IMG/VR virus record: IMGVR_UViG_3300047667_000558 | Coordinates: 1-64,000 of that record | DNA length: 64,000 nt | Direction: 5' to 3' (one strand) | DNA from: a virus | Shown here: positions 1 through 64,000 of the stretch, piece after piece | Position numbering within the stretch: the stretch's first letter is position 1 | Layout: the number at the start of each line of letters is the position of its first letter | The notes under the pieces: model-generated | Told to the model about the DNA's origin: nothing | Database searches by the model: none | Seen by the model: the letters and a program-made list of their open reading frames with translations, nothing else | Position numbers and translations under genes: made by a program

Positions 1-271
1 GAGCCTACTCATTTTCTGGACGTCAAGCCAGATGCATAGATGACTGCGACTCACCAGTTCCGTAGACGCAAGCAATGGCTTCCGTTTCCTCAAGGTGTTT
101 TGTAAGGTCGCTATGTAGGGTTCTGTGGGTTATATCGAGAAATTGAATCTCTAGTATAGATATCGAGACGTTTGTGTCATCTCTATAAGGGTTCGATGTG
201 AGCCATAATTGGGGGGTGGTCCGCTAGGGAATTTTCAGTTTTAATACCCAAAATCCAATGGTATGTAATTC
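1..271. other. Left-edge stretch without a recognisable gene
   Basis: All six frames are interrupted. The only frame open at the left edge on the plus strand ends at position 65. No tRNA cloverleaf could be drawn. The octamer tatcgaga recurs about 30 bases apart (near 133 and 161). A weak minus-strand promoter lies at 153-180. The stretch may be the leader of a minus-strand gene beyond the left edge or a small RNA, but nothing here decides it. Confidence 0.4.
153..180 (-). promoter_or_regulatory. Possible weak early promoter
   Basis: On the minus strand there is ATGACA, a 16-base gap, then TATACT. It resembles the six strong TTGACA/17/TATAAT promoters of this window but has a weaker -35 box and a shorter spacer. 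It would fire toward the left edge, where no gene start is visible. Confidence 0.3.
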
Positions 272-781
272 TTATTTGTGTGCATCTCGAAAAGCTGATG
301 CGTTAAGTTCGAAAAAACTATCAAACTCAGTTAGTTTCCAATCTCGACCGTCTTTGTCAGTATAATCGACATGACGATGAGTTGTGAACGGCTGGTGGGC
401 TTCAAACCCAACAAATTTGCCAATCCGAGTGATTTTCATAAACAACATGTTTACGTCACCCTCGTCTTCAGCATCTTTGATTTGATCTAACCAGTCCTCT
501 AATTGTGGGACTGGAACTTTGAACAATAGACGATGAAAGGCAAAACTTGCATAGTTCTTGGCCTCACAATTGAAATTATTCCAATCGTCGGGCGGAACGA
601 TGTCGCCTTTCATATGTCTAATCTGTCCCTCGCTCATATGAGTTTTTCGGACAGCATTTTGACCTCCGGTCCATGCCCCACTTTGTGGGACCCTCATGAA
701 GGGAGAGTCATATAATTTAGATAGGAAATTGGCGATGTCACGTTCCCATGCACCGCCTTTTGCTTTACTCTTTGATGTCAC
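272..781 (-). CDS. PD-(D/E)xK-type nuclease, Holliday-resolvase-like
   Basis: A 169-residue protein with the motif order of small PD-(D/E)xK nucleases: a basic N-terminus followed by WERDIANFL (Glu in helix 1), then a GD pair in KGDIVPPDDW, then EAKNYA (the E-x-K element). This order matches phage Holliday-junction resolvases and RecU-like enzymes, which would resolve branched recombination intermediates before packaging. The proposed start is GTG at 779-781, because the first internal Met (residue 29) would cut off the conserved Glu helix. No good ribosome site precedes it, so the start is uncertain. It lies downstream of gp46 and is preceded by its own promoter (856-884) and a hairpin (794-824). 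A restriction-like nuclease of the same fold is the main alternative. Confidence 0.6.
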   Translation of the reverse strand: MTSKSKAKGGAWERDIANFLSKLYDSPFMRVPQSGAWTGGQNAVRKTHMSEGQIRHMKGDIVPPDDWNNFNCEAKNYASFAFHRLLFKVPVPQLEDWLDQIKDAEDEGDVNMLFMKITRIGKFVGFEAHQPFTTHRHVDYTDKDGRDWKLTEFDSFFELNASAFRDAHK

Positions 782-793
782 TATTAATCATTT

Positions 794-824
794 CAATTAA
801 AACCACGCTATTACTATAGCGTGG
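794..824 (-). terminator. Hairpin with U-tract, terminator or attenuator
   Basis: Perfect 9-bp stem (803-811 pairing with 816-824, ccacgctat) with a 4-base loop, followed on the minus strand by TTTTAATT. This is a good intrinsic terminator for transcripts coming out of gp46. A sigma-70 promoter (856-884) lies upstream of it on the same strand, so the hairpin also sits in the leader of the 272-781 gene, where it could act as an attenuator. Confidence 0.75.
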
Positions 825-855
825 CTTGTTCGTAATCGTAGCGAACATTAGATTT

Positions 856-884
856 AGTATAACAATTATTTTATACAATGTCAA
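856..884 (-). promoter_or_regulatory. Early sigma-70 promoter for the nuclease gene
   Basis: Minus strand: TTGACA (879-884), 17 bp, TATACT (856-861). It lies in the last codons of gp46 and points at the 272-781 gene. It has the same geometry as the other early promoters in the window. Confidence 0.75.
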
Positions 885-2643
885 CCTCTTGTTCGGTACT
901 AAAGCTGGTAAATCCATTTTCTTTCATCACATACAGTGTATTGTTGACACGGCCAACAAGTTCTTCTCTGTGTGAAATAAGAAAAATGTTTTTGTTGCGA
1001 TCTCTGTGCATTTTCTTTAACACAGTTAGAGCACTTTCAACTCCATTGCTGTCCATACCGCTGTCGATTAATTCGTCGATAGCCATAAAGTCAATGGGCA
1101 TGTTAGTGCTTTCATGCACGTCACGGAACGCCCAGCTAAGACCAAGGATTAATCTATTCCGCTCACCACGGCTCAAATTATCAAAGTCTAGTTCACGTCC
1201 CAATTCTGTAATTTCTACAGACAGGTCACTCTGGAATACTACCTCATGTGGGAGGCCCAGCTTGTTCAAATAATAGTTCAACCGTGAGTTAAGATACTGT
1301 AGATTTTGTTCGATAATCCGCTTACGAATGAAGCTGTCCTTGTTCACAAGCAACTTCAAAAGGAAATCTTGGTGTTCCCGTAAGTTATGAAAGTTGTTCA
1401 TGATATCCCAATCGATAGCCTGTAACCCGCTTTCCTCAAGTGATTTGACTTGATCAGAATATGGGTCTTCGGCTGTGCTGGCGTCGTCCAGCTTGCTTTG
1501 TAATGTGGTTAGTTGATTTTGGCGTTCGTAAGCTTCTTGTGCTGTCGCATATTTAGTAACTGGCGGCAACCCTAGCTGGACAAGGCCCTTAATAGCTTCT
1601 TTAATCTCAGCAGCACCATTTTCAGCAGCCGCAATTTCTTGTATAGCATTTGCGACGTCTTGTGTTTTAGTCTCGATAATGGTAGTATTTGACACGTCAT
1701 GTAAATCTTGCTCACATGCATAACATTTATGGTTCTGTGCGGCAACTAAGTCTTTTTGTGCCTTATCTTTAATACGTTGTTCACGCATCAAGGTTGCATC
1801 AAAATTAGCAATGGCTCTGTTGTGATCGGCGAGTACCAGTTGGGTTTTATTATAGGCGTCAAGTTCTAGGTGTTGTTCTAGTTCTTTTTCTAGGTCTAAG
1901 CTTGTAAGCTCTGCAACTTCTCGCACAAGATCGGCAACAGTCTCTTGGTTCTTTTGTGCCCATACCCGCTGACGCCGTTTCAAATCAGTGATGCTTTTTT
2001 TAATTTGTTCATTGGCATTTTCTACGGCTTTGATACGGTATTCTTCTTCTTTGATAGAGTCCCGTGTATTCTTTAACAGTTCTTTGAGTACCAACGCTTT
2101 TTCAGATAACAATGTAATGCCTAACAGATTTTCAATAATTTCGCGCTGATTGTTGGCACTAAGAGCAAGGAATGGTTCATTGTAGGTATTCAGTGCAATG
2201 AGATGCTTGAACATGATGTGGTTCAGACCAATGACATTCTCGATCTCACGCTGAGTAAGACGCATTTCGCCTTGGCCCTCATCAGTTTCTTCAATTGCGT
2301 CAACATTGTTAACCATGAATTTTAATACATTTGGACTGCGTCCGCGCTCAATACGATATTCTGTAGTGCCAACACTAAATTCAACAGTTACTAACATGCC
2401 CTTGCTGTTTGTTTTGTTGATCAAATTATTTTTACGAATGTTGGTGATCGCGTTACCATATAGTGCATAGCTTAATGCGTTGACCATTGTAGTCTTGCCC
2501 ACGCCATTTCGTGCACCGTCGCCACCCAAGTCCAAGTTATTACCTAATACAAGCGTTAAACCTGAGTCTTGGAAATTAACAGCTTGGGTCACGTTTCCGA
2601 CCGACATAAAATTTTTGAGTGTGATGTTCTTAATACTAATCAT
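871..2643 (-). CDS. 46: Recombination endonuclease subunit gp46 (Rad50/SbcC-like)
   Basis: A 590-residue SMC-type ATPase that pairs with gp47 to resect DNA ends for recombination-dependent replication. Walker A is GARNGVGKTT at about residues 43-52. Two coiled-coil arms flank a zinc hook, C-x2-C at residues 307 and 310 (KCYACEQ). The ABC signature LSRGERNR starts near 490, Walker B with the catalytic Asp-Glu is at 523-524 (FMAIDE), and a switch His follows in LISHRE near 558. Length and domain order match T4 gp46. The start overlaps the upstream MazG-like gene by 4 bases (ATGA), so the two are probably translationally coupled. It is the last gene of a leftward operon that begins with gp47 and is followed by the hairpin at 794-824. 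Confidence 0.95.
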   Translation of the reverse strand: MISIKNITLKNFMSVGNVTQAVNFQDSGLTLVLGNNLDLGGDGARNGVGKTTMVNALSYALYGNAITNIRKNNLINKTNSKGMLVTVEFSVGTTEYRIERGRSPNVLKFMVNNVDAIEETDEGQGEMRLTQREIENVIGLNHIMFKHLIALNTYNEPFLALSANNQREIIENLLGITLLSEKALVLKELLKNTRDSIKEEEYRIKAVENANEQIKKSITDLKRRQRVWAQKNQETVADLVREVAELTSLDLEKELEQHLELDAYNKTQLVLADHNRAIANFDATLMREQRIKDKAQKDLVAAQNHKCYACEQDLHDVSNTTIIETKTQDVANAIQEIAAAENGAAEIKEAIKGLVQLGLPPVTKYATAQEAYERQNQLTTLQSKLDDASTAEDPYSDQVKSLEESGLQAIDWDIMNNFHNLREHQDFLLKLLVNKDSFIRKRIIEQNLQYLNSRLNYYLNKLGLPHEVVFQSDLSVEITELGRELDFDNLSRGERNRLILGLSWAFRDVHESTNMPIDFMAIDELIDSGMDSNGVESALTVLKKMHRDRNKNIFLISHREELVGRVNNTLYVMKENGFTSFSTEQEVDIV

Positions 2644-2948
2644 TTAGGTGCTTCCTGTTGCATAAATTTAGCGAGCTTATCCCATTTTTTCCGGTGGGCA
2701 TCATGTTTTCTCTTGCCTGAAATCAACCCATGGTCGGCACATTTAAGGATCATGCATTCAAGATCACCTACCTCGTCCGAAAGCCTATCTGCATTATCGA
2801 GAGGCTGTCCAGGTTGAATTTCGTCAATACCAAATCGCAACATCTTGGTTGCACGCTGAGCAACTTCCGCGCATTCTTCAATCAAAATGATCAATAATTC
2901 GGCTTCGTATGCCGTTGGCATGGTTCCTGGGGTTATAAATTTAGTCAT
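2640..2948 (-). CDS. MazG-like nucleotide pyrophosphohydrolase
   Basis: A 102-residue protein, starting at the Met of MTKFITPGTM. The open frame extends 19 codons upstream, but that part overlaps the neighbouring gene and looks unconserved. It has the MazG signature: EECAE (EExxE) followed about 30 residues later by DEVGD (ExxD), the Mg-binding acidic residues of all-alpha NTP pyrophosphatases. Related phage enzymes hydrolyse dNTPs, modified nucleotides or ppGpp. The substrate here cannot be read from the sequence. It lies between gp47 and gp46 and overlaps its neighbours by 8 and 4 bases, so it is co-expressed with the recombination nuclease. That placement may tie it to nucleotide pools during replication (inference). 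Confidence 0.75.
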   Translation of the reverse strand: MTKFITPGTMPTAYEAELLIILIEECAEVAQRATKMLRFGIDEIQPGQPLDNADRLSDEVGDLECMILKCADHGLISGKRKHDAHRKKWDKLAKFMQQEAPK

Positions 2949-3156
2949 CTTGTAGTCCTTCTGTAAGCCATGTGGGTAGCGTGTTGGCCTCTGACATGGC
3001 AGCACCTAGTAATACCATTAGATCGTCATGATTTGCCTCCATCAGCGCCTCTACGAGTTCTTTAAATTCAGGGTCGTCTGATAACAATGTTCCATTTTTG
3101 TGGGCACGGTTACTCATATTTGTTACGCGGGTGTCTATTTCTTTAATATCTTTCAT
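2941..3156 (-). CDS. Small hypothetical protein in the gp47-gp46 operon
   Basis: A 71-residue, acidic, helix-rich protein with no family that I recognise. The body EFKELVEALMEANHDDLMVL suggests two amphipathic helices. There is no signal peptide, membrane segment or Cys cluster. The start codon (3154-3156) directly abuts the gp47 stop codon, with a ribosome site upstream in the gp47 tail (rc of tccttat), and the 3' end overlaps the MazG-like gene by 8 bases. The tight packing supports a real gene. The function is unknown. Confidence 0.65.
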   Translation of the reverse strand: MKDIKEIDTRVTNMSNRAHKNGTLLSDDPEFKELVEALMEANHDDLMVLLGAAMSEANTLPTWLTEGLQDD

Positions 3157-4179
3157 TTATAAGTCCTTATATATATCCATGAGCAGCTTTTGCTGGATCA
3201 TGTCAGATTCAACCGTCTGTAACTGTTGGTAGACAATTTGGTCCACACTTTCCACACTGAATTCGCCCTCTTGGATAGGATCGGAGTTGTGTTCTTCTTT
3301 TTTCTGTGGTATAAGTGATAGTTCACAGGGATTAAATTGAGTCATAAATGTTTCTTTAATAAAATTGGCTTCTTCGTAGCTGATAGGGACGTCTAGGACT
3401 GCGCGACAATAAGTTCGATCATTTAAATAGTCACTAGGATTATCGATCAGGTCACTCAGATTTAATCGCACATACCGTGGACCTTCGAAGTTCACGTATG
3501 TTGGCACCCCGTCCCATTCTAGGAACATTGCGCCGCGATCCTCGTCCCATGCGTCTGCATAATTATGTGCAAAGGGGCTACCCAGATAATGAATTTTGTC
3601 TTTAGTTTGTCGCTTGTGGAAATGCCCACTGAACACATAATCAGCCGATTTGAAATCACTTGCGTTCAACTCACCTTGGTCAGGCATTTGCACCACTGCG
3701 TTCATCATGAAGTGTGGAAGCTCAAAATGACCAAAAACATATTTGGATTTCAGTTTCTTCATTTGTTTCCACTCGTCACCAATCAACCACGGAACCAATG
3801 CAACATTACCAATTTCAGTGATGTGATCATTGATAATGTGCATGTTATCTAATAACTCTGCATACGGGAATGAGTTGAGTTCACGCTTTTCACGATAGAA
3901 TAAATCATGGTTGCCCACGACAAAATATACCTCTTCAAAAGCGGCGCTCAATTTTTGTAAGTTCCTGACTGAATAGTTTAGGGTGGAGACATTCACGCTG
4001 GCACGGTTATGATGCCAGTCACCAGAAAAAATGCAAGTTTCGCATCCTCTGGCTTTGGCTTCATTAATGAACCAGTCAATGAACCGTTCACAGTCGTTGT
4101 TGTGGATTTTGGAGTTGTTCTTCATACCGAAATGGATATCGCTAAATATAGCGGCATGTTTGAATAAATTAGTTGTCAT
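3157..4179 (-). CDS. 47: Recombination endonuclease subunit gp47 (Mre11/SbcD-like)
   Basis: A 340-residue metallophosphoesterase, the nuclease partner of gp46. Motifs appear in order: DIH (Asp14, His16), GDWHH (Asp54, His56), GNHD (residues 89-92), a FGHFE motif near 150, and GHFH near 185. Together these supply the two-metal site of Mre11/SbcD nucleases. The length equals T4 gp47 (about 339 residues). It is the first gene of the operon running down to gp46 and is served by a perfect sigma-70 promoter at 4200-4228. The C-terminal 60 residues are acidic and probably contact gp46. Confidence 0.95.
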   Translation of the reverse strand: MTTNLFKHAAIFSDIHFGMKNNSKIHNNDCERFIDWFINEAKARGCETCIFSGDWHHNRASVNVSTLNYSVRNLQKLSAAFEEVYFVVGNHDLFYREKRELNSFPYAELLDNMHIINDHITEIGNVALVPWLIGDEWKQMKKLKSKYVFGHFELPHFMMNAVVQMPDQGELNASDFKSADYVFSGHFHKRQTKDKIHYLGSPFAHNYADAWDEDRGAMFLEWDGVPTYVNFEGPRYVRLNLSDLIDNPSDYLNDRTYCRAVLDVPISYEEANFIKETFMTQFNPCELSLIPQKKEEHNSDPIQEGEFSVESVDQIVYQQLQTVESDMIQQKLLMDIYKDL

Positions 4180-4199
4180 ATGTTGCCTTATTTTACAAT

Positions 4200-4228
4200 A
4201 TTATATCATGATAAGTCATTGATGTCAA
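4200..4228 (-). promoter_or_regulatory. Perfect early sigma-70 promoter for gp47-gp46
   Basis: Minus strand: TTGACA (4223-4228), 17 bp, TATAAT (4200-4205), both consensus hexamers exact. It starts within the last codons of the gp55-like gene and lies just upstream of the gp47 start at 4179. The six bases after the -35 box (TCAATG) are identical in the gp55 promoter. Confidence 0.85.
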
Positions 4229-5118
4229 AGAATATTATAACCACGGTCTTTAAGCTCTTGTTGGCCTTTTTCGATATCATCCTCACGGGCACGTTGTTGT
4301 GCAACTTCGTCGTCGATTTGACGATTGAAGCTGGGCATGTACCCACTGTCTTGTAAAATATCGTCACGAATATGTTGGTTACGCTTCTCTAAGTTCAACA
4401 CACGAGTGAACGAATTTTGTAAAATTTGAGTGTAATATGCGAATGGGTTGTCTGATCGTGCCTCATTGAATTTTAGGCCTACTTCGCTCAGTTGTAACAA
4501 GGCTGATGACTCCATTTCGTCACGGTAGCTGTAGCCACGCCAGTTGCCACGCATAGCATAGCGTTCTACCAACTTCATCATCATCTTGGCCAACTCAGGG
4601 GTAAGACCACCATGATCCAGCCGGAATGACCCGTTTGCAAACCCATCTTGCCAGTGTGACCGCAAAACTTCTTGCCACGTACCGTCCACACACGCATGAT
4701 GCTGGAATGGAGGGAAATTTAGGCGTTCATGCTTGTCTGCCACTGTCTTTGGATTTTTCTTGCGACCTGGCGCTTCTGGGATATGATTATAAGTCATGAC
4801 ACGGATTACAACGTCGTCTGTATCTATGGTGCTGGCGTCAACCTTAAATTCAGCCTGCTTAGGCTTAGTAGCTAGTTTGCCAGATTCAGCGTCCCATTTG
4901 GTGATCCCTTTTTCATATCCAAGGCCGGACAAGCGGCGTGCCTTGTTTTCTTTAGCTTGTTGGATTGTCTCGTCATTGATATCATTAATGTCTTCGACAA
5001 TAAGGTCAAAGGTCATAAATTTATCATCCATCGCATAACAATAACTTAATTTGCTGGAATGGATTTCTCTTAGCATGTCTTTGTTGTTTAAGTATTTCGT
5101 GGATTTTTTTCTAGCCAT
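4225..5118 (-). CDS. 55: Late-transcription sigma factor, gp55-like
   Basis: A 297-residue protein related to T4 gp55, the minimal sigma factor that directs host RNA polymerase to TATAAATA late promoters. The recognisable core is in the C-terminal half: a helix-rich stretch LVERYAMRGNWRGYSYRDEM, then NPFAYYTQILQNSFTRVL, which matches the N-P-x-A-Y-x-T-Q element of gp55 (region-2 like), then a basic segment LEKRNQHIRDDIL. T4 gp55 is about 185 residues. The extra N-terminal 110 residues here are unexplained. I start at MARKKS (5116-5118), which has an AGGAAA ribosome site, rather than at the longer open frame. The many GATAAATA-type motifs in the window would be its targets. It has its own early promoter, and a late-type motif lies farther upstream. 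Confidence 0.8.
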   Translation of the reverse strand: MARKKSTKYLNNKDMLREIHSSKLSYCYAMDDKFMTFDLIVEDINDINDETIQQAKENKARRLSGLGYEKGITKWDAESGKLATKPKQAEFKVDASTIDTDDVVIRVMTYNHIPEAPGRKKNPKTVADKHERLNFPPFQHHACVDGTWQEVLRSHWQDGFANGSFRLDHGGLTPELAKMMMKLVERYAMRGNWRGYSYRDEMESSALLQLSEVGLKFNEARSDNPFAYYTQILQNSFTRVLNLEKRNQHIRDDILQDSGYMPSFNRQIDDEVAQQRAREDDIEKGQQELKDRGYNIL

Positions 5119-5139
5119 TTTGGTTTCCTGTTCTATACT

Positions 5140-5168
5140 ATTATAATACTTTAACCCATTGATGTCAA
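5140..5168 (-). promoter_or_regulatory. Perfect early sigma-70 promoter for gp55
   Basis: Minus strand: TTGACA (5163-5168), 17 bp, TATAAT (5140-5145). Both boxes are exact consensus. It would start transcription about 15 bases upstream of the gp55 start codon at 5118. It shares TTGACATCAATG with the gp47 promoter. Confidence 0.85.
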
Positions 5169-5184
5169 ACACTATTTTTTGGCT

Positions 5185-5192
5185 GATAAATA
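5185..5192 (+). promoter_or_regulatory. Late promoter motif GATAAATA, baseplate operon
   Basis: GATAAATA on the plus strand, 63 bases upstream of the first baseplate gene. It matches the T4 late -10 octamer TATAAATA except at the first base. The leader contains a GGGAAA ribosome site before the ATG at 5256. Confidence 0.65.
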
Positions 5193-5237
5193 TCATCACA
5201 CAGTGTATGCCTAATTATATAGGTATATTATCACTGG

Positions 5238-5245
5238 TATTTATC
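5238..5245 (-). promoter_or_regulatory. Late promoter motif facing gp55
   Basis: GATAAATA read on the minus strand, about 120 bases upstream of the gp55 start. Together with the motif at 5185 it forms a face-to-face late promoter pair whose transcripts would overlap at their 5' ends. It could keep the gp55-gp47-gp46 block expressed late. It may also be a chance match. Confidence 0.4.
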
Positions 5246-5255
5246 GGGAAATAAA

Positions 5256-5897
5256 ATGGCACCACGCAAAGATTTAAGAGCAAGATTATCACCTAGAGGT
5301 TCTGCATACTCCGGTCGAAGTGGCGTGGCAGCATTTGAAACAAATTATAATGTGCCGTTCGAAGGCCCAGGCGCAGCGTTGCGCACAACAAACGGCATTA
5401 TATTCCCATTCACTCCAAATATTAACGTAGCCCATACCGTGGAATATAGTCAATATGACCTAGTTCATACCAACTACCAGCAAAATGCATATAGCAGGAC
5501 CCGAAATCCTTCTATTCAAATTTCAGGGGTGTTTGCCAGTCAGACCCCAGAAGAAGCAGCATACACGGTAGGTGTTATGCATTTCCTACGAGTAATGAGT
5601 AAAATGAATTTCGGCACAAGTGATGATGAACGCGGCACCCCGCCCCCTGTGTGTGAGTTTAATGCATATGGCACATATAACTTTCACCGCGTCCCAGTGT
5701 TAATCGGTGATTTCACCTTTAACTATGAGGACGATACAGATTATGTGGAAGTCGGGGTCAATGGTGAAACTGTACAAATTCCGGCAATGATGACAATTGC
5801 TATCAGTCTGATACCACAATATTCCGCTAGCAAGCAAAATAGCTTCAATCTAGGTGAATTTGCACAAGGCACTGGATACAAAAGAGGATTCTTATAA
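5256..5897 (+). CDS. Baseplate/tail-tube structural protein (gp48/gp54 type)
   Basis: A 213-residue protein that looks like the tail-tube-fold proteins capping the baseplate hub. Features are a basic N-terminal tail, the stretch NPSIQISGVFASQTPEEA, the strongly patterned VMHFLRVMSKMNFG, then GTPPPVCEF and a run of beta strands ending in a basic GYKRGFL tail. The same pattern recurs in structural proteins of marine T4-like phages next to gp53. It has no enzymatic motif. Its stop codon overlaps the gp53 start (TAATG), so it is translationally coupled. The assignment to gp48 or gp54 specifically is inference from neighbourhood and fold-like patterning. Confidence 0.5.
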   Translation: MAPRKDLRARLSPRGSAYSGRSGVAAFETNYNVPFEGPGAALRTTNGIIFPFTPNINVAHTVEYSQYDLVHTNYQQNAYSRTRNPSIQISGVFASQTPEEAAYTVGVMHFLRVMSKMNFGTSDDERGTPPPVCEFNAYGTYNFHRVPVLIGDFTFNYEDDTDYVEVGVNGETVQIPAMMTIAISLIPQYSASKQNSFNLGEFAQGTGYKRGFL

Positions 5898-6184
5898 TGG
5901 CTTACAAACAAACTAGTCACCTGAGTGCAACTCCGGTAGTAAACGGTTATACAACGATGTATAACCCTTCAATCAGGCCAAATTACTCACAAACAACAGT
6001 GTTTACACTAACACAAAAATACAATAAGCGACCAGATATATTGGCATATGAGCGTTATGGCGAAGCGGCATATTGGTGGGTGTTTGTTGTTTATAACAAG
6101 AATTTAATTCTTGACCCCATCAATGACTTCACCACGGGACTAACTATATTAGTCCCTAACAGAAACTTTATCGCAGGATTATAA
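5897..6184 (+). CDS. 53: Baseplate wedge protein gp53
   Basis: A 95-residue protein with the gp53/LysM-like pattern: KRPDILAYERYGEAAYWWVF, then YNKNLILDPINDF, then GLTILVP. In T4, gp53 closes the junction between baseplate wedges around the hub. T4 gp53 is about 196 residues, and this short form is common in marine T4-like phages. It overlaps both neighbours by one base (TAATG), typical of coupled structural genes. Confidence 0.85.
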   Translation: MAYKQTSHLSATPVVNGYTTMYNPSIRPNYSQTTVFTLTQKYNKRPDILAYERYGEAAYWWVFVVYNKNLILDPINDFTTGLTILVPNRNFIAGL

Positions 6185-8286
6185 TGACCTATTTACCCAA
6201 CGCCCTAAATGTATACGAGACCTATACATACAATCTCAAATTGTATATGATTAAACCTGAAAACACGCCACAAATGGAAAAAAACCTTCCGCAGTTCGGT
6301 GGTAATGCAGCATTAATCATAGATAACGCTGGTGTTGCGGATTACAATATTAACAACCTCGAACAGCAGTATGTTGTAGGGCACAACAGGGTGCGAAACA
6401 CGTTCGTAAATAGATTCACAATACAAGTGGCCGAAGCAAATGGTGTTACGCTATTGGATACTATTCGGCGCAACGCTGCCGCAATGGGAATTGTAGATCA
6501 CAAGCAGGCGGTATATATATTAGTAATAGAATTTAATGGCCGAAAGTCTGACGGATTGGCCCACAAGCACCCACAGGTATTTTATTATCCAATCAAGATC
6601 ACAGATTTCCAATTTAAGGTTGACGAAGGTGGTACAAATTATAGCATCACTGCAATTGAAAACTCAACCAGTGCTTATAATTATTTGAGCAACGTAATCA
6701 AAAATCAGGTGACAATTTTAGCTAGTACGGTCGGTGAGTTTTTCACGGAATTTGTCAAGTTGGCTAACCGATCTGCTGAAGATGCCATCGTGTATTCAGT
6801 TGATCAATTGTTTGCTGACACCTTTGATATCACATTCGACGATTCAATCGGTGACTGGAAGAATTGGCAATTTCAAGCAATTACCGAAGAACAAACACAC
6901 GACAATGTTAATATTATTTCAGCAGGCGTAGGTTCAGGCGACAGTTTATTACAAATAACTATTACTAACGGATCAAACTTAACGGATATTGTCAATATTA
7001 TATTGAGCCAAACAGCAGAATATAAACAGATTGTGCTAGAAGGTAGTGGCAATTCTGAATTTGCAAGACCGCACCCCAGTGATGATGTGACCACAGACTT
7101 GGCTCAGTTGCCAGTATTTCACAAGGTAGTGGCCGATGTGATATATGAGGACTATGACTGGTTACGAGGCGACTATACCCGAAAATGTTATTACCGTGTT
7201 ATTCCGTATATCAAGCCCGAACAAATATTAAGCCCAGAGCAATATGTTCGCGGCATCACCAATGCAGCTATTCAGGCTCGCAGAGTGCAGGCGTTAAAAG
7301 ACAGAGGATTATTACGTAAAAAATATGATTACATTTTTACAGGTGGCAACACAGAGGTATTAGAATTTGATATTTCAATTGATTACGCATATTACCACAC
7401 CACACCTTATGGTGGTGGTATGCTTGGCAACGCAAATATAACGGCACCGACGCAGGCCGGAGCAAATGACAGTCCATTAGGCGTACTAATTGATAACATA
7501 TCACAACTGAAATCCCAAATATCAGAATTAGGAAGGTCACAGCGAAGCGCTGAAAACCGAATCACACTTAGCCAGCCCGGTCCATTTGGGGAACAAAATC
7601 GCAATTCTGATGCCGCCACTGTTGCAAACACAACTGCTCAGATACAGGGATTTGCCACGGATGTCCGACGAGAAGCCGCAGCACTCGGAATACTACTGCA
7701 GGAATCTGGCATGACAGGCAGCGAAGTTGCAATGGCTCTACGGTTTGCACAAGACGTTATCAGTGACGGAGACACAGCAGGCAGTGATAACGATAATACT
7801 GGTGGACACTTAAAGTTTGGTGCATTGGTAGCCAATATTGAAAACCAAGCCGACCTAATGACCATTGAACTAGGCATTCGCGGTGACCCATATTGGTTAG
7901 GGAAACCTAACAGTTTTTATGATACCGCGCTAAAAAACGGCGAAAATCTTGCTGACTTTGAGCGAGGATCAAACGGATTTTATCTTAAATGTTCGTTGCC
8001 ATATCCGTTTGAAGATGCAGACGGTAGACGCAAGCCCAATGTAGAATATGAAATTAGTGGATTTTATACGGTAATAGACGTGATTACCCGTTATACAGGT
8101 GGACAGTTTACCATGTATTTGAACGCGGTCCGTGACTTAGGAACAAATACCCCAACGGCACAGGACATATTGGACAACTTGCCGAACTATAGTCCACCTG
8201 GCGTAGATTCAACTACGACTAATCAACAAGTTGATGCAGCAGCATTAGCCGCTCTTTTCCAACCGCTCCAGTCAGGGATCGCATAA
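6184..8286 (+). CDS. Baseplate hub protein, gp27-like
   Basis: A 700-residue structural protein between gp53 and the gp5-like spike, where the hub ring protein is expected. The N-terminal 170 residues resemble the beta-barrel of hub/tube proteins (NRFTIQVAEANG, then YYPIKITDFQFKVDEGG and YSITAIENS). A middle segment with KKYDYIFTGGNTEVLEFDI recalls hub proteins of related phages. A Gln/Ala-rich helical stretch lies at about residues 430-560, and the C-terminus is Ala/Gln-rich. No catalytic motif is seen. If correct, it forms the trimeric ring that carries the spike and starts the tail tube. Assignment rests on position and pattern. Confidence 0.55.
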   Translation: MTYLPNALNVYETYTYNLKLYMIKPENTPQMEKNLPQFGGNAALIIDNAGVADYNINNLEQQYVVGHNRVRNTFVNRFTIQVAEANGVTLLDTIRRNAAAMGIVDHKQAVYILVIEFNGRKSDGLAHKHPQVFYYPIKITDFQFKVDEGGTNYSITAIENSTSAYNYLSNVIKNQVTILASTVGEFFTEFVKLANRSAEDAIVYSVDQLFADTFDITFDDSIGDWKNWQFQAITEEQTHDNVNIISAGVGSGDSLLQITITNGSNLTDIVNIILSQTAEYKQIVLEGSGNSEFARPHPSDDVTTDLAQLPVFHKVVADVIYEDYDWLRGDYTRKCYYRVIPYIKPEQILSPEQYVRGITNAAIQARRVQALKDRGLLRKKYDYIFTGGNTEVLEFDISIDYAYYHTTPYGGGMLGNANITAPTQAGANDSPLGVLIDNISQLKSQISELGRSQRSAENRITLSQPGPFGEQNRNSDAATVANTTAQIQGFATDVRREAAALGILLQESGMTGSEVAMALRFAQDVISDGDTAGSDNDNTGGHLKFGALVANIENQADLMTIELGIRGDPYWLGKPNSFYDTALKNGENLADFERGSNGFYLKCSLPYPFEDADGRRKPNVEYEISGFYTVIDVITRYTGGQFTMYLNAVRDLGTNTPTAQDILDNLPNYSPPGVDSTTTNQQVDAAALAALFQPLQSGIA

Positions 8287-8301
8287 CACAGGAAGTAATT
8301 A

Positions 8302-10044
8302 ATGTCAAAAGATAGAAGCTCAGATACCTATAGCCGCAAGGTCCGTGAGGCATATAATCAAAATACCATGTCCAAGGGGATCAAAATTCCGTCTGGCGTT
8401 TACCGTGGAATTGTGGTTAATAATCAAGACCCTGTCAAAAAAGGCCGGATCAGAGTACAGATTATGAAATTCTATGGAACAGCCGTTGTTGGCTCTGATG
8501 CAGATGCAACCAACAACTCTGATGGCAGTGAATGGGTGGGTGCAATGTGGTGCCGCCAAATGCTGCCAACAGGTGGAACGACTGTACCAGAAGGCGAGGC
8601 AGGCTCGGTAGGACAAACTACATACGGTGCATTTGGTCCGCCGCCCAGTCTAGGCAATGAGGTATTAGTCGCCTTTGGTGGTGATATGCACAGTGGTATT
8701 GTTATCGGGGTATTGCCCGATATTGACAGAAGTGACGGCATTGCTGGCGCTGGCATCCAGCGTGAAACCACCGCTGGAAACACAATGTCACTAGAAACCC
8801 CTAAGACTGCTAACTCGGCAGACGCTACGCCATCACCACATCCACAAAACGCCGCATTGATAAACCAAGGGATACAAGACGATCTCGTGCGGGGCCAAAA
8901 CACCAGTTCCCCCGCACGCGATCCAAGTTCGCGAGTTGGTGGTATGAGCAGCCCAGCAGGACATTCTATTGTCATGGACGATGGTAGCTTGGAAGACGGA
9001 CAGGGGTTGCGTATGCGGCTACGAACTGCGGGTGGTGCACAAATTCTTATGGATGATACGCTAGGGTTAACCTACATCAACAACCGTGAAGGCAATGTTT
9101 GGATTGAATTAAATCGCAATGGCGATATGGACATCTATGCAGGTGGTAGTATCAATTATCATGCTGAAAATGACTTCAACGTACATTGTGGTGGAAATTT
9201 TAATGTACAATCTGGCGGCGACATTAATATGAAATCACTAGGCGCACAAGGAATAAAAATGGAGGCGGCAAGAGGCAGTTTCAATATGAAATGTGCAGCC
9301 AACATGAATTTACAAGCTGACGCAAACGGTAATATTCGGGTCGCAGGCAACTACCGTGAAACTGCTGGCCGCATCGATATGAATGGCCCAGCAGCAGCCG
9401 CCGCAGCAACCCCATCCATTGTCCAGCATGCAGGCAACACAAACATAACTGAAAGCGTGTCGACACGTGTACCAGAGCATGAACCATGGGCAGGCCACTT
9501 AGACGTGTCTACGCGACCATCGGGCACAACAAGTAGTGATACTACATACTATGGTGCTCCGGTCGATGTGGAAAGTTTCGACGGCCAAACGGGTAGCTTG
9601 TCATTTAATGACTTTTCCAGAGTAACATTACCACCAAATTCACGATTGTCCTTCCAATCAGGCGTCGATACTCGTGTCGATCCGGCACTCATTACCACTA
9701 TGGAAGAAGTCGCCCGCCAATTTGGTCGCTCGTTAGTTATTTCCAGTGGTGCACGTGATCCAACTAGAAATGAAACTGCTGGCGGCGCAACAAACTCACA
9801 GCATCTTCTTGGCCATGCAGTCGACGTATCCGGCGCAGCACTTTCAAATGCTGACCGAATTTCACTGGTTAAAATTGCAAGTACGATAGGCATACGCGGC
9901 ATCGGGGTATACTCAGGTGGCGGCATGCACTTTGATAATCGAACAGGCGCAAGAGCAGGATGGGGCAATAATTACTCTTATACATCATTGGCAGCATATG
10001 TCGCACCAACAGTAAACAAACACCGCGCAGGAGGATTTTCATAA
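8302..10044 (+). CDS. 5: Spike protein gp5-like with C-terminal M15 peptidase
   Basis: A 580-residue central spike. Residues about 28-160 form a gp5/VgrG OB-fold (SGVYRGIVVNNQDPVKKGRI, then LGNEVLVAFGGDMHSGIVIG). Residues about 260-370 are a beta-helix needle with short repeats such as GGNFNVQSGGDINMKS. Residues about 440-560 are an M15 peptidase domain: SQHLLGHAVDV supplies His501 and Asp508, and GGMHFD supplies His543, the zinc ligands of D,D/L,D-carboxypeptidases. T4 gp5 carries a lysozyme in the middle of the chain. Here the cell-wall enzyme is a peptidase at the C-terminus. It would cut peptide stems of peptidoglycan during injection. The stop codon overlaps the next start (TAATG). Confidence 0.85.
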   Translation: MSKDRSSDTYSRKVREAYNQNTMSKGIKIPSGVYRGIVVNNQDPVKKGRIRVQIMKFYGTAVVGSDADATNNSDGSEWVGAMWCRQMLPTGGTTVPEGEAGSVGQTTYGAFGPPPSLGNEVLVAFGGDMHSGIVIGVLPDIDRSDGIAGAGIQRETTAGNTMSLETPKTANSADATPSPHPQNAALINQGIQDDLVRGQNTSSPARDPSSRVGGMSSPAGHSIVMDDGSLEDGQGLRMRLRTAGGAQILMDDTLGLTYINNREGNVWIELNRNGDMDIYAGGSINYHAENDFNVHCGGNFNVQSGGDINMKSLGAQGIKMEAARGSFNMKCAANMNLQADANGNIRVAGNYRETAGRIDMNGPAAAAAATPSIVQHAGNTNITESVSTRVPEHEPWAGHLDVSTRPSGTTSSDTTYYGAPVDVESFDGQTGSLSFNDFSRVTLPPNSRLSFQSGVDTRVDPALITTMEEVARQFGRSLVISSGARDPTRNETAGGATNSQHLLGHAVDVSGAALSNADRISLVKIASTIGIRGIGVYSGGGMHFDNRTGARAGWGNNYSYTSLAAYVAPTVNKHRAGGFS

Positions 10045-10757
10045 TGTTAACTATAGTTGCAGCCCAATACCGCATACAATGGGAAACCTTTACCGTACAA
10101 AATGCATTTGCAGTTGACTATCGTTATCCGGTACGTAGGGCAACTGTGAGTGACGGAATGAAAGACCTGATACTTAGCCGCCGCACATGGTCAGGCGTCC
10201 GTAAAAAAGACCCTACAACAGGAAAATATGTCATCGGATATGGCGTAGGTGATCCCGACGACGTACAAGGGTATACTGAATCGCAGGCATACGCGGAATG
10301 GGTTGGTGACTTGCGTAATCGTCAGAAACGTCTTATTGCACAGTTGCCAATATTATATGTCACACAAACAATATTTGACGCACTACTAAGTCTGTATATT
10401 GACACTGGTACATGGAGAACTGTGCAAGCAGAAGAAGGCACGTATGATCTCGCCACGTCCGTAAAAGATGGGAATTGGTTATTAGCTGCGGATATTATAT
10501 CACGAGGCAAAATCAATAATGATCTGCGGAAAAAAGAAGCACGGGCGATGCGATTAGGTGACTATAGTTTTACTAAAACGCGCAATCAACAAGTTGCTCA
10601 AGGCGTGCAACTATTGCGCACACAATACGTAGCGGGAATTGCCAATGAATTTGATAAAAAGCAAACAGAATTTGTATACTATCGACAGTTTGGTACATTT
10701 TTGCCAGGAATGACACAATTGCGGCAACGCAGAGTAATTGCACAAGCTAGAACTTAA
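10044..10757 (+). CDS. Lysozyme-fold (GH24-like) baseplate protein, probably inactive
   Basis: A 237-residue protein with a GH24-like core: GKYVIGYGVGDPDD corresponds to the Y-x-T-I-G-x-G strand of T4 lysozyme, ESQAYAEWVGDLRNRQKRL to the following helix, and QTIFDALLSLYIDTGTW to the qfdAL-x-sf-x-N-x-G helix. The catalytic Glu that normally lies about ten residues before the Asp is replaced (LILSRRTWSGVRKKDP has no Glu), so muramidase activity is doubtful. It may be a structural or glycan-binding baseplate subunit. It is coupled to the spike gene by a TAATG overlap, and its 3' end overlaps the convergent HRxDGPA gene by 4 bases. An N-acetylmuramidase using another residue is not excluded. Confidence 0.55.
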   Translation: MLTIVAAQYRIQWETFTVQNAFAVDYRYPVRRATVSDGMKDLILSRRTWSGVRKKDPTTGKYVIGYGVGDPDDVQGYTESQAYAEWVGDLRNRQKRLIAQLPILYVTQTIFDALLSLYIDTGTWRTVQAEEGTYDLATSVKDGNWLLAADIISRGKINNDLRKKEARAMRLGDYSFTKTRNQQVAQGVQLLRTQYVAGIANEFDKKQTEFVYYRQFGTFLPGMTQLRQRRVIAQART

Positions 10758-11047
10758 CCATATTTTAGCTTCATCATGACTTTTCCTCCGTCAGAAATTT
10801 CTGTATTTTCTTCCAGCCATTCATCAAACGTATAAAATCGACGACCGTTCAAATACCATTGCTTGTTACCATCTGCCTCTTCAATAGCTGGCCCGTCAGT
10901 GCGGTGAATTCTGTCGTTCAACCACCAATAGTTGTCACCATCCGCCCATTCAGCGGCAGGTCCGTCTGTACGGTGGTAGTCGCCGTTCATCGTCCAAAAT
11001 TTGTTGCCTGTGCTATCCGTAGTCATTATTGGCGTTGTATCAACCAT
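10754..11047 (-). CDS. HRxDGPA-repeat protein A
   Basis: A 97-residue member of a local six-gene family. It holds two copies of a roughly 20-residue unit of the form W-x-(L/M)-N-x-x-x-H-R-x-D-G-P-A-x-E-x-A-D-G, and ends in the shared tail YTFDEWLEENTEIS with KVMMKLKYG. The units resemble MORN- or WG-type beta-hairpin repeats rich in Trp, His and Gly. Repeats of this kind occur in phage and giant-virus proteins of unknown function. There is no signal peptide or membrane segment. Its start overlaps the end of paralog B by 8 bases. It is the last gene of the leftward island operon. Confidence 0.75.
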   Translation of the reverse strand: MVDTTPIMTTDSTGNKFWTMNGDYHRTDGPAAEWADGDNYWWLNDRIHRTDGPAIEEADGNKQWYLNGRRFYTFDEWLEENTEISDGGKVMMKLKYG

Positions 11048-11330
11048 ATTGTAACTTTAACATAACTTTATCTTCCTCAGTTAATGCGCAATTTTGATCA
11101 AGCCATTCATCAAACGTATAATGATTGCCATGTAACCACCATTCCTTGTTGCCATTTGCCGATTCAATAGCGGGTCCGTCAACTCGGTGAATTCTGTCGT
11201 TCAACCACCAATATTTGTCGCCATCCGCCCATTCAGCGGCAGGTCCGTCTGTACGGTGGTAGCCGCGATTCATCGTCCAAAATTTGTTGCCTGTGCTATC
11301 CGTAGTCATTATTGGCGTTGTATCATCCAT
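11040..11330 (-). CDS. HRxDGPA-repeat protein B
   Basis: A 96-residue paralog that is nearly the same as protein A over its N-terminal half (same TTPIMTTDSTGNKFWTMN start region), which points to recent tandem duplication. It has two repeat units and the TFDEWLDQN / KVMLKLQYG tail. It overlaps the gene on each side by 8 bases, so ribosomes can pass directly from one paralog to the next. The function is unknown. Confidence 0.75.
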   Translation of the reverse strand: MDDTTPIMTTDSTGNKFWTMNRGYHRTDGPAAEWADGDKYWWLNDRIHRVDGPAIESANGNKEWWLHGNHYTFDEWLDQNCALTEEDKVMLKLQYG

Positions 11331-11673
11331 ATTGTAGCTTCATCATGACTTTTTCTTCATCTGAAATTTCTGTATTTGCTTCCAGCCATTCTTCAAACGT
11401 ATAGTATCTGCCGCGCAATCGGAATTCTACATACCCATCAGCAAATTCAACCGCAGGACCATCTGTTCGGTGAGTGCTGCCGTATTGGCACCAAAATCTG
11501 CCACCATCTGCGCATTCAATAGCAGGACCGTCAGTGCGATGATTTTCCCCATTCAACCGCCATATCTTGTCGCCATCCGCCCATTCAGCGGCAGGCCCAT
11601 CTTCGCGATGCAGTCGACCATGCAATCGCCAAAATTTGTTGCCCTTCCGATCTATTTCCATCTTTGGTTCCAT
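11323..11673 (-). CDS. HRxDGPA-repeat protein C
   Basis: A 116-residue, three-unit member of the family (LHREDGPA, NHRTDGPA, THRTDGPA), ending in TFEEWLEANTEIS and KVMMKLQYG. The extra unit shows that unit number varies among the paralogs (one to three). The start codon abuts the stop of the upstream zinc-ribbon gene at 11673. The function is unknown. A role in binding a glycan or a host protein would suit a repeat scaffold, but this is speculation. Confidence 0.75.
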   Translation of the reverse strand: MEPKMEIDRKGNKFWRLHGRLHREDGPAAEWADGDKIWRLNGENHRTDGPAIECADGGRFWCQYGSTHRTDGPAVEFADGYVEFRLRGRYYTFEEWLEANTEISDEEKVMMKLQYG

Positions 11674-12515
11674 TATGCGACCATCGCTTTGGCTGGCCGC
11701 TTGAAGAACCCGTACTTGGGATCATTGTCGGATACTGTGATCGTTGCGGTAAAGATAACCTGTTGGCCTTTTTTAACTTCAGCAAGAGCCTTTGGGACTG
11801 TGCCCCATACTTTCCATCCTTCGGCATGCTGAACCAGCATCTTAGTCACATAACCAAACTCTGTTTCCTGTCCTTTCAGGGTGAGTACAGCGCCCGTCAC
11901 GACCATACGGCCTTCTACAGGGATAGGCAACGCTGCTGCCACCTCTGCGGCCCGCTGTTCGGCAATCTGTGCACGATCCACGATCCGGCCAAGAAGATTG
12001 CCAATGAATGATTTTTGCTTATCCGATATACTACCATACTGGACCAACTTACGAACAATGTCGTAGATGGTGTTTTCTTCCCACTTTGGGTCGAAGTCAA
12101 GTCCGCCATCATAGATGGCCCATGCGGCAGTCAAGTTGGCGTTCTCAAGGAAAACTTGTGCCTTCCGCTTACCCGCTGCGGCGTCAATACCTTTCTTGGC
12201 TTTAACACGGAAGCTGCGGAAATTAAGTGCATCACCCTCATGCAACTTTTCAGCACAATCTTCACCAGTCTGGACATAAGTGTTGCTTGGAACATGGTGA
12301 AAGCGAGCAACAGTCATTGCATGTGCGCCGCAAACGTGGCACGAGCCGCCGTGGTTATGACGGGAGAACTTGCCACCTGTCTTAGCCATGTGAGTGCGAA
12401 ATTGCTCTTGCTCAATAAGGTTGACTACATAATCGTCATGATGACTGTGGAACGATACGAACTGATAATCGTCAGGATTAATAACGCTAGGGCGGTGAAT
12501 GTCAGTGCGTGTCAT
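11673..12515 (-). CDS. Zinc-ribbon hypothetical protein with C-terminal OB-like domain
   Basis: A 280-residue protein that I do not recognise by name. Residues 50-95 hold a C-x2-C pair in HGGSCHVCGAHAM and a later Cys in QTGEDCAEKLH, with His residues around them, consistent with a metal site. A basic helical region follows (RVKAKKGIDAAAGKRKAQ). The last 85 residues are strand-rich (GRMVVTGAVLTLKG, then GQQVIFTATITVSDND and KYGFFKRPAKA) like an OB-fold. Such a layout suits a nucleic-acid-binding protein (inference). It is the first gene of an operon with paralogs C, B and A, driven by the early promoter at 12544-12572, with an AAAGGAAA ribosome site. Confidence 0.7.
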   Translation of the reverse strand: MTRTDIHRPSVINPDDYQFVSFHSHHDDYVVNLIEQEQFRTHMAKTGGKFSRHNHGGSCHVCGAHAMTVARFHHVPSNTYVQTGEDCAEKLHEGDALNFRSFRVKAKKGIDAAAGKRKAQVFLENANLTAAWAIYDGGLDFDPKWEENTIYDIVRKLVQYGSISDKQKSFIGNLLGRIVDRAQIAEQRAAEVAAALPIPVEGRMVVTGAVLTLKGQETEFGYVTKMLVQHAEGWKVWGTVPKALAEVKKGQQVIFTATITVSDNDPKYGFFKRPAKAMVA

Positions 12516-12543
12516 GTCATGTTTCCTTTTTGCTTACTTGTTC

Positions 12544-12572
12544 TTTATAGCAGCAAGGCGCTATGGTGTCAA
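12544..12572 (-). promoter_or_regulatory. Early sigma-70 promoter inside the inverted island
   Basis: Minus strand: TTGACA (12567-12572), 17 bp, TATAAA (12544-12549). It overlaps the stop codon of paralog D and drives the zinc-ribbon gene and paralogs C, B and A. Confidence 0.75.
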
Positions 12573-12850
12573 CCATATTGTAGCTTAAACATGATCTTTT
12601 CTTCGTCAGTCATATCTGGGTTGTTATCAAGCCACGTTTCAAATGGCATACCAATGTCATCCAAAAACCACCATTTATCCCCATTTATCCATTCAATAGC
12701 AGGACCATCTGTGCGGTGACGGTTTCCGTTTAAATACCATTCTTTATGCCCATCTGCATGTATCATGGCAGGGCCATCTTCGCGGTGAAGTTTGCTGTCC
12801 AACTTCCAAACTTTGACACCAGACGCATATTCGAATATGCCTGTCTTCAT
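12569..12850 (-). CDS. HRxDGPA-repeat protein D
   Basis: A 93-residue paralog with two units (LHREDGPA, RHRTDGPA) and the tail FETWLDNNPDMT with KIMFKLQYG. Here the middle of the tail reads DDIGMPFETWL instead of YTFDEWL, so it is a more diverged copy. The start codon is coupled to the stop of paralog E by a one-base overlap. It is the last gene of the first island operon, ahead of the internal promoter. The function is unknown. Confidence 0.75.
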   Translation of the reverse strand: MKTGIFEYASGVKVWKLDSKLHREDGPAMIHADGHKEWYLNGNRHRTDGPAIEWINGDKWWFLDDIGMPFETWLDNNPDMTDEEKIMFKLQYG

Positions 12851-13080
12851 TATCCATATTCCAATTTATACATCACTTTTTCTCCGTCAGTCATATGTGG
12901 GTGTTGATCAAGCCATTCTTCAAATAAATAGGGTATGCCAAACAAATACCACTCCTTGTTGTCCTTCCCAGTCGCCCACTCAATGGCAGGACCATCTTCG
13001 CGGTGAAGTCTGGCGTTCAACTTCCAAAATTTGTCACCATACTTATTTACAGTAATCACAGGTTGCACATCTTTATCCAT
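12850..13080 (-). CDS. HRxDGPA-repeat protein E, single unit
   Basis: The smallest paralog, 76 residues with one canonical unit (LHREDGPAIEWATG) followed by NKEWYLFGIPYLFEEWL and KVMYKLEYG. It is probably the minimal version of the fold: one full hairpin unit plus the C-terminal cap. The cap being kept in all six genes suggests it is the constant functional part. It overlaps paralog F by 8 bases. Confidence 0.75.
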   Translation of the reverse strand: MDKDVQPVITVNKYGDKFWKLNARLHREDGPAIEWATGKDNKEWYLFGIPYLFEEWLDQHPHMTDGEKVMYKLEYG

Positions 13081-13372
13081 ATTCCAATTTATACATGACC
13101 TTTTCTTCGTCGGTCAATTCTTGATTTTTGTCGAGCCATTCGTCAAACGTATAACGACCGTCGTTTAGATACCAACTCTTGGCACCATATGCATATTCAA
13201 TTGCAGGTCCATCAGTTCGGTGAAGTCTGCCGTCAATCCACCATTCCTTGCGGCCACTCACCAATTCAACAGCGGGTCCGTCAATGCGGTGAAGTCTGAT
13301 GAAATTATTGCGCCACCACCTGTCGCCCGCGCCTGTCTCCGTCATTACAGATTGCATATCACTCTCAGCCAT
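13073..13372 (-). CDS. HRxDGPA-repeat protein F
   Basis: A 99-residue paralog with two units (LHRIDGPA, LHRTDGPA) and the tail YTFDEWLDKNQELT / KVMYKLEYG. I place the start at MAESDMQ (13370-13372), which has an AAAGGA ribosome site at proper distance. The longer open frame would run through the promoter. It is the first gene of the F-E-D operon under the perfect promoter at 13392-13420. Its C-terminal tail is closest to that of paralog E. Confidence 0.75.
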   Translation of the reverse strand: MAESDMQSVMTETGAGDRWWRNNFIRLHRIDGPAVELVSGRKEWWIDGRLHRTDGPAIEYAYGAKSWYLNDGRYTFDEWLDKNQELTDEEKVMYKLEYG

Positions 13373-13391
13373 TGTATATCCTTTGTCGTTA

Positions 13392-13420
13392 ATTATAAGG
13401 TACATTATCTGTATTGTCAA
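13392..13420 (-). promoter_or_regulatory. Perfect early sigma-70 promoter for the F-E-D paralogs
   Basis: Minus strand: TTGACA (13415-13420), 17 bp, TATAAT (13392-13397), exact consensus at both boxes. It is back to back with the gp25 late motif at 13444 on the other strand, so early and late transcription diverge from this 50-base gap. Confidence 0.85.
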
Positions 13421-13443
13421 TACCAAAAGGCACTTTTCAGTCA

Positions 13444-13451
13444 CATAAATA
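13444..13451 (+). promoter_or_regulatory. Late promoter motif CATAAATA at gp25, leaderless geometry
   Basis: CATAAATA ends exactly 5 bases before the gp25 ATG (13457). In T4 the late octamer is followed by 5 bases and then +1, so the transcript would begin at the A of the start codon. No ribosome site lies between. Confidence 0.55.
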
Positions 13452-13456
13452 ACAGT

Positions 13457-13822
13457 ATGGTAACATTTGTAGGCTTCTCAACATACGGAAAAAGAACAGG
13501 AACCAATGTCCTAGAAGATAAGGACTTGGCAATTCGTGATCTATTAAATCATTTTTACACCCGCCGTGGTGAGCGGTTAGGAGAGCCGTCGTTTGGCAGC
13601 ATCCTACCAGAATTGATATTTGAGCAGTTAGACCAATTAGTAATTGACACCGCAGATGAAGACGTCCGCACAATTATTGATTTGGACCCTAGATGGCGAC
13701 TGATAGATTATGAAATTGACGCAATCGGGCACGCATTGACTATCAAGATTCAACTAAGTTATGTTCCCGACTTGAGTCAAGAACAATTGGTATTAAAATA
13801 CACTAGCACAGAAGAGATTTAA
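13457..13822 (+). CDS. 25: Baseplate wedge protein gp25
   Basis: A 121-residue wedge protein of the gp25/GPW family (T4 gp25 is 132 residues), also the homologue of the sheath-initiating subunit in contractile injection systems. Typical features are VGFSTYG near the N-terminus, LAIRDLLNHFYTRRGERLG, then EPSFGSILPELIFEQ, and a C-terminal strand LTIKIQLSYVP. The ATG at 13457 is chosen because it begins the conserved region. The longer open frame covers the divergent promoter. There is no Shine-Dalgarno sequence, and the late motif lies 5 bases upstream. The gp6 gene follows after 3 bases. Confidence 0.9.
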   Translation: MVTFVGFSTYGKRTGTNVLEDKDLAIRDLLNHFYTRRGERLGEPSFGSILPELIFEQLDQLVIDTADEDVRTIIDLDPRWRLIDYEIDAIGHALTIKIQLSYVPDLSQEQLVLKYTSTEEI

Positions 13823-13825
13823 CAC

Positions 13826-16800
13826 ATGGCACAAAGCATCCGACAAAGAAATCTGTTCGCAGCAGAAGATTACAGAGTAGTTTACGATAGTTTCAAGCAG
13901 GCGAATTTCCAAGCCTATGATTATGACACCATCCGTGGTGCATTGGTAGATTATATCCAGCAACAATATCCTGAAAACTTCAATGACTGGATTCAAAGTT
14001 CTGAATTTGTGGCGCTGATTGAAACACTGTCGTTTCTCGCACACTCATTAGCCTTCAGAATTGACCAAACAGGTCGCGAAAACTTCTTGAGCACAGCCGA
14101 ACGCCGCGCGAGCGTTTTGCGTATTGCTGACTTTTTAGGATACACTCCAAGCCGTCACCAGCCTGCGCGAGGTCAACTCAAGGTAACTGGCATCCGTACC
14201 ACACAAGACGTGTACGACATCAATGGACGTACCCTTAAGAATACTACCGTCGACTTCGAAGATAACTACCAGAATTTCTTGCTTATTATGAATGAAGTTC
14301 TAGGCAATGTCAACAAATTTGGCCGACCAACCGATACGTCGCGCATCGGTAACATCAAGCATGACATTTATGCGACAAGCATTGAAGCTGGTCACAATGT
14401 GGTGTTTGGTGTCCAAGGCAAGGTAAATGGCAATAGTGGTAACTTTGAAATTCATGGATTAGAAATCGACAATTCTTCCAACGTATTACTCGAAACCGCC
14501 CCAGACCAAAATAAAAGTTTTGACATTGTTTATAAGAATGATGGACAAGGCATCGGCAGTGAAGACACTGGTTTTTTCGTTGGGTTCAAGCAAGGTAATT
14601 TACAATTCACCGACGTCAACGCCACAACCGCTATTTCCAACTTGGTGGTTGACTTATCAGCCACCAATGTCAATAACAGCGACATCTGGGTTCAGGAAAT
14701 TAACACTGCTGGTGAAATCCAAGACACATGGACAAAGATTGATAGTGGGTTTGGAGCAAACACAGTATTTAATAACATTCGCCAAGACAATCGCAAGCTA
14801 TACACAGTCAAAACAATGGACCAAGACAACGTCAATATTCAATTTGGTGACGGAGTATTCAGCGACATTCCTCGTGGCATCATTCGTATTTGGTATCGCA
14901 CAGGTGTAAACCAAACATACACCCTTGATACAGACGACATCGGCATTGTAACATTCGGATATACCTACACTGTTAGTCAAGACACTGGATCAGATAATAC
15001 GCACAAGGTGACGTTTACGTGTGAACTTCAATCACCTGTAACTAATGCATCTTCACAGGAAAGTGTGACTAGTATTAAAAATAATGCTGGCCGAGTATTT
15101 GCTACACAAGACCGTATGATTACAGCCAGTGATTATTCAATTTACCCGCTGACGGTCAGTGAAAACGTTAATAAAATTAAAGCGGTCAATCGTACATATA
15201 ATGGACACAGTCGTTTTATCAAGCCACAAGACCCGACGGGCACATACCAGAACGTTGACATGCTCGCGGACGATGGCTACATTTACAGCGAAGGCATTAC
15301 GTACAGGTCAAATCTTGCGTTACCGTCTACCCTAACGTCTGAACAAATATATGAACGCTTCATTGCAGACTTAATTGAAAATCCTGAAATTGTCAATTTA
15401 TTCTATACCAAATATGACGTAACTGAGATTGACTTTTCGACATCAGTGGGTAGCTATGAGTGGCAGCAGATCACGTCAGGATACCGTGGTAGTACAGGTT
15501 ATTTGACACTTAATAGTGAAATTCAAAAAGCTGGCAAAAACGCAACTAATGACTTAGTCACGGCTGCTCCAGGATCAATTGTAGAATTTATTGAAACACC
15601 ATATAATGCAGGTACATTAGGCGTGATCGGCCAAACATTAAGTATCATTAACGCAGGTAGTGGTTACACCAGTGCACCAACTGTAACCGTACAGGGCACA
15701 GGCACGGGGGCTACGGCAACTGCAACTGTATCTGGTGGCCAACTTGCGGCCATCACGTTGACAAATGGTGGCACAGGCTATCAAAACCCTGTAGTTATAA
15801 GTATTTCTGGTGGCGGCGGCGCGGGCGCAGAAGTTGTGGCTGTGGCCACAACTGCTTCACGTAGTTGGGCTAGAGTAGTCGATATTGTGAACGACGGTCA
15901 AGGTATCAACGACAGCAACGGCAACCCAACGGGATTGTCTAGTCGTGGCCAAGGTGCAATAATTCTCAATAAGAGCATCCCCAACACTGCTAGAATATCA
16001 CAAATATTTCCCGCATATTCAACCGTGTTTACTGCCGATGAAAAAGTTGCCATTATTGACGAACTAGAAAAGTCAAATACATTTGGGTTACGGTATGACA
16101 CCACAACCCGTGAGTGGATAATCATACACGCGGGTGACTTGCCGTCGGAAAATTCAAATAGTCCTGATAATTTTAACATTTCTAATGCAGGCGACAACAG
16201 CAACAGTAATGCAGATCAATCATGGATCGTGCGGGTACAGTATACGGTTAATGCGTGGCGCTTCATCAGTCGCCGTACACGATATGTGTTTGGCAGTAAT
16301 GACCGCATCAGGTTCTTTAACCAAAATGGTAACCGCCGCTTTAATGTAGAGACCAATAAGCCTGACCGTGATCGTGTAGTTGTTTCCAAGATCAACACCA
16401 TCCCAGGTGGCAGTGTGTATCCAATTGGCGAAGATTTGCCATTCTATACATATCGCTATTACACTGGGACAGATGGGTACACTGATGATCGTAAAGTTAT
16501 TGTTACATTGGCCGACATTGACAACGACAACTATCCTGATAATCCGCTGGCATTCCGCACATTAGTTGATGCTGACACCATCAATCTTGGCACCGTTTCA
16601 GAAGATGGTTATTCATATGTTGCACTTAGCGACGTTGGGACAGCGACTGCTGGCCGTCAAAATTTGACATTTGTATGGAAACGGATCAGTACCAGCGACT
16701 ATAGAATTGACCCAAGCCTTTCAAACATTATTGATATCTTCGTTCTTAACCAAAATTATGATGCTAAATATCGTGAGTGGATAGCAGATAGTCGCCTAGC

Positions 16801-17266
16801 TTCAACCAAACCATTGGCTCCAACGTCAATAGAATTGGAAACACAGTTTGCGGATATTGCCTCAAAGAAGGCGATCAGTGACTCCATTGTTTACCGTCCG
16901 GCATTTTATAAAGTGTTGTTTGGTGAACTGGCGGACATTGAATTACAAGGTAAATTTAAGATTGTGAAAGTACCAGGGACTACCCTTACAAATAACGAAA
17001 TTAAATCGAGAGCGTTGAATGCAATTAACCAATTCTTTAGTATAGACAATTGGGATTTTGGCGAGGTATTCTACTTCACAGAATTGAGCGCGTATATTCA
17101 CCAACAGCTGCCAGGCATTATTAGTAGTGTTGTGATTACACCAGTGCAAACATCAGGTGTGTTTGGAGATTTATTCCAGATTATACCTGAAAGCAACGAA
17201 CTATTCATTCCGGACATAATACTACAAGATATCGACATTGTCGATACATTAAACTCATTAAGGTAA
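13826..17266 (+). CDS. 6: Baseplate wedge protein gp6
   Basis: A 1,146-residue wedge protein of the gp6/BaseplateJ class, which in T4 dimerises and links wedges into the inner ring. The N-terminus is diagnostic (AEDYRVVYDSFKQANFQAYD, then ALVDYIQQQYPENFNDW, SEFVALIETLSFLAHSLAFR and STAERRASVLRIADFLGY). T4 gp6 is about 660 residues, so this one is clearly enlarged. Part of the excess is an inserted module at about residues 605-680 made of two short glycine-rich beta units (INAGSGYTSAPTVTV and NGGTGYQNPVVISI). A similar unit also occurs in the gp7-like protein. The C-terminal 150 residues (FFSIDNWDFGEVFYFTEL) match the gp6 core. Confidence 0.9.
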   Translation: MAQSIRQRNLFAAEDYRVVYDSFKQANFQAYDYDTIRGALVDYIQQQYPENFNDWIQSSEFVALIETLSFLAHSLAFRIDQTGRENFLSTAERRASVLRIADFLGYTPSRHQPARGQLKVTGIRTTQDVYDINGRTLKNTTVDFEDNYQNFLLIMNEVLGNVNKFGRPTDTSRIGNIKHDIYATSIEAGHNVVFGVQGKVNGNSGNFEIHGLEIDNSSNVLLETAPDQNKSFDIVYKNDGQGIGSEDTGFFVGFKQGNLQFTDVNATTAISNLVVDLSATNVNNSDIWVQEINTAGEIQDTWTKIDSGFGANTVFNNIRQDNRKLYTVKTMDQDNVNIQFGDGVFSDIPRGIIRIWYRTGVNQTYTLDTDDIGIVTFGYTYTVSQDTGSDNTHKVTFTCELQSPVTNASSQESVTSIKNNAGRVFATQDRMITASDYSIYPLTVSENVNKIKAVNRTYNGHSRFIKPQDPTGTYQNVDMLADDGYIYSEGITYRSNLALPSTLTSEQIYERFIADLIENPEIVNLFYTKYDVTEIDFSTSVGSYEWQQITSGYRGSTGYLTLNSEIQKAGKNATNDLVTAAPGSIVEFIETPYNAGTLGVIGQTLSIINAGSGYTSAPTVTVQGTGTGATATATVSGGQLAAITLTNGGTGYQNPVVISISGGGGAGAEVVAVATTASRSWARVVDIVNDGQGINDSNGNPTGLSSRGQGAIILNKSIPNTARISQIFPAYSTVFTADEKVAIIDELEKSNTFGLRYDTTTREWIIIHAGDLPSENSNSPDNFNISNAGDNSNSNADQSWIVRVQYTVNAWRFISRRTRYVFGSNDRIRFFNQNGNRRFNVETNKPDRDRVVVSKINTIPGGSVYPIGEDLPFYTYRYYTGTDGYTDDRKVIVTLADIDNDNYPDNPLAFRTLVDADTINLGTVSEDGYSYVALSDVGTATAGRQNLTFVWKRISTSDYRIDPSLSNIIDIFVLNQNYDAKYREWIADSRLASTKPLAPTSIELETQFADIASKKAISDSIVYRPAFYKVLFGELADIELQGKFKIVKVPGTTLTNNEIKSRALNAINQFFSIDNWDFGEVFYFTELSAYIHQQLPGIISSVVITPVQTSGVFGDLFQIIPESNELFIPDIILQDIDIVDTLNSLR

Positions 17267-17270
17267 ATTG

Positions 17271-20200
17271 ATGGCAATAGACTACAGAGCACGTCCAACC
17301 GACGCAAAAAACTTTACTACCAGCTCAGAAGTAAATCTGACACAGGATTTCCAAGATTATAGCGAGTTTTTACCTGCTATAAATCGCACGGAATCCTTAC
17401 AGAATTTCTTTGGCGCAACGGTTAATCAGCTACTCAGTAGCGGATCAACACAAAGTATTGACGCATATTGGGGACGCTTGTCAGGTCGCAATTATAATCC
17501 TGAAAATGAATTATTTCAACCTGAAAACTCGGCAACCCGCCTCAACTATCAATTTCAACCTGGTGTGGTTAGTCGTCTTGCTGGTAAGCCACAACAAACA
17601 ACGTCATACGTCAATTGGCTGAACCGTTTGGAAAGCTTGGGCGCAGACGTGAATAACCATGACCGACTATTCAGTGAGCAAGGCTACGTTTTAGATTTAC
17701 CCATCAACGCAGACATGTTTACCAATCACCATAATTATTACTGGTTAGAGGGTGATATCCCTCTGATTGAAATTGAGCTAGGTGGCCCAGATACATTTGA
17801 CATTGACAAAATTCCGGCTAAATCACAGCACACGACTGCAATTTTATCTAATCACAGAACGGTTGAATTTGTGACAGGCTTGCGCGTCAAATTCATTGGT
17901 ACGAACATCATCAGTACAAGCGGAAATTACCCAGTAGACTCGATCTATTACGTAGAAAATGTTGGCGGCAAAGGTGGCATCAAACTTATTGAAATTGAAA
18001 ACGCGGCAGGAGACATTCTGTTTCCAACGATAACGCCATACTATATTGAACATACGACAGACTGGAACTTGGCCACACATGATCCTACCGTACCAGATGA
18101 TAATTACTCACTTAACAAAACTTACACGGTCATGGAACGTTGGGCAAGTGATAAAAATCCTTGGGCTAGAACTAACCACTGGTTCTCTATTCATGCAATT
18201 CAGATTGCGGTCGAATTTAACAATCTATCGTTAGAAGTATATGCGAATAAATTTAATCGCTCATCTCGTCCAATTATTGAATTTAATGCCAATATGGAGC
18301 TAACCCAAACTTGTAAAAATTACGTCGAAAATGTAGACTATGTGGTGTCATCAGCACAAATGACTGCCATGACAGGGGAATCTGAATATTACATTGACGA
18401 CGACTACACATTAGAAGATGGGGATATCGTACTTGCAGTGACACTCGCTGCAGACAACGTAGGACCATTCAGTACAAGCTTTGGCGGAGCATACGGCACA
18501 GCCTACACGCCATCCGAAAGTGCATTTGACTCGAACTACAACGATGCATACGGCAACCGCGACGACTCTTCAATTTATGCTGAGTCATATACAGTTAGCG
18601 GCGTAGGTTCTAGCATCCAGTTGACTCAAAAAACCGCGTTTAACCTTGACGATTATGTTCTCGTAAATAAAGGTTCAGAGATAGGGTATGTATATTGCTT
18701 AATCGCAAAAGGATGGGAAATTGGACAAAATAAACACAATAATGGTACAGCGCCATTGTTTATTTTGTATGACGAACACAATGTCTCCTTAAATGACTTC
18801 CCTACTACGGATTTTGCGGGTGATACAATCTTTAGTTACGCAACTAGTTTGACTGGCGCGTATGACCGTGAGTTAGGTATCAGACCTGACTTCACAAATT
18901 CAGGAACATTTGGTAATTACAATTTTGACTGGACATTGAATAACAACCGTTATAATCAAAATGTCACTGTTGTATCCCGTGAAGAAATTCGCGGCCTATA
19001 TTATTTCCGCAACTGGGTTGACGACGCATATTACAATGGATGGTCCAACATTGTTGGTGGACAACGCGTCCCTATTATCCAGACACAGGTGTCTGACGGC
19101 ATAAACAATATTGTTTTTGAACTTGGTACAGACGCAATTAGTAAGTCAACTGAATATACTGTTGCCATGGTAGAAGGCCAACTACGTTGGTATACCAACA
19201 ACTATATTGACCGTACCGCAATTGGATACGACAATCCTGAATTGATTATGAAACATGACACAAATTACACATTTAATGACTTAATTTTTGACGACGCTAG
19301 TAAACTAGAAATGGTAGACCCATATGGAAACGCCGACGCGAATATCACCTATGGTGGCCCAGATACAGTTAAAACATTTAGTGTCGCAGCAGCATATGAA
19401 TATGACACTGTTGTTTACCGTAGAGCAGATGATCCGTCTGTTTCTGGCGAAATTTTTATTACTGACGCCAATCATAATAGTTATGAAGTAATCAAAAATG
19501 GCCAACGATTAATTGACGGTAGCGATTTTACCTTTAGTGGGACACAAATAACACTGACTGATATATTAGCAGAAAACGACGTAGTAGAATTAAGCTACGT
19601 TGCCAACACTGATATGTCCAATGTTGTGTACGACGTTGCCCCAGTGCATTTCTACAATAGTGAAAATACACCATTTTCTACCGCAGGATATGATGACATC
19701 AATAAGCACTTGAGTAGCCAATTGAGCGCATTACCTGGGTTCACGGGTGACGTAAATGGACTAAACAATTATCACCAGACACTTCGTCAGCACACACATG
19801 GTGGAATAATTCGCCAACAAATATTTGAAACTAAAAAGATACAGTATCTATTAGATCAAGAAGACATCAACCCAATTCGTGCCCTGAAATCTTTCAGCCG
19901 CGACTACGCTGACTTTAAGCAATTCTTTAAGAATAAGGTGCAACAATTATGGACTACCCGTAGTTGGGATACAGTACAATCACTGGTTAATCAAGCATTG
20001 AGTGATATTAATATTGGTAAAAACGCAACGTTTAAATACGCCAATTCTGACATGCTATACTATACACAGGCACAAAGCGTCACGCACCCTATGCCACAGT
20101 TCGCATCTACTAAATTTTCCCTACCACGGACCCGAAACCAATACGGTGATACGCAAAACCATGTAAATGTATGGCTGACTGATTATGACGTCGCTACAGA

Positions 20201-23200
20201 TAGCTCAGTCCAGCGCCCGTTAACAGTAAACATTGATTATACTATCGCTGGCCAAGAACTGACCTTACTGACCACTGTAAACGTGCCAGCATCATTGACC
20301 ATAAAATGGTATGATCACACGCAGACAAGCAATGTGCCCTTTAGTGCGGTCAAATTAGGCTTTATAGCCCCTACTCAAGTTGAAGTCATTGGCGGTGAAC
20401 TTATCGGCCACGACTCGTCACGACATACATTGACTGGTTCAGATTTATTGAATATGGACAGTGTTGACTTTGACGTTGTTGGTGCCGCCCTTTGGGACTT
20501 TGAATTACGCATATTCAACAATTTAGTTGACGCGCATTTTGTAAATGAGACTGTAGGCCAAAGCATGGCTACACTTTATCCCGCCGCTGCACGCAACGTC
20601 GGTTATACTGTAGCTGACATTAATACTCGTCTTGACGACTGGTACAATCGTTGGGCAGTGCGCAACTTTGTCACAGACATTGATACTGTGGATTATGACG
20701 CTGCAGATGAATTTACTTGGAACTACTCATCAGTCGGACCAAACCTTGGTAGCTGGCGTTCACTTTATGTGTTTACATTCGGCACGGATCGCCCTGACAC
20801 CCACCCATGGGAAATGTTGGGTCATAATGTTAAACCGTCATGGTGGGACACGCATTACAGTTGGACTACAGGAGCCAAGCGTAACTCACTCGAACAAGCT
20901 GTGCAATATGGTATTACTGGCAATAAATTTGGCCCATCTAAGGTTGACCTCCGGTATGCGCACCCAACCTTTGACAAATACACATATGATATAGTTTCTG
21001 GCGACGGCAATGACACCCTATTTGGCCCTGTCACGGCAGGTGTTGTGCCTGCTCCATCCAGCCTAGACGCAGCCAAAGACTTTGTGTTTGGTGATTGGAG
21101 TGAAGTTGAAAATGTTTGGCGTAAGAGTAGCGAATATCCATTCGCCCTCGCCGAGGTACTTCTACAACTCAAGCCATATCGTACACATGGCACATTTTGG
21201 CAGTTAGGTCGCTGGGATGTCAGGACCAACGTCACACAAGAACAGTGGATTGACACAGAGACGTGTAATCGTACACATATTTCTGAAATTCATAATGAGT
21301 TAATTGCTGACGGTATAATTGATCACATTTCTGTGGTAAATGGCGGCGAGAACTATGATTCACTTGATATCGAATTCAAAGCAGACAAAATCTGCTACAG
21401 AAACGCTACGGCTATTGCGTATACTGACGGTAATGCGGTCACAAGTGTGGCTGTCACTAATCCTGGTCGCGGTTTCGAAAATGATCCTACTACCGTGCAT
21501 GCAAGCTCTGGCACAGGTGTTGAACTTGAATTCATTCTTGACTTTGCCCACACGGTAACTCGACTAGGTTTCAACACACTACCAGCCGAAGAATATGCAG
21601 TGAACAGTGAAAATACTAATGCACTATCAACGGCGTTGACCAATTTAGAAATTAACTACATGCTGCACGTAGGTGGATATACTGACAAGCGTATTCTACA
21701 AATTGAAGTTGACGGTAATTATAACAGTGGGTTAATCCGTATTCCAGAAAGTAGCTATGATATTTTAATTGATCGCAATGCACCTACTAATGTTCTATTT
21801 TACTCTGGTGTAAAAATTGAAAAGATTACATCAGGCGGTTACCGTGTCAGTGGATACGACTTGGATAGTAAATTCTTTAATTTCCTTCGTCCATCTAATT
21901 CTGGCAAGCAAGTAGCAGTTGATATTGGTAATACAGAAGTGACCAAGCACTTTAATTGGCACAATGAAATAATCCGCGTCCCATATAACACAATTATATC
22001 TAAACGTCAAGAGCTTTATCAGTTCTTACTTGGCATGGGCAAATATTATGAGACGTTAGGGTTTGACGTATACAATCGCTGGGAAGTAGAGGCATATAGC
22101 GCAATTATATGGTCACTCGACAGCAACAGCATTGACCCACACCATGTAAATGGCATCGATACTACCCTTACGTATAAGCAAGGCACGCACGGAGTTGTGC
22201 AAACTGTTGACGTCAATTATGACGGTGTGTCAAACGTGTTAGATGCTGATTTCAAAAACATACGTCGCACGGAATTATTAGTGTTGCGCAATAATGACAG
22301 CACAGAGTACAGTCTGAAATCTGATACAGACCGAATTTGTGGTCTCGGCGTCCGTGTAGTGGAATTTGAACATATTATTGTATTGAACAATACAACGGTA
22401 TTCAACGATCCAATTTACCAACCAGAAATTGGAATTGGTCTGAACCGTGTACATCTTGTTGGTGAGCGAACTCGCAACTGGAATGGCCGCGTAGAGGCTC
22501 CTGGTTACCTAGTGCAAGACAGTGGTCTAGTGCTCAACCTAGAGAGCAGCGTACATGAACTTGAAACAGAATCTGTAACGTCGGAAAGCAAAGCGCTTGA
22601 ACGACTAACACGCCAGACAATCGGGTACAACGTGGGTTACACCAAGCCAACATACATGTCAAATATGTTTGTCAACGACAACTCTGCGTATCGCTTTGAA
22701 AAGGGTGTCCGTGAGTACAAAGGCACTGCCATTGCAATCCAAGCAATGACTCGTAACAAGAACATATTTGGTAGCAGCTTTGAGCATGAAATTTACGAAG
22801 AATGGATGGTTAGATTAGGTGACTTTGGTGACGTATCTGAGCGCAATCCAGTTCAGTTTGCAGTGCAACCGGATAAAATTAAATCTGATCCACAGCATTT
22901 CCGTATAAACAATGTGTTTACTAGTGACAAGAGCGAAGACCTGATCATTGACTTGCACAAAGGATCAGCAGATTCTATTAGTGGCAATTACGAATCACCA
23001 TTCTCAACATATGATACCTTGCGTCTAGACAATACCAGCATATCAGCCCTTGAGCAATACCAACCGTTTATGCGCGACGCCGGACTACCATTGATTGACG
23101 AAATTGACTATTATCTGGGGTCAGTAGATGATGTCGGCACTGTATATGACCCAACCGAAGAATATGCGTTGATCCCCAACTGGTCAGATACTACAGCCTA

Positions 23201-26200
23201 TGTAAAAGGTGATCGTATCCGTCGCTACGGTAATGTGTATAGATTAGCAGTGGATACTACAGGCCTGACTGATGTCGAAGCGGATGTCGTCATTCGCGGC
23301 ACACAACAATACCCACAGGTGGCAAACGGACAAACATTTATTGCTAACGGCACCACAGTGTTGTTTGACAAGAAAAACACATCTATTTCATATGACCCGA
23401 TTATTGTAAATGGTTCTGCTATTTCCCCCACAGTTCCTAGTGGTTCAACTATGCCATTAAATGGTGTGAGTGTTAACTTTATTAAAACTGCGCAACAAAC
23501 GACATATAGTGATATTGTGTTGGACGGCAATGTAACTAACCCATTAATCACCAATGAAAACGGAAAGGTGTTTACTGTTTATTATGCAAACACATCCGCT
23601 GCGTCATTGACCTCAATTAACGTGCCATTTGATGAGCTTAAAACTACAATGATTATGCAGCAAATATGGCGGGACGCACTGTTGGCAGCAGGTGCCACCA
23701 ATACAGCAAATGCTAGAATTGTCGCACTAGAGGAATTACGCAATGACTATATCACTGGCGCAGGTAACACTGTAAGCGCGTGGGAAACATTCATTAGTGA
23801 TTACTATGACTTGGCCCCTAACCCTGACTTATATGTTAATCCAGAATACATGGGTATTCAAGTTGCTGCCAATTTAGGCGCAGCATGGGAAATTGCTGCT
23901 CGCGCTCTAATCCAAATAGACTTGGACTTGCTGACGGAACTAGGAGCAACACACACTGAAACTGAGACAACAATAGTTTCTGGTCGTGGGTCATTCAATA
24001 ATGCAGTCACATTCGACGCAGACATGTCTACGGTCAATACCCTATTAGACTTTGGTAATACCGCCACTGACGCAAACGAAAATCTACAAGCGTTCCGTGA
24101 CTATGTGATCTCAAATGGCAGCACCACAATAACCACCGGACAATCAATTACAGTGCCACACCCGACTGATTATGTAATTGACGATCTCGCAGCAATCGAA
24201 ACTAAGATTTCGGATGCGTTGACACTGGCATCCGCGCCAGCAACCATCACGGTGTCAGTTGTTGGTGATATAATCACATTATCACGAACAAGCAATGACG
24301 TTGGCTTTCGCCTCGGCGCGTCAACCTTTGGGGAATTGGGCTTCCTTTCTATTGATAACGATGTAGAATCCTCCGGCACCATCACTACTGCTCCGGCTGA
24401 CCTGACTCTTGCTGAGGCCGTCCTAGCAGTCAATAACGCTGGAATCGCAGGTGTCGCGGCACAATCAGCAAACAATCGCATGCGTATCACGTGTAACACC
24501 GAACAACTTGTAATTGGTGCTGGATCAGGTACCAATGCCCTTGGTTTCAATCTGGGACTGATCAACGCGACAACTAATACAACTACAGTGCCAGTTGATC
24601 TTGCTATCGGTGATATTGTCACCCAAATCAACGCAGCACCAATTACAAACCTGATAGCTACCCAAGTTGAGGGCGCGTTGATCTTGACATATACGGGAAC
24701 TTCTCTGGTTATTGGTGACGGCACAGCCAACACAGAAATAGGCATAATCGCAAACACATATACAGGATTTACGTCTGAAAATCAAAACACATTCTTAGTC
24801 ACAGATTGGGAAATTGTGCAAGACCCAGCACACTTTAATGTATGGACAATCGATAACATCGGCAGTAATCCGCGCACGTTGATCACAACGACCAATCGTT
24901 ACGACGTATTACAAACATTGGATTTTAGAATTGGTGTACTTGAAATATGTGCAGGTGATGAATCAGGGGACGACGCCCTTATTAAATGTGATGCAATTAC
25001 CACGCTAGCTGTAGGTGAATATGTATTGATTATCAATTCGACGTGTATTCCCAGTATAGACGGTATTCACCAAGTAACCCGTTTAATGGGCACCGCAGGA
25101 TTCTTCATTGATCAATATATTGAGCAAAAGGGCTTTACTGGCAAAGTATTGCCGTTGCGTAGCGTGCGTTTCCCCAACACAACTGTTGCAAACGCCGCCA
25201 TGCTTGACACTAACTATATCCAAGATGGACTGGGCTTGCGATCAGGTGATTATGTGTATGTAGATGAGCGTCTGGACACAAATGCTAATAGTCTAGGACA
25301 CGGTGCCGTATACACGGTGCAACGTAGCGTCAGTGGTGCCGCATTGGTTCATCTACGTGATGAGACGGGCAAAACCGATAACTCGCAAATTAAAAACGGC
25401 ACACTTTACAATAACATAACTGGCGAAACTGTAATTAATTTTGAGGTATATGACCCACTAAAAGGCATTATCCCTGGCGTCGCAGGCCGCGAGATTGATA
25501 TCCGCAGTGATGCCGACTTTGCATACTATAATAACTCTACCGATCCTGTCCTAGAGCTACGTGAGAAAAATGCATGGGGCGCTTCACAGGTTGGAAAAGT
25601 ATGGTGGGACTTGAGTAATGCAATCTATTTAAATTATGACCAGCATACAACAGAGTATCGACAAACACATTGGGGCGAACTATTCCCCACTGCTACTATT
25701 GATGTGTATGAATGGACCAAGAGTCCGGTCACGCCAGATGCATACCAAGATGCTGTAAATTCGGGAATTATTATTGACGGCAATGAACTCACTGGGGTGG
25801 CATACGCTATTATAGACCAATTTGGTGAAGCACAATATAATTGGTGTGAATCTGCTGAGGTAAATATCAACACCAACCAAATCGACATTTACTTTTATTT
25901 CTGGGTTAGCCGTAAAACGACAACTCCGACGATTGCCAGAGAATATAGTATCTTGCAAATAGCTGCGGTTATTGGCGATCCAACCACACAACAAGTCGAC
26001 TGGATTGCAGCCACTAGTGCAAATACTGTACTGGTCAGCAGTCTCACACGTTCTGTTGTTCATGACAATCTGGTTATGCAGATTAATTTCGACAAAGGCG
26101 ACGCAAATTATCATCAGGAATTTGCGTTACTGGCTGAAAATGATCCGGCGTTGGTTATCCCAGAATGGCTGCATATTAGTCTGCGTGACAGTCTTGCAGG

Positions 26201-27989
26201 GTTTACCCAACAGACTGAAACTGTGAACTACACTCAGTGGGGGTCTGTTCCGTCTTACACACCCGGCGATGTAGTTCTCAGTTTAGCTGGCAACTATTTC
26301 CGCAATCATATTGCGTCAACTAATAATGACCCCGACGCTGATACAGATAATAATCATTGGATATTGTTGGAGTTTAACGAAAATAATCCGGATGGTGTAT
26401 ATACGGGCAATGATACAGTGAGCGTAAATATTCCGCGAAGTATACCTGATCTTAACTTACATCCATCTGTGCGATATGGCGTAGAAACCCGCCCACATCA
26501 GACATGGTTTGTCAATATAAGCAATGCCCGTAAAGCAGTGGTTGAAAAGATCAATAGCCAATTCATTGCCATTAATTTGGTTGACAGTGATATACCATGG
26601 AGCGAAGAATTTGAACGCATATTTACTGTCGGCAGCGTCGATTATGATATTACACAATATTGGAATTTTTATGATTGGTCAATTGCAGGCTATGTGTTTG
26701 ACTCAACAGTAGGTGATTATTTTGTCGAACATGTATCAGACTTGGCCGCATTGACTCCAACAACTGATCAAATAGCACAAGTTGAACGAAGCAACGACTT
26801 AGATGGTCGCCCCCGTCGCAGTGCATGGCAATATTCAGATGGCACATGGTCACTTGTTTACAAAGAAAAGGCTACTATTCAATTCAATTCTCTGTTATGG
26901 AATCATACATCTGGTCAAGCAGGTTGGGATACTATTGGTTGGGATACTGCGGAATGGGACAGAAGTGCCAGTGCCGTTATGGTAGAAATTTTCAATAGTT
27001 TCTACACCAGTATTTGGACACAAGAATATCGTGGCTTGTATGCTGACATTTGGTTCTACATGGCCAAGCATGTGTTAGGCGAACAGAATGAAGTAGACTG
27101 GATATTCAAAACTAGCTATTTTAAATTGATTGTCGAAGATAAACTTGAAAAGCAATATAACAAGTATTTCACAGAACATACTGACGACTTCTTTGACTTT
27201 GTTAACACAATTAAGCCATTCCATAGTAAACTACGTGATGGCATTGTGCGCAAACTTGCAGACGAGACTTATGACGCTATTGCACTTGATACTGCGGAAA
27301 TTCGTGTACAGACTAATCCATCTGGCTCCACAATAGATGAGATATCAACTCGCTCATTCCGAATTCATGTTGGCACAGATAGGTCTAACTATGCAAGTCA
27401 AATTGTAGACTCAAACAAAATGCTACTAGGAAGTAACATCAGTCCAACCAGTACATTCATACCATACCTTAAAATTGGCGACGGTACAATCGCAAATAGT
27501 GGTGCAATTTGGATTAATGGCGAACGTATTGAATTTACTGGAAAAACTGTGTTCGGTACAGCGCCTATTGTCAGTGGATTCAGTACAGGTTTCAGTGACG
27601 GCTTTAACGGTCTAGAAATGCTAACAGGCGTAACGCGCGGCACACAAGGAACATTTGCACGTAGTCATAGCTTTGCTGATATCATCGAAGATGAAACAAC
27701 CCATGAATTAACTGAAAATACGACCTTGAATAATTATGGTGGCTTTACCGATGGTGTCGGAACAAACCTAAGCCCAGCTTGGAATGAACTCGGCAACAGT
27801 CTGCTCGACGGAAGTAACGCAAGTCCTAACGCAATTGCAATTCGCGCAGACGGGTTTGGCACAATTGATCCATACGGCAATATACAGCATGCGCAATGGT
27901 TTGCACGACAAGAAACAACAGAAACAATTGCATTATTTCAACTAGAACTGCAAGAATTATTCGATCTAATGGCAGCAGAATGGACATGA
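17271..27989 (+). CDS. 7: Giant baseplate wedge protein, gp7-like
   Basis: A 3,572-residue single open frame directly after gp6, the place of gp7. T4 gp7 is 1,032 residues, while enlarged forms occur in marine T4-like phages. I start at the ATG at 17271 (AAGG ribosome site) rather than the TTG one codon earlier. Visible parts are an N-terminal structural region (NRTESLQNFFGATVNQLL), YD- and N-rich beta segments throughout, a glycine-type unit near residue 1360 like that in gp6 (GGENYDSLDIEFK), a low-complexity Thr/Ala/Ile insertion of repeated ALGF-type units at about 2240-2500, and a C-terminal region with FVNTIKPFHSKLRDG. No catalytic motif is seen. The identity as gp7 rests on position, size trend and beta-rich structural composition. 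Confidence 0.7.
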   Translation: MAIDYRARPTDAKNFTTSSEVNLTQDFQDYSEFLPAINRTESLQNFFGATVNQLLSSGSTQSIDAYWGRLSGRNYNPENELFQPENSATRLNYQFQPGVVSRLAGKPQQTTSYVNWLNRLESLGADVNNHDRLFSEQGYVLDLPINADMFTNHHNYYWLEGDIPLIEIELGGPDTFDIDKIPAKSQHTTAILSNHRTVEFVTGLRVKFIGTNIISTSGNYPVDSIYYVENVGGKGGIKLIEIENAAGDILFPTITPYYIEHTTDWNLATHDPTVPDDNYSLNKTYTVMERWASDKNPWARTNHWFSIHAIQIAVEFNNLSLEVYANKFNRSSRPIIEFNANMELTQTCKNYVENVDYVVSSAQMTAMTGESEYYIDDDYTLEDGDIVLAVTLAADNVGPFSTSFGGAYGTAYTPSESAFDSNYNDAYGNRDDSSIYAESYTVSGVGSSIQLTQKTAFNLDDYVLVNKGSEIGYVYCLIAKGWEIGQNKHNNGTAPLFILYDEHNVSLNDFPTTDFAGDTIFSYATSLTGAYDRELGIRPDFTNSGTFGNYNFDWTLNNNRYNQNVTVVSREEIRGLYYFRNWVDDAYYNGWSNIVGGQRVPIIQTQVSDGINNIVFELGTDAISKSTEYTVAMVEGQLRWYTNNYIDRTAIGYDNPELIMKHDTNYTFNDLIFDDASKLEMVDPYGNADANITYGGPDTVKTFSVAAAYEYDTVVYRRADDPSVSGEIFITDANHNSYEVIKNGQRLIDGSDFTFSGTQITLTDILAENDVVELSYVANTDMSNVVYDVAPVHFYNSENTPFSTAGYDDINKHLSSQLSALPGFTGDVNGLNNYHQTLRQHTHGGIIRQQIFETKKIQYLLDQEDINPIRALKSFSRDYADFKQFFKNKVQQLWTTRSWDTVQSLVNQALSDINIGKNATFKYANSDMLYYTQAQSVTHPMPQFASTKFSLPRTRNQYGDTQNHVNVWLTDYDVATDSSVQRPLTVNIDYTIAGQELTLLTTVNVPASLTIKWYDHTQTSNVPFSAVKLGFIAPTQVEVIGGELIGHDSSRHTLTGSDLLNMDSVDFDVVGAALWDFELRIFNNLVDAHFVNETVGQSMATLYPAAARNVGYTVADINTRLDDWYNRWAVRNFVTDIDTVDYDAADEFTWNYSSVGPNLGSWRSLYVFTFGTDRPDTHPWEMLGHNVKPSWWDTHYSWTTGAKRNSLEQAVQYGITGNKFGPSKVDLRYAHPTFDKYTYDIVSGDGNDTLFGPVTAGVVPAPSSLDAAKDFVFGDWSEVENVWRKSSEYPFALAEVLLQLKPYRTHGTFWQLGRWDVRTNVTQEQWIDTETCNRTHISEIHNELIADGIIDHISVVNGGENYDSLDIEFKADKICYRNATAIAYTDGNAVTSVAVTNPGRGFENDPTTVHASSGTGVELEFILDFAHTVTRLGFNTLPAEEYAVNSENTNALSTALTNLEINYMLHVGGYTDKRILQIEVDGNYNSGLIRIPESSYDILIDRNAPTNVLFYSGVKIEKITSGGYRVSGYDLDSKFFNFLRPSNSGKQVAVDIGNTEVTKHFNWHNEIIRVPYNTIISKRQELYQFLLGMGKYYETLGFDVYNRWEVEAYSAIIWSLDSNSIDPHHVNGIDTTLTYKQGTHGVVQTVDVNYDGVSNVLDADFKNIRRTELLVLRNNDSTEYSLKSDTDRICGLGVRVVEFEHIIVLNNTTVFNDPIYQPEIGIGLNRVHLVGERTRNWNGRVEAPGYLVQDSGLVLNLESSVHELETESVTSESKALERLTRQTIGYNVGYTKPTYMSNMFVNDNSAYRFEKGVREYKGTAIAIQAMTRNKNIFGSSFEHEIYEEWMVRLGDFGDVSERNPVQFAVQPDKIKSDPQHFRINNVFTSDKSEDLIIDLHKGSADSISGNYESPFSTYDTLRLDNTSISALEQYQPFMRDAGLPLIDEIDYYLGSVDDVGTVYDPTEEYALIPNWSDTTAYVKGDRIRRYGNVYRLAVDTTGLTDVEADVVIRGTQQYPQVANGQTFIANGTTVLFDKKNTSISYDPIIVNGSAISPTVPSGSTMPLNGVSVNFIKTAQQTTYSDIVLDGNVTNPLITNENGKVFTVYYANTSAASLTSINVPFDELKTTMIMQQIWRDALLAAGATNTANARIVALEELRNDYITGAGNTVSAWETFISDYYDLAPNPDLYVNPEYMGIQVAANLGAAWEIAARALIQIDLDLLTELGATHTETETTIVSGRGSFNNAVTFDADMSTVNTLLDFGNTATDANENLQAFRDYVISNGSTTITTGQSITVPHPTDYVIDDLAAIETKISDALTLASAPATITVSVVGDIITLSRTSNDVGFRLGASTFGELGFLSIDNDVESSGTITTAPADLTLAEAVLAVNNAGIAGVAAQSANNRMRITCNTEQLVIGAGSGTNALGFNLGLINATTNTTTVPVDLAIGDIVTQINAAPITNLIATQVEGALILTYTGTSLVIGDGTANTEIGIIANTYTGFTSENQNTFLVTDWEIVQDPAHFNVWTIDNIGSNPRTLITTTNRYDVLQTLDFRIGVLEICAGDESGDDALIKCDAITTLAVGEYVLIINSTCIPSIDGIHQVTRLMGTAGFFIDQYIEQKGFTGKVLPLRSVRFPNTTVANAAMLDTNYIQDGLGLRSGDYVYVDERLDTNANSLGHGAVYTVQRSVSGAALVHLRDETGKTDNSQIKNGTLYNNITGETVINFEVYDPLKGIIPGVAGREIDIRSDADFAYYNNSTDPVLELREKNAWGASQVGKVWWDLSNAIYLNYDQHTTEYRQTHWGELFPTATIDVYEWTKSPVTPDAYQDAVNSGIIIDGNELTGVAYAIIDQFGEAQYNWCESAEVNINTNQIDIYFYFWVSRKTTTPTIAREYSILQIAAVIGDPTTQQVDWIAATSANTVLVSSLTRSVVHDNLVMQINFDKGDANYHQEFALLAENDPALVIPEWLHISLRDSLAGFTQQTETVNYTQWGSVPSYTPGDVVLSLAGNYFRNHIASTNNDPDADTDNNHWILLEFNENNPDGVYTGNDTVSVNIPRSIPDLNLHPSVRYGVETRPHQTWFVNISNARKAVVEKINSQFIAINLVDSDIPWSEEFERIFTVGSVDYDITQYWNFYDWSIAGYVFDSTVGDYFVEHVSDLAALTPTTDQIAQVERSNDLDGRPRRSAWQYSDGTWSLVYKEKATIQFNSLLWNHTSGQAGWDTIGWDTAEWDRSASAVMVEIFNSFYTSIWTQEYRGLYADIWFYMAKHVLGEQNEVDWIFKTSYFKLIVEDKLEKQYNKYFTEHTDDFFDFVNTIKPFHSKLRDGIVRKLADETYDAIALDTAEIRVQTNPSGSTIDEISTRSFRIHVGTDRSNYASQIVDSNKMLLGSNISPTSTFIPYLKIGDGTIANSGAIWINGERIEFTGKTVFGTAPIVSGFSTGFSDGFNGLEMLTGVTRGTQGTFARSHSFADIIEDETTHELTENTTLNNYGGFTDGVGTNLSPAWNELGNSLLDGSNASPNAIAIRADGFGTIDPYGNIQHAQWFARQETTETIALFQLELQELFDLMAAEWT

Positions 27990-28004
27990 TGTGTCGGTAA
28001 TACT

Positions 28005-28012
28005 GATAAATA
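28005..28012 (+). promoter_or_regulatory. Late promoter motif, fibre cassette A
   Basis: GATAAATA, 23 bases before the ATG at 28036, with an AGGATAAAG ribosome site between. Confidence 0.7.
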
Positions 28013-28035
28013 ATATGAACGCATAGGATAAAGAA

Positions 28036-29187
28036 ATGGCAGTAAACACACTTAATCAGCTACTTACATTGCTTGATTTGGCTGACCAAGATGTAACAAT
28101 TCTTGGCGCGATATCGAATGACTCCGCAACTGCTACTGGCAGCGGCAATGGACCAGGATTGGTGACAACGCGCAATGGCGACAATGTTAAAAACGTTCAA
28201 AAGGTTATTGCTGACATTAACAATGGCATCACAACTGGCATCCGCACGGAAATTCAATATGATGGTGTCACTCTTCTTGACCATGCGGCAGCATTAAATT
28301 TCAATGGCAACTCTATGACTGTCCAAGACATCGGCGGCGTTGCAACCATCACCATTAATAGTGAAATTACTATAGCAGGCACGCCAGTCACCAATCAAAT
28401 TGGTATTTGGACAGATGGTGTTACACTTGAAGGCAACGCAGGCCTTACATGGGATGGATCAGAGCTTACGGTGACTGGCACGGTTAATGGCCGTGATATT
28501 GCAGTAGATGGCACAGCACTTGACAATATTGTCGCATCAGCTTTGATATCGGCTGATAACCTTTCAGATTTGGACAATTTGGCAACGGCAAAAACCAACC
28601 TAGGGATTGATGTAGCAGAAGCTAGTGTTGCATCTGCTACGACAGCCGACTTAGGTGCAGAAACTGCCGACAATGTGTTAATCACTGGTACGACACCTAT
28701 AATCTCATTTGGCCCTGCGGCGGCAGGTATTACTCGTAAAGGGCGTTTCACAGACGCACTAACCCTCACATATAATGCTGTATCACTGATCTTGCCAGGT
28801 TTGACAGATATCACCACATCTGCCAACAGCACATTTGAAGCCCTAAGTCTTGGTGGGGGTAACTGGATCGTTACCAAATATCAAAAAGCAAATGGACTGG
28901 GGTTAGATTCGTGGCTCCTCACATCTGCTAATTACACAGCTTCTACTGGTGAAAAGATTGCAGCCAACATGTCAGGATCAGCATGGACACTAACACTTCC
29001 TGCAAGCCCTAGTGCAGGCTCTTATGTTCATCTAATACTAATTGAAGGTGACGCGTCAATTAACAATCTCACAGTCAATGGCAATGGTAACACTGTCCAA
29101 GGGGATGCGACGTTAATTGTAGACGTCAATACTCTGCCACTAGCCCTATCGTTTATTTACAATTTAACTGAATGGAACATTATATAA
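28036..29187 (+). CDS. Tail fibre stalk protein, cassette A
   Basis: A 383-residue fibre protein that opens the tail-fibre array. It is Ala/Thr/Asn/Gly-rich and strand-like, with trimer-stalk elements such as SADNLSDLDNLATAKTNLGI. Residues about 190-285 form a domain also present twice in the cassette C fibre (EASVASATTADLGAETADN through RKGRFTDALTLTYNA to TTSANSTFEALSLGGGNWIV). The C-terminal 90 residues form another beta domain (WTLTLPASPSAGSYVHLIL). It probably attaches to the baseplate through its unique N-terminus, which differs from the N-terminus of cassettes B, C and F. Its stop overlaps the next start (TAATG). Confidence 0.75.
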   Translation: MAVNTLNQLLTLLDLADQDVTILGAISNDSATATGSGNGPGLVTTRNGDNVKNVQKVIADINNGITTGIRTEIQYDGVTLLDHAAALNFNGNSMTVQDIGGVATITINSEITIAGTPVTNQIGIWTDGVTLEGNAGLTWDGSELTVTGTVNGRDIAVDGTALDNIVASALISADNLSDLDNLATAKTNLGIDVAEASVASATTADLGAETADNVLITGTTPIISFGPAAAGITRKGRFTDALTLTYNAVSLILPGLTDITTSANSTFEALSLGGGNWIVTKYQKANGLGLDSWLLTSANYTASTGEKIAANMSGSAWTLTLPASPSAGSYVHLILIEGDASINNLTVNGNGNTVQGDATLIVDVNTLPLALSFIYNLTEWNII

Positions 29188-30560
29188 TGTCAACACTTAC
29201 ATCTTTAATTAACGCTGCAATCCCCGCTGCTGGCGGATCGACGCCAAAGGTATTCTTTAACGGCGCATTAACGTCTACAGACCTCACCGGATTAGACACG
29301 TGGACGTTGTTCACTAACGACGCAAAAACTACAGCAGTCATTGAGGCGGTCCAAGTAGATGGCACTATTGGTCCATTTAATGCAGATGGAGCTACCGTTG
29401 CCGGAAATTTCATCAACGACAGTGTCGTGATTGGTGCAACAAGCAATTTGGAAGGCAGTGAAATTACTGCACCAAGTACAACGTTGACCGTCAAACTTAG
29501 CGTGCCTCTCGAACTCACAGATTTTAATTACTACGAGCAAGGGGGTAAAGATACTATAATTAATAGCACCACATCTATCTATTATGCTACAAAAAGTGAT
29601 CTTACTATCACGTCGCCATCCTATTATGCAATCAACCAAACTGAAGAACAACTGATTGTCAAATACTTTGATGCGCTCTATGATGGTGTAAAGACGGAAA
29701 CAAGTGGTGAACAAACTGTACCAACTATGAATGAACCTCGCTGGTATTATGCCACAGATAATGATGCTTATTATTTCTATTCAACTGGCGATTCCCTCAC
29801 GTATCTATATCATGCCAGCGTCGGCGCAGGCGTGGTGGGATCATGGTCTACGATTTCTACTACCAATTACGCTTACATGGCACTGGATATAGAAAAGAAA
29901 AAGGTGTTCTACACCCATTCAAGCAACATTTACGAATGGGACCTAGTCACTGATACGGGAACCACACTTAAAACAGGTGGCGTAACTGCCACCAGCACCA
30001 ACACTACAGCAGGTGCAGCAAACGGAGTGTTTTTCTATGGAGTTAGTACTAGTAATGAAACAAACCTATACTATTACGATACTAATACCAGTGAATATGG
30101 GGTCGTACCTGTCCCAACTCAATTTCAATTGGGCACCGACCCACACTGCGGTGTGTGCTACAATCCCGATGAAAACAAGTTTTATGTGTCTATTGGATAC
30201 AACACGGCTTCCTATATATACGCTATCGACTGGACAACTAAAGTAGCTGTCTATCTAGGCCCCTCGTCCGTAGTATATCCTAATAATTTAACCAGCATGT
30301 ATGCTATGCTAGGGAACGATCAAGGGGAGATGTTCATACACTCAAATACTGCAAACTTACAGATTATCAAATTTGCGAACAACGTCGCAACCGTACAAGA
30401 GGAAATTGCCTCGATAAATGGCCAAGCCAATCCTAACTCGAATAGTGCATGGTATCGTGAATTCGTCGTTACCGCGCCACAGACTGTAACCCTCGCGGTT
30501 GAAGATTACGATGTTAATTTCAAGTGCAAAGTATCCGGCACAGAATACAGGAGCGTATAA
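29187..30560 (+). CDS. Putative receptor-binding fibre partner, propeller-like
   Basis: A 457-residue protein coupled to the cassette A stalk by a TAATG overlap. I choose the ATG at 29187 rather than the start five codons upstream. The first 150 residues look like a carrier domain (DTWTLFTNDAKTTAVIEAV). Residues about 185-420 show recurring YY/YF-containing strands (PRWYYATDNDAYYFYSTG, NGVFFYGVSTSNETNLYYYD, NKFYVSIGYNTASYIYAIDW) spaced like blades of a beta-propeller. No catalytic residues are evident. It is likely the variable, receptor-contacting part of cassette A. The fold is inferred from the spacing of strands only. Confidence 0.5.
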   Translation: MSTLTSLINAAIPAAGGSTPKVFFNGALTSTDLTGLDTWTLFTNDAKTTAVIEAVQVDGTIGPFNADGATVAGNFINDSVVIGATSNLEGSEITAPSTTLTVKLSVPLELTDFNYYEQGGKDTIINSTTSIYYATKSDLTITSPSYYAINQTEEQLIVKYFDALYDGVKTETSGEQTVPTMNEPRWYYATDNDAYYFYSTGDSLTYLYHASVGAGVVGSWSTISTTNYAYMALDIEKKKVFYTHSSNIYEWDLVTDTGTTLKTGGVTATSTNTTAGAANGVFFYGVSTSNETNLYYYDTNTSEYGVVPVPTQFQLGTDPHCGVCYNPDENKFYVSIGYNTASYIYAIDWTTKVAVYLGPSSVVYPNNLTSMYAMLGNDQGEMFIHSNTANLQIIKFANNVATVQEEIASINGQANPNSNSAWYREFVVTAPQTVTLAVEDYDVNFKCKVSGTEYRSV

Positions 30561-30561
30561 T

Positions 30562-31410
30562 ATGTTAAGAAGCAGAAGTGCAAATTCTGGGTTGGCGGCA
30601 CCAGGTCAAGCCCAAGGCCAAGTGACACTAGTACCGGATGATTCAGTTAATATCATTGGTTCTGTAATCAGTAACTCTGCCCGAAATAACGTATATTCAA
30701 CAGGTGAATGGTCTAGCACTGGTCCTTGGACAACTTATTACCACTCTTGGCAGGATGCCAATTCAATCACTCAAGGTTTTAATATGTTTATGGGTGATGG
30801 TCATCCTGATGGTACTTCACAATTTATGTATGTAAACGATGGTGAAAACGCAATGACCCGTAACAGGGAATATGCGCATGGCTACCGTCTTGGTAATATG
30901 TATAAAGACTATTTTTATTATGACAACATTACTTCCAATTACGGTGGTGTTTCTTGGAGATGTACCCCTGTTCGTAACACTACAGGTGCGCAAATTACCA
31001 GAACTCTAAACACCTATTTGTCAGCTGTGGATAGTACTTACGGTGGTAGTGCTATTGCAGTTTATACCCCGAACTCTAATACATATGCAACCACGACAGG
31101 TGGTGCATGGACAACGCCATGGTCTGGCGGTTCCGGCACGAACGCAGCAACGTATAACGGTAGCATAACCATTCCAGCTAACACTACTGTTCTTGTTTTT
31201 ACAACCAGCTGTCATCGGTATAATACCACGTATAGGTTTAAAGACAGCAACATGTTATATAACCTTGCCACGTTTTTTGACGGTGATCTGCTATGTGATC
31301 TACGAATGTTAGAAACAGTAGCCACAGCCAGACTTGAAGGCGCGACTTACACAAACGCTGTACCACATAAATTATATACTGTATGTGCAGCTTTACAGGG
31401 AGACAGATAA
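30562..31410 (+). CDS. Fibre-associated structural protein, cassette A
   Basis: A 282-residue protein that I do not recognise, beginning at MLRSRSANSG with an AGGAGCG ribosome site one base after the previous stop. It is rich in Tyr, Trp, Thr, Gly and Asn, as virion surface proteins often are (WSSTGPWTTYYHSWQDAN, NYGGVSWRCTPV). It lacks charged repeats, a signal peptide or a membrane segment. The position inside the fibre cassette suggests a distal tip or decoration protein. Confidence 0.5.
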   Translation: MLRSRSANSGLAAPGQAQGQVTLVPDDSVNIIGSVISNSARNNVYSTGEWSSTGPWTTYYHSWQDANSITQGFNMFMGDGHPDGTSQFMYVNDGENAMTRNREYAHGYRLGNMYKDYFYYDNITSNYGGVSWRCTPVRNTTGAQITRTLNTYLSAVDSTYGGSAIAVYTPNSNTYATTTGGAWTTPWSGGSGTNAATYNGSITIPANTTVLVFTTSCHRYNTTYRFKDSNMLYNLATFFDGDLLCDLRMLETVATARLEGATYTNAVPHKLYTVCAALQGDR

Positions 31411-31412
31411 TT

Positions 31413-31667
31413 ATGAACTTTCCAGATGAAACACACCTACCTCATATTCAGTCGCAGATTGTTGACGGTGTTAAACGCGACACTTGTGATGAAATTCTTG
31501 CTGCCTACAGTATCTCTGATCAGCTAAATGCAACAGGTACTGAAAAGACCGCAATGCAAACCGCAATTGGTGAAATGATTTCTGAGGGGAAGGCAAAGCA
31601 GGATGCTGTTCTCGCAGCTACTACTTTTGCAGAACTTAACGAAATTGTTCCAATGAACGAAGAATAA
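31413..31667 (+). CDS. Small fibre-cassette protein, possible chaperone, cassette A
   Basis: An 84-residue, acidic, helix-rich protein that starts at MNFPDETHL two bases after the previous stop. It is the last gene of cassette A, the slot that holds assembly-chaperone-like genes in cassettes B, C and E. There is no clear family match. The C-terminal half (ISEGKAKQDAVLAATTFAEL) is predicted helical. A role in fibre folding is inference from position. Confidence 0.45.
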   Translation: MNFPDETHLPHIQSQIVDGVKRDTCDEILAAYSISDQLNATGTEKTAMQTAIGEMISEGKAKQDAVLAATTFAELNEIVPMNEE

Positions 31668-31670
31668 ATA
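31663..31670 (+). promoter_or_regulatory. Late promoter motif, fibre cassette B
   Basis: AATAAATA overlapping the stop codon of the cassette A chaperone-like gene, 22 bases before the ATG at 31693, with a TAAGGAAA ribosome site. Confidence 0.6.
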
Positions 31671-31692
31671 CCATAAGACATAAGGAAAGTCA

Positions 31693-32916
31693 ATGACTGA
31701 AACAAATAGAGACACCCTTAAAGGGGACATTGCAACCAACTTACCCGATAACTCGACAGGTGAAATTTCACCCGCTGATATCCGCAATGAATTAGTTAAA
31801 TTGACAGATAGTGTACCGTTTAAATATACATCGCAAACAATTCCACCAGTTGCAGACGACGATATTAATGGCACTGCTGGTAATGGGTCATTTGGAATTG
31901 GCGACTCTTGGGTAGATGGTGCTTCTGGCATTATTTACATTTGTGCTGACAATACAGCTAACGCTGCAATTTGGCAAATATCAGCCACTAACTTTGCCGT
32001 TATTGGTGATGGTGACGCTGCAATTAATCAAATTGCAATTTGGCAAGATGATTCAGTTGTAGTCGGCACGTCAGACTTTACATATGCTGCTGGTGTATTG
32101 GACGTAGAAGGAACAGTTGCAGCAACAGATTTTACAGGTGACGGCTCAGCATTAACTGGCGTTGCATCAAGCGCACAAGGTGCGTTGGCCGATACAGCTA
32201 CCCAACCAGAAGACTTGGGCACGTCCGCAGTCGAAGATGTAGGCTATTTTGCAACCGCAGCACAAGGTGCGTTGGCCGATACAGCCACTCAGCCAGAAGA
32301 TTTGGGCACAGCTGCAGTCGAAGATGTAGGCTATTTTGCAACCGCAGCACAAGGCGGAACAGCCGACACAGCATTACAGCCTACAGGAGATGGAACACAG
32401 CTTACAGGTATCAGTTCTGCTCAAATCGGCTTAGGTAATGTAGATAATACTGCTGATACGACCAAACCTGTGTCTACTGATCAACAAACTGCACTTGATT
32501 TAAAAGAGGATGCAGATGCAACAATATCCAAAACAGGTGTAGCTGAGATAAGAAGTGCTTCTATTGATATGAATGATAACGTACTACAGGGTGCAGAAAT
32601 TAAGGACTATGCAGAAACTGTAGTTGCAATGGCTGCTAGTGATATTGATTTGTCTGCTGGTAACGTACATACTATCGCAATCAGCGCGTCTGTGACACTT
32701 ACATTCTCTAACCCACCAGTATCAGGCAAAGCTGGCGCATTCACATTGATTTGTACTATGAGTGGCGCACCAGTAATTACATGGCCTGCTAGCGTGGCAT
32801 GGCCCGCAGCCACCGCTCCTACGCTAAGTACATCAGGCAAAGATATATTCAGTTTTTTGACTACTGACGGCGGCTCAACTTGGTATGGATTTGCGGCTGG
32901 ATTAGGGTTAGCGTAA
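31693..32916 (+). CDS. Tail fibre stalk protein, cassette B
   Basis: A 407-residue fibre protein. Its first 140 residues (TLKGDIATNLPDN, then GEISPADIRNELVKLTDS and GIGDSWVDGASGIIYICA) are nearly identical to the cassette C fibre and similar to cassette F, so they are probably the shared baseplate-attachment module. Two copies of a 29-residue unit (AQGALADTATQPEDLGT, then AVEDVGYFAT) form a stalk at about residues 158-215, followed by a third partial copy. The C-terminal domain (VTLTFSNPPVSGKAGAFTLI to GGSTWYGFAAGLGLA) is a beta domain that also closes the cassette C fibre. It is coupled by TAATG to the Gly-rich partner. Confidence 0.8.
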   Translation: MTETNRDTLKGDIATNLPDNSTGEISPADIRNELVKLTDSVPFKYTSQTIPPVADDDINGTAGNGSFGIGDSWVDGASGIIYICADNTANAAIWQISATNFAVIGDGDAAINQIAIWQDDSVVVGTSDFTYAAGVLDVEGTVAATDFTGDGSALTGVASSAQGALADTATQPEDLGTSAVEDVGYFATAAQGALADTATQPEDLGTAAVEDVGYFATAAQGGTADTALQPTGDGTQLTGISSAQIGLGNVDNTADTTKPVSTDQQTALDLKEDADATISKTGVAEIRSASIDMNDNVLQGAEIKDYAETVVAMAASDIDLSAGNVHTIAISASVTLTFSNPPVSGKAGAFTLICTMSGAPVITWPASVAWPAATAPTLSTSGKDIFSFLTTDGGSTWYGFAAGLGLA

Positions 32917-33863
32917 TGATTGGTAATAAATTAAGATTTGGCGGCGGCGTCGTCGGGTTGTACAACTTTACCTCACATACCTTCACAACCTTAGGCTCAC
33001 AGGGTAAAAGTGGGCCTACTTCTGTAGCCGGATATTCGGGGTCAGACGTAGACGGATACGTTTCCCTCTCAGCAGGACGACAATTATGGGTGGTTCCTAT
33101 GACAGGGAATTACAGAGTAACCGTCGCAGGTGCCCAAGGCGGTGTTGGCGGCGGCTCCGCTGCCACCTATTATGGCGGTGGTGGTGGCGTAATACGTGCG
33201 ACACTCAGTTTGGTCGAAGGAGAGACGCTCTACTTATTAGTCGGACAGAGAGGAGGCAGCGTTTGTGCGGCAAGAGCAGCAGGCGGCGGCGGAGCTTCTG
33301 TTGTGGCAAATGCACAATACTCTAATGTGCGCATGGTTGCTGGCGGCGGCTCCGCAGGCGGGGGCAATACCAACCCACGTAATGGCATAGATGCGTTGAC
33401 TTGGAACGGCAGCAATAGTGGGGCTGGTGGCGGTGGCGGCGGCAACGGCGGCGGCGGCGGGGGCGGCGGCGCGTATAGCAATGCATCCGGGACAACAGCC
33501 GACACCCCTGATCTCAACGGTATAGGATACCAATCAACAATGTTAGGCGGCTTCGGCGGCAGTTGTGCTGCTTCTAGGGACGCCTCCTGTGGATTATACG
33601 TAGAATCAAGTGGTTCTCTTGATTTTGGCGGCTTCGGCGGTGGCGGCGGCGGCGAGTGGTGTAGCTCAGGCGGTATCGGCGCAGGTGGAGGGTTTACAGG
33701 TGGTAACGGTAACGCCACCAGCGACGCCTCGGCGGCTCTCACGGCATCAACGTCATACATAGAACCGTCAGCAACTACTACGACAGCCTTAACTACTAAT
33801 AGGTCCACCACATTATCATTAGGTAGTAGCCTAAACGGGTATATAATCATAGAAGTAATCTAG
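32916..33863 (+). CDS. Glycine-rich receptor-binding adhesin, cassette B
   Basis: A 315-residue protein with a start at MIGNKLRFGGG (TAATG overlap). After an N-terminal segment containing TGNYRVTVAGAQGG, typical of glycine-rich adhesin domains, it carries several polyglycine runs at about residues 70-90, 165-190 and 240-270, separated by short variable loops. The layout resembles T-even gp38-type adhesins, where glycine-rich motifs frame hypervariable receptor loops, though the sequence is not clearly homologous. It most likely forms the tip that touches the host receptor. Confidence 0.65.
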   Translation: MIGNKLRFGGGVVGLYNFTSHTFTTLGSQGKSGPTSVAGYSGSDVDGYVSLSAGRQLWVVPMTGNYRVTVAGAQGGVGGGSAATYYGGGGGVIRATLSLVEGETLYLLVGQRGGSVCAARAAGGGGASVVANAQYSNVRMVAGGGSAGGGNTNPRNGIDALTWNGSNSGAGGGGGGNGGGGGGGGAYSNASGTTADTPDLNGIGYQSTMLGGFGGSCAASRDASCGLYVESSGSLDFGGFGGGGGGEWCSSGGIGAGGGFTGGNGNATSDASAALTASTSYIEPSATTTTALTTNRSTTLSLGSSLNGYIIIEVI

Positions 33864-33877
33864 GAAGAATTTTTATA

Positions 33878-34318
33878 ATGTACATAAACAAATTAACAGG
33901 TGTCGTGTCATCCTCAGTGTCAATCACTAACATATCGTTGCCCAAGGATATAAGTCCAGCTACCTTAGAGGAACTAGGTTATGCGAAGATCATCCTTACA
34001 GTTAGGCCTGATTACAAAGTAGGCAGGGTAATTACTGAGACCGTCGTAGAAGTGGCAGGATCATATACCCAGCAGTGGATTATTGATGACTCTCTAGTTG
34101 ATGATGCTTCTGTTTTGCGGCATGAAAGAGATTTAATGTTAAGTCAATCAGACCACACCCAGGCCACTGATACAACACAAACAGTAACTGATAAAGAAGC
34201 TTGGGCAGTATACAGACAAGAACTTAGAGACTTACCTGCTACCTATGCAAGTAATCCTGCAGAGGTTGTATGGCCTACGTCTCCTAGTGTTATCCTTGAT
34301 GCTCCTGCTAAACCATAA
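33878..34318 (+). CDS. Tail fibre assembly chaperone-like protein, cassette B
   Basis: A 146-residue protein with the C-terminal signature of phage tail-fibre assembly chaperones: AWAVYRQELRDLPATY followed by a P-rich VVWPTSP. The middle is a charged helical segment (ALRHERDLMLSQSDH-like). Such proteins help fibres trimerise and are sometimes kept on the tip. A related ending is in the cassette C gene at 38737 (WGTYRQALRDITTH, EDWPVRP). Confidence 0.7.
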   Translation: MYINKLTGVVSSSVSITNISLPKDISPATLEELGYAKIILTVRPDYKVGRVITETVVEVAGSYTQQWIIDDSLVDDASVLRHERDLMLSQSDHTQATDTTQTVTDKEAWAVYRQELRDLPATYASNPAEVVWPTSPSVILDAPAKP

Positions 34319-34339
34319 TGGCTCCAACATTTAAAATAG

Positions 34340-34347
34340 GCTAAATA
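34340..34347 (+). promoter_or_regulatory. Late promoter motif, fibre cassette C
   Basis: GCTAAATA, 19 bases before the ATG at 34367, followed by the shared leader AATAGTAACAAGGAAA that is also found before cassette F. Confidence 0.6.
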
Positions 34348-34366
34348 ATAGTAACAAGGAAATTAA

Positions 34367-36604
34367 ATGGCAGAAACAAATAGAACCACCCTTAAAGGGA
34401 CAATTGCAACCAACTTACCCGACAATACGTCTAATCAAATTTCTGCCGCCGATATCCGCAATGAATTGATTAGCTTGGCAGACAGTGTCCCATTTAGATA
34501 TACATCACAAACAATTCCACCAGTTGCAGGCGATGACATCAATGGCACGGCTGGCAATGGGTCATTTGGAATTGGCGACTCTTGGGTAGATGGTGCTTCT
34601 GGTATTATTTACATTTGCGCAAGCAATGCAGCATCAAATGCAATTTGGCAAATATCAGCCACTAACTTTGCCGTTATTGGTGATGGTGATGCTGCAATTA
34701 ATCAAATTGCAATTTGGCAAGATGATTCAGTTGTAGTCGGTACGTCAGATTTTACATACGCTGCTGGTGTACTGAGCGTAACAGGCACCGTGGCCGCAAC
34801 AGATTTTACAGGCGATGGTTCTGCATTAACTGGGTTTGCGACAGTTGCTACTACAGGCGACTATGTTGATCTTATAAATTTACCAACACTTGGTACTGTT
34901 GCTACTACAGGTGATTATGTTGATCTTATAAATTTACCAACACTTGGTACCGTTGCTACTACAGGTGATTATGTTGATCTTATAAATTTACCAACACTTG
35001 GTACTGTTGCAGTTCTAGATACGACTGATGTGTTAATTGTTACAAACAACCTTTCGGAATTGACCAATCCAGCAATAGCAAAAAACAACCTAGGTATTGA
35101 CATAGCTGAAGCTAGTGTTGCATCTGCTACGACAACCGATCTAGGAGCAGTCGCGTCAGACAATATGTTGATTACTGGCACGACTACTATCGCCTCATTT
35201 GGCACAGCAGCGGCTGGCGTCACTCGCAAGGGTCGTTTTGGCGACACACTAACACTCACATATAACGCAACCAGTATGATCTTGCCAGGCGTAGCAGATA
35301 TCACCACATCTGCCAATAGCACATTTGAAGCATTATCTCTCGGAGCAGGCAACTGGATTGTTACCAAGTACCAAAAAACAGACGGCACAGCTGTAATCGG
35401 CAGTGCTGGAAGTGCTGGCGGCACTGCCTACACTACAACAAAAACTGCTAACTACACTGCTGTGACAAACGAAGGTGTGTTGACTGATACGTCTGGCGGC
35501 ACATTTACTGTGACATTACCTGCATCACCGACAAACGGCATGCAGGTAATAATTGCTGACGTGAGCAATTCATGGGGCGCGAACAACCTTATTATAGGGC
35601 GTAATCTCAGCAATATTGCCGATGCCTCGGAAGACTTTATTTGTGATATCAACGGGGCTTCGGTCCAGTTTGTTTACAATGCATCTGCACCAGCATCTTG
35701 GGAAGTGTTTTCTCAGGTTGGCGGTAGTGGCGGCACTGCAGTCACGTTGGATGGCGTGCAGACACTCACAAATAAGACGTTAACTGCACCTGCCCTTGGC
35801 ACGCCTGTAAGTGGCACATTAACCAATGTCACTGGGCTACCTCCTGCTGGTGTGGTTGGTACTGCGGTCACATTGGATGGCGTACAGACACTCACAAATA
35901 AGACGATTAACGATCTAGCAGAAGTAAGCATTGTTTCCGCCGCAACAGTAAATATTGGAGGGGTAGCATCAAACAATGTGTTGATTACTGGGGTGACGGA
36001 CATCACCTCGTTTGGCACAGCAGCGGCAGGTGTCACCCGCAAGGGACGCTTTGACGGTGTGTTAACACTCACATATAACGCAACCACTATGATCTTGCCA
36101 GGTGTAGCAGATATTACTACGTCTGCCAACAGCACGTTCGAGGCATTATCTCTGGGCGCTGGCAATTGGATTGTCACTAAGTATCAGAAAGCTGATGGCA
36201 CTGCTGTAATTGGGCTTGCCGATGCAAACGGCGACGTGCTCTTTTCGGAAGAATTAACAGCTACAAGTTATAATGAAACTCATGTCGCAGTAACGTCCTC
36301 GGCTAATGCCACAACTATCGACTGTGAGACAGGTAACACGTTCAGTCATATACTGACTGAAAACACCACGATCACGTTCAGCAATCCTCCTGCATCGGGT
36401 ACGTCCTACACAATGTCGGTAGAACTTATTCAGGACGTTTCTGCAACTGGTTTCAGTGTGACATGGCCTGCATCTATTGACTTCCCATCTGCAACAGCCC
36501 CCACATTAACAGCTACCGCCAGCGCAGTTGATGTATTCGTATTCACTACTCGTGATGGTGGAACCACATGGTACGGCTTTACTGCCGGACAAGCATTAGC
36601 GTAA
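34367..36604 (+). CDS. Tail fibre stalk protein, cassette C, mosaic
   Basis: A 745-residue fibre. Residues 1-140 are the shared attachment module of cassettes B and F. Residues about 160-213 are three tandem copies of an 18-residue unit (VATTGDYVDLINLPTLGT). Residues about 245-345 and 525-615 are two copies of the domain also seen in cassette A (RKGRF through TTSANSTFEALSLGAGNWIV). Between them is a stalk with VTLDGVQTLTNKTLTAP repeats, whose DNA is nearly identical to part of the cassette E fibre. The C-terminal domain matches that of cassette B (GGTTWYGFTAGQALA). It is a patchwork of modules from the other cassettes. Confidence 0.8.
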   Translation: MAETNRTTLKGTIATNLPDNTSNQISAADIRNELISLADSVPFRYTSQTIPPVAGDDINGTAGNGSFGIGDSWVDGASGIIYICASNAASNAIWQISATNFAVIGDGDAAINQIAIWQDDSVVVGTSDFTYAAGVLSVTGTVAATDFTGDGSALTGFATVATTGDYVDLINLPTLGTVATTGDYVDLINLPTLGTVATTGDYVDLINLPTLGTVAVLDTTDVLIVTNNLSELTNPAIAKNNLGIDIAEASVASATTTDLGAVASDNMLITGTTTIASFGTAAAGVTRKGRFGDTLTLTYNATSMILPGVADITTSANSTFEALSLGAGNWIVTKYQKTDGTAVIGSAGSAGGTAYTTTKTANYTAVTNEGVLTDTSGGTFTVTLPASPTNGMQVIIADVSNSWGANNLIIGRNLSNIADASEDFICDINGASVQFVYNASAPASWEVFSQVGGSGGTAVTLDGVQTLTNKTLTAPALGTPVSGTLTNVTGLPPAGVVGTAVTLDGVQTLTNKTINDLAEVSIVSAATVNIGGVASNNVLITGVTDITSFGTAAAGVTRKGRFDGVLTLTYNATTMILPGVADITTSANSTFEALSLGAGNWIVTKYQKADGTAVIGLADANGDVLFSEELTATSYNETHVAVTSSANATTIDCETGNTFSHILTENTTITFSNPPASGTSYTMSVELIQDVSATGFSVTWPASIDFPSATAPTLTATASAVDVFVFTTRDGGTTWYGFTAGQALA
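34844..35005 (+). repeat. Three 54-bp tandem repeats in the cassette C fibre
   Basis: Units 34844-34897, 34898-34951 and 34952-35005 differ at only a few bases and encode three copies of an 18-residue stalk unit. They are a likely slippage or recombination site that changes fibre length in 18-residue steps. Confidence 0.9.
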
Positions 36605-36616
36605 GGAGCGTAAATA

Positions 36617-38737
36617 ATGGCTACTAAAAAGAAAATGTTACAGGCTGCGGCGGGCAATGCTGGCGGTGGTACAATTGAACCCGTTGGCGTAGACTTCGAT
36701 GGTGGGTTTGATCGGCTGTCTCGCGCAAGTGACCTCGTGGGAAATGTGGACGGCAAAGAAGGGACCGCTGCCTTCTGGATATACGCTAACTCGGCAGCTT
36801 CTAACGACATGATATTGTCGGCGGGAGGGACAAGTTCATCGAGGGGAATTAAGGTTGCTATGTCAACAGGCGGCGGATCGCTTAATGGCATATCCTTTCA
36901 ATTCTTTAATACTTCGGACTCTCAAATCGCTTTTTGCGACACCATAAGTGTAAGTAAACAAACTTGGATACACATTTTAGCCTCATGGGACTTGGCCGCT
37001 GGAGTGTTTAAAATTTATGTGGATGATGTTGAGGCACAAAGATCACCAAGCCTCTCAAACGCTAACATAAATTACACCAACACAGCGTGGGGGATAGCCA
37101 ATTTAAACTCTACTCTAACACTGGACGGTCGCCTCGCAGGTGTCTACCTCGATTACACCTACCGTGATCTATCCGTAGAAGCTAACCGCCGCGACTTCAT
37201 TGATGCTGATGGTCTATACGTCACCCCGCCAACCAGCGGCATCATTAGCGTCCCTATGGACGATCCTGCCGATCCGGGTCGCAACGATGGTACAGGTGGT
37301 GACTTCACGCTTAACGGCACGGTTGCTCGTAGTGGTCGTGGGCCTGACCAGTATAATGTTGCGGCTAGTACGTTTGATGGGGGTGCTGATTATATGGAGA
37401 ACACCAGCATATCTACCCCTACAACCAAAGAATTTACATTTTCTGCTTTTATTAAGCTAAACGCAAACAATAATGGATACCTGTTTACCAAGGCCCAGTA
37501 TTCAAATGGAGTTGTAAACCCATTCGAGCTTTACTATTCAGGGTCAAACATTCGGATAAGGGCAGCCACTGATGTGGGTGGCACAGTTACCGCCAACTAC
37601 ACCATCCCCTCGTCAGACTTGCCACTAGGTAAGTATGTAAGCGTGCAGATTTCCTTTGACCTTACTTCCACGTCTAATCGGTATGTACTTGTTAATGGGA
37701 ATGATGCTGGCGGAAGCTGGACTACATACTCAAATACTCAAACAGTGGCGGGTAATCGCGCATGTGTAGGAGGTTCATACAGTTCTACTTTTGGTTTTGA
37801 TGGTGATATATCAGATTTATACTTCGACACCTCCTACATCGACCTAGCCACATACAACCCCTTCTACGACGCTGGCACCAACAAACCCAAGTACCTCGGT
37901 GCGTCCGGTGAACTACCTACAGGCTCAAGCCCTCTGATCTACCTGCCGCTACGTGCAGATGACGCAGGGAATAACTTAGGTACAGGTGGTGACTTCACGG
38001 TAAACTCAGGGCCTTATGTTGGTGCTAGGGGTGCGAGTGAGTTCTTGGCTAGGAGCGCTGAGTTTGATGGGAGTACGGGTTATCTGAGCCGAGCAGCCCT
38101 TACGGGAGCAGCAGATAGCAAGACTTTTAGCCTAGTTGTTGCTTTTAAGCCTACCACTTCAGCTACAAAGTGGTTGCTACGCTTCGAGGACTCTGGGTTC
38201 CAGATACAATTAGGGCTTTACATAGACACAGCCAGTTCTACCCTAATAGTAACGGGCTTGGATGGTGCAACTGCTACGTTTGATGCTAGACTGAACTCCT
38301 CTTGGACCTTGAACAACACAACCATTGCGTTCTTATCTGTAGACCTTGACAGCACATCCCGCCGATACTTTCAAACACTAACCGTCGGCTCACCAAGTTG
38401 GGAAAGATATATTGCCAACGATTTAGGGTTTTCTGGTATTGTAGACAGTAAAATAGGGCGTGGATACACGTCTGGCACTACGTGGGACGGGGACATAGGC
38501 TCCTTGTACCTTACCACAGATTACATAGACTTTAATCAAGAAGCCAATCGCCTCAAGTTCGTGGATGGCCTCGGCTACCCAGTAGACCTTCAACCTGCCA
38601 TTGATGCGGGTGATATTCCCACCCCCTTAATTCACATGAAGTTCGATGACACCTCGGCCCTTGGGACTAACTCAGGTAGCGGCGGTGATTTCACAGTTAA
38701 TGGCACAGTAACCGCTGGCCCAGACGTAAAAGGATAA
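36617..38737 (+). CDS. Triple LamG/concanavalin-like lectin, cassette C
   Basis: A 706-residue protein built of three LamG-like jelly-roll domains at about residues 25-210, 245-430 and 475-665. Each opens with FDG (FDGGFDRLSR, FDGGADYMENT, FDGSTGYLSR) and contains a WI/FI/VAF strand followed by a short carbohydrate-binding-like loop. Linkers share GTGGDFTLNG, GTGGDFTVNS and GSGGDFTVNG. Such domains in phage fibres bind surface glycans. It sits in the receptor-binding slot of cassette C, 12 bases after the stalk gene. Its stop overlaps the chaperone-like gene. Confidence 0.75.
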   Translation: MATKKKMLQAAAGNAGGGTIEPVGVDFDGGFDRLSRASDLVGNVDGKEGTAAFWIYANSAASNDMILSAGGTSSSRGIKVAMSTGGGSLNGISFQFFNTSDSQIAFCDTISVSKQTWIHILASWDLAAGVFKIYVDDVEAQRSPSLSNANINYTNTAWGIANLNSTLTLDGRLAGVYLDYTYRDLSVEANRRDFIDADGLYVTPPTSGIISVPMDDPADPGRNDGTGGDFTLNGTVARSGRGPDQYNVAASTFDGGADYMENTSISTPTTKEFTFSAFIKLNANNNGYLFTKAQYSNGVVNPFELYYSGSNIRIRAATDVGGTVTANYTIPSSDLPLGKYVSVQISFDLTSTSNRYVLVNGNDAGGSWTTYSNTQTVAGNRACVGGSYSSTFGFDGDISDLYFDTSYIDLATYNPFYDAGTNKPKYLGASGELPTGSSPLIYLPLRADDAGNNLGTGGDFTVNSGPYVGARGASEFLARSAEFDGSTGYLSRAALTGAADSKTFSLVVAFKPTTSATKWLLRFEDSGFQIQLGLYIDTASSTLIVTGLDGATATFDARLNSSWTLNNTTIAFLSVDLDSTSRRYFQTLTVGSPSWERYIANDLGFSGIVDSKIGRGYTSGTTWDGDIGSLYLTTDYIDFNQEANRLKFVDGLGYPVDLQPAIDAGDIPTPLIHMKFDDTSALGTNSGSGGDFTVNGTVTAGPDVKG

Positions 38738-39252
38738 TGACTATGTATGCTAAAATCACAAATGGACTGGTAGATCAGTTCCCATATTCCGTTTCTAAAC
38801 TAAAGCGGGACAACCCTCTCACTTCATACCCAAGCCCTATGAGCACGCCGCAAATGGCCAACGCTGGCCTATATTTTGTGAAGGGTCTATCGGCACCAGA
38901 GATTGGACCTTATGAGGTTGCTTACCACACAGGTGATATTGTCCAAGTCGGTGGCGAGTGGCAACGTGAGTGGGCTATTCAAGATATGTTCGCTGACACC
39001 ACCGATGAAGACGGGGTGACTACAACAAAAGCAGAGCACGAGGCAGCTTACCAAGCTACACTAGATGCAACTGCTGCCACCGCTATCCGCATTAAACGCA
39101 CAGGGTTGCTAGCTGACACAGATTGGACACAGCTTGCTGATGCCATGGTCGACGCGACTTCATGGGGAACTTATAGGCAGGCATTACGTGATATTACCAC
39201 TCATACTTCTTTTCCGTATCTTGCGGAAGAGGACTGGCCCGTTAGACCGTAA
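38737..39252 (+). CDS. Tail fibre assembly chaperone-like protein, cassette C
   Basis: A 171-residue protein. The N-terminus (YAKITNGLVDQFPYSVSKLK) and middle (VGGEWQREWAIQDM) match the gp38/TfaE-like assembly proteins that carry a short recognition of their fibre, and the end (WGTYRQALRDITTH, EDWPVRP) is the W-x-x-Y-R-Q-x-L-R-D chaperone signature. The start could be ATG 38737 (TAATG coupling) or 38743. It closes cassette C. Confidence 0.7.
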   Translation: MTMYAKITNGLVDQFPYSVSKLKRDNPLTSYPSPMSTPQMANAGLYFVKGLSAPEIGPYEVAYHTGDIVQVGGEWQREWAIQDMFADTTDEDGVTTTKAEHEAAYQATLDATAATAIRIKRTGLLADTDWTQLADAMVDATSWGTYRQALRDITTHTSFPYLAEEDWPVRP

Positions 39253-39269
39253 TAGTCAACTGTCCCATT

Positions 39270-39277
39270 ACTAAATA
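39270..39277 (+). promoter_or_regulatory. Late promoter motif, fibre cassette D
   Basis: ACTAAATA, 19 bases before the ATG at 39297. It is preceded by AATAGTCAACTGT, which is also upstream of the cassette E and F promoters, and followed by AATAACAAGGAAAAGA. Confidence 0.65.
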
Positions 39278-39296
39278 CTAATAACAAGGAAAAGAT

Positions 39297-40079
39297 ATGG
39301 CAACACTATCAAACATTATCACGCCGACAAACCTCGTCACAGCGACAAGCACAACTACGCTTACGAATAAGACGTTAACTGCGCCTACATTTGACGGTAC
39401 ACCTGATGGCACTGCCACGACGTTTATAGGGGCGGCTGGTGCCTTGATGGATAGCGAGGTAACTAATCTCGCACAGATCAAGGCGTTTGATACGGCTGAC
39501 TATGCAACAGCAGCACAAGGTACCACAGCGGATAGTGCCCTACAAAGCGGGGACCTCGCGTCGGCTGGCGCGTTGATGGATAGCGAGGTGACTAATCTTG
39601 CACAGGTTAAAGCATTTGATACGGCTGACTATGCTACAGCAGCCCAAGGCTCAACGGCTGACACTGCCCTGCAAAGCGGCACCATCGGGTCAACTGTTCA
39701 GGGTTACGACGTGGACACGTTAAAGGCGGACACCGCAGACAATCTTACAGCCGCCTTTACAGCCGCCGTCGATGACGACGGGACGCTGACAACAGGAACC
39801 TACACACCCACCACCGCTGCAGGGTCTAACTACAAGAAGATTATAAACGGCGGGGCGTTTACGATTGCGCCTCCTGCCCTTGCGACGAACACAGCCACAA
39901 CGCTTTCCCTGTTTATCGTCAATAATGCCAGTGCGGGGGCAATCACAACAAGCGGCTTCACTATGGTAAATGGTGACGCATTTACAACGACGAACGGAGA
40001 CGAGTTTCTGTGCAGGATTGAAGTGTTTGACATTGGCGGCACGGAGTTTTCTCTGTTTAATGTGGTGGCAATGCAATGA
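39297..40079 (+). CDS. Tail fibre stalk protein, cassette D
   Basis: A 260-residue short fibre that shares its first 35 residues with cassette E (SNIITPTNLVTATSTTTLTN), so D and E use a second type of attachment module, distinct from that of B, C and F. Two copies of a repeat around AGALMDSEVTNLAQ and KAFDTADYATAAQG form the stalk. The C-terminal domain (NYKKIINGGAFTIAPPALAT) is a small beta domain. It ends 4 bases into the next gene. Confidence 0.75.
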   Translation: MATLSNIITPTNLVTATSTTTLTNKTLTAPTFDGTPDGTATTFIGAAGALMDSEVTNLAQIKAFDTADYATAAQGTTADSALQSGDLASAGALMDSEVTNLAQVKAFDTADYATAAQGSTADTALQSGTIGSTVQGYDVDTLKADTADNLTAAFTAAVDDDGTLTTGTYTPTTAAGSNYKKIINGGAFTIAPPALATNTATTLSLFIVNNASAGAITTSGFTMVNGDAFTTTNGDEFLCRIEVFDIGGTEFSLFNVVAMQ

Positions 40080-40732
40080 CTTTAATTCTACCACAGATTG
40101 GCGGCTGGTATAGTGCTGGTAGCGCTGTTGACGCTATAAATTTCGCATCTGGCCACGGTGGCCTCAAAGACATTACCGCAAGTCAAATGAACTTCGGGTC
40201 AGGTCCTTACACTTACGAAACATGGTTCAACACCCCCATTAGCCCCGGTGCCATAAGTTATATGCAGGTTGTGGGGAGCGGTTTCGCTACTAACAGTTCT
40301 AGTATATACCTTCAAGGGGCCAGTTACGCATTTTGGTCGAATGGTGCGGAAAGAATTAGTACAGCAAGCTACACTGCTAATTTGTGGACTCACGTCGCGG
40401 TTACTGTGCAGAGCAATACAGCAACGATGTGGGTAGGAGGTGCGCAGATTACAACTGGTGGGTCAATCGGCAATGTGACTACTACCGAGCTTTATGTTGG
40501 TGCCAATCCCGGCGGAAGCACCCAATATCAAGGCTTGCTGTATAAGCCCAGAGTTTCAAGTGGCGCTAGGTACACCTCAGCCTTTACGCCGGACACGGAC
40601 TACACTGTTGATGGCACTACGCTTTTCATGCCTGTTGCTGATAGCGCCTCTGGTATTTATGACGCAGCAGGAAATGCTACTTTAGTTGTAGGATCAGGGG
40701 TTACTAGAGATTTAACAGGAGCAAAACCATGA
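40076..40732 (+). CDS. Single LamG-like lectin, cassette D
   Basis: A 218-residue protein with one LamG/concanavalin-like domain at about residues 35-190 (YTYETWFNTPISPGAISYM, then WTHVAVTVQSNTATMWVGG, then GLLYKPRVSSGARYTSAFTP). The W-T-H-V-A-V-T signature strand is typical of LamG_3 domains. It is the likely glycan-binding tip of cassette D. It overlaps the stalk gene and the following gene by 4 bases each. Confidence 0.75.
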   Translation: MTLILPQIGGWYSAGSAVDAINFASGHGGLKDITASQMNFGSGPYTYETWFNTPISPGAISYMQVVGSGFATNSSSIYLQGASYAFWSNGAERISTASYTANLWTHVAVTVQSNTATMWVGGAQITTGGSIGNVTTTELYVGANPGGSTQYQGLLYKPRVSSGARYTSAFTPDTDYTVDGTTLFMPVADSASGIYDAAGNATLVVGSGVTRDLTGAKP

Positions 40733-41232
40733 AGCTAGCCCACATCAGAAGCGGTGAAATTATCCGCGTATATCCCGACAGCAATGGCCGCGTCCTGCTG
40801 GAAAATGGCGACACGGTGTCGCCACCTGTTGCGGGTTACATCAACGGCAATGATCGGATTGTCCCTGTTGAAGAAATGACGGTAGACAACTCAACAACCA
40901 CACGCACCGCATCTACAAGTGTCGAAACGGTAGAGGATGATCGCGTTCTGCGCACTATGAATATCACAGATATGGCGATTGAGGATATCCGCGCGGGTCT
41001 GTCATGCACCAAAATGCAAGGGGTACTCACCCTTGGTGAAGTTATGTGGGGAAGGGTGATTGCTTTTTGTGATGATGATCCTTCTACAACTCTGATACAG
41101 AAGGAGATTATTAACAGCTCCGATAATTGGACGCGTAACAGCGAAAACATCCAATTCATTGGGTATTTGATCGGCTTCAACGACGAGCAGATGGACGCCA
41201 TGTTCACCGCTGCGGCATTGGTCGAAGCATAG
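40729..41232 (+). CDS. Fibre-cassette protein, possible chaperone, cassette D
   Basis: A 167-residue protein with an N-terminal strand-rich part (GEIIRVYPDSNGRVLLENGD) and an acidic C-terminal helix region (ITDMAIEDIRAGLSCTKMQG). It lacks the W-x-x-Y-R-Q chaperone signature of the B and C partners. It lies in the chaperone slot of the cassette, coupled by ATGA to the lectin gene. The role is inferred from position. Confidence 0.45.
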   Translation: MKLAHIRSGEIIRVYPDSNGRVLLENGDTVSPPVAGYINGNDRIVPVEEMTVDNSTTTRTASTSVETVEDDRVLRTMNITDMAIEDIRAGLSCTKMQGVLTLGEVMWGRVIAFCDDDPSTTLIQKEIINSSDNWTRNSENIQFIGYLIGFNDEQMDAMFTAAALVEA

Positions 41233-41253
41233 CCGCAAAAGAATTTATAATCA

Positions 41254-41267
41254 GCCACGATTGTGGC
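41254..41267 (+). terminator. Weak hairpin after cassette D
   Basis: A 5-bp stem (gccac/gtggc) with a 4-base loop followed by ATTGTTCTAT. The stem is short and the U-tract poor, so it is at best a weak terminator between cassettes D and E. Confidence 0.25.
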
Positions 41268-41296
41268 ATTGTTCTATAAAATAAAGGGCTAAGAAT

Positions 41297-41374
41297 ATGT
41301 GCACAGACACAACGACAACAACTTACTCGCTGGTTAAGCCGGAAGTCGGCGCATCCGAGGATACGGGGAAATAG
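41297..41374 (+). pseudogene. Remnant of a tail-fibre N-terminus (25 codons)
   Basis: A short frame beginning with ATG and an AAAGGG ribosome site encodes a Cys-Thr-rich start followed by YSLVKPEVGASEDTGK and a stop. In many tail fibres of marine phages the sequence KPEVGASEDTWGTKLN continues into the stalk (from memory). Here it breaks after the Thr of SEDT. This looks like the stump of a fibre gene whose body was lost when cassette E was joined, though a genuine micro-gene is possible. Confidence 0.4.
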
Positions 41375-41421
41375 TCAACTGTACCGTCGATAAATAACAA
41401 TAACAAGGAAAAGACATGGCA
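41356..41421 (+). repeat. Cassette-leader repeat, copy 1
   Basis: A 66-bp block covering the end of the fibre stump, the late promoter and the ribosome site of cassette E. It is identical to 43790-43855 at about 62 of 66 positions. Part of it (AATAGTCAACTGT and TAACAAGGAAAAGA) recurs before cassette D. Confidence 0.85.
41389..41396 (+). promoter_or_regulatory. Late promoter motif, fibre cassette E
   Basis: GATAAATA, 19 bases before the ATG at 41416, in the 66-bp leader repeat with an AAGGAAAA ribosome site. Confidence 0.7.
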
Positions 41422-43164
41422 ACACTATCAAACATTATCACACCAACAAACCTCGTCACAGCGACAAGCGCAACTACGCTTACGAATAAGACGTTAACTG
41501 CGCCCGCTCTTGGCACGCCTGTAAGTGGCACATTAACCAATGTCACTGGGCTACCTCCTGCTGGTGTGATTGGCACGGCGGTCACATTGGATGATACACA
41601 GACACTCACAAATAAGACGTTAACTGCGCCTACATTTGACGGTACACCTGATGGCACTACCACGACGTTTATAGGGGCGGCTGGTGCGTTGATGGACAGC
41701 GAGGTAACTAATCTCGCTCAAGTCAAAGCGTTCGATACGACTGACTATGCAACAGCTGCGCAAGGTACGCTTGCAGATGATGCAGCTACCTTGGCGTCAC
41801 CAACATTCACTGGCACCCCAGCAGCACCAACAGCAACCATAGGAACAGACACAACGCAGGTGGCCACAACGGCCTTTGTGTTAGCAAATGGCAAAGAAAT
41901 AGCGTCTGAAATCGAAGCCGAGGCTGGCACAGACAACACCAAGGTTATGACACCACTAAGGTCCGCCCAAGCGATTGCGGCGTTGGCGTCATCCGGTCTT
42001 GTGGGTGATATCACCTACACCAAACGAAGCACAGTCGCGACTGGTTTCTTGCGAACGGATGGTGCGGTTTACTTGCAATCGGCTTACCCTGCTTTGTTTG
42101 CGGTGATAGGTCTTATTCCTAGCTGGGATGAGGCGGTAAAACTTTCAAACCCTTCAAATCTCCCCTCTAGTCTTGTAACCGATGTCGCATGGAGTTCCGA
42201 TAGCGTTTACTTAGCCGCCACTTGGCAACAATCGCCTTATGTGAATATCTATAAAAGATCAGGCGATACTTTTACAAAACTCACCAACCCTTCAACGCTT
42301 CCCCCCAGCTACGCATACGGCGTTTCATTTAGCCCCGATGTCGTTCACATGGTGGTAGGCCACTCTAACTCGCCTTTCGTGTCTATCTATAAACGCTCTG
42401 GCGACACGTTCACAAAGTTGGCAAATCCTTCAAGCCTGCCTAGTAACTACGTGCAAGCTACCGAGTTCAGTCGCGAAGGGAACTATTTTGTAGCTTGTTT
42501 TGCCTCAAACCCTTTCATAGCCGTCTACAAACGATCTGGTGATACATTTACAAAGTTGTCAAACCCTTCAACGCTTCCGGGCGGGGACGGTTATTGCGCC
42601 TCATGGAGCCCGGACGACACTTATCTAGCTTGGGGCGGCAGGGTTTCGCCTTATATAAATATCTACAAACGATCAGGTGACACATTTACAAAGTTAGCAA
42701 ATCCTTCAAGCCTGCCGACAGATGATGTCAACGGAGTAGAGTTTAGCCCTGACGGTGTTTATCTAGCCGTTTGCGGTGACGCGGCAGCTAATGTCCTAGT
42801 GTATAAACGATCAGGGGATACATTTACAAAACTTACCAACCCAGCGGCTGTGAGCGGAAACGCGAATGGTGTTACTTGGAGTCCTGATGGCAGTTACATG
42901 ATGGTCGCCAGCGGTTCGTCACCTTATATAACTTTTTATGAGAGATCAGGTGATACATTCACAAAGTTGGCAAACCCCGCTTCGCTTCCGGCTGGTTCAG
43001 GCTACGGAATAGCGGCCAGCGGCAACAGCCTATACACGGCGTTAGGCCACAACAGCACGCCTTTCCTTTCTATCTACAAAGGGGTTTCCTACGACCCTGA
43101 CACGGAATTTGAAGTCCCTACAGTTTCATCGGATGACACATCCCCACTAATCAAAGCGGAGTAA
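41416..43164 (+). CDS. Tail fibre with collar domain and seven-bladed propeller, cassette E
   Basis: A 582-residue fibre. Residues 1-35 are the cassette D-type attachment module. The stalk follows with TLTNKTLTAP units and the common SPTFTGTPAAPTA / TTQVATTAFV element. Residues about 195-235 are a phage tail collar domain (GDITYTKRSTVATGFLRTDG, YPALFAVIG). From about 240 to the end, a roughly 48-residue unit repeats about seven times, with the core YKRSGDTFTKLANPSSLP and a WSPDG/FSPDG strand, which is a WD40-like beta-propeller. The first and last units look complementary, as in ring closure. The propeller is the likely receptor-binding head, here fused to the stalk rather than separate. Confidence 0.8.
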   Translation: MATLSNIITPTNLVTATSATTLTNKTLTAPALGTPVSGTLTNVTGLPPAGVIGTAVTLDDTQTLTNKTLTAPTFDGTPDGTTTTFIGAAGALMDSEVTNLAQVKAFDTTDYATAAQGTLADDAATLASPTFTGTPAAPTATIGTDTTQVATTAFVLANGKEIASEIEAEAGTDNTKVMTPLRSAQAIAALASSGLVGDITYTKRSTVATGFLRTDGAVYLQSAYPALFAVIGLIPSWDEAVKLSNPSNLPSSLVTDVAWSSDSVYLAATWQQSPYVNIYKRSGDTFTKLTNPSTLPPSYAYGVSFSPDVVHMVVGHSNSPFVSIYKRSGDTFTKLANPSSLPSNYVQATEFSREGNYFVACFASNPFIAVYKRSGDTFTKLSNPSTLPGGDGYCASWSPDDTYLAWGGRVSPYINIYKRSGDTFTKLANPSSLPTDDVNGVEFSPDGVYLAVCGDAAANVLVYKRSGDTFTKLTNPAAVSGNANGVTWSPDGSYMMVASGSSPYITFYERSGDTFTKLANPASLPAGSGYGIAASGNSLYTALGHNSTPFLSIYKGVSYDPDTEFEVPTVSSDDTSPLIKAE

Positions 43165-43168
43165 GATA

Positions 43169-43747
43169 ATGCGCACAATTTACAGTATAGACAAAGATAG
43201 CATGTTCTCTGGTGGGGTTCTTGAGATTGGCCCCAAGGATGGACGACCAAAGGGGTGGGTTACAGCGGAAACGCCACCACCTGACGGGCTTGCACAATGG
43301 AACGGTAACGGGTGGACGGTGCTGGATCAAAGGCCACTACCCCCTGACGTTTACCCTGATGTCCAATCCGCACGCGCGGCAATGCTGGGCTTTATCGAAC
43401 GTCTGACAGATCAAGTCACAAGTCAATATCCAAAAGCGGAAGTAGCGGCGTGGCCTTCCAAAGCGGAAGCGGCGCGGGCTGTTATTGCCGACACTGCGCG
43501 GGCCGATCAAGTGGCGTTAATTCAAGACGAAGCCGACATCGTTGGGGCAACCCTTGCAGATCAAGCGGCGGCAATCGTAGTGAAAGCCGTGGTTTTTGAA
43601 GCAATCGTCGCGAAGGTTTCGGGCTTGCGTCAATCTACAGACGCGGCGTTGGTCTTGGCGACTACATCGGCAGAACGTGAGGCGGTTCTTGATGCGGCAA
43701 CTATCCAAGCCACGGACATGGCCACAGCATATGGGCTTATAGTATGA
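43169..43747 (+). CDS. Tail fibre assembly chaperone-like protein, cassette E
   Basis: A 192-residue protein: an N-terminal strand-rich part with Gly/Pro/Trp (PKGWVTAETPPPDGLAQW) like tail-fibre assembly proteins, then a long Ala-rich helix (EVAAWPSKAEAARAV to the end). The gene is visibly richer in G+C than its neighbours (many gcg, ggc and cgc codons), suggesting that it came with a different donor genome. It starts 4 bases after the fibre gene. Confidence 0.6.
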   Translation: MRTIYSIDKDSMFSGGVLEIGPKDGRPKGWVTAETPPPDGLAQWNGNGWTVLDQRPLPPDVYPDVQSARAAMLGFIERLTDQVTSQYPKAEVAAWPSKAEAARAVIADTARADQVALIQDEADIVGATLADQAAAIVVKAVVFEAIVAKVSGLRQSTDAALVLATTSAEREAVLDAATIQATDMATAYGLIV

Positions 43748-43789
43748 ATCATAACTACTCCGAAATCCGTGTCATTGGCTTCAGTATTT

Positions 43790-43855
43790 CGAGGATATGG
43801 AGAAATAGTCAACTGTACCGTCGATAAATAATAGTAACAAGGAAAAGACATGGCA
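43790..43855 (+). repeat. Cassette-leader repeat, copy 2
   Basis: Second copy of the 66-bp leader block (see 41356-41421), placed before cassette F. The fibre genes that follow the two copies have different N-terminal modules, so the leader has been kept while the coding part changed. Confidence 0.85.
43823..43830 (+). promoter_or_regulatory. Late promoter motif, fibre cassette F
   Basis: GATAAATA, 19 bases before the ATG at 43850, inside the leader repeat. Confidence 0.7.
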
Positions 43856-45550
43856 GAAACAAACAGAGAGACCCTTAAAGGGTCCATTACAATCAATCTA
43901 CCCAACAATACGACTGGTGAAATTACTGCGGGTGATATACGTGATGCGTTGCATGACATTGCGGATAGTGTCCCGTTTAAATACACTTCGCAAGGAATTC
44001 CGCCAGTAGCAAACGACGATATTAATGGTACCGCGAGCCATGGATCATTTGCCATTGGCGACCAATGGGTAGACGTTGCTTCGGACATTATTTACATTTG
44101 CGCCGATAACACAGCTAATGCTGCAATTTGGCAAATATTAGCTACAAATTTTCCAGTTATTGGTGACGGTGCCGCAGCGATTAATCAAGTAGCAATTTGG
44201 CAAAACGATTCATTAATAGAAGGTTCGGCAGATTTTACATTTGCGGCAGGTGTGCTGAATGTATTAGGAACAATTACAACGTCTGCAGACGCCACAATAA
44301 ATGCTCTTACAATAGGTAATGGTGGAAATAATGATGCATCTAACACAGCCATTGGCCAAGCATCACTAATAGCAAACACTCTTGGTAGCAATAATGCAGC
44401 CACAGGCTCACGCACGTTAACTGCGAACACTGAGGGTACCAACAATGTAGCTACTGGGACGCATGCTTTAACTGCAAACACTATTGGCAACTCCAATACA
44501 GCTACTGGGGCGTATACATTATCTGCAAACACTACTGGCATTAATAATACAGCTACTGGCAACGATGCATTATTTTTTAACACGACTGGTTCCAAGAATG
44601 TAGCTACTGGAAAAGATGCATTATATTCTAACACGACAGGTAACAATAATATAGCAACTGGTGGGGATGCTTTGTATACTAACACGACTGGTATTCAAAA
44701 TATAGCAACTGGTGGAGATGCATTATTTTTTAACACAACTGGTAACAATAATATAGCAACTGGCTATCAATCATTATATTCTAACACTATTGGCAATAGT
44801 AACGTGGCTAATGGCGCGTTTGCATTACGTGAAAACACGACTGGTGGCAATAATGTAGCTAATGGATATAAGTCATTAAATGTGAATACAACTGGCGACA
44901 ATAATGTGGCTAATGGCGCATTCGCACTATATATTAACACTACTGGTGCAGATAATGTAGCTACTGGCACGAATGCGTTGTATTCTAACACTACTGGTGC
45001 GGATAATGTAGCTACTGGCACGAATGCGTTGTATTCTAACACTACTGGTGCCAACAACGTAGCTTCTGGCACGAATGCGTTGTATTCTAACACTACTGGC
45101 TCCGGCAACATAGCATTCGGTTCGTTAACTTCCGCCGGAACCTACGCCCCTGTTTTTGACGCGACAACCGAAGACAACAGGCTCGTTGCTGGTCACACCT
45201 CCATCACAAACGCCTACGTGCAAGTCGCATGGACTGTTGTATCTGACGAGCGCGACAAGACAGCGTTCGCGCCAGTCCCTCACGGCTTGGACTTTGTAAA
45301 CGCCCTTAAACCAACTGAATACCAATTCAAGGTTGGTGGTCGCGAAGGCCCCGCTGATGGTATCACGCGCTATGGTTTCTTGGCCCAAGACATTCTGGCA
45401 CTTGAAGGTGAAAACCCTGTCTTGGTTGACAGAGAAGACCCCGAAAGCTTGAAGCTCAAAGAGAGTAACTTACTGCCTATAATGGTTAATGCCATTCAAA
45501 ACCTTTCCGCAGAAGTTGAAAAACTAAAATCCCAACTAGGAGAAAAATAA
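43850..45550 (+). CDS. Tail fibre with YadA-like head and S74 chaperone, cassette F
   Basis: A 566-residue fibre. Residues 1-140 are the B/C-type attachment module. Residues about 160-420 are some nineteen copies of a 14-residue unit (such as NTTGANNVASGTNALYS) like the left-handed beta-roll of YadA/trimeric autotransporter heads. The last about 105 residues are a peptidase-S74 intramolecular chaperone: SDERDK at residues 465-470 supplies the Ser-Asp autocleavage motif, followed by FVNALKPTEYQFKVGG, RYGFLAQDI and a C-terminal coiled coil (NLSAEVEKLKSQL). The chaperone drives trimer folding and then cuts itself off before Ser465. The stop overlaps the next start. Confidence 0.9.
   Translation: MAETNRETLKGSITINLPNNTTGEITAGDIRDALHDIADSVPFKYTSQGIPPVANDDINGTASHGSFAIGDQWVDVASDIIYICADNTANAAIWQILATNFPVIGDGAAAINQVAIWQNDSLIEGSADFTFAAGVLNVLGTITTSADATINALTIGNGGNNDASNTAIGQASLIANTLGSNNAATGSRTLTANTEGTNNVATGTHALTANTIGNSNTATGAYTLSANTTGINNTATGNDALFFNTTGSKNVATGKDALYSNTTGNNNIATGGDALYTNTTGIQNIATGGDALFFNTTGNNNIATGYQSLYSNTIGNSNVANGAFALRENTTGGNNVANGYKSLNVNTTGDNNVANGAFALYINTTGADNVATGTNALYSNTTGADNVATGTNALYSNTTGANNVASGTNALYSNTTGSGNIAFGSLTSAGTYAPVFDATTEDNRLVAGHTSITNAYVQVAWTVVSDERDKTAFAPVPHGLDFVNALKPTEYQFKVGGREGPADGITRYGFLAQDILALEGENPVLVDREDPESLKLKESNLLPIMVNAIQNLSAEVEKLKSQLGEK
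44338..45100 (+). repeat. 42-bp tandem repeats encoding the YadA-like head
   Basis: About nineteen units of 42 bp, of which the last few (from about 44935) are almost identical in DNA (cactactggtgc, tgtagctactggcacgaatg). The gradient from diverged to near-identical units shows recent expansion at the 3' end. Confidence 0.8.
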
Positions 45551-45759
45551 TGAACGATATAACAGTAGAACAAATTGCCCAAAACTACACTGCAATGGGT
45601 CACTCGGTTGACTTGATTAACGCTGGACAACCAGAAGGTATGTCTGATGCTGAATGGACAGACCTCGTAGATCGCAATGTAAGCCATTTACAACTAATGG
45701 TAGCCAAAGACTATTGGACAACTGAAGATATGACTGCGGTAAATACTGCTATAGAGTAA
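45550..45759 (+). CDS. Small protein following cassette F
   Basis: A 69-residue acidic, helical protein (VEQIAQNYTAMGHSVDLIN, MSDAEWTDLVDRNVSHLQL) with TAATG coupling to the S74 fibre. It occupies the chaperone slot of the cassette, though the fibre already carries its own chaperone. I recognise no family. Confidence 0.5.
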   Translation: MNDITVEQIAQNYTAMGHSVDLINAGQPEGMSDAEWTDLVDRNVSHLQLMVAKDYWTTEDMTAVNTAIE

Positions 45760-45821
45760 AAACATAGTTTTTATCAGCTATATTTGTGTAAAACGGTGCC
45801 ATATTAGTCATGATTGATACT

Positions 45822-45829
45822 GCTAAATA
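45822..45829 (+). promoter_or_regulatory. Late promoter motif before the 45853 gene
   Basis: GCTAAATA, 23 bases before the GTG at 45853, followed by an ACAAGGT ribosome site. It closes the series of evenly spaced late promoters in this region. Confidence 0.55.
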
Positions 45830-45852
45830 CTACAATAGAACAAGGTAACACA

Positions 45853-46428
45853 GTGGATCATTTGAAATTACATGTAGACGGACACGTTTTGATAACAGAC
45901 GTTGACACAGGCGAGGTTATTATGAACCGTCGCAATGCGATACACCGTGAAAATATGAGTGCGGCGATTGCAGGTACTATGACTAATACGGCGTACAGCA
46001 ATGGGCTTGCAGGCTTTATACATGCAATGGCCTTTGGAAATGACGGCGTGGCAGTAGATAATAGCGGTAACATTACCTACAACTCACCAAATATCACTGG
46101 TGTGACTGCCACGCTGCACAATCAGACTTATTCTAAATTTGTGGATTTCTCTACAGACGACGATCCTGCAAACAACACAGCCATAGTTCATTCTGGTGGC
46201 ACCACTTTCAGTGATATAGTTATCACGAGCACTTTAGATTATGGCGAGCCTGTTGGACAGAACGCCCTCGACGACACAAATAACCAAGAAGGCGATTTTG
46301 TATTTGACGAGATCGGTCTAGTGTCACAGCAAGGTAGATTACTCACACATTTAATTTTTCACCCAGTACAAAAGAGTGCTAATAGAAAAATTCAAATAGT
46401 ATATACCGTAAGAATATCAGTAGGATAA
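45853..46428 (+). CDS. Virion structural protein, fibre-associated
   Basis: A 191-residue protein; I choose GTG at 45853 (AAGGT ribosome site), because the longer frame has only a TTG and spans the promoter. The N-terminus (LKLHVDGHVLITDVDTGEVI) and MNRRNAIHRENMSAAIAG followed by FIHAMAFGNDG form a pattern that I associate with structural proteins of marine T4-like phages. The C-terminus (FDEIGLVSQQGRLLTHLIFH) is a beta domain. No enzymatic motif is seen. It is followed 4 bases later by the next structural gene. Confidence 0.55.
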   Translation: MDHLKLHVDGHVLITDVDTGEVIMNRRNAIHRENMSAAIAGTMTNTAYSNGLAGFIHAMAFGNDGVAVDNSGNITYNSPNITGVTATLHNQTYSKFVDFSTDDDPANNTAIVHSGGTTFSDIVITSTLDYGEPVGQNALDDTNNQEGDFVFDEIGLVSQQGRLLTHLIFHPVQKSANRKIQIVYTVRISVG

Positions 46429-46432
46429 CATA

Positions 46433-47491
46433 ATGGCATATACAATAAATTACTCCAATGGGAATAAACCATCGATCACCGTTGCGAAGGCAACAGTCGA
46501 CACCTCCACTAACATCGGGTTAGTGGGACAAGGGTATATTGATTATGGTGAAGTCGTCGCCGAAGATTTGCTGCACATACTAGAAAACTTTGCTAATGCC
46601 TCTGCGCCTAGTAAGCCAGTTGAAGGCCAGTTATGGTATGATACAGATTTAAACTCGCTAAAATATTTTGACGAAACCATTGCCAATTCTGGCAACTGGA
46701 AACCAATTGCTAGTATGTCGTACCAGTCAACAGCACCGACCACAGTTGGTGAAACAGACGGTCATTTTTGGCTTGACAGCGACACAGGTTTGTTACACAT
46801 TTATTATAATGGAGCATGGATTGCGATTACCGACGTCGTAGGCGACACACGTGTGATTGCTCGGACACGGTACGACACCAGTGACGCAACTCACCGCACA
46901 CTCGAAGTAATTGTGGCAGGTGAAATTGTTAGTATTACTAGCAGTGACGCCGATGATTGGGCACCACAAAATAGTGGCACAAACACAGAATATTTAGAAG
47001 ACGGTATTACGTTTCTGAATACAGAATTCACAACCATTACCCAAGGTATCAACCTAAATGAAGGTGATGCGTACTTTTTCTCAGGTACTGCAACGTCTGC
47101 ATTGTATGCCGACTTGGCGGAGCGATATGCGTCAGACGCAGTTTATAGCTTCGGCCACGTAGTTAAAATTGGCGGCACAAAAGAAATCACCGAAACAACT
47201 ACAACAGGATGTACTGATGTCTTTGGAATAATTTCAGAAAAACCAGCGTTTGCTATGAATAGTGGCGCGGGCACAGCCGCAACTCATCCGTATGTGGCTT
47301 TGTCAGGCCGTATTCCAGTCAAGGTCATCGGCATAGTGAACAAAGGCGAACGCCTTGTAGCAAGCGCGACAGCAGGTCACGCCCAAGCCGCATCATTGGA
47401 CGCCGATTGGCGCAGCATCATTGGCCGTGCATTAGAAAATAAAATTGATGATGGCTCTGGTCACATCGAGGTGGTTGTAGGGACAAAATAA
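46433..47491 (+). CDS. Virion structural protein with C-terminal fibre-type domain
   Basis: A 352-residue protein. Residues 1-60 contain YGEVVAEDLLHILENFANA, then a repeated short unit of the form P-x-x-G-Q-L-W-Y-D-T/S (KPVEGQLWYDTDLNSLKYF and GETDGHFWLDSDTGLLHIYY), common in phage appendage proteins. The C-terminal 130 residues (ADLAERYASDAVYSFGHVV, then VFGIISEKPAFAMN, then ALSGRIPVKVIGIVNKGER) form a domain that recurs at the C-termini of structural proteins in marine T4-like phages and may be an intramolecular chaperone (inference). Confidence 0.65.
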   Translation: MAYTINYSNGNKPSITVAKATVDTSTNIGLVGQGYIDYGEVVAEDLLHILENFANASAPSKPVEGQLWYDTDLNSLKYFDETIANSGNWKPIASMSYQSTAPTTVGETDGHFWLDSDTGLLHIYYNGAWIAITDVVGDTRVIARTRYDTSDATHRTLEVIVAGEIVSITSSDADDWAPQNSGTNTEYLEDGITFLNTEFTTITQGINLNEGDAYFFSGTATSALYADLAERYASDAVYSFGHVVKIGGTKEITETTTTGCTDVFGIISEKPAFAMNSGAGTAATHPYVALSGRIPVKVIGIVNKGERLVASATAGHAQAASLDADWRSIIGRALENKIDDGSGHIEVVVGTK

Positions 47492-48976
47492 GTGAATCTA
47501 ATACTAGGTGGCCTAATTGAAATTGCAGACTACAATGAGTTAGCACTAGAGATAAATCGTATCTTTAGTGACGCCACCACGAGTCTTGTATGGTCAACTA
47601 GTAATATAGTGTTAGACGACGTTGCAGACGGGGCAGGAGAGCCTGCTAACGCGACCAGAACATTGACACCAAGTCCCCTAGATACAGACTTTTTAACAAT
47701 AAGTGTAGACGGCATGACCCTAGACCTTGACGTTGACTATACTATCGCATATGGTGGCACAGTTGAAGTCACATACTTAGGCGCGTTGCCTGCAAATGCA
47801 ATATTGAAAACTTGGAATAGAACCGCGCATAGATATGGTTGGGGACAACAGGCTAGCGTGCATCCAATCACGGTTGGACAAGTTGTGCTAGCTGACGAAG
47901 CCACACTTCAGGCATATTTAGAAGCAAATGTCAATAATCTTATTGATAAGGTGAATATCATGGAAGTCCACACAGGTGGTCCCAGTGCATTAACACGTGT
48001 AGCAATGGGTGACTTGATCTATGCTACCGACAAAACACTGATTGCGACCACAGTAGAAACAGACATTCTCGTGGGCACAAATTACTGGCAGAATGATCTA
48101 GCCACAGTGTTTGCTGACGAGTTAGAATTTACCCGCACGTATGATTGGAACAATCTTCTAACTGCCGAAATACAACATTACTGGGAAAATTACGACTCTT
48201 TCCGGTATTTTTTTAACTCAGGCAACGAACTGCGCGGAAACTTGTCAATGACAGGGGACGCCCAAAACCAAGGATATGCTAACTGGAATCAAGTATGTAC
48301 ATTGATGGGTACCTTGTCAATCAATTATGACACAAGCTTTCAATCAGGATCAGGTGGCACATCTGCTGGCCTTGGGGCATACGATTTAACTACAGAATGG
48401 CAAACGGTGTTTACATCATCATCACCACAATTCCCAGTTAACGATACAGGCGAATACAATGGTGTGCCAGGCGACGAGTACAGTACATACATTGAACTCG
48501 TAATCGCGTGGGAAGCCCGTATTGTAGAGAATGTCCCAAGCGTGGGCAACATTGCTCTTGAGCTACGCGCTATTATGAGTGACACGGCGCTAAATGTTAC
48601 TACAACAGGCACAACAACATATCGTGGCAGCTATCTGTTAGCAGACGATATTATCGATAACTCTGCTACCTTTAGCCAAATTGCTAATGTTCCCGCATTT
48701 TTGGCCACCAACGCGTTTAACGCAGACTCTACAACGGCCATCACCAATATCACACAGGCATCAATCGCAGTTGTCACTGTTGCTGACACGTCCTTGTTGA
48801 CTGACGGCAGCTTTATAACGATTACTGGCGTGATTGGCATGACACAAGTGAATGATCTAGAATTTACGATTAGTATCGTAGACTCGACAACATTCCAACT
48901 AGTGTCGGTAAATTCCACCGGATATACCGCGTATGTGTCTGATGGCACAATAACTTATCCTATTTCCAACACATAA
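47492..48976 (+). CDS. Virion structural protein with FCCH-like C-terminal module
   Basis: A 494-residue protein starting at GTG directly after the previous stop. The N-terminal half has a beta-rich fibre-like composition (WSTSNIVLDDVADG, LTISVDGMTLDLDVDYTIAY). The C-terminal about 75 residues (GSFITITGVIGMTQVNDLEF, then STTFQLVSVNSTGYTAYVSDG) match a module that phage annotations often label ubiquitin-activating-enzyme FCCH-like and that is common in tail proteins. It is the last gene before an early promoter on the same strand. Confidence 0.6.
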   Translation: MNLILGGLIEIADYNELALEINRIFSDATTSLVWSTSNIVLDDVADGAGEPANATRTLTPSPLDTDFLTISVDGMTLDLDVDYTIAYGGTVEVTYLGALPANAILKTWNRTAHRYGWGQQASVHPITVGQVVLADEATLQAYLEANVNNLIDKVNIMEVHTGGPSALTRVAMGDLIYATDKTLIATTVETDILVGTNYWQNDLATVFADELEFTRTYDWNNLLTAEIQHYWENYDSFRYFFNSGNELRGNLSMTGDAQNQGYANWNQVCTLMGTLSINYDTSFQSGSGGTSAGLGAYDLTTEWQTVFTSSSPQFPVNDTGEYNGVPGDEYSTYIELVIAWEARIVENVPSVGNIALELRAIMSDTALNVTTTGTTTYRGSYLLADDIIDNSATFSQIANVPAFLATNAFNADSTTAITNITQASIAVVTVADTSLLTDGSFITITGVIGMTQVNDLEFTISIVDSTTFQLVSVNSTGYTAYVSDGTITYPISNT

Positions 48977-48981
48977 AACAC

Positions 48982-49010
48982 TTGACATTTTATTGATATA
49001 TACGTATACT
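48982..49010 (+). promoter_or_regulatory. Early sigma-70 promoter for the glycosyltransferase operon
   Basis: TTGACA (48982-48987), 17 bp, TATACT (49005-49010). It starts a nine-gene rightward operon at 49037 and marks the border between late structural and early accessory genes. Confidence 0.8.
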
Positions 49011-49036
49011 GATAGAGTATAACTGAAGGAACTCCC

Positions 49037-49384
49037 ATGGATGAACGACTTGAAAAGGCCCTAGCCTTTTCCAATTATCGCATTACAATTGAAAATAAAC
49101 GGATCGCACTAAAGCGCAGATTTGCTGCCATGTTGGTTGTGCACAACAACAATGGCATGTTTTTGGCTGACGCCGCGACTATTAGCTTTGTTGCTACCCT
49201 ACTCGAAGCAGGTCACACAGATAGTGTGTTGATTGACCAAAAAGACGCGCCCATCGAAGTCACAGACTTGCCAACCTTTAAGGCAGAGTTGATTGACGTC
49301 TATTACAAAGCAACCAATGAATACGCGTCAGAAATGAAAAAACTTTCCACGGCTCGCAATGTCAAAAAGGCCATGGATTGGTGA
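49037..49384 (+). CDS. Hypothetical protein, first gene of the early rightward operon
   Basis: A 115-residue helix-rich protein (RLEKALAFSNYRITIENKRI, then ALKRRFAAMLVVHNNNGMF). No family assigned. It is preceded by a GAAGGAA ribosome site 27 bases after the early promoter. It overlaps the following glycosyltransferase-like gene by a TGATG junction. Its size, basic N-terminal helix and position suggest a small cytoplasmic early protein. Nothing in the sequence tells its role. Confidence 0.65.
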   Translation: MDERLEKALAFSNYRITIENKRIALKRRFAAMLVVHNNNGMFLADAATISFVATLLEAGHTDSVLIDQKDAPIEVTDLPTFKAELIDVYYKATNEYASEMKKLSTARNVKKAMDW

Positions 49385-50271
49385 TGACATCAGGCGTAGC
49401 ATTTTTTGCTTATAACACCACCCACATTGATTATTTAAAACTGGCAGTGTTAGCAGGACGGTATGTTAAGCGGAATATGCCTGATCGCGAAATATGCCTG
49501 ATCACTGATAAAGGATCATGGGAATGGTTTCGCAATAGTCCCACGGGTGAGATGGCGGACGGGACTTTTGACGACGTAGTGTTGTTGGATGCCGACCCAG
49601 TTGTAAATAACCGTAGACACCGCGATTCACCATATACTGAATTTGTCAGTGATTTCAAGAATGGTAACAAGCATTTAGTGTTTGATCATACCCCGTATGA
49701 CCGAACACTACTATTAGACATTGACTATATCGTACAGAACAATTCACTTGATTATGTATTTAATTCTGACGACTCGGTGACATTGTTCCATGACGCTGAG
49801 TCCCTTGTCGGCAAGCCTCCGCATGCAGCACAGCGTCATCTAGACGCACAGGGTATACCAATGTTATGGAGCACCGCTGTTTATTTTGATAAGACCAATC
49901 CTACTACTAAGCTATTTTTTGATATGTGGGCACATGTCCGTGCCAACTATGATTACTATCAATTTCTGTATGGATTTCCTGGTACTATGTTTCGCACAGA
50001 CTTTTGTGTCAGCATTGCAGTACATCTGTTGAATGGAATGGGAATGGGTAACGTCATAGGCGACTTCCCCACGCCAATGATTAACATGAGCCAACTAGAC
50101 GACATTGCCAAGATCAACCAAGTGAATGAATGGGTCTTTTCGGTCACAGATCAAGTAGAAACTTGGAAAACATCATTAACATCTATTAAAGATGAAAATG
50201 TTCATGTAATGAACAAACGAGCATTAGACCGACATTTTGATACTATTATAACAGAATTGGATAAAACATGA
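49384..50271 (+). CDS. Glycosyltransferase-like protein (GT-A type)
   Basis: A 295-residue protein with a GT-A nucleotide-sugar transferase layout: an N-terminal Rossmann-like strand (GVAFFAYNTTHIDYLKLAVL), LITDKG, then a D-x-D candidate in RTLLLDIDYIVQNN, then an acceptor-side region with VTLFHDAE and TAVYFDKTNPTTKLFFDMW. Related proteins are common in marine T4-like phages, often in groups. The donor sugar and acceptor are unknown. The start ATG at 49384 is coupled to the preceding stop (TGATG). An upstream in-frame GTG is possible. Confidence 0.65.
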   Translation: MTSGVAFFAYNTTHIDYLKLAVLAGRYVKRNMPDREICLITDKGSWEWFRNSPTGEMADGTFDDVVLLDADPVVNNRRHRDSPYTEFVSDFKNGNKHLVFDHTPYDRTLLLDIDYIVQNNSLDYVFNSDDSVTLFHDAESLVGKPPHAAQRHLDAQGIPMLWSTAVYFDKTNPTTKLFFDMWAHVRANYDYYQFLYGFPGTMFRTDFCVSIAVHLLNGMGMGNVIGDFPTPMINMSQLDDIAKINQVNEWVFSVTDQVETWKTSLTSIKDENVHVMNKRALDRHFDTIITELDKT

Positions 50272-50603
50272 ACGACGCACCGGATAACATTTGGGCTGGT
50301 CCCTCTGAGGATGATAAGGGCGTTTTTTGGGACGTAGGGCATTGGGATGCTGATTTCGACAAAGGCTGCGTTAAATACCTCCGGTACGATAAGCATAGGG
50401 ATTATATGGCCGACATGAGGGCAGCGTTTTACGGGTCATGTGATCAAATTGATGAGTATAGAGAACAACGCGAGACGGATAAGGCAAGGATAGAAGAGCT
50501 TGAGGCGACATTGACAGCTATGATACATAGTTTTGATAACCGACTAATAGACATGGACGACGCCCGCAATCTCGCTTACAAAGCCCTACGGGAAGACACA
50601 TGA
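50268..50603 (+). CDS. Hypothetical coiled-coil protein
   Basis: A 111-residue protein with a Trp/Asp-rich N-terminal part (WAGPSEDDKGVFWDVGHWDA) and a coiled-coil C-terminal half (KARIEELEATLTAMIH). The style matches small accessory proteins found in phages of alphaproteobacteria, where RIEELEA helices are common. It overlaps both neighbours by 4 bases (ATGA). With the next gene it forms a pair that interrupts the glycosyltransferase-like genes. The function is unknown. Confidence 0.6.
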   Translation: MNDAPDNIWAGPSEDDKGVFWDVGHWDADFDKGCVKYLRYDKHRDYMADMRAAFYGSCDQIDEYREQRETDKARIEELEATLTAMIHSFDNRLIDMDDARNLAYKALREDT

Positions 50604-51034
50604 CAGACATTACTGAAAGATTGAAAGAAGCACATGCTCTTTATGATAAGGTAGGCATTCATGGGGCGAATGGTGCCGGATTGATGGTGGATGCTCTCGC
50701 AAGGATAGAAGAGCTTGAAGCCGCACGGGATTTCGGCATCATTGAAGGTGACATAGTTGCCCACCTTCAAGTCGTTGCGCTAACGGCGAGAGTTGAAGAG
50801 CTTACGGCGGCACTGGATGCGTTACGCGGTCGTTATCGTTTATATTCAGGGTGGCCTGAAATGAGTTGGGCGGGCCACACCGACGTGGCCTTGCTAAAAA
50901 TGGCAGATCAAGCCCTAGGAGATACCCCAGCCCCAGCCATAGCAGACTGCTTATGCCCAAATCCCAGAATGATTGGAGCCAATTCCGTAAGTTGGCATTG
51001 TGACATATGTGGAAAGGATGGGGTGGTCTCATGA
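50600..51034 (+). CDS. Hypothetical coiled-coil protein with C-terminal Cys cluster
   Basis: A 144-residue protein. Residues 1-75 are helical with two heptad segments (ALARIEELEAARDFG, ARVEELTAALDALRGR). The last 35 residues hold C-x-C (DCLCPNP) and C-x2-C (WHCDICGKDG), a plausible zinc ribbon. It shares the RIEELEA element with the preceding gene, so the pair may be related. It is coupled by ATGA at both ends. Confidence 0.6.
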   Translation: MTDITERLKEAHALYDKVGIHGANGAGLMVDALARIEELEAARDFGIIEGDIVAHLQVVALTARVEELTAALDALRGRYRLYSGWPEMSWAGHTDVALLKMADQALGDTPAPAIADCLCPNPRMIGANSVSWHCDICGKDGVVS

Positions 51035-51891
51035 CACAAGGATATATTTTTCTAGGCGTTGATGACCCAGATAAAACAACCAATATCGAATGTGCATATG
51101 CGTTGAGCCTTAGTATTAAACTGGCTGACCCAGACGCAGAAACGTGTGTCGTAATTCATAAGTTTGCCCATGTTCCTAAAAGGTACGAGAATGGATTTGA
51201 CTACATTGTGGAATTACCATATGGGCGTACAGATGTAAATCACCACGATATTATGCTTGATTTTTGGCAGATGTATTATTGCACACCATTTGACGAAACT
51301 ATGTTCATCAACACTTATTCGCTTGCAATTGATAACATTATCAGTCTATGGGAGATGCGCAAATTTGATAGTATTGTGTTTGGCAGTGCCCAAGATTATC
51401 GGGGCGGTGGGACATATGATGTTTCTAAATTTATTGCACAAGCACGTAACAAAATTCCAGAATTTGACACTGATGTAATCTATTTTCGTAAAGACCTGTT
51501 AGCTAGTGAATTTTTTAAAATGGCTGACCCAGTATTCAAACACTGGCGCGACATTTTTCGTAGTCACTTGCCTGAATACAGCCTAGCAGATTTTGACTTC
51601 ACAATGGTTATAAACTTGGTTGCACAGATATTGGGCGAAAGCTATCAATCTCCTGAATATTTTGATTACACTGATCTCTCATTGAATTTCTTGTTTGACC
51701 TCGAAACTGACATCCAAACAGATTGGTTAAATAGTGTTAACATTTGGATCACTGACAACATAGATGTAAAAATAAACAACCATCGCCAAACTGGTATATT
51801 TTATTACAGTGATCCTAGTTTCATGACTACTGAAATTTTAAGGAAATTACATGACAATTACACTGCAGTCACGGCCACGCTCGTCGAATAA
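51031..51891 (+). CDS. Glycosyltransferase-like protein, diverged GT-A
   Basis: A 286-residue protein, started at MTQGYIFLGVDD (ATGA overlap with the previous stop). The N-terminal part (NIECAYALSLSIKLADPDAE, then CVVIHKF) resembles the donor-binding half of GT-A enzymes. At the usual D-x-D site the sequence reads MFINTYSLAIDNI, so the metal motif is weak. The middle and C-terminus (YFRKDLLASEFFKMADPVF) follow the pattern of the 49384 protein, so the two are probably distant paralogs. The 3' end overlaps the next gene by 41 bases. Confidence 0.45.
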   Translation: MTQGYIFLGVDDPDKTTNIECAYALSLSIKLADPDAETCVVIHKFAHVPKRYENGFDYIVELPYGRTDVNHHDIMLDFWQMYYCTPFDETMFINTYSLAIDNIISLWEMRKFDSIVFGSAQDYRGGGTYDVSKFIAQARNKIPEFDTDVIYFRKDLLASEFFKMADPVFKHWRDIFRSHLPEYSLADFDFTMVINLVAQILGESYQSPEYFDYTDLSLNFLFDLETDIQTDWLNSVNIWITDNIDVKINNHRQTGIFYYSDPSFMTTEILRKLHDNYTAVTATLVE

Positions 51892-52843
51892 AGTCTGTTA
51901 TATCTACTATAACGATTGGACAGGTGAAATCTTGTCCGTTGGCCACAGTTTACGCCCAACGTCCCCCGCTCCATATTTTCAGTGTGAAGACTTGGCGGCA
52001 CATCAAATCATCAACGGTACCAAGTCCGATAAAAATTATATTGTCACTGTTGGCATTAACGACGACGCACAACTAGTTAAAAAATCAAAATATCTACAGG
52101 TTTCACAAAAAGAAAAAACATTGTACCTGTTGCCTGAAAAAGTGTTGCCATCATGGGATATACGTGCTACTATATACAAAACAAACTCTACATTATTGAT
52201 TGAAATCAATAATACAATGGTGTCTCGCTTAGTCACAGAACATATGCGCCGTGAAGTGTCTATGCAAGACGACGTTGTGTTTAAGTTTTACATCATCCGC
52301 AAAAATATGCCTGATTGCTTACTCAAGGTCATAGACGTGGACGTCCATGAGCTAATCAATCATGGACACGTGACTGTGCCACTTGCTGACATTAATCAAT
52401 TTGCAGGGCTAGACGACATAGCCATTATGACGTGCCGTCTTTTCGAACATTATTACTTCGTTGTAACAGACAATAAATACTTAGGCAATGACAGTGCGCC
52501 CGCATTGCAAGTTACCGATAAGAAATGGCAATTTGTCCAGACGGATACAGAATCTCATATTGAGTTTAATCAGACAGGCGACAAAATAGAAATAAAGAGC
52601 ATTGTTGACGCAACGCAATTGACGGTCGCAGGATTGCATCAACGGCATCTAACATTTTATATAGTAGGTGACACCCCTGATGAATATTATGATCATATAA
52701 CAGTAAATGTCAATGATCTTCGTATGGGCAAGACAACAAAATTTATAATTGATTTTGACATAATGGATATGAATATCATATACCGTAACCAATTACTTAA
52801 AGTGAATAAGAGGACCTTATATGACACTGACACCGATCAATGA
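51851..52843 (+). CDS. Hypothetical protein, beta-rich, in the glycosyltransferase operon
   Basis: A 330-residue protein with a TAAGGAAA ribosome site, beginning within the end of the previous gene. It is strand-rich with regular hydrophobic alternation (KVCYIYYNDWTGEILSVGH, KTLYLLPEKVLPSWDIRATI, RHLTFYIVGDTPDEYYDH) and few Cys. It could be a structural or carrier protein rather than an enzyme. No family identified. Confidence 0.55.
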   Translation: MTITLQSRPRSSNKVCYIYYNDWTGEILSVGHSLRPTSPAPYFQCEDLAAHQIINGTKSDKNYIVTVGINDDAQLVKKSKYLQVSQKEKTLYLLPEKVLPSWDIRATIYKTNSTLLIEINNTMVSRLVTEHMRREVSMQDDVVFKFYIIRKNMPDCLLKVIDVDVHELINHGHVTVPLADINQFAGLDDIAIMTCRLFEHYYFVVTDNKYLGNDSAPALQVTDKKWQFVQTDTESHIEFNQTGDKIEIKSIVDATQLTVAGLHQRHLTFYIVGDTPDEYYDHITVNVNDLRMGKTTKFIIDFDIMDMNIIYRNQLLKVNKRTLYDTDTDQ

Positions 52844-53837
52844 TTTTGACATCATTTACATTAGCTATGACGAACCAAACGCAGACGCGAACTGGCATGA
52901 TCTATTAGACAAATGCCCATGGGCTAAGCGCAGCCATGGAGTATATGGCAGTGACGCGGCGCACAAGGCCGCTGCGAGGCTATCTGAAACCAGTAGGTTC
53001 CTCACTGTCGACGCTGACAACATTGTTGATCCAGAGTTCTTCAATTTAGAGATTGATATGGCAAAACTTGGACGCAGTGATGTGATTAGTTGGGCAGCAA
53101 AGAATGAGATTAACGGGTTGGTCTATGGCAATGGTGGCATCAAATGTTGGCCAAAGCATGTCGTTGAACGCATGCAAACACATGAAGCGGCACCTGAAAA
53201 TAATCCCGCTGCACAGGTGGACTTTTGTTGGAACATCAATTATGTTCAGATGAACAATGTGTATTCACACGTTTACAATAATGCAAGTCCCATGCAAGCA
53301 TGGCGTGCAGGCTTCCGCGAAGGCTGTAAGATGACACTAGTTGGCGGCGACGTAGTAGCGGATAAGGCTCAAGTCAAAAAGGTACATCACAAAAATCTGC
53401 AACGTTTGCTTGTATGGCAATCGGTAGGCACAGACGCTACAAACGGCGACTGGGCTAGGTATGGTGCCCGTCAGGGGTCTGTGATGACCAATCTACAGCA
53501 AGATAGCTGGGATTGGCGTATGGTACGTGATTTTAAATGGCTCAACAATTTCTGGGCAACAAACATCGCCCCATCGTTTGATGTGCAAGATTATACAAAT
53601 GAAGCCGATATTCGTATGTGCCCCAACACTGGATACAAGTGGGACAACCTGAAGTTAGCAGAAGAGACCATCTCACTAGGCCAACAATGCCGTGATGAGT
53701 TGGGCTTAGTGATAGCTGATCTTGACGCACAGGGCAGTAAGTTCTTCAAAGCAGTATACGTGAATCCGGCACGAGTTGCGCCCATGGCTCGCGAAGAAGA
53801 AGTCATTAATGAAATCAAGGAAACAAATAATGAATAA
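52821..53837 (+). CDS. Glycosyltransferase family 2-like protein
   Basis: A 338-residue protein with a GT2-type start (FDIIYISYDEPNADANWHDL), a gap-free Rossmann stretch, then D-A-D in SRFLTVDADNIVDPEFF, the metal- and nucleotide-binding motif. The later WAAKNEINGLVYGNGGIKCW and QVDFCWNINYV would be the acceptor side. The ribosome site is GAGG. Overlap is 23 bases upstream and 8 bases with the radical SAM gene. Sugar donor and acceptor are unknown. Confidence 0.7.
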   Translation: MTLTPINDFDIIYISYDEPNADANWHDLLDKCPWAKRSHGVYGSDAAHKAAARLSETSRFLTVDADNIVDPEFFNLEIDMAKLGRSDVISWAAKNEINGLVYGNGGIKCWPKHVVERMQTHEAAPENNPAAQVDFCWNINYVQMNNVYSHVYNNASPMQAWRAGFREGCKMTLVGGDVVADKAQVKKVHHKNLQRLLVWQSVGTDATNGDWARYGARQGSVMTNLQQDSWDWRMVRDFKWLNNFWATNIAPSFDVQDYTNEADIRMCPNTGYKWDNLKLAEETISLGQQCRDELGLVIADLDAQGSKFFKAVYVNPARVAPMAREEEVINEIKETNNE

Positions 53838-55410
53838 AGATGACTTAGAACTCAAAGGATTTAAGATTTCCAACTCTGGAGCAGTGCAGATGGAAGATGC
53901 AAACTTAAATGTACTAAAGGGGTTACTAGATAAGAAAGGCTGCGGACTATGTCTTGCCAAATGGAACCAAGTAACACTCCATTTGGGTACAGGCCTGATG
54001 CATAGTTGTCACCATCCAGTACCGCATAAAATTCCATTAGAGGAATTGAAAGACAATCCTGCGGCATTATTCAATACGAAACACATTAAAAAAGCACGTA
54101 AACAAATGCTTAATGGTGAGAAGCCTTCTGAATGTGATTACTGCTGGCGGATCGAAGAAAATGGCGACACCAGCGACAGGTTGTACAAAAGTATTGAGCC
54201 ATGGGCATTGCCATCATATGACAGAGTGGTTGCATCGACTGGTGACGAAGATGTATTTCCAAGCTATCTTGAGGTAGATTTCAGTAACGCATGTAACATG
54301 AAATGTGTGTATTGTGGTCCTGAATTTTCCAGCAAGTGGGTGAGCGAATTAAAGCAAAAAGGTCCAATAAAATTAATGGAAGGAACTCCTGAAGAATCTT
54401 GGGCACAAGGCTGGCAAGACTTAGACAGTCTAAGTTACAAGCAGAGTGAAGAAAATCCGTATGTAACTGCTTTCTGGAAATGGTTTCCAGAAGCGTACAC
54501 TCATTTAAAAGAGTACCGAATTACAGGCGGTGAGCCACTGATGAGTAAAGAGACCTTTAGAAGTATTGATTGGTTAATCGCAAATCCAAATCCTGAGTTA
54601 CAGTTCAGCATGAACTCGAATTTATGTGTGCCGGACAAGATTTGGGATAAATTTATTGACAAATTAGAAATCTTAAAGAGTAATAATACTATCAAAAAAG
54701 TAACTATGTATGTAAGTGCTGAGTCATGGGGCGAAGCAGCAGAATACGCACGGACAGATATGGACTTCGAATTGTTTAAGACCCGTGCCGAACAACTTGC
54801 GGAAATCGGTAATGTCAGAATAGTAGTGATGGCGGCATTCAATGTGTTGGCTATCACCACATTCAAAACATTATTGGAATGGATTTTAGAATTAAAGAAA
54901 AAACACAATACAAACTCAATTATTGTCAATGATGAAATCAACACTGGATATAAAATGGCTGGGACAGATTTTAAAGAACGGGCAGAAAAGAATCCAAGTC
55001 TAGTAGATTCATATGCTATTGGAATTGATATACCATACGTGCGTCACCCGACCCATTTAGATGCACAGTATTGCAGCGATGACTTAGTCGAAGATTATCT
55101 GTTGCCTGCTCTGGACTTCATGAGCAATAATGTAGCATGGTCATCGTACAATGGTCATCAAGGTTTCGAGGCACATGAAGTAGAAAAATTAAAACGTATT
55201 ATCTATCATCGAATTTATTTTAATCCTAAAAATAATCCGCGATCTGAAGACACGAAGATCAAACAGCAACGCGCATTGTTTTACGAGTTTGTTGAGGTGC
55301 TTGATGCCCGTCGCAATACTGACTTCTTAGCTGTGTTTCCTGAAATGAAAGAATTCTACGAGATATGCAAGAACGAGAAATTACAGGTTGATGCGAAATT
55401 CAATAAATGA
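53830..55410 (+). CDS. Radical SAM enzyme with twitch-like domain
   Basis: A 526-residue protein starting at MNKDDLELKG (AAGGA ribosome site). It carries the radical SAM cluster C-x3-C-x2-C at Cys155, Cys159 and Cys162 (ACNMKCVYCGPEF), followed by the SAM-binding GGEPLMSKETF. Upstream Cys and His residues (CGLCLAKWNQ, SCHHP, CDYCWRIEENG) could bind an auxiliary cluster, as in SPASM/twitch enzymes. Such enzymes modify peptides, sugars or cofactors by radical chemistry. Phage versions are known but their substrates are mostly not. The neighbours suggest a sugar or a glycosylated virion protein as substrate (inference). Confidence 0.8.
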   Translation: MNKDDLELKGFKISNSGAVQMEDANLNVLKGLLDKKGCGLCLAKWNQVTLHLGTGLMHSCHHPVPHKIPLEELKDNPAALFNTKHIKKARKQMLNGEKPSECDYCWRIEENGDTSDRLYKSIEPWALPSYDRVVASTGDEDVFPSYLEVDFSNACNMKCVYCGPEFSSKWVSELKQKGPIKLMEGTPEESWAQGWQDLDSLSYKQSEENPYVTAFWKWFPEAYTHLKEYRITGGEPLMSKETFRSIDWLIANPNPELQFSMNSNLCVPDKIWDKFIDKLEILKSNNTIKKVTMYVSAESWGEAAEYARTDMDFELFKTRAEQLAEIGNVRIVVMAAFNVLAITTFKTLLEWILELKKKHNTNSIIVNDEINTGYKMAGTDFKERAEKNPSLVDSYAIGIDIPYVRHPTHLDAQYCSDDLVEDYLLPALDFMSNNVAWSSYNGHQGFEAHEVEKLKRIIYHRIYFNPKNNPRSEDTKIKQQRALFYEFVEVLDARRNTDFLAVFPEMKEFYEICKNEKLQVDAKFNK

Positions 55411-55426
55411 AACTGGTACCGTAATC

Positions 55427-56668
55427 ATGTTTAATATATTCCCAGTATGGCCTGATCCAAAATATCCTAAGTCTGATATATTTGCTGTTAATTATAAGAT
55501 AACAGATGTATCAGACAGTGGTCCATTATTGATATGGCACGAGTTAAATGGTGACCCAATGGCACCACCATTTAATACCATACTCGACGGCACGCTGTTT
55601 GCTAAGTTGGACAGCGAGACTATTGACCGAGTTAACAACAAGACTGCATGGATAGTGATCAACACTGCAAACGAATGTATTGGTCCCTCGTATACAGACG
55701 AGGAGGTACGGGTAGACTATTTAAATTTGCACGAAATATTAACGGTATCTGCCATGAAATATGGGATTGATCCTACGTCGGTTATATGGTTGACTGGTGA
55801 CTTAAATGCCGAAGACAAATTGATTGACCTAACACCAATTCACGTTATAAGTGCCTGCGTCTTTGTGCCATTAGTACACCGCATGATTACTGCACACCAA
55901 ACAGCAGTATCATTGTCAACGTTTTCACATCCATATAAATTTAAAAATGTTGCAATCTCTCCTAATCGTCACATAAATTCGCATCGAACTTACATGATTA
56001 CCAGACTGGCGCAATTGGAATTGTTGGAAAACATAAACTACAGTTTTCCCAGAAATATACACGGTAAAACAATCAGCGACGGATACTGTGATCTTAAAAT
56101 TAAAAGCAACATATCACCCACGTTTGATCAACACAACTTAATTGACTGGGACCAGATGGCAGTTACGTGCATGGAGCTATATCAATGTGAGTTGCCACTA
56201 ACAATTGACGTTGACCCCAATACCAATACGTGTCTAGGACTAGACGCCTTCCTGACATTGAAGCAGCCATACCAAGACAGCATATATAGTATTCTGACAG
56301 AGTCGCATGCAGACGGCGGTAAATGCTTTATTAGCGAAGCGTTGGTCGTGGCTATCGTTATGCAGACGCCATTCTTGTTAGTAGGAAATCGAGGCGTGAT
56401 CGCACAGATGCGGGCATGGGGATTACACACATTTGACGATCTATTTGATGAATCATACGACGACGAGGTTGATGATATTAAACGGTATGAAATGATCATC
56501 GAACAGATACAACGCATTGACAATATGCCATGGGAAGAATTGTTAGCAATTCGCATGAGTATGAAACAAAAATTAGATGAGAATGTTACTCGTTTAGCTA
56601 CACTGTCTGCCGAATTAGATCAGTCTCTCAATGACAAGTTAAGTCGTATTATTGCGAATAGTAACTAA
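55427..56668 (+). CDS. Hypothetical protein of the marine-phage WGLHTFDDLFDESYD type
   Basis: A 413-residue protein. Starts at ATG 55427 or 55391 are both possible; I prefer 55427, which avoids a 20-base overlap. The C-terminal 110 residues (CFISEALVVAIVMQTPFLLV, then MRAWGLHTFDDLFDESYDDE) match a conserved region of unknown proteins in marine T4-like phages. The rest is an alpha/beta mix with no motif I can name. It ends the rightward operon and overlaps the convergent cupin gene by 30 bases. Confidence 0.6.
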   Translation: MFNIFPVWPDPKYPKSDIFAVNYKITDVSDSGPLLIWHELNGDPMAPPFNTILDGTLFAKLDSETIDRVNNKTAWIVINTANECIGPSYTDEEVRVDYLNLHEILTVSAMKYGIDPTSVIWLTGDLNAEDKLIDLTPIHVISACVFVPLVHRMITAHQTAVSLSTFSHPYKFKNVAISPNRHINSHRTYMITRLAQLELLENINYSFPRNIHGKTISDGYCDLKIKSNISPTFDQHNLIDWDQMAVTCMELYQCELPLTIDVDPNTNTCLGLDAFLTLKQPYQDSIYSILTESHADGGKCFISEALVVAIVMQTPFLLVGNRGVIAQMRAWGLHTFDDLFDESYDDEVDDIKRYEMIIEQIQRIDNMPWEELLAIRMSMKQKLDENVTRLATLSAELDQSLNDKLSRIIANSN

Positions 56669-57013
56669 CGGCACATCACAGTCGTCCCATCGTTTTGTAA
56701 GCATACTGACAAATCTTAGATCAGTGACTGCTTTAAATGAATGTGGAAGGTACGCAGGAACGCGCACACTGTCGCCAACGTTTAACACAGTTGTGTACTC
56801 ACAACTATCACCGTATTCAGTAAAATTACAAACACCATCCACCACCATGATATATTCAACAAACTCAGGATGATAATGATATCCTCGTTCATTGCCTTGC
56901 AATGTAGTGAGTAAGTTGTATTCTACTATATGGTCGTCTGGAAAGAAACTCTGAATGGTGCCACGCGGATCACCAAATACAGTAGGGGTCATTATTGTGC
57001 AATATTTTAACAT
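56639..57013 (-). CDS. Cupin protein, WxcM/FdtA-like sugar isomerase type
   Basis: A 124-residue single-domain cupin. Motif 1 is GYHYHPEFVEYIMVVDG (G-x-H-x-H-x4-E-x6-G), motif 2 is GDSVRVPAYLPHSFKAV. The leading DPRGTIQSFF and KRWDD ending recall the dTDP-sugar 3,4-ketoisomerases that sit next to DegT aminotransferases. The metal-binding His pair is intact. It lies last in the minus-strand sugar operon, coupled to the aminotransferase by TAATG. Alternative: a dTDP-4-keto epimerase-like cupin. Confidence 0.65.
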   Translation of the reverse strand: MLKYCTIMTPTVFGDPRGTIQSFFPDDHIVEYNLLTTLQGNERGYHYHPEFVEYIMVVDGVCNFTEYGDSCEYTTVLNVGDSVRVPAYLPHSFKAVTDLRFVSMLTKRWDDCDVPLVTIRNNTT

Positions 57014-58083
57014 TATATTCCTCGTTTAACAATTTCGCTGATATGACTGACATCAGCGTATGTCAGGCTGTGTTGACTAGGCAAATGCAATCCTCTCCGT
57101 GCAATAGTTTCTGCGTTTGGGATGTCTGTCTGTTCAAATTGACTATGGAACGGTTGCTGAGTCAACGGCTGGTAAGCAATACGGTAACCAATGTTGTTGA
57201 GCTTTAATGACTCTATGATTTCATCGCGATATAAAGTTAATATCTCTGGGTAAATTGGCGCAGTGTTGTGTAGGTTAGTACCTACAAACATTGCATGGCC
57301 TCCCAAATGTGTGCGGTACCATTCATAAATTTGCTTTTTATGATCTACGATCTCCTGTAACCGTTCAAATTGTCCTAATCCAAATGCAGCCTGCAAGTCT
57401 GTAAATTTATAATTTAGTCCCATGGTGTTATAAATCTCACCATCGGCCACTGTTCTGCCGAAGTTCTTGATAGCCTTGATTTGGTCACTGATGTCGTCGC
57501 AATCAGTAACGATGCAGCCACCTTGTCCGGTCGTAATCATTTTAGGTGCACCAAAACTAAACACACCCATATCTCCCAGTGTGCCTACATGTTTGCCGTC
57601 ATGGAAACTTCCCAATGACTGTGCACTGTCTTCAATTACCATGACGCCCTGTGATTGTAATTTGATAATTTCTTCAGTGGTGTCTTTTGACAATCTGCCG
57701 TTGATACTGGTTACAAATACTACGCCACAATCGGGCGGAATTTTTTTAAAGTCGATGGTACATGAGGTATTATCGATGTCAACAAAGCACGGTACACCGC
57801 CTAAACTGATCGCCCCGTTAACAGTTGCTGCCTGTGTGTACGCACTCGCCGCGAACTTGACCCCAGGCCGTATGCCCGCAATCATGGCCGCTATGTGCAA
57901 TCCAGCAGTCGCGCTAGTAACCATGTGAGCGTGTGCGCTGTTTGTGTACTCACAAATCTTGTCTTCTAGCTCTCGCGTCAATTTATGTTCCATGATCCAA
58001 CCGCCCGAAGACATGTACTCCGACACGCGGTCACGCTCAGCTTGAGTGTATTCAGGATTCATATAGCTATTAGGTGTTATCAT
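57013..58083 (-). CDS. DegT/DnrJ/EryC1 sugar aminotransferase
   Basis: A 356-residue PLP enzyme that transfers an amino group to a keto-sugar nucleotide. The PLP Lys is Lys181 in FSFGAPKMITTGQGG, with the upstream IEDSAQSLGS motif and a downstream LNYKFTDLQAAFGLGQFERL. I start at MITPNSYMNPE (58083). The frame extends 7 codons further upstream. It overlaps the preceding epimerase gene by 14 bases. With a cupin and epimerase alongside, the product is likely an aminodeoxy-hexose. Confidence 0.85.
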   Translation of the reverse strand: MITPNSYMNPEYTQAERDRVSEYMSSGGWIMEHKLTRELEDKICEYTNSAHAHMVTSATAGLHIAAMIAGIRPGVKFAASAYTQAATVNGAISLGGVPCFVDIDNTSCTIDFKKIPPDCGVVFVTSINGRLSKDTTEEIIKLQSQGVMVIEDSAQSLGSFHDGKHVGTLGDMGVFSFGAPKMITTGQGGCIVTDCDDISDQIKAIKNFGRTVADGEIYNTMGLNYKFTDLQAAFGLGQFERLQEIVDHKKQIYEWYRTHLGGHAMFVGTNLHNTAPIYPEILTLYRDEIIESLKLNNIGYRIAYQPLTQQPFHSQFEQTDIPNAETIARRGLHLPSQHSLTYADVSHISEIVKRGI

Positions 58084-58978
58084 GCTGCACCATATAATCT
58101 TCATATGTTTTTGTCAAGGCGTCTTCAATAGTAAATTTAGGTTTCCATCCCAATGACCGCAATCTGGAATTGTCCATGCGCCGATGCAGGACACCTTCTG
58201 GCTGATCACGGTTGAACCAAAGTCTGCCAGTGAACCCGCTTATAGTCTTCAATCGGTCGGCAATGTATCCGATACTAATGGCCTCGCCATAGCTGACATT
58301 GACAACGTCAAATTCGTCGTTGTTAATGATTAAGTCGTATGCTGTGATTGCGTCTTCAACGTACAGGAGGTCACGTGTCTGGTTACCACTTCCCCATATT
58401 TCAATTTCGGTCAAGTCGTCTTGGACAGCATTGTGAAATTTCTCAATCAGTGCACCGATCACATGTGCGTACTTGCCGTTTCTTTCACCCGCTCCGAAAA
58501 TATTGGTGTTGATTGCGGTAGTCCATTTTGATCCATAGTTCGCATTATGTGCTTTAATTTGTTCCATGCCGAGTAGTTTACACATTGCACTTGGCATATA
58601 CGCTGGATGCGGTTTGCCGGACATCAAGTCATCTTCAACAAAATATTGATCATTGCCTGCATTTGGATAACTACATCCACTGCCCTGTAACAACACCCTG
58701 TGGATTTTATTCTCGTGAGCAGTTTGCAATAGATTGTTCTGGATACTAATGTTGTCACCATACACCGAAAAGCTGTTGTCCAAGTCTTCCTGTATGCCAC
58801 CAACTGACGCCGCATTAATGATTACATGGGTAGGTTCGTACAGACTAATGTCAACCCGTGTGGCAATATAATTTTTATAGTTGATAGTGGACGTGTTGCC
58901 ACCCTCACAATTGTCAAAATATTCCATCATCTTGCTGCCGATCAATCCGCGATTTCCGGCGATGTAATATGAGTTCAT
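58070..58978 (-). CDS. NAD-dependent epimerase, GDP-fucose-synthase-like, altered active site
   Basis: A 302-residue SDR-type protein with a Rossmann start (AGNRGLIGSKMMEYF), NAASVGGIQ, and LLQGSGCSYP, closest in pattern to GDP-fucose synthase. The catalytic Y-x3-K is replaced by Ser130-A-M-C-Lys134 (PSAMCKLLG), so Tyr is Ser; Lys remains. The nearest Tyr is seven residues before the Lys. The enzyme may have changed its reaction or lost it. A good AAAGGAA ribosome site lies inside the 40-residue gene upstream, with an ATGA overlap. Confidence 0.75.
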   Translation of the reverse strand: MNSYYIAGNRGLIGSKMMEYFDNCEGGNTSTINYKNYIATRVDISLYEPTHVIINAASVGGIQEDLDNSFSVYGDNISIQNNLLQTAHENKIHRVLLQGSGCSYPNAGNDQYFVEDDLMSGKPHPAYMPSAMCKLLGMEQIKAHNANYGSKWTTAINTNIFGAGERNGKYAHVIGALIEKFHNAVQDDLTEIEIWGSGNQTRDLLYVEDAITAYDLIINNDEFDVVNVSYGEAISIGYIADRLKTISGFTGRLWFNRDQPEGVLHRRMDNSRLRSLGWKPKFTIEDALTKTYEDYMVQHDNT

Positions 58979-59097
58979 GGCGTGTTCCTTTTAATATCTT
59001 GGCATAGTGTCTTTATGTCTGTTGTGGTCATGCATAAGTGACACCGCACTCGCTGCCCACGATCTTCTCCAACAAAAAATAATCTAACGTTAGTCAT
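58975..59097 (-). CDS. 40-residue Cys-containing small protein
   Basis: A short frame, ATG at 59095-59097, fits exactly between the methyltransferase and the epimerase: 8-base overlap upstream and ATGA overlap downstream, like every other junction in the operon. It has a basic and hydrophobic start (TNVRLFFVGEDRGQRVRC), a C-x2-C pair (CHLC) and a third Cys near the end (IKTLCQDI). Metal binding is possible. No clear ribosome site precedes it, so translation may depend on coupling. Without it there would be a 111-base gap in an otherwise gapless operon. Confidence 0.6.
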   Translation of the reverse strand: MTNVRLFFVGEDRGQRVRCHLCMTTTDIKTLCQDIKRNTP

Positions 59098-60265
59098 TTT
59101 CGATCACATGTACAGTTGGCATTGCAAACACCATCTTACCGCCAGCAGCAATCCAATCTGCTTCTTTCTCGACGAACATATCTTTGAAACCAAAGTTAGG
59201 GACAAAAAATACGTCAGCTTTTTCTCTTGCTTCCTCTTCAGAAATAATCGGAATGTTTGTCCCTACCGTAAATCTGCCAATCTTGTCAGGATGTATTTCA
59301 GCAGCACCGTCAAATAAGTCATACAGTCCCCATAATTGTAGCATTGTATTCCCCTTCGTACTGGCACCATAAACGTAACATGACAATCCTTCATCCTTAA
59401 AGGCACGAAGCACTTGTTGTAATTCCTTGCCATTGTGTTCGATTGTTTCAGCAAAGGTATCAAGGCTTGACAAATCCTCTTGATATGATATACTACCGCC
59501 GCTATAATGTCTACCCCATATTTGATAGCTACCGCCTTGAATGTCATTCTCAACTACTTTGAAAATCTCTAATCCATTCTGCTCGTACAATCTGACAAGA
59601 CTGTCGTAACTGTAATATTCCAAATGCTCGTGACAAATATTGCCAACATCATACATTTCCAGCATTGGAGCAAGCGTCATCAATTGGGCGATAAAGACGC
59701 CGTCACTTTGCAACGTCTCTTTCACACACTGGATGAATTGATTTGGATTATCCATGTCGTAAAACATTCCAATCGCGGTGATCACTTTTGCTAATTTGCC
59801 ATCCATATGAGAGTGGTTCCACATCATTGGGATCACGATGTCGGCGTGATTAGCCAGCTTGGTAATGAGATTTGCAGCAGGTTCGCACCCAACACGGACG
59901 CGCCATGAATCAACCCCACTTAATAACGTGCCATCATTCGCACCAATATCTAACACTACATCACCTATGTCAGTTATTGTGTTGATCATGGCGGCAATAT
60001 CCAATAGGTTATCTCTCAATTTAGCATTAATTCCGCTCTGATACCAATAGTGATCTTGGTACAATATTTTAGGATCAACTGTATGCCTGAGTTGCACTAA
60101 GTCGCACTGTTCACATTGATCAAGGACTAATGGTGCCTTTGGTGTCTGTGCATTAGACGCCTGCAATGGAAAATCGTTTATACAGATTTGTCCAAAGTCA
60201 ATAATCTCTTTAAGTTTCCCATCACAAACTCTACATGTGGTGGCAATGTTAACACAACTATTCAT
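59090..60265 (-). CDS. SAM-dependent sugar C-methyltransferase
   Basis: A 391-residue protein of the NovU/TylC3-like C-methyltransferase type. The N-terminal zinc module has CRVCDG and CEQCDLVQL. The SAM-binding motif is VLDIGANDGTLL, and the region AQLMTLAPMLEMYDVGNICHEHLEYYS contains the conserved His-Glu-His signature. The C-terminal Rossmann part (CYVYGASTKGNTMLQLWGL) is also typical. It would add a branching methyl to a 4-keto-deoxysugar. Start at MNSCVNIATT (60265) with 8-base overlap to the upstream gene. Confidence 0.85.
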   Translation of the reverse strand: MNSCVNIATTCRVCDGKLKEIIDFGQICINDFPLQASNAQTPKAPLVLDQCEQCDLVQLRHTVDPKILYQDHYWYQSGINAKLRDNLLDIAAMINTITDIGDVVLDIGANDGTLLSGVDSWRVRVGCEPAANLITKLANHADIVIPMMWNHSHMDGKLAKVITAIGMFYDMDNPNQFIQCVKETLQSDGVFIAQLMTLAPMLEMYDVGNICHEHLEYYSYDSLVRLYEQNGLEIFKVVENDIQGGSYQIWGRHYSGGSISYQEDLSSLDTFAETIEHNGKELQQVLRAFKDEGLSCYVYGASTKGNTMLQLWGLYDLFDGAAEIHPDKIGRFTVGTNIPIISEEEAREKADVFFVPNFGFKDMFVEKEADWIAAGGKMVFAMPTVHVIEND

Positions 60266-61037
60266 ATCCGGCTTCCTTTGCGATAGTATAACATTTTTCG
60301 ACATCAAACGCAAGTTCAATCGTCATTTTTCGGTATGCGCTATTGTGCATGTCGGTTTCTTCGTAGTATAATGTATTTGTCTTGTCAGCATAGTCAGATG
60401 TCAGTTCTTCGAAGAATAGATTGTCAGCAACAAGTGCTTTAATCATTGGGACTATTCTTTCATATGGAAAATTGTCAATAACTAATTCTGTCACTGTGTC
60501 ATCCTCTGTTGCATGCCATACATTCGTCGGCATATATTCTGTTTTAAGCATACTTATTGCTTGGGCAACCATGTCATTTCTTTTGATGATTGTAATGCAG
60601 TCCGCCTCTTGAAATAAACAAGCTACCACTTCTGGAGTAACATGTTGGTATCGCATTAGCTTGACACACCAATTCTTATTTGAGGCGCGTAGTGCTTTCC
60701 ATCTAATTTCATGGGCAGTAATAAAGTCATTGCAGGTAGGAAATTTATCAGTCAACACGTACTGGAAATTGTCAACAGTTTCATATACGCTGTCTAATCT
60801 TGGCTGATGATACTGGCTTCCCCACGCAGATTCAAAATCTCCAATCTCCAAATATTTCAAACATTCTGGTGTTATTCGGTCATATAATATAGTCTGTCCG
60901 TCTTGACTTCTTGGTAATATTAAGTTTTCAATATTGAAGTATTCCATTAGGTTCAGGTCAGCGTCGACCATACTTGCAATAGCGTGGCCACCTGATCTAG
61001 GCGTAGCTAAAAATACAGTGTTTACACCATTACTCAT
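60258..61037 (-). CDS. Sulfotransferase-like protein
   Basis: A 259-residue protein with a P-loop-like 5'-phosphosulfate-binding loop FLATPRSGGHAI (residues 9-20) and a later 3'-phosphate-type motif CITIIKRNDMVAQAISM, the R-x3-x-x-A-x-S arrangement of PAPS-dependent sulfotransferases (Stf0-like). It would transfer sulfate to a sugar or glycan. The rest is helical with few landmarks. It overlaps neighbours by 8 bases on each side. Confidence 0.7.
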   Translation of the reverse strand: MSNGVNTVFLATPRSGGHAIASMVDADLNLMEYFNIENLILPRSQDGQTILYDRITPECLKYLEIGDFESAWGSQYHQPRLDSVYETVDNFQYVLTDKFPTCNDFITAHEIRWKALRASNKNWCVKLMRYQHVTPEVVACLFQEADCITIIKRNDMVAQAISMLKTEYMPTNVWHATEDDTVTELVIDNFPYERIVPMIKALVADNLFFEELTSDYADKTNTLYYEETDMHNSAYRKMTIELAFDVEKCYTIAKEAGYE

Positions 61038-61614
61038 ATGTGATAACTTTCATGGTGGCATGGTCTGTATTTAACAACGTAGTGTTATTCCATGCTTGTC
61101 GTGCATAGTCGTGCATGAACATGGCATTGTCAGGCGACAGGGGGGTCGTGCAATTCCCCAAAATATAATGGTGGAAATGTGGGTATGTCAATCTAATTGA
61201 CGTAATGCTACTTGGCAGACAAATGTCACTATGCAGCCCTGCCCAGATGAAGCCGCGCCGACCCCAATCATGATAATCAGGGACCACTGTCTGTACCCCA
61301 TGTTCCCAAAAGAACTCCTGTAAACGTGTCTGGAACGGATATGTTTTATGCCCTTGACTCACGCCATTACGACGCAACGACTGTAACATAAAGTCACTTG
61401 ACTTCACACATTTAATAAATTCGTCAACACAGTACTCAACATGATCGTGGGCATCTGCTATCGTCAAATTATCGCATTGCAGACATGCATGGTCTTCGCG
61501 CATATCAACCAACGTAACTTGCCATTGACTTGGTGAAAGATGTAGGGTAATGTTTTCTGTCACAAATTCCCCATGTACCACGTGTGGGTCACCTCGCAAT
61601 ATCACGTTATTCAT
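61030..61614 (-). CDS. Hypothetical protein in the sugar operon
   Basis: A 194-residue protein, His- and Cys-rich (CLQCDNLTIADAHDHVEYCV, YHDWGRRGFIWAGLHSD, YPHFHHYILGNCT). No family recognised. It may bind a metal. It lies between the dehydrogenase-like and sulfotransferase-like genes with 8-base overlaps at both ends, so it is surely co-expressed with them. Confidence 0.6.
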   Translation of the reverse strand: MNNVILRGDPHVVHGEFVTENITLHLSPSQWQVTLVDMREDHACLQCDNLTIADAHDHVEYCVDEFIKCVKSSDFMLQSLRRNGVSQGHKTYPFQTRLQEFFWEHGVQTVVPDYHDWGRRGFIWAGLHSDICLPSSITSIRLTYPHFHHYILGNCTTPLSPDNAMFMHDYARQAWNNTTLLNTDHATMKVITYE

Positions 61615-62401
61615 CGCGCATCCCTGCGAAGGTAGTCTTGGCTAGTTTGTCGTTGTCACCAATGATAGCCGATATAAATTCATAATTCAAGTTGGAACTC
61701 AAAAATTCTAATGCTCGCATATCTTTTGGAAAACATGCACCAGCATAACCACGAGAATGTTCACTAACGTCTAGGTATTCATCAGGCAATCCATTACGTG
61801 TAACAAATCCATTTTTAATTTTATCGTAATCAACATCTTCAAACTGTTGTGCAATGTCGTAAAATAAATTACCAAAAATAACACGCATTGCTCCAAAACT
61901 ATTGTGCATATATTTAATTGCTTCTGCTTCAGTAGGATTTAACCGCAAGAACTTTTTTGAAATCTTACCGTGACTTCTAATAATTATATCACTGACGTGT
62001 AGGTCAGCTGCGCCAATAATCAATACTTCGTTATTAAATTCAAAATCGTATGCTGCACAACGCTCTTTCATAAACTCCGGAACAAATGCAATATTCGTAT
62101 TTTTATATTTGTCAATAAATGATTGTGTTGTACCTGGAGTTATCGTACTCTTAATTGCAATTACACCAGTATAATTTAAATCCAACAACTCAACGACACA
62201 ATTTTCAATAATTGATGTGTCGCACTGTCCACTGTCAAGCGCGGGACTAGGAACAGAAATATATACAATTTCAGCTTGCAATAATGATTCAATTGTTGTA
62301 TCATATTTTATGTCGTGGGTTAACACTTTAAAGCCTTGATTTAAAAACCCATGCTCCATTGCATTGCCCACAACGCCCATTCCGATTATGCCTATTTTCA
62401 T
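61607..62401 (-). CDS. UDP-glucose/GDP-mannose dehydrogenase-like protein, short form
   Basis: A 264-residue protein with NAD-binding GMGVVG at residues 7-12, VYISVPSPAL, IAIKSTITPGTT, PEFMKERCA, the Lys of EAIKYMHNSFGA, and the catalytic Cys223 in GYAGACFPKDM. Family enzymes are about 390-450 residues and have a C-terminal UDP-binding domain, which is missing here. It may still oxidise a sugar, or use a different carrier. It overlaps the epimerase gene by 4 bases and the next gene by 8. Confidence 0.75.
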   Translation of the reverse strand: MKIGIIGMGVVGNAMEHGFLNQGFKVLTHDIKYDTTIESLLQAEIVYISVPSPALDSGQCDTSIIENCVVELLDLNYTGVIAIKSTITPGTTQSFIDKYKNTNIAFVPEFMKERCAAYDFEFNNEVLIIGAADLHVSDIIIRSHGKISKKFLRLNPTEAEAIKYMHNSFGAMRVIFGNLFYDIAQQFEDVDYDKIKNGFVTRNGLPDEYLDVSEHSRGYAGACFPKDMRALEFLSSNLNYEFISAIIGDNDKLAKTTFAGMRDE

Positions 62402-63246
62402 GTTAATATCCTCTTAATACCTTGTTCGAATGATGTGAATTCATATTCACCAATCACCGATAATAATTTTGTTAAGTCCGCTGCCCGATGCTTAACACTG
62501 CCAGTTTTGCCAGCGACGTTGGCCAATAATGACTTATCTGTCCCAATGTGGTCACAGATAATCTGTGCGGCATGCAGGATGGATATATCAACGTCTGACC
62601 CTATGTGTAGTATTTCATCATGCAGTGCATACACTTTAGTTATGATATCTATCGCGTCGTCAATGTAACAGAAGCTTCTATGCTCGTCGTAACCAAACAC
62701 ACGATAGTCACCATTGGTAACTCTGTCAATAAATTCAGGAATAAAGTGCAACTGTTGTCCTTTGCCATAAATGTTATGAAACCGTAAAATGTTGTATGTG
62801 TGGCCGAATTGTTTACTATGTCCAATGACAGCACTTTCCATTGCAATCTTTGCCGCTGCATAACTCCATCTTACATTGGTGATATCGTCAATAACCAGCG
62901 GTGTCGTTTCTGCGGTAGGCACTGGTGTGATCCCTAAGTTGACGCCGCCTGCATACGATTCACTTGTGCCCGCATACACAAAGTGTGCATTGGGATATCG
63001 ATCAAGTAAGTTCATGGTTGGCCTGACTATAGACGTGGTTACGTCATATGGTGTGGTGTAGAAATTTGCAGTACTGTTGAACGCAGCTAAATGAATTACC
63101 GTATCAACATCTGGCAACGACCGGACAAACTCAGGATCAGTCAAGTCTCCATTGTATTGTGTGTCGGTAAAGTCTGTTGTGATAACTGGTAAAATTTTGG
63201 ATAAGTGTGAGCCGATAAATCCATTGGCCCCTGTTAATAAAATCAT
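62398..63246 (-). CDS. NAD-dependent nucleotide-sugar epimerase/dehydratase
   Basis: A 282-residue extended SDR protein. Rossmann motif is TGANGFIGSHL (residues 5-15), then VIHLAAFNS, VYAGTSESYAGG, and an intact Y-x3-K at Tyr129 and Lys133 (WSYAAAKIAMES), then RFHNIYGKGQQLHF. It resembles UDP-glucose 4-epimerases and UDP-glucuronate decarboxylases, so the exact reaction cannot be told. It is the first gene of the nine-gene operon under the late promoter at 63268-63275, with an AAAGGT ribosome site. Confidence 0.8.
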   Translation of the reverse strand: MILLTGANGFIGSHLSKILPVITTDFTDTQYNGDLTDPEFVRSLPDVDTVIHLAAFNSTANFYTTPYDVTTSIVRPTMNLLDRYPNAHFVYAGTSESYAGGVNLGITPVPTAETTPLVIDDITNVRWSYAAAKIAMESAVIGHSKQFGHTYNILRFHNIYGKGQQLHFIPEFIDRVTNGDYRVFGYDEHRSFCYIDDAIDIITKVYALHDEILHIGSDVDISILHAAQIICDHIGTDKSLLANVAGKTGSVKHRAADLTKLLSVIGEYEFTSFEQGIKRILT

Positions 63247-63267
63247 AGGTGAACCTTTTGTTACTGA

Positions 63268-63275
63268 TATTTATA
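63268..63275 (-). promoter_or_regulatory. Consensus late promoter for the sugar operon
   Basis: TATAAATA on the minus strand, a perfect T4 late octamer, 21 bases before the epimerase start. It is paired with the motif at 63277-63284 on the plus strand in a TATTTAT-ATC-ATAAATA palindrome. Confidence 0.8.
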
Positions 63276-63276
63276 T

Positions 63277-63284
63277 CATAAATA
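63277..63284 (+). promoter_or_regulatory. Late promoter motif, divergent, leaderless geometry
   Basis: CATAAATA on the plus strand ends 5 bases before the ATG at 63290, the same distance as at gp25. The predicted transcript starts at the start codon. No ribosome site is visible. Confidence 0.5.
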
Positions 63285-63289
63285 TTTGC

Positions 63290-64000
63290 ATGAAATTATT
63301 GCATTTTTATTTTGACAACGAGAAATCACAACACAATGGCTTAGACAATGGCACAGTCCACTATATTTCAGAATTGACAAATACCGATCCAGGTATTATG
63401 ATTTGTGGGAAGAATTTATTTACTCACAACTTTATGGATTCAAAAGGAGTGACGTGGATTCCTGCGGATGACTCTGAACGGTATTTTTATCCAATATGTT
63501 GCACACATCCAATGAATGATTCCTTGCTCAATAACAGGTACACTGGTTACGCGTTCTTTAATATTCCCGACAAAGTTATAACCGATTGTCGCAATAATGA
63601 CGCACGGGTGTTACTGTTTGAAACTTGGGAAGGCGACCCTTGGTGGCATTATATGGAAATGATCACCGATATTTGTAGAAACAACACAGGCTTAAAGCCT
63701 TGTCATTTCATTGTTGTTTCTGGTAACTTAGCAATGCCCATCGATGCGCCCTTCGCGCATGTCGACTTAATGTGGTTTCAAACAATAACGCAACCGAACG
63801 TAGACTTTGCGCACATTAAACATCTGATAGAAACCAACACAGTTCGGCCAAATCATTTCTTGCTTATGAACAGACGTCCTGCACCACACAGACTTGCAAT
63901 AATACACCATCTTTGGGAACACCGCAGCCAAGGCGCAATAAGCTTTGCTGTGTGGCCCGACATGATAGATGGCATGTATCACAGAACACAAGAACTTTAT
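63290..64000 (+). CDS. Glycosyltransferase-like protein, partial at right edge
   Basis: An open frame from ATG 63290 through the window edge, 237 codons without a stop. The N-terminus is MKLLHFYFDNEKSQHNGLD. A later segment FLLMNRRPAPHRLAIIHHLW matches a motif that I know from phage and giant-virus proteins related to fucosyl- or other GT-B-type glycosyltransferases (N-R-R-x-R/A-x-H-R-x). Its promoter overlaps that of the sugar operon, so it is likely co-expressed with the pathway that makes its donor sugar. The C-terminal part is beyond the window. Confidence 0.55.
   Translation, partial: MKLLHFYFDNEKSQHNGLDNGTVHYISELTNTDPGIMICGKNLFTHNFMDSKGVTWIPADDSERYFYPICCTHPMNDSLLNNRYTGYAFFNIPDKVITDCRNNDARVLLFETWEGDPWWHYMEMITDICRNNTGLKPCHFIVVSGNLAMPIDAPFAHVDLMWFQTITQPNVDFAHIKHLIETNTVRPNHFLLMNRRPAPHRLAIIHHLWEHRSQGAISFAVWPDMIDGMYHRTQELY

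Follow-up and report, generated by a model that had tools for sequence, protein, structure and literature searches.

We found that the open reading frame at positions 53830..55410 (+ strand) of the window, the 64,000-nucleotide stretch of viral DNA that was analysed, encodes what its sequence identifies as an "N-terminal twitch" radical SAM enzyme of family NF033640, and that the gene lies at the 3' end of a conserved, fibre-linked glycosyltransferase operon with an early-type promoter. The enzyme family and its occurrence in phages are already known; the conserved promoter-bearing operon appears undescribed. We propose, tentatively and at somewhat less than even odds, that this is an early glycosyltransferase operon in which the radical SAM enzyme oxidatively tailors the glycan of a host surface polysaccharide.

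The window makes up most of a 66,277-base IMG/VR record. It encodes baseplate wedge subunits, a baseplate hub/tail lysozyme, tail fibres and a T4-type late sigma factor, and these matches mark it as a fragment of a T4-like myovirus. A podovirus or N4 origin, hinted at by an ORF of 3,573 aa, was rejected because the matches to the baseplate wedge, the tail lysozyme and the late sigma factor are T4-like. This long ORF (17268-27989, + strand) has the baseplate genes on one side and the fibres on the other, a position as described for VrlC. The operon region fits the pelagimyophage host recognition cluster as PMC7029224 presents it, and what is published on such phages makes a marine source likely.

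The radical SAM frame is open throughout, from an ATG at 53830 to a stop codon at 55408-55410, and specifies 525 aa. Its ATG sits 8 bases inside the end of the preceding ORF (52821-53837), an overlap that suggests translational coupling. The NCBIfam profile NF033640 (N_Twi_rSAM) scored 299 bits over residues 39-509 (cut-off 170, E 5.7e-89), and the alignment and an AlphaFold model agree with this assignment. The CX3CX2C motif C155/C159/C162 (54292..54315, +) is invariant in 53 relatives, as is the GGE of a GGEPL motif at residues 233-237 (54526..54540, +) that is predicted to bind SAM. These motifs, on a predicted radical SAM barrel, place the protein in the radical SAM superfamily, as the first-pass annotation had read from the same cysteines and GGEPL; Pfam PF04055 alone scored slightly under its gathering score (26.0 of 29.5 bits). 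That annotation had also named what would speak against its reading, homology to a housekeeping family such as QueE or the NrdG activase, and profile comparison gave none. The models for NrdG2 (15.9 of 131 bits), MoaA (25.5 of 284) and viperin (15.3 of 180) stayed far under their cut-offs, and QueE gave no NCBIfam profile match at E<=0.01. QueE, NrdG, MoaA and viperin identities were rejected, since the curated equivalog scores were not reached. Relatives of the protein were present in 203 IMG/VR stretches. Among 50,697 phage records, direct relatives were found only in two Vibrio phages (27% over half the length), and gene 2, gene 3 and a relative's radical SAM protein had no relatives in these records.

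The annotation had further suggested that additional cysteines hold an auxiliary cluster, and the alignment bears this out. The predicted ligands C41, C60, C102 and C105 (53950..54144, +; CX13GX4C...CX2C in 53 relatives) are spaced C41-X13-G55-X4-C60 ... C102-X2-C105, which corresponds to the published Aux I pattern of SPASM/twitch enzymes, CX9-15GX4C...CX2C (PMC6231123). Invariant columns in the 53 aligned relatives include C41, G55, C60, C102, C105, C155, C159 and C162, and the full seven-cysteine pattern was found in 53/53 relatives versus 0/10,600 shuffled proteins. In every one of these relatives the four-cysteine motif lies N-terminal to the radical SAM motif, the arrangement that marks NF033640. 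The enzyme thus shares the N-terminal twitch cysteines, CX3CX2C and GGE with this family, at a score far over the cut-off, and nothing excludes membership. BtrN, anSME, SkfB and SuiB share the Aux I ligand pattern, but in these enzymes the auxiliary motif comes after the radical SAM motif, whereas that of the window enzyme comes before it. Membership of the C-terminal SPASM/twitch group was rejected: PF13186 did not match in a Pfam search, and the only cysteines after the radical SAM motif (C266, C415 and C513) are not invariant among relatives, leaving no conserved cysteine motif past the radical SAM domain. By analogy with BtrN, the four cysteines would speak for an auxiliary cluster that is fully ligated and accepts electrons. 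SkfB has four conserved cysteines and yet an open site on the cluster, so a complete set is no guarantee of full ligation (PMC6231123).

The AlphaFold model (pLDDT 92) had its best structural match in SkfB (Z 13.9, rmsd 3.2, 213 aligned), which was tied with others. Its core aligns with SkfB, BlsE, SuiB, anSME, DesII, PFL-AE and viperin at similar Z (12-14), in a comparison that covers the core mainly and hardly probes the first 50 and the last 60 residues; the radical SAM core fold is shared with anSME, SkfB and SuiB at about 14% identity. Because such diverse radical SAM enzymes match at similar Z, the substrate is not identifiable from the fold.

The genes around the enzyme, all on the + strand, begin with a fibre-like virion protein of family F6 (46433..47491), assigned by PHROG tail/virion matches; a relative has a Peptidase_G2-like C-terminus that scored under the Pfam cut-off. 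The last fibre-region gene, F4 (47492..48976), is a putative virion protein by its position, the late-type motif of its relatives and its co-variation with the glycosyltransferase genes. The operon opens with gene 3 (49037..49384), which encodes a 115-aa protein. It is followed by two GT8-like glycosyltransferase genes of the same BLAST cluster: GT8a (49378..50271), with the weaker profile match to glycogenin (E 0.014), and GT8b (51007..51891), whose N-terminal part resembles the glycogenin profile at E 4e-7. The two small ORFs between them (50268..51034) are an insertion in this phage and have no family. Next come gene 7 (51851..52843), a fast-evolving cassette protein, and gene 2 (52821..53837), a GT-A-like glycosyltransferase by its predicted fold (pLDDT 88, Z about 10). 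The GT-like neighbours of the first-pass annotation are thereby confirmed at the level of profile and fold. Family 8 (55388..56668), its marine-phage family, is a frequent follower of the radical SAM gene. By sequence, genes 3, 7, 2 and family 8 had no credible match to solved structures. Convergent with the operon, a nucleotide-sugar island occupies 56639..63246 on the - strand, with profile matches to a cupin, a DegT aminotransferase, a GDP-fucose-synthase-like epimerase, a sugar C-methyltransferase, a UDPG/MGDP dehydrogenase, an epimerase and, weakly, a Stf0 sulfotransferase.

To compare gene order we used 80 IMG/VR loci anchored on the radical SAM gene, reduced to 49 below 90% radical SAM identity, and 80 loci anchored on gene 2, of which 56 were non-redundant. 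The usual order among the 49 loci is F6-F4-gene 3-GT8-GT8-gene 7 (or 11)-gene 2-radical SAM, with gene 2 upstream of the radical SAM gene in 48/49, mostly adjacent. The same upstream block was almost always present in the 56 loci anchored on gene 2. Directly 3' of gene 2, these loci carry an NF033640-family radical SAM gene (23 loci), a gene-2 paralogue (20 loci) or, in the remainder, other genes; several have no radical SAM gene within the stretch displayed. In distant phages, one to five radical SAM genes usually follow the transferase block. A fixed upstream block followed by variable downstream genes argues for a core formed by the transferase block, to which a radical SAM gene is an optional but frequent addition. 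In three loci (L006, L026 and L074), DHFR-like and thyA-like genes lie between gene 2 and the radical SAM gene.

We then assessed the promoters of the region. A sigma70-type, early-type promoter, TTGACA-17-TATACT (48982..49010, +; 11/12 to consensus), lies 26 bases upstream of gene 3. The region as a whole holds 71 sigma70-like sites versus 54.8 expected, and a single site alone is weak evidence. Across loci, a site of at least 10/12 within 75 bases before gene 3 was found in 23/39 non-redundant loci versus 1.4 expected from shuffles, the other 16 being without an early-type motif there. In the same 39 loci, the GT8, gene 7, gene 2 and radical SAM genes had no sigma70-like excess upstream, and F4 had a small one (6/39 versus 0.7 expected). 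The late-type motif TATAA[AG]TA shows the converse distribution, upstream of F6 in 11/17 (0.4 expected), of F4 in 21/39 (1.0 expected) and of gene 3 in 1/39. In the window, the T4 late promoter TATAAATA was not in excess and did not occur before F4. The annotation's single early promoter is backed by this comparison, and we infer early transcription of the operon comparatively, because its support is promoter sequence across loci.

Pairwise distances of F4, gene 3, GT8a, GT8b and gene 2 correlate over 35 loci (rho 0.65-0.90). F4 correlates with the glycosyltransferase genes at rho 0.65-0.88 (0.85-0.88 for the GT8 genes), and the radical SAM gene correlates with the same block more weakly (rho 0.36-0.49; permutation maxima 0.25-0.31). 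The weaker co-variation is consistent with more frequent exchange of the radical SAM gene, as of an exchangeable accessory; that between fibre and transferases can be plain co-inheritance of neighbours. The radical SAM gene is clearly under purifying selection, with omega at 0.03-0.14 in 21/22 relative pairs and at 0.39 in one close pair. A decayed gene was rejected, since the frame is open in the window and omega is well under 1 in relatives.

In the mechanism that we propose, host sigma70 RNA polymerase would transcribe the operon early, ahead of the late fibre genes. The three GT-like enzymes would build or extend a glycan, supplied partly by the adjoining nucleotide-sugar genes. The radical SAM enzyme would cleave SAM at its C155/159/162 cluster and abstract a hydrogen atom either from the glycan or from the sugar donor. 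The radical electron would then pass to the auxiliary cluster with its ligands C41/C60/C102/C105, which would leave the sugar oxidised (or else epimerised or cross-linked). The polysaccharide of the host surface that the linked fibre recognises would be the likely target. If this is the fibre's receptor, altering it would hide the receptor while infection proceeds, which might serve superinfection exclusion or the release of progeny. The radical SAM enzyme would then be an exchangeable tailoring part and not the core of the module. Phage O-antigen-modifying (seroconversion) modules likewise consist of early-made enzymes that alter the receptor glycan; the likeness is our proposal, and these modules use other glycosyltransferase families, the radical SAM enzyme being a further difference. 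Modification of the host O-chain has been proposed independently for the glycosyltransferases of this phage group in PMC7029224.

The bacterial relatives also bear on the target. In a genome scan, relatives occurred chiefly in Bdellovibrionota MAGs among the matches listed, and a class-wide draw gave a match in 27/119 genomes. Several bacterial relatives lie near GT4 and ABC transporter genes, two loci hold PqqD proteins, and in three Bdellovibrionia genomes (3/27 with a match; L218, L227 and L249) a chromosomal family gene lies beside flagellin genes. Most bacterial contexts contain neither GT4/ABC transporter, PqqD nor flagellin genes. These contexts hint at surface structures, and the two PqqD loci point to peptide substrates. 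The L249 member, at the same place as L083, is an 834-aa fusion with a second radical SAM domain and has FliD and FliS nearby.

The glycosyltransferases might instead glycosylate the phage's own fibres F4/F6, with the radical SAM enzyme modifying that glycan or the fibre backbone, which we regard as possible though rather unlikely. In distant phages the cassette follows immediately after the last fibre gene, the GT8 genes co-vary with F4, and flagellin, which adjoins the family member in the three Bdellovibrionia genomes, is another surface filament. However, promoter types are split between late-type fibres and an early-type operon, and flagellin adjacency is confined to a minority of the genomes with a match. 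A RiPP-like modification of a small peptide from phage or host, with the 115-aa product of gene 3 as a candidate, is improbable. The RiPP maturases SkfB and SuiB are among the top structural matches, PqqD occurs at the two bacterial loci and gene 3 opens the operon, but the non-peptide enzymes BlsE, DesII and viperin tie structurally, the gene 3 alignment has no repeated core or Cys-rich segment, and the scanned neighbours in the window gave no match to a PqqD-like domain.

T4 glucosylates its DNA, and the thymidylate-synthase family includes base hydroxymethylases. A comparable DNA hypermodification, in which transferases and radical SAM enzymes decorate a modified base against restriction, would fit the inferred early expression and glycosyltransferase content but is very improbable: genes of the thymidylate-synthase family were not found in 13/20 related records (some of 146, 168 and 262 kb; they may be fragments), those present are likely thyA, as in the three cassettes with thyA-like and DHFR-like genes, and the transferases resemble those GT8 and GT-A enzymes that act on glycans and proteins. 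A 5-hmdU kinase search gave no match, but its control also matched nowhere, so it is not evidence.

The first-pass annotation had said that a phage-encoded radical modification of a sugar or a structural protein would be new. Novelty of the enzyme as such was not supported: it is an ordinary NF033640 member with many IMG/VR relatives, and comparable cassettes have been reported. Pelagimyophages, T4-like marine phages, carry radical SAM cassettes within their host recognition cluster (PMC7029224), and a T4-like genome with 12 radical SAM genes is also described (PMC5332604). These phages are likewise T4-like, with a tail-fibre/glycosyltransferase region and radical SAM genes as added cassettes, but the passages compared mention neither a conserved fibre-GT8-GT8-GT operon nor an early-type promoter, and they assign no N-terminal twitch. 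In a literature search with most subscription journals outside its range, neither the conserved operon nor its promoter turned up as described, and no paper assigned a function to NF033640.

We also raise, as a wider and doubtful possibility, a widespread module that couples a receptor-binding fibre genetically to glycosyltransferases expressed early and to a set of exchangeable radical SAM enzymes, which would write radical-made sugar or protein modifications on the host surface or the fibre. If true, the phage-host interface would bear a combinatorial chemical code, and predatory Bdellovibrionota would have relatives of it. The apparently marine T4-like phages of this group carry many radical SAM genes with no assigned purpose, and placement in a promoter-defined, fibre-linked operon turns one such anonymous auxiliary gene into a testable hypothesis of receptor or fibre chemistry with a defined gene set.

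Several loci depart from the usual arrangement. The gene 2 proteins of L061, L012 and L009 are fusions that begin with long repeats (those of L061 without a Pfam match), and the usual upstream cassette is absent or lost at the contig end. Radical SAM genes commonly stand in tandem: L004 (5989-12787), L007 (5989-13406), L156 and L168 have arrays of as many as five diverged N-terminal-twitch paralogues, and single phage contigs (G001-G003) gave 15-19 family matches, some under the cut-off. A Bdellovibrionia genome of 3.1 Mb (G022) has about 14 family members over the cut-off, an expansion as in the phages.

Follow-up and report, generated by a model that had tools for sequence, protein, structure and literature searches.

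Does the chain of nine overlapping genes in this viral DNA encode a pathway for a modified sugar, and if so, which sugar would it make? The virus is T4-like, with a baseplate nearest to those of jumbo phages, and the window (the whole stretch of 64,000 nucleotides analyzed here) comes from a 66-kb fragment of it; the source is a large marine virus of bacteria. No known RNA families were found in the window. All nine ORFs were verified on the minus strand, running from 63246 down to 56639 without gaps as the preliminary description had it, and adjacent frames overlap by 1–14 nt, i.e., they are translationally chained. The last, encoding a cupin, overlaps the convergent gene at 55388–56668 by 30 nt.

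Searches of IMG/VR with the C-methyltransferase (cmt), the GDP-fucose-synthase-like (Fcl-like) protein and the DegT aminotransferase converged on essentially the same 24 contigs. Every contig that is uncut across the module carries all three genes, and most often the cupin gene too. From this convergence and co-occurrence we infer that the core has long been maintained by selection as a pathway module, shared by more than 20 related viral contigs. Relatives of DegT in viral contigs were recovered with an alignment query, after too-strict patterns for DegT alone had given no match. Two strict signature-peptide scans of 84,980 genomes confirmed no cellular homologues of cmt or fcl, which is a weak negative. 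What stands of the nine-gene pathway first proposed is thus a conserved core of four genes (cupin, C-methyltransferase, Fcl-like and DegT); the others are variable accessory genes, and epiA, unk194 and orf40 are peripheral to the module.

The gene cmt (59090..60265, minus strand) most likely starts at the ATG at 60265, not the TTG at 60319, giving a 391-aa sugar C-methyltransferase of the TylC3/MtmC/TcaB9 family. It matches Methyltransf_13, Methyltransf_23 and Methyltransf_14 (PF08421, PF13489 and PF08484; 3e-11, 4e-10 and 5e-22, all above cut-off), and shares with the family a full-length match and all three domains, namely the Zn-binding N domain, the SAM domain and the C-terminal domain. 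Its solved relatives are the sugar C-methyltransferases MtmC (PDB, 1e-38) and TcaB9 (1e-30), and Glu213-His214 align with the Glu-His of both, which we take to be the catalytic pair. Homologues of 59–68% identity are present in 22 of the 24 contigs; the best relatives among named phage records are only about 31–32% identical.

The DegT/DnrJ/EryC1/StrS sugar aminotransferase is encoded by degT (57013..58083, minus strand; PF01041, 7e-70). The start was corrected to the ATG at 58083, giving 356 aa; alignments with homologues begin at residue 8. Among the closest solved relatives of the protein are perosamine synthetases, enzymes whose substrate is GDP-4-keto-6-deoxy-mannose. Like the GDP-perosamine synthases (3bn1, 3dr4), DegT has the family profile and the Schiff-base lysine, here an invariant Lys188; unlike theirs, its predicted substrate is probably C-methylated.

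The gene fcl (58070..58978, minus strand) encodes a 302-aa member of the Epimerase family, for which the best model is GDP-fucose synthase (NF047922, 3e-58, under that model's curated cut-off). Homology to GDP-L-fucose synthase (Fcl/GMER/GFS; E. coli 1bsv, human 4bkp) is full-length (profile E 3e-56), and the fold is common to both (TM 0.86, AF2 model): the model matches E. coli GDP-fucose synthetase best, and GDP-sugar epimerase/reductases overall. Comparison with L011, a relative, gave pN 0.16 and pS 0.78, i.e., purifying selection. The protein had been described as an altered epimerase. The alteration is real, and it is no local oddity: one catalytic tyrosine has been lost across the whole clade. 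Tyr136 (E. coli numbering), the canonical SDR proton donor, is Ser in the window and Thr or Ser in 16 of 16 sequences of the clade, which has full support in the tree; Ser107, Cys109, Lys140 and His179 are retained throughout. Tyr136 is intact in the other phage Fcl enzymes checked. The Ser-Tyr-Lys set for 4-keto reduction is therefore incomplete, while the Cys109/His179 epimerization pair is present, and because of the replacement in all 16 sequences we do not file the protein as a GDP-fucose synthase. An ordinary GDP-fucose synthase removes the ketone within that one active site. The corresponding Y143F mutation of human GFS lowers kcat about 100-fold and makes reduction rate-limiting, with epimerization, for which NADPH is not needed, much less affected (PMC12362431).

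Our preferred reading, of modest confidence, is that the product of the operon is an activated amino-sugar bearing a C-methyl group, made by way of an epimerase-only Fcl-like protein and DegT. It would probably be a 3-C-methyl, 4-amino, 6-deoxy sugar. The starting compound would be a 4-keto-6-deoxy NDP-hexose, with GDP-4-keto-6-deoxy-mannose as the likeliest candidate, and would come from the host or from an unseen phage gene. Cmt would C-methylate this keto-sugar next to the ketone, and the Fcl-like enzyme would epimerize it through its Cys/His pair; without the catalytic tyrosine the ketone would not be reduced, so that an end-of-pathway enzyme would become a mid-pathway epimerase feeding the aminotransferase. 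DegT would then transaminate the retained ketone with PLP, and the cupin would isomerize or epimerize an intermediate. Late in infection, putative glycosyltransferases would attach the sugar to an acceptor on the phage or in the host envelope. The sequences directly establish the gene content, its conservation and co-occurrence, the residue pattern and the late-type promoter motif; we infer every chemical step of this route, as well as its nucleotide, order, regiochemistry and target. The amino- and C-methyl-sugar nucleotide pathway of the preliminary description is supported, and the conserved core strengthens it.

Against the preferred reading, ten related records, the largest of 342 kb, which may be fragments, contain no GDP-mannose 4,6-dehydratase (Gmd), so the source of the substrate is unseen; an NTP-transferase-family sugar nucleotidylyltransferase is likewise absent from these possibly fragmentary records. 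Strong GDP_Man_Dehyd-family matches in G001–G003 were rejected as Gmd, being nearest to GalE. The marine virus AG-345-F15 carries an Fcl with its tyrosine 2.4 kb from a distant DegT, so a nearby DegT is not always linked to loss of the tyrosine.

The accessory genes are variable. At the head of the operon, epiA (62398..63246, minus strand; Epimerase PF01370, 1e-27) retains YxxxK (SYAAAK) and a T-S-E motif, like GDP-mannose dehydratase and UDP-xylose synthase; its homologue in L011 is 81% identical, and other clade members have a different SDR in its stead. The short UDP-glucose/GDP-mannose dehydrogenase-like protein of 264 aa encoded by ugd (61607..62401, minus strand) has the GACFPKD cysteine motif and matches the N and central domains of UDPG_MGDP_dh only (PF03721 and PF00984; 2e-14 and 7e-12), so that it falls short of a three-domain UDP-sugar 6-dehydrogenase. 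Its homologues are 68% identical in L011 and distant (21–24%) in eight relatives. The 194-aa product of unk194 (61030..61614, minus strand) has no family match and a homologue in L011 only (54% identity). The sulfo step suggested earlier would fall to stf (60258..61037, minus strand), encoding a 259-aa Stf0-like sulfotransferase. The family match is weak (PF09037, E 0.007, below cut-off, which the L012 and L024 homologues exceed), but the gene recurs beside the module, with homologues adjoining cmt/fcl in eleven relatives. The product is possibly sulfated later. Sulfotransferase and UDP-sugar dehydrogenase genes recur in part of the clade only. The 40-codon orf40 (58975..59097, minus strand), of uncertain reality, has no family match, and a counterpart sought in L011 was not found.

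When would the operon be expressed, and where would the sugar go? A late-promoter-like motif, TATAAATA, lies at 63268..63275 (minus strand), 22–28 nt upstream of epiA, and ATAAATA is retained at the equivalent place in L011. The exact motif shows no enrichment across the window, with 2 copies where 4 would be expected, and we rejected it as proof of late control in favor of the wider [AC]TAAATA. The sites of the latter are enriched by position: of the 21, 9 stand 15–75 nt ahead of a start on the same strand, where random placement would give 0.5, and 0 of 2000 random trials reached that number. The genes so preceded are foremost tail genes, with the sugar operon among them. Late control as first proposed thus rests on the wider motif, from which the sugar operon is probably switched on late in infection. 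For the plus-strand gene that starts near 63290 no divergent promoter is claimed, since the inverted motif is only about 6 nt from its ATG.

The convergent operon is preceded by a sigma70-type promoter-like site (TTGACA-N17-TATACT, 48982..49010, plus strand), so late timing need not extend to its presumed transferases. It had been said to encode at least three glycosyltransferase-like proteins, an identity that found no support. The only Pfam or PHROGs match in it is that of the radical SAM-like protein (53776..55410, plus strand; PF04055 1.6e-5, below cut-off; phrog_1802 1e-4), homologues of which adjoin the module in relatives, and tblastn with three of its proteins found no phage relative.

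It is possible that the sugar decorates the virion. A serious alternative, falling a little short of probable and compatible with the preferred chemistry, is that the sugar goes onto LPS or capsule of the host envelope rather than onto the virion, for example to block competing phages. This is the published reading of cyanophage NDP-sugar clusters (PMC7824862, PMC9602691), and the convergent operon with its sigma70-type promoter may act earlier. However, the sugar operon adjoins tail genes and has their promoter motif, which is late for superinfection exclusion. We consider unlikely the fullest form of our proposal, namely a virus-restricted pathway to an undescribed sugar (e.g., GDP-3-C-methyl-4-amino-4,6-dideoxy-L-hexose), with an Fcl descendant acting as an enzyme of a new type, a pure keto-sugar epimerase, and the product decorating the virion.

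The cupin raises the question of which carbon is aminated. This 124-aa protein (56639..57013, minus strand; Cupin_2 PF07883, 9e-10) has an RGxHxH motif, and its fold is nearest to the sugar 3,4-ketoisomerases FdtA/QdtA, with which the HxH is common; the best Foldseek matches are QdtA, FdtD, HCAN_0198 and WlaRB. With a cupin of this kind, amination would be expected at C3 more than at C4, which counts against the preferred reading. On the C3 route the cupin would act as FdtA/QdtA do and shift the C4 ketone to C3 for DegT to aminate; the C-methyl group would lie elsewhere (e.g., C5, as for NovU) or be added in another order, and the Fcl-like protein would only adjust stereochemistry. The adjacency of degT and cupin here and in L011 fits such a route, but in most relatives the two are apart. 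Moreover, the cupin resembles FdtA weakly in sequence (E 0.0055), and DegT is nearer the perosamine (C4) synthetases than QdtB-type enzymes. We regard C3 amination as rather doubtful. With the FdtA profile PF05523 the cupin gives E 0.086, below cut-off; any ketoisomerase activity is a predicted one.

Could the Fcl-like enzyme still complete the GDP-fucose-synthase reaction? Unlike GDP-L-fucose synthase, its clade has a new invariant tyrosine, Tyr127, aligned to E. coli Asn133 and three residues before the lost one, which could take over the acid role; with pLDDT below 50 at 103–119, the AF2 model is too uncertain there to tell whether Tyr127 replaces Tyr136. Human Y143F also keeps about 3% activity and still releases GDP-fucose (PMC12362431), a further point against the preferred reading. 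The product would then be a branched L-fucose-like (virenose-like) sugar, with DegT on a parallel branch. Synechococcus phage DSL-LC02 bears on both readings. Its genes for Gmd, C-methyltransferase and Fcl are neighbors, with no relative of this DegT found within the 17 kb read, which fits a trio working without DegT; its Fcl has the tyrosine intact, which fits the preferred link between DegT and tyrosine loss. The replacement of the canonical donor in every member and the unfailing co-occurrence of fcl with degT in uncut contigs make a relocated tyrosine distinctly improbable. That the cluster is merely scavenged or decaying, without joint function, is most improbable. In its favor, ugd lacks its C-terminal UDP-binding domain, and the small methyltransferase of relatives (a 249-aa methyltransferase-like ORF in L011) is missing here, with orf40 in its place. 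Orf40 was rejected as a remnant of that gene, as no similarity was seen beyond the start of fcl. Against decay, all seven genes compared with L011 are under purifying selection with frames intact, and the core is retained in more than 20 contigs.

The set had been called uncommon for a phage. That is true of this precise gene set, but nucleotide-sugar clusters as such are familiar from phages (PMC7824862, PMC9602691). Those of cyanophages P-SSM2, S-SKS1, S-SCSM1 and DSL-LC02 likewise bring nucleotide-sugar genes, in their case with glycosyltransferases; they differ in having their own Gmd and an Fcl with the tyrosine, and no linked relative of this DegT in the regions read. Rare amino-sugar pathways are also encoded by Megavirinae giant viruses, where they are linked to glycans of the virion fibrils (PMC10117803), but their hosts are amoebae, their sugars and enzymes are different, and the phage glycan is a predicted one. 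The usual view of viral nucleotide-sugar genes is that they are LPS genes borrowed from the host. In the present case more than 20 viral contigs conserve a core module, one of whose enzymes has an altered active site from which a specific new activity is predicted, and the module points to a virus-made sugar, to be sought on virions or infected cells.

The nine chained reading frames proposed for the minus strand between 63246 and 56639 are present, with neighbours overlapping by 1-14 nt; the C-methyltransferase most likely starts at 60265 and the DegT aminotransferase at 58083. Family searches upheld the assignments of both epimerases, the dehydrogenase-like protein, the methyltransferase, DegT and the cupin, and gave no match for unk194 or orf40. 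The sulfotransferase-like assignment in the preliminary description stands in part: the window protein itself matches weakly (E = 0.007), although the Pfam cut-off is passed by two homologues in relatives.

A search with the methyltransferase returned eight viral contigs. All eight also encode DegT and the GDP-fucose-synthase-like (Fcl-like) protein, and all but one, a contig cut at its end, the cupin. Alignment queries with the Fcl-like protein, DegT and the methyltransferase recovered nearly identical sets of contigs. In a tally of 24 contigs the methyltransferase is found in 22 (59-68% identity to the window), the Fcl-like protein in 23 (52-72%), DegT in 22 (51-71%) and the cupin in 18 (38-71%), the absences being confined to records cut near the module. 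Gene order differs between relatives, one subgroup having the cupin and methyltransferase facing DegT and Fcl, and thus the association of the genes outlasts rearrangement. L011, the nearest relative, has the entire region in common with the window, convergent operon included, and all seven genes common to both are under purifying selection (pN 0.11-0.29 vs pS 0.65-0.86). The T4 major capsid gene gp23 occurs in five of the 12 contigs tested, these being the largest, and in none of 14 control cellular genomes. The pathway module is real and conserved, and is apparently virus-restricted.

The altered epimerase lacks the catalytic tyrosine. Alignment shows that Tyr136 of E. coli GDP-fucose synthase is changed in 16/16 clade members, to Thr in the clade and Ser in the window, while Ser107, Cys109, Lys140 and His179 are retained in all 16. 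The Fcl proteins of cyanophages and other phages examined, by contrast, have the tyrosine, and the Tyr-less sequences group as one fully supported clade on a long branch. The epimerisations of the human enzyme fall to Cys116 and His186, and its Tyr143 donates the proton in reduction; with Y143F, kcat drops about 100-fold and reduction becomes the rate-limiting step, and the bacterial enzyme does not need NADPH for epimerisation (PMC12362431). The simplest reading of the sequence is that the Fcl-like protein would be an epimerase releasing a 4-keto sugar, the type of substrate used by DegT enzymes. Two points urge caution over a purely epimerising role, however: where E. coli has Asn133, every member of this clade carries a Tyr, and the predicted structure is of low quality over part of the active site.

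The methyltransferase carries the full three-domain set of the TylC3/TcaB9 family, and its Glu-His pair aligns with that of the family. DegT keeps its Lys, with perosamine synthetases among its nearest solved relatives, and the cupin fold is nearest to sugar 3,4-ketoisomerases, with weak sequence support. In silico precedent for C3-methylation before a GMER-type enzyme is provided by the proposed Coxiella virenose pathway, acting on GDP-4-keto-6-deoxy-mannose (PMC3539893). Synechococcus phage DSL-LC02 (OR032571.1; L048) encodes adjoining Gmd, C-methyltransferase and Fcl, followed by glycosyltransferases (5721-8915), an arrangement that may form a virenose-like pathway in a named phage; unlike the window protein, its Fcl retains the Tyr. 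Ten related records yielded neither Gmd nor any NTP-transferase-family enzyme, so the keto-sugar would be supplied by the host or by an unseen gene. A Gmd candidate in three large contigs was rejected as GalE-like. For the pathway product we infer both nucleotide and regiochemistry.

The accessory genes vary. Nearly all relatives have a small methyltransferase, absent from the window, and most an additional SDR of about 297 aa, absent from the window and L011, where epiA stands instead. The sulfotransferase and a dehydrogenase-like protein recur in a subgroup; in two relatives (L024:8532-9998 and L030:8529-9998) the sulfotransferase-like protein and small methyltransferase are a single fused protein. 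The dehydrogenase-like protein of the window (61607-62401) and its L011 counterpart (6687-7487) are of similarly short length, lacking the UDP-binding domain yet keeping the catalytic cysteine motif, and may therefore act on a substrate other than the usual one. Another L011 protein (2260-4536; 758 aa), UDP-sugar dehydrogenase-like, has an intein-like insertion, starting CYSADTEVLT and ending WQGN ahead of T; the last ORF of the window's own record (L002:16833-17276) is a 77% match to its C-terminal part.

The motif [AC]TAAATA is strongly enriched immediately upstream of genes, tail genes above all. It lies 22-28 nt upstream of epiA, and ATAAATA is conserved in L011. It is a likely late promoter in this phage, since it resembles the T4 late promoter and sits ahead of structural genes. 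Four tail-fibre-like genes (34367, 39297, 41416 and 43850) each have a near-identical leader (TAAATA...AACAAGG), as if duplicated together with their promoter. The convergent operon has a sigma70-type site instead. The nearest matches of the baseplate protein (13826-17266), at about 37-42% identity, are in jumbo myoviruses, including Agrobacterium phage Atu_ph07 (490 kb) and Salmonella phage Munch. No tRNAs or known RNA families were found in the window, bases 1-64000 of a linear IMG/VR record of 66,277 bases; because this record is a fragment, a gene missing from it carries little weight.

The glycosyltransferases presumed in the convergent operon gave no family match, so that the acceptor of the sugar, which we likewise infer, could be a virion protein, the host envelope or another target. 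Three apparently related proteins without an assigned family (window 55388-56668, L002:14153-15517 and L002:15533-16855) share a C-terminal stretch (EKTFKP/EKSYKP-like), and similar proteins adjoin the module in relatives. Published nucleotide-sugar clusters have been read as changing the host envelope in cyanophages (PMC7824862) and as serving virion fibrils in giant viruses (PMC10117803). Such viral clusters are a class already known, within which this module is a variant; its single specific, testable novelty is the Fcl-like enzyme.
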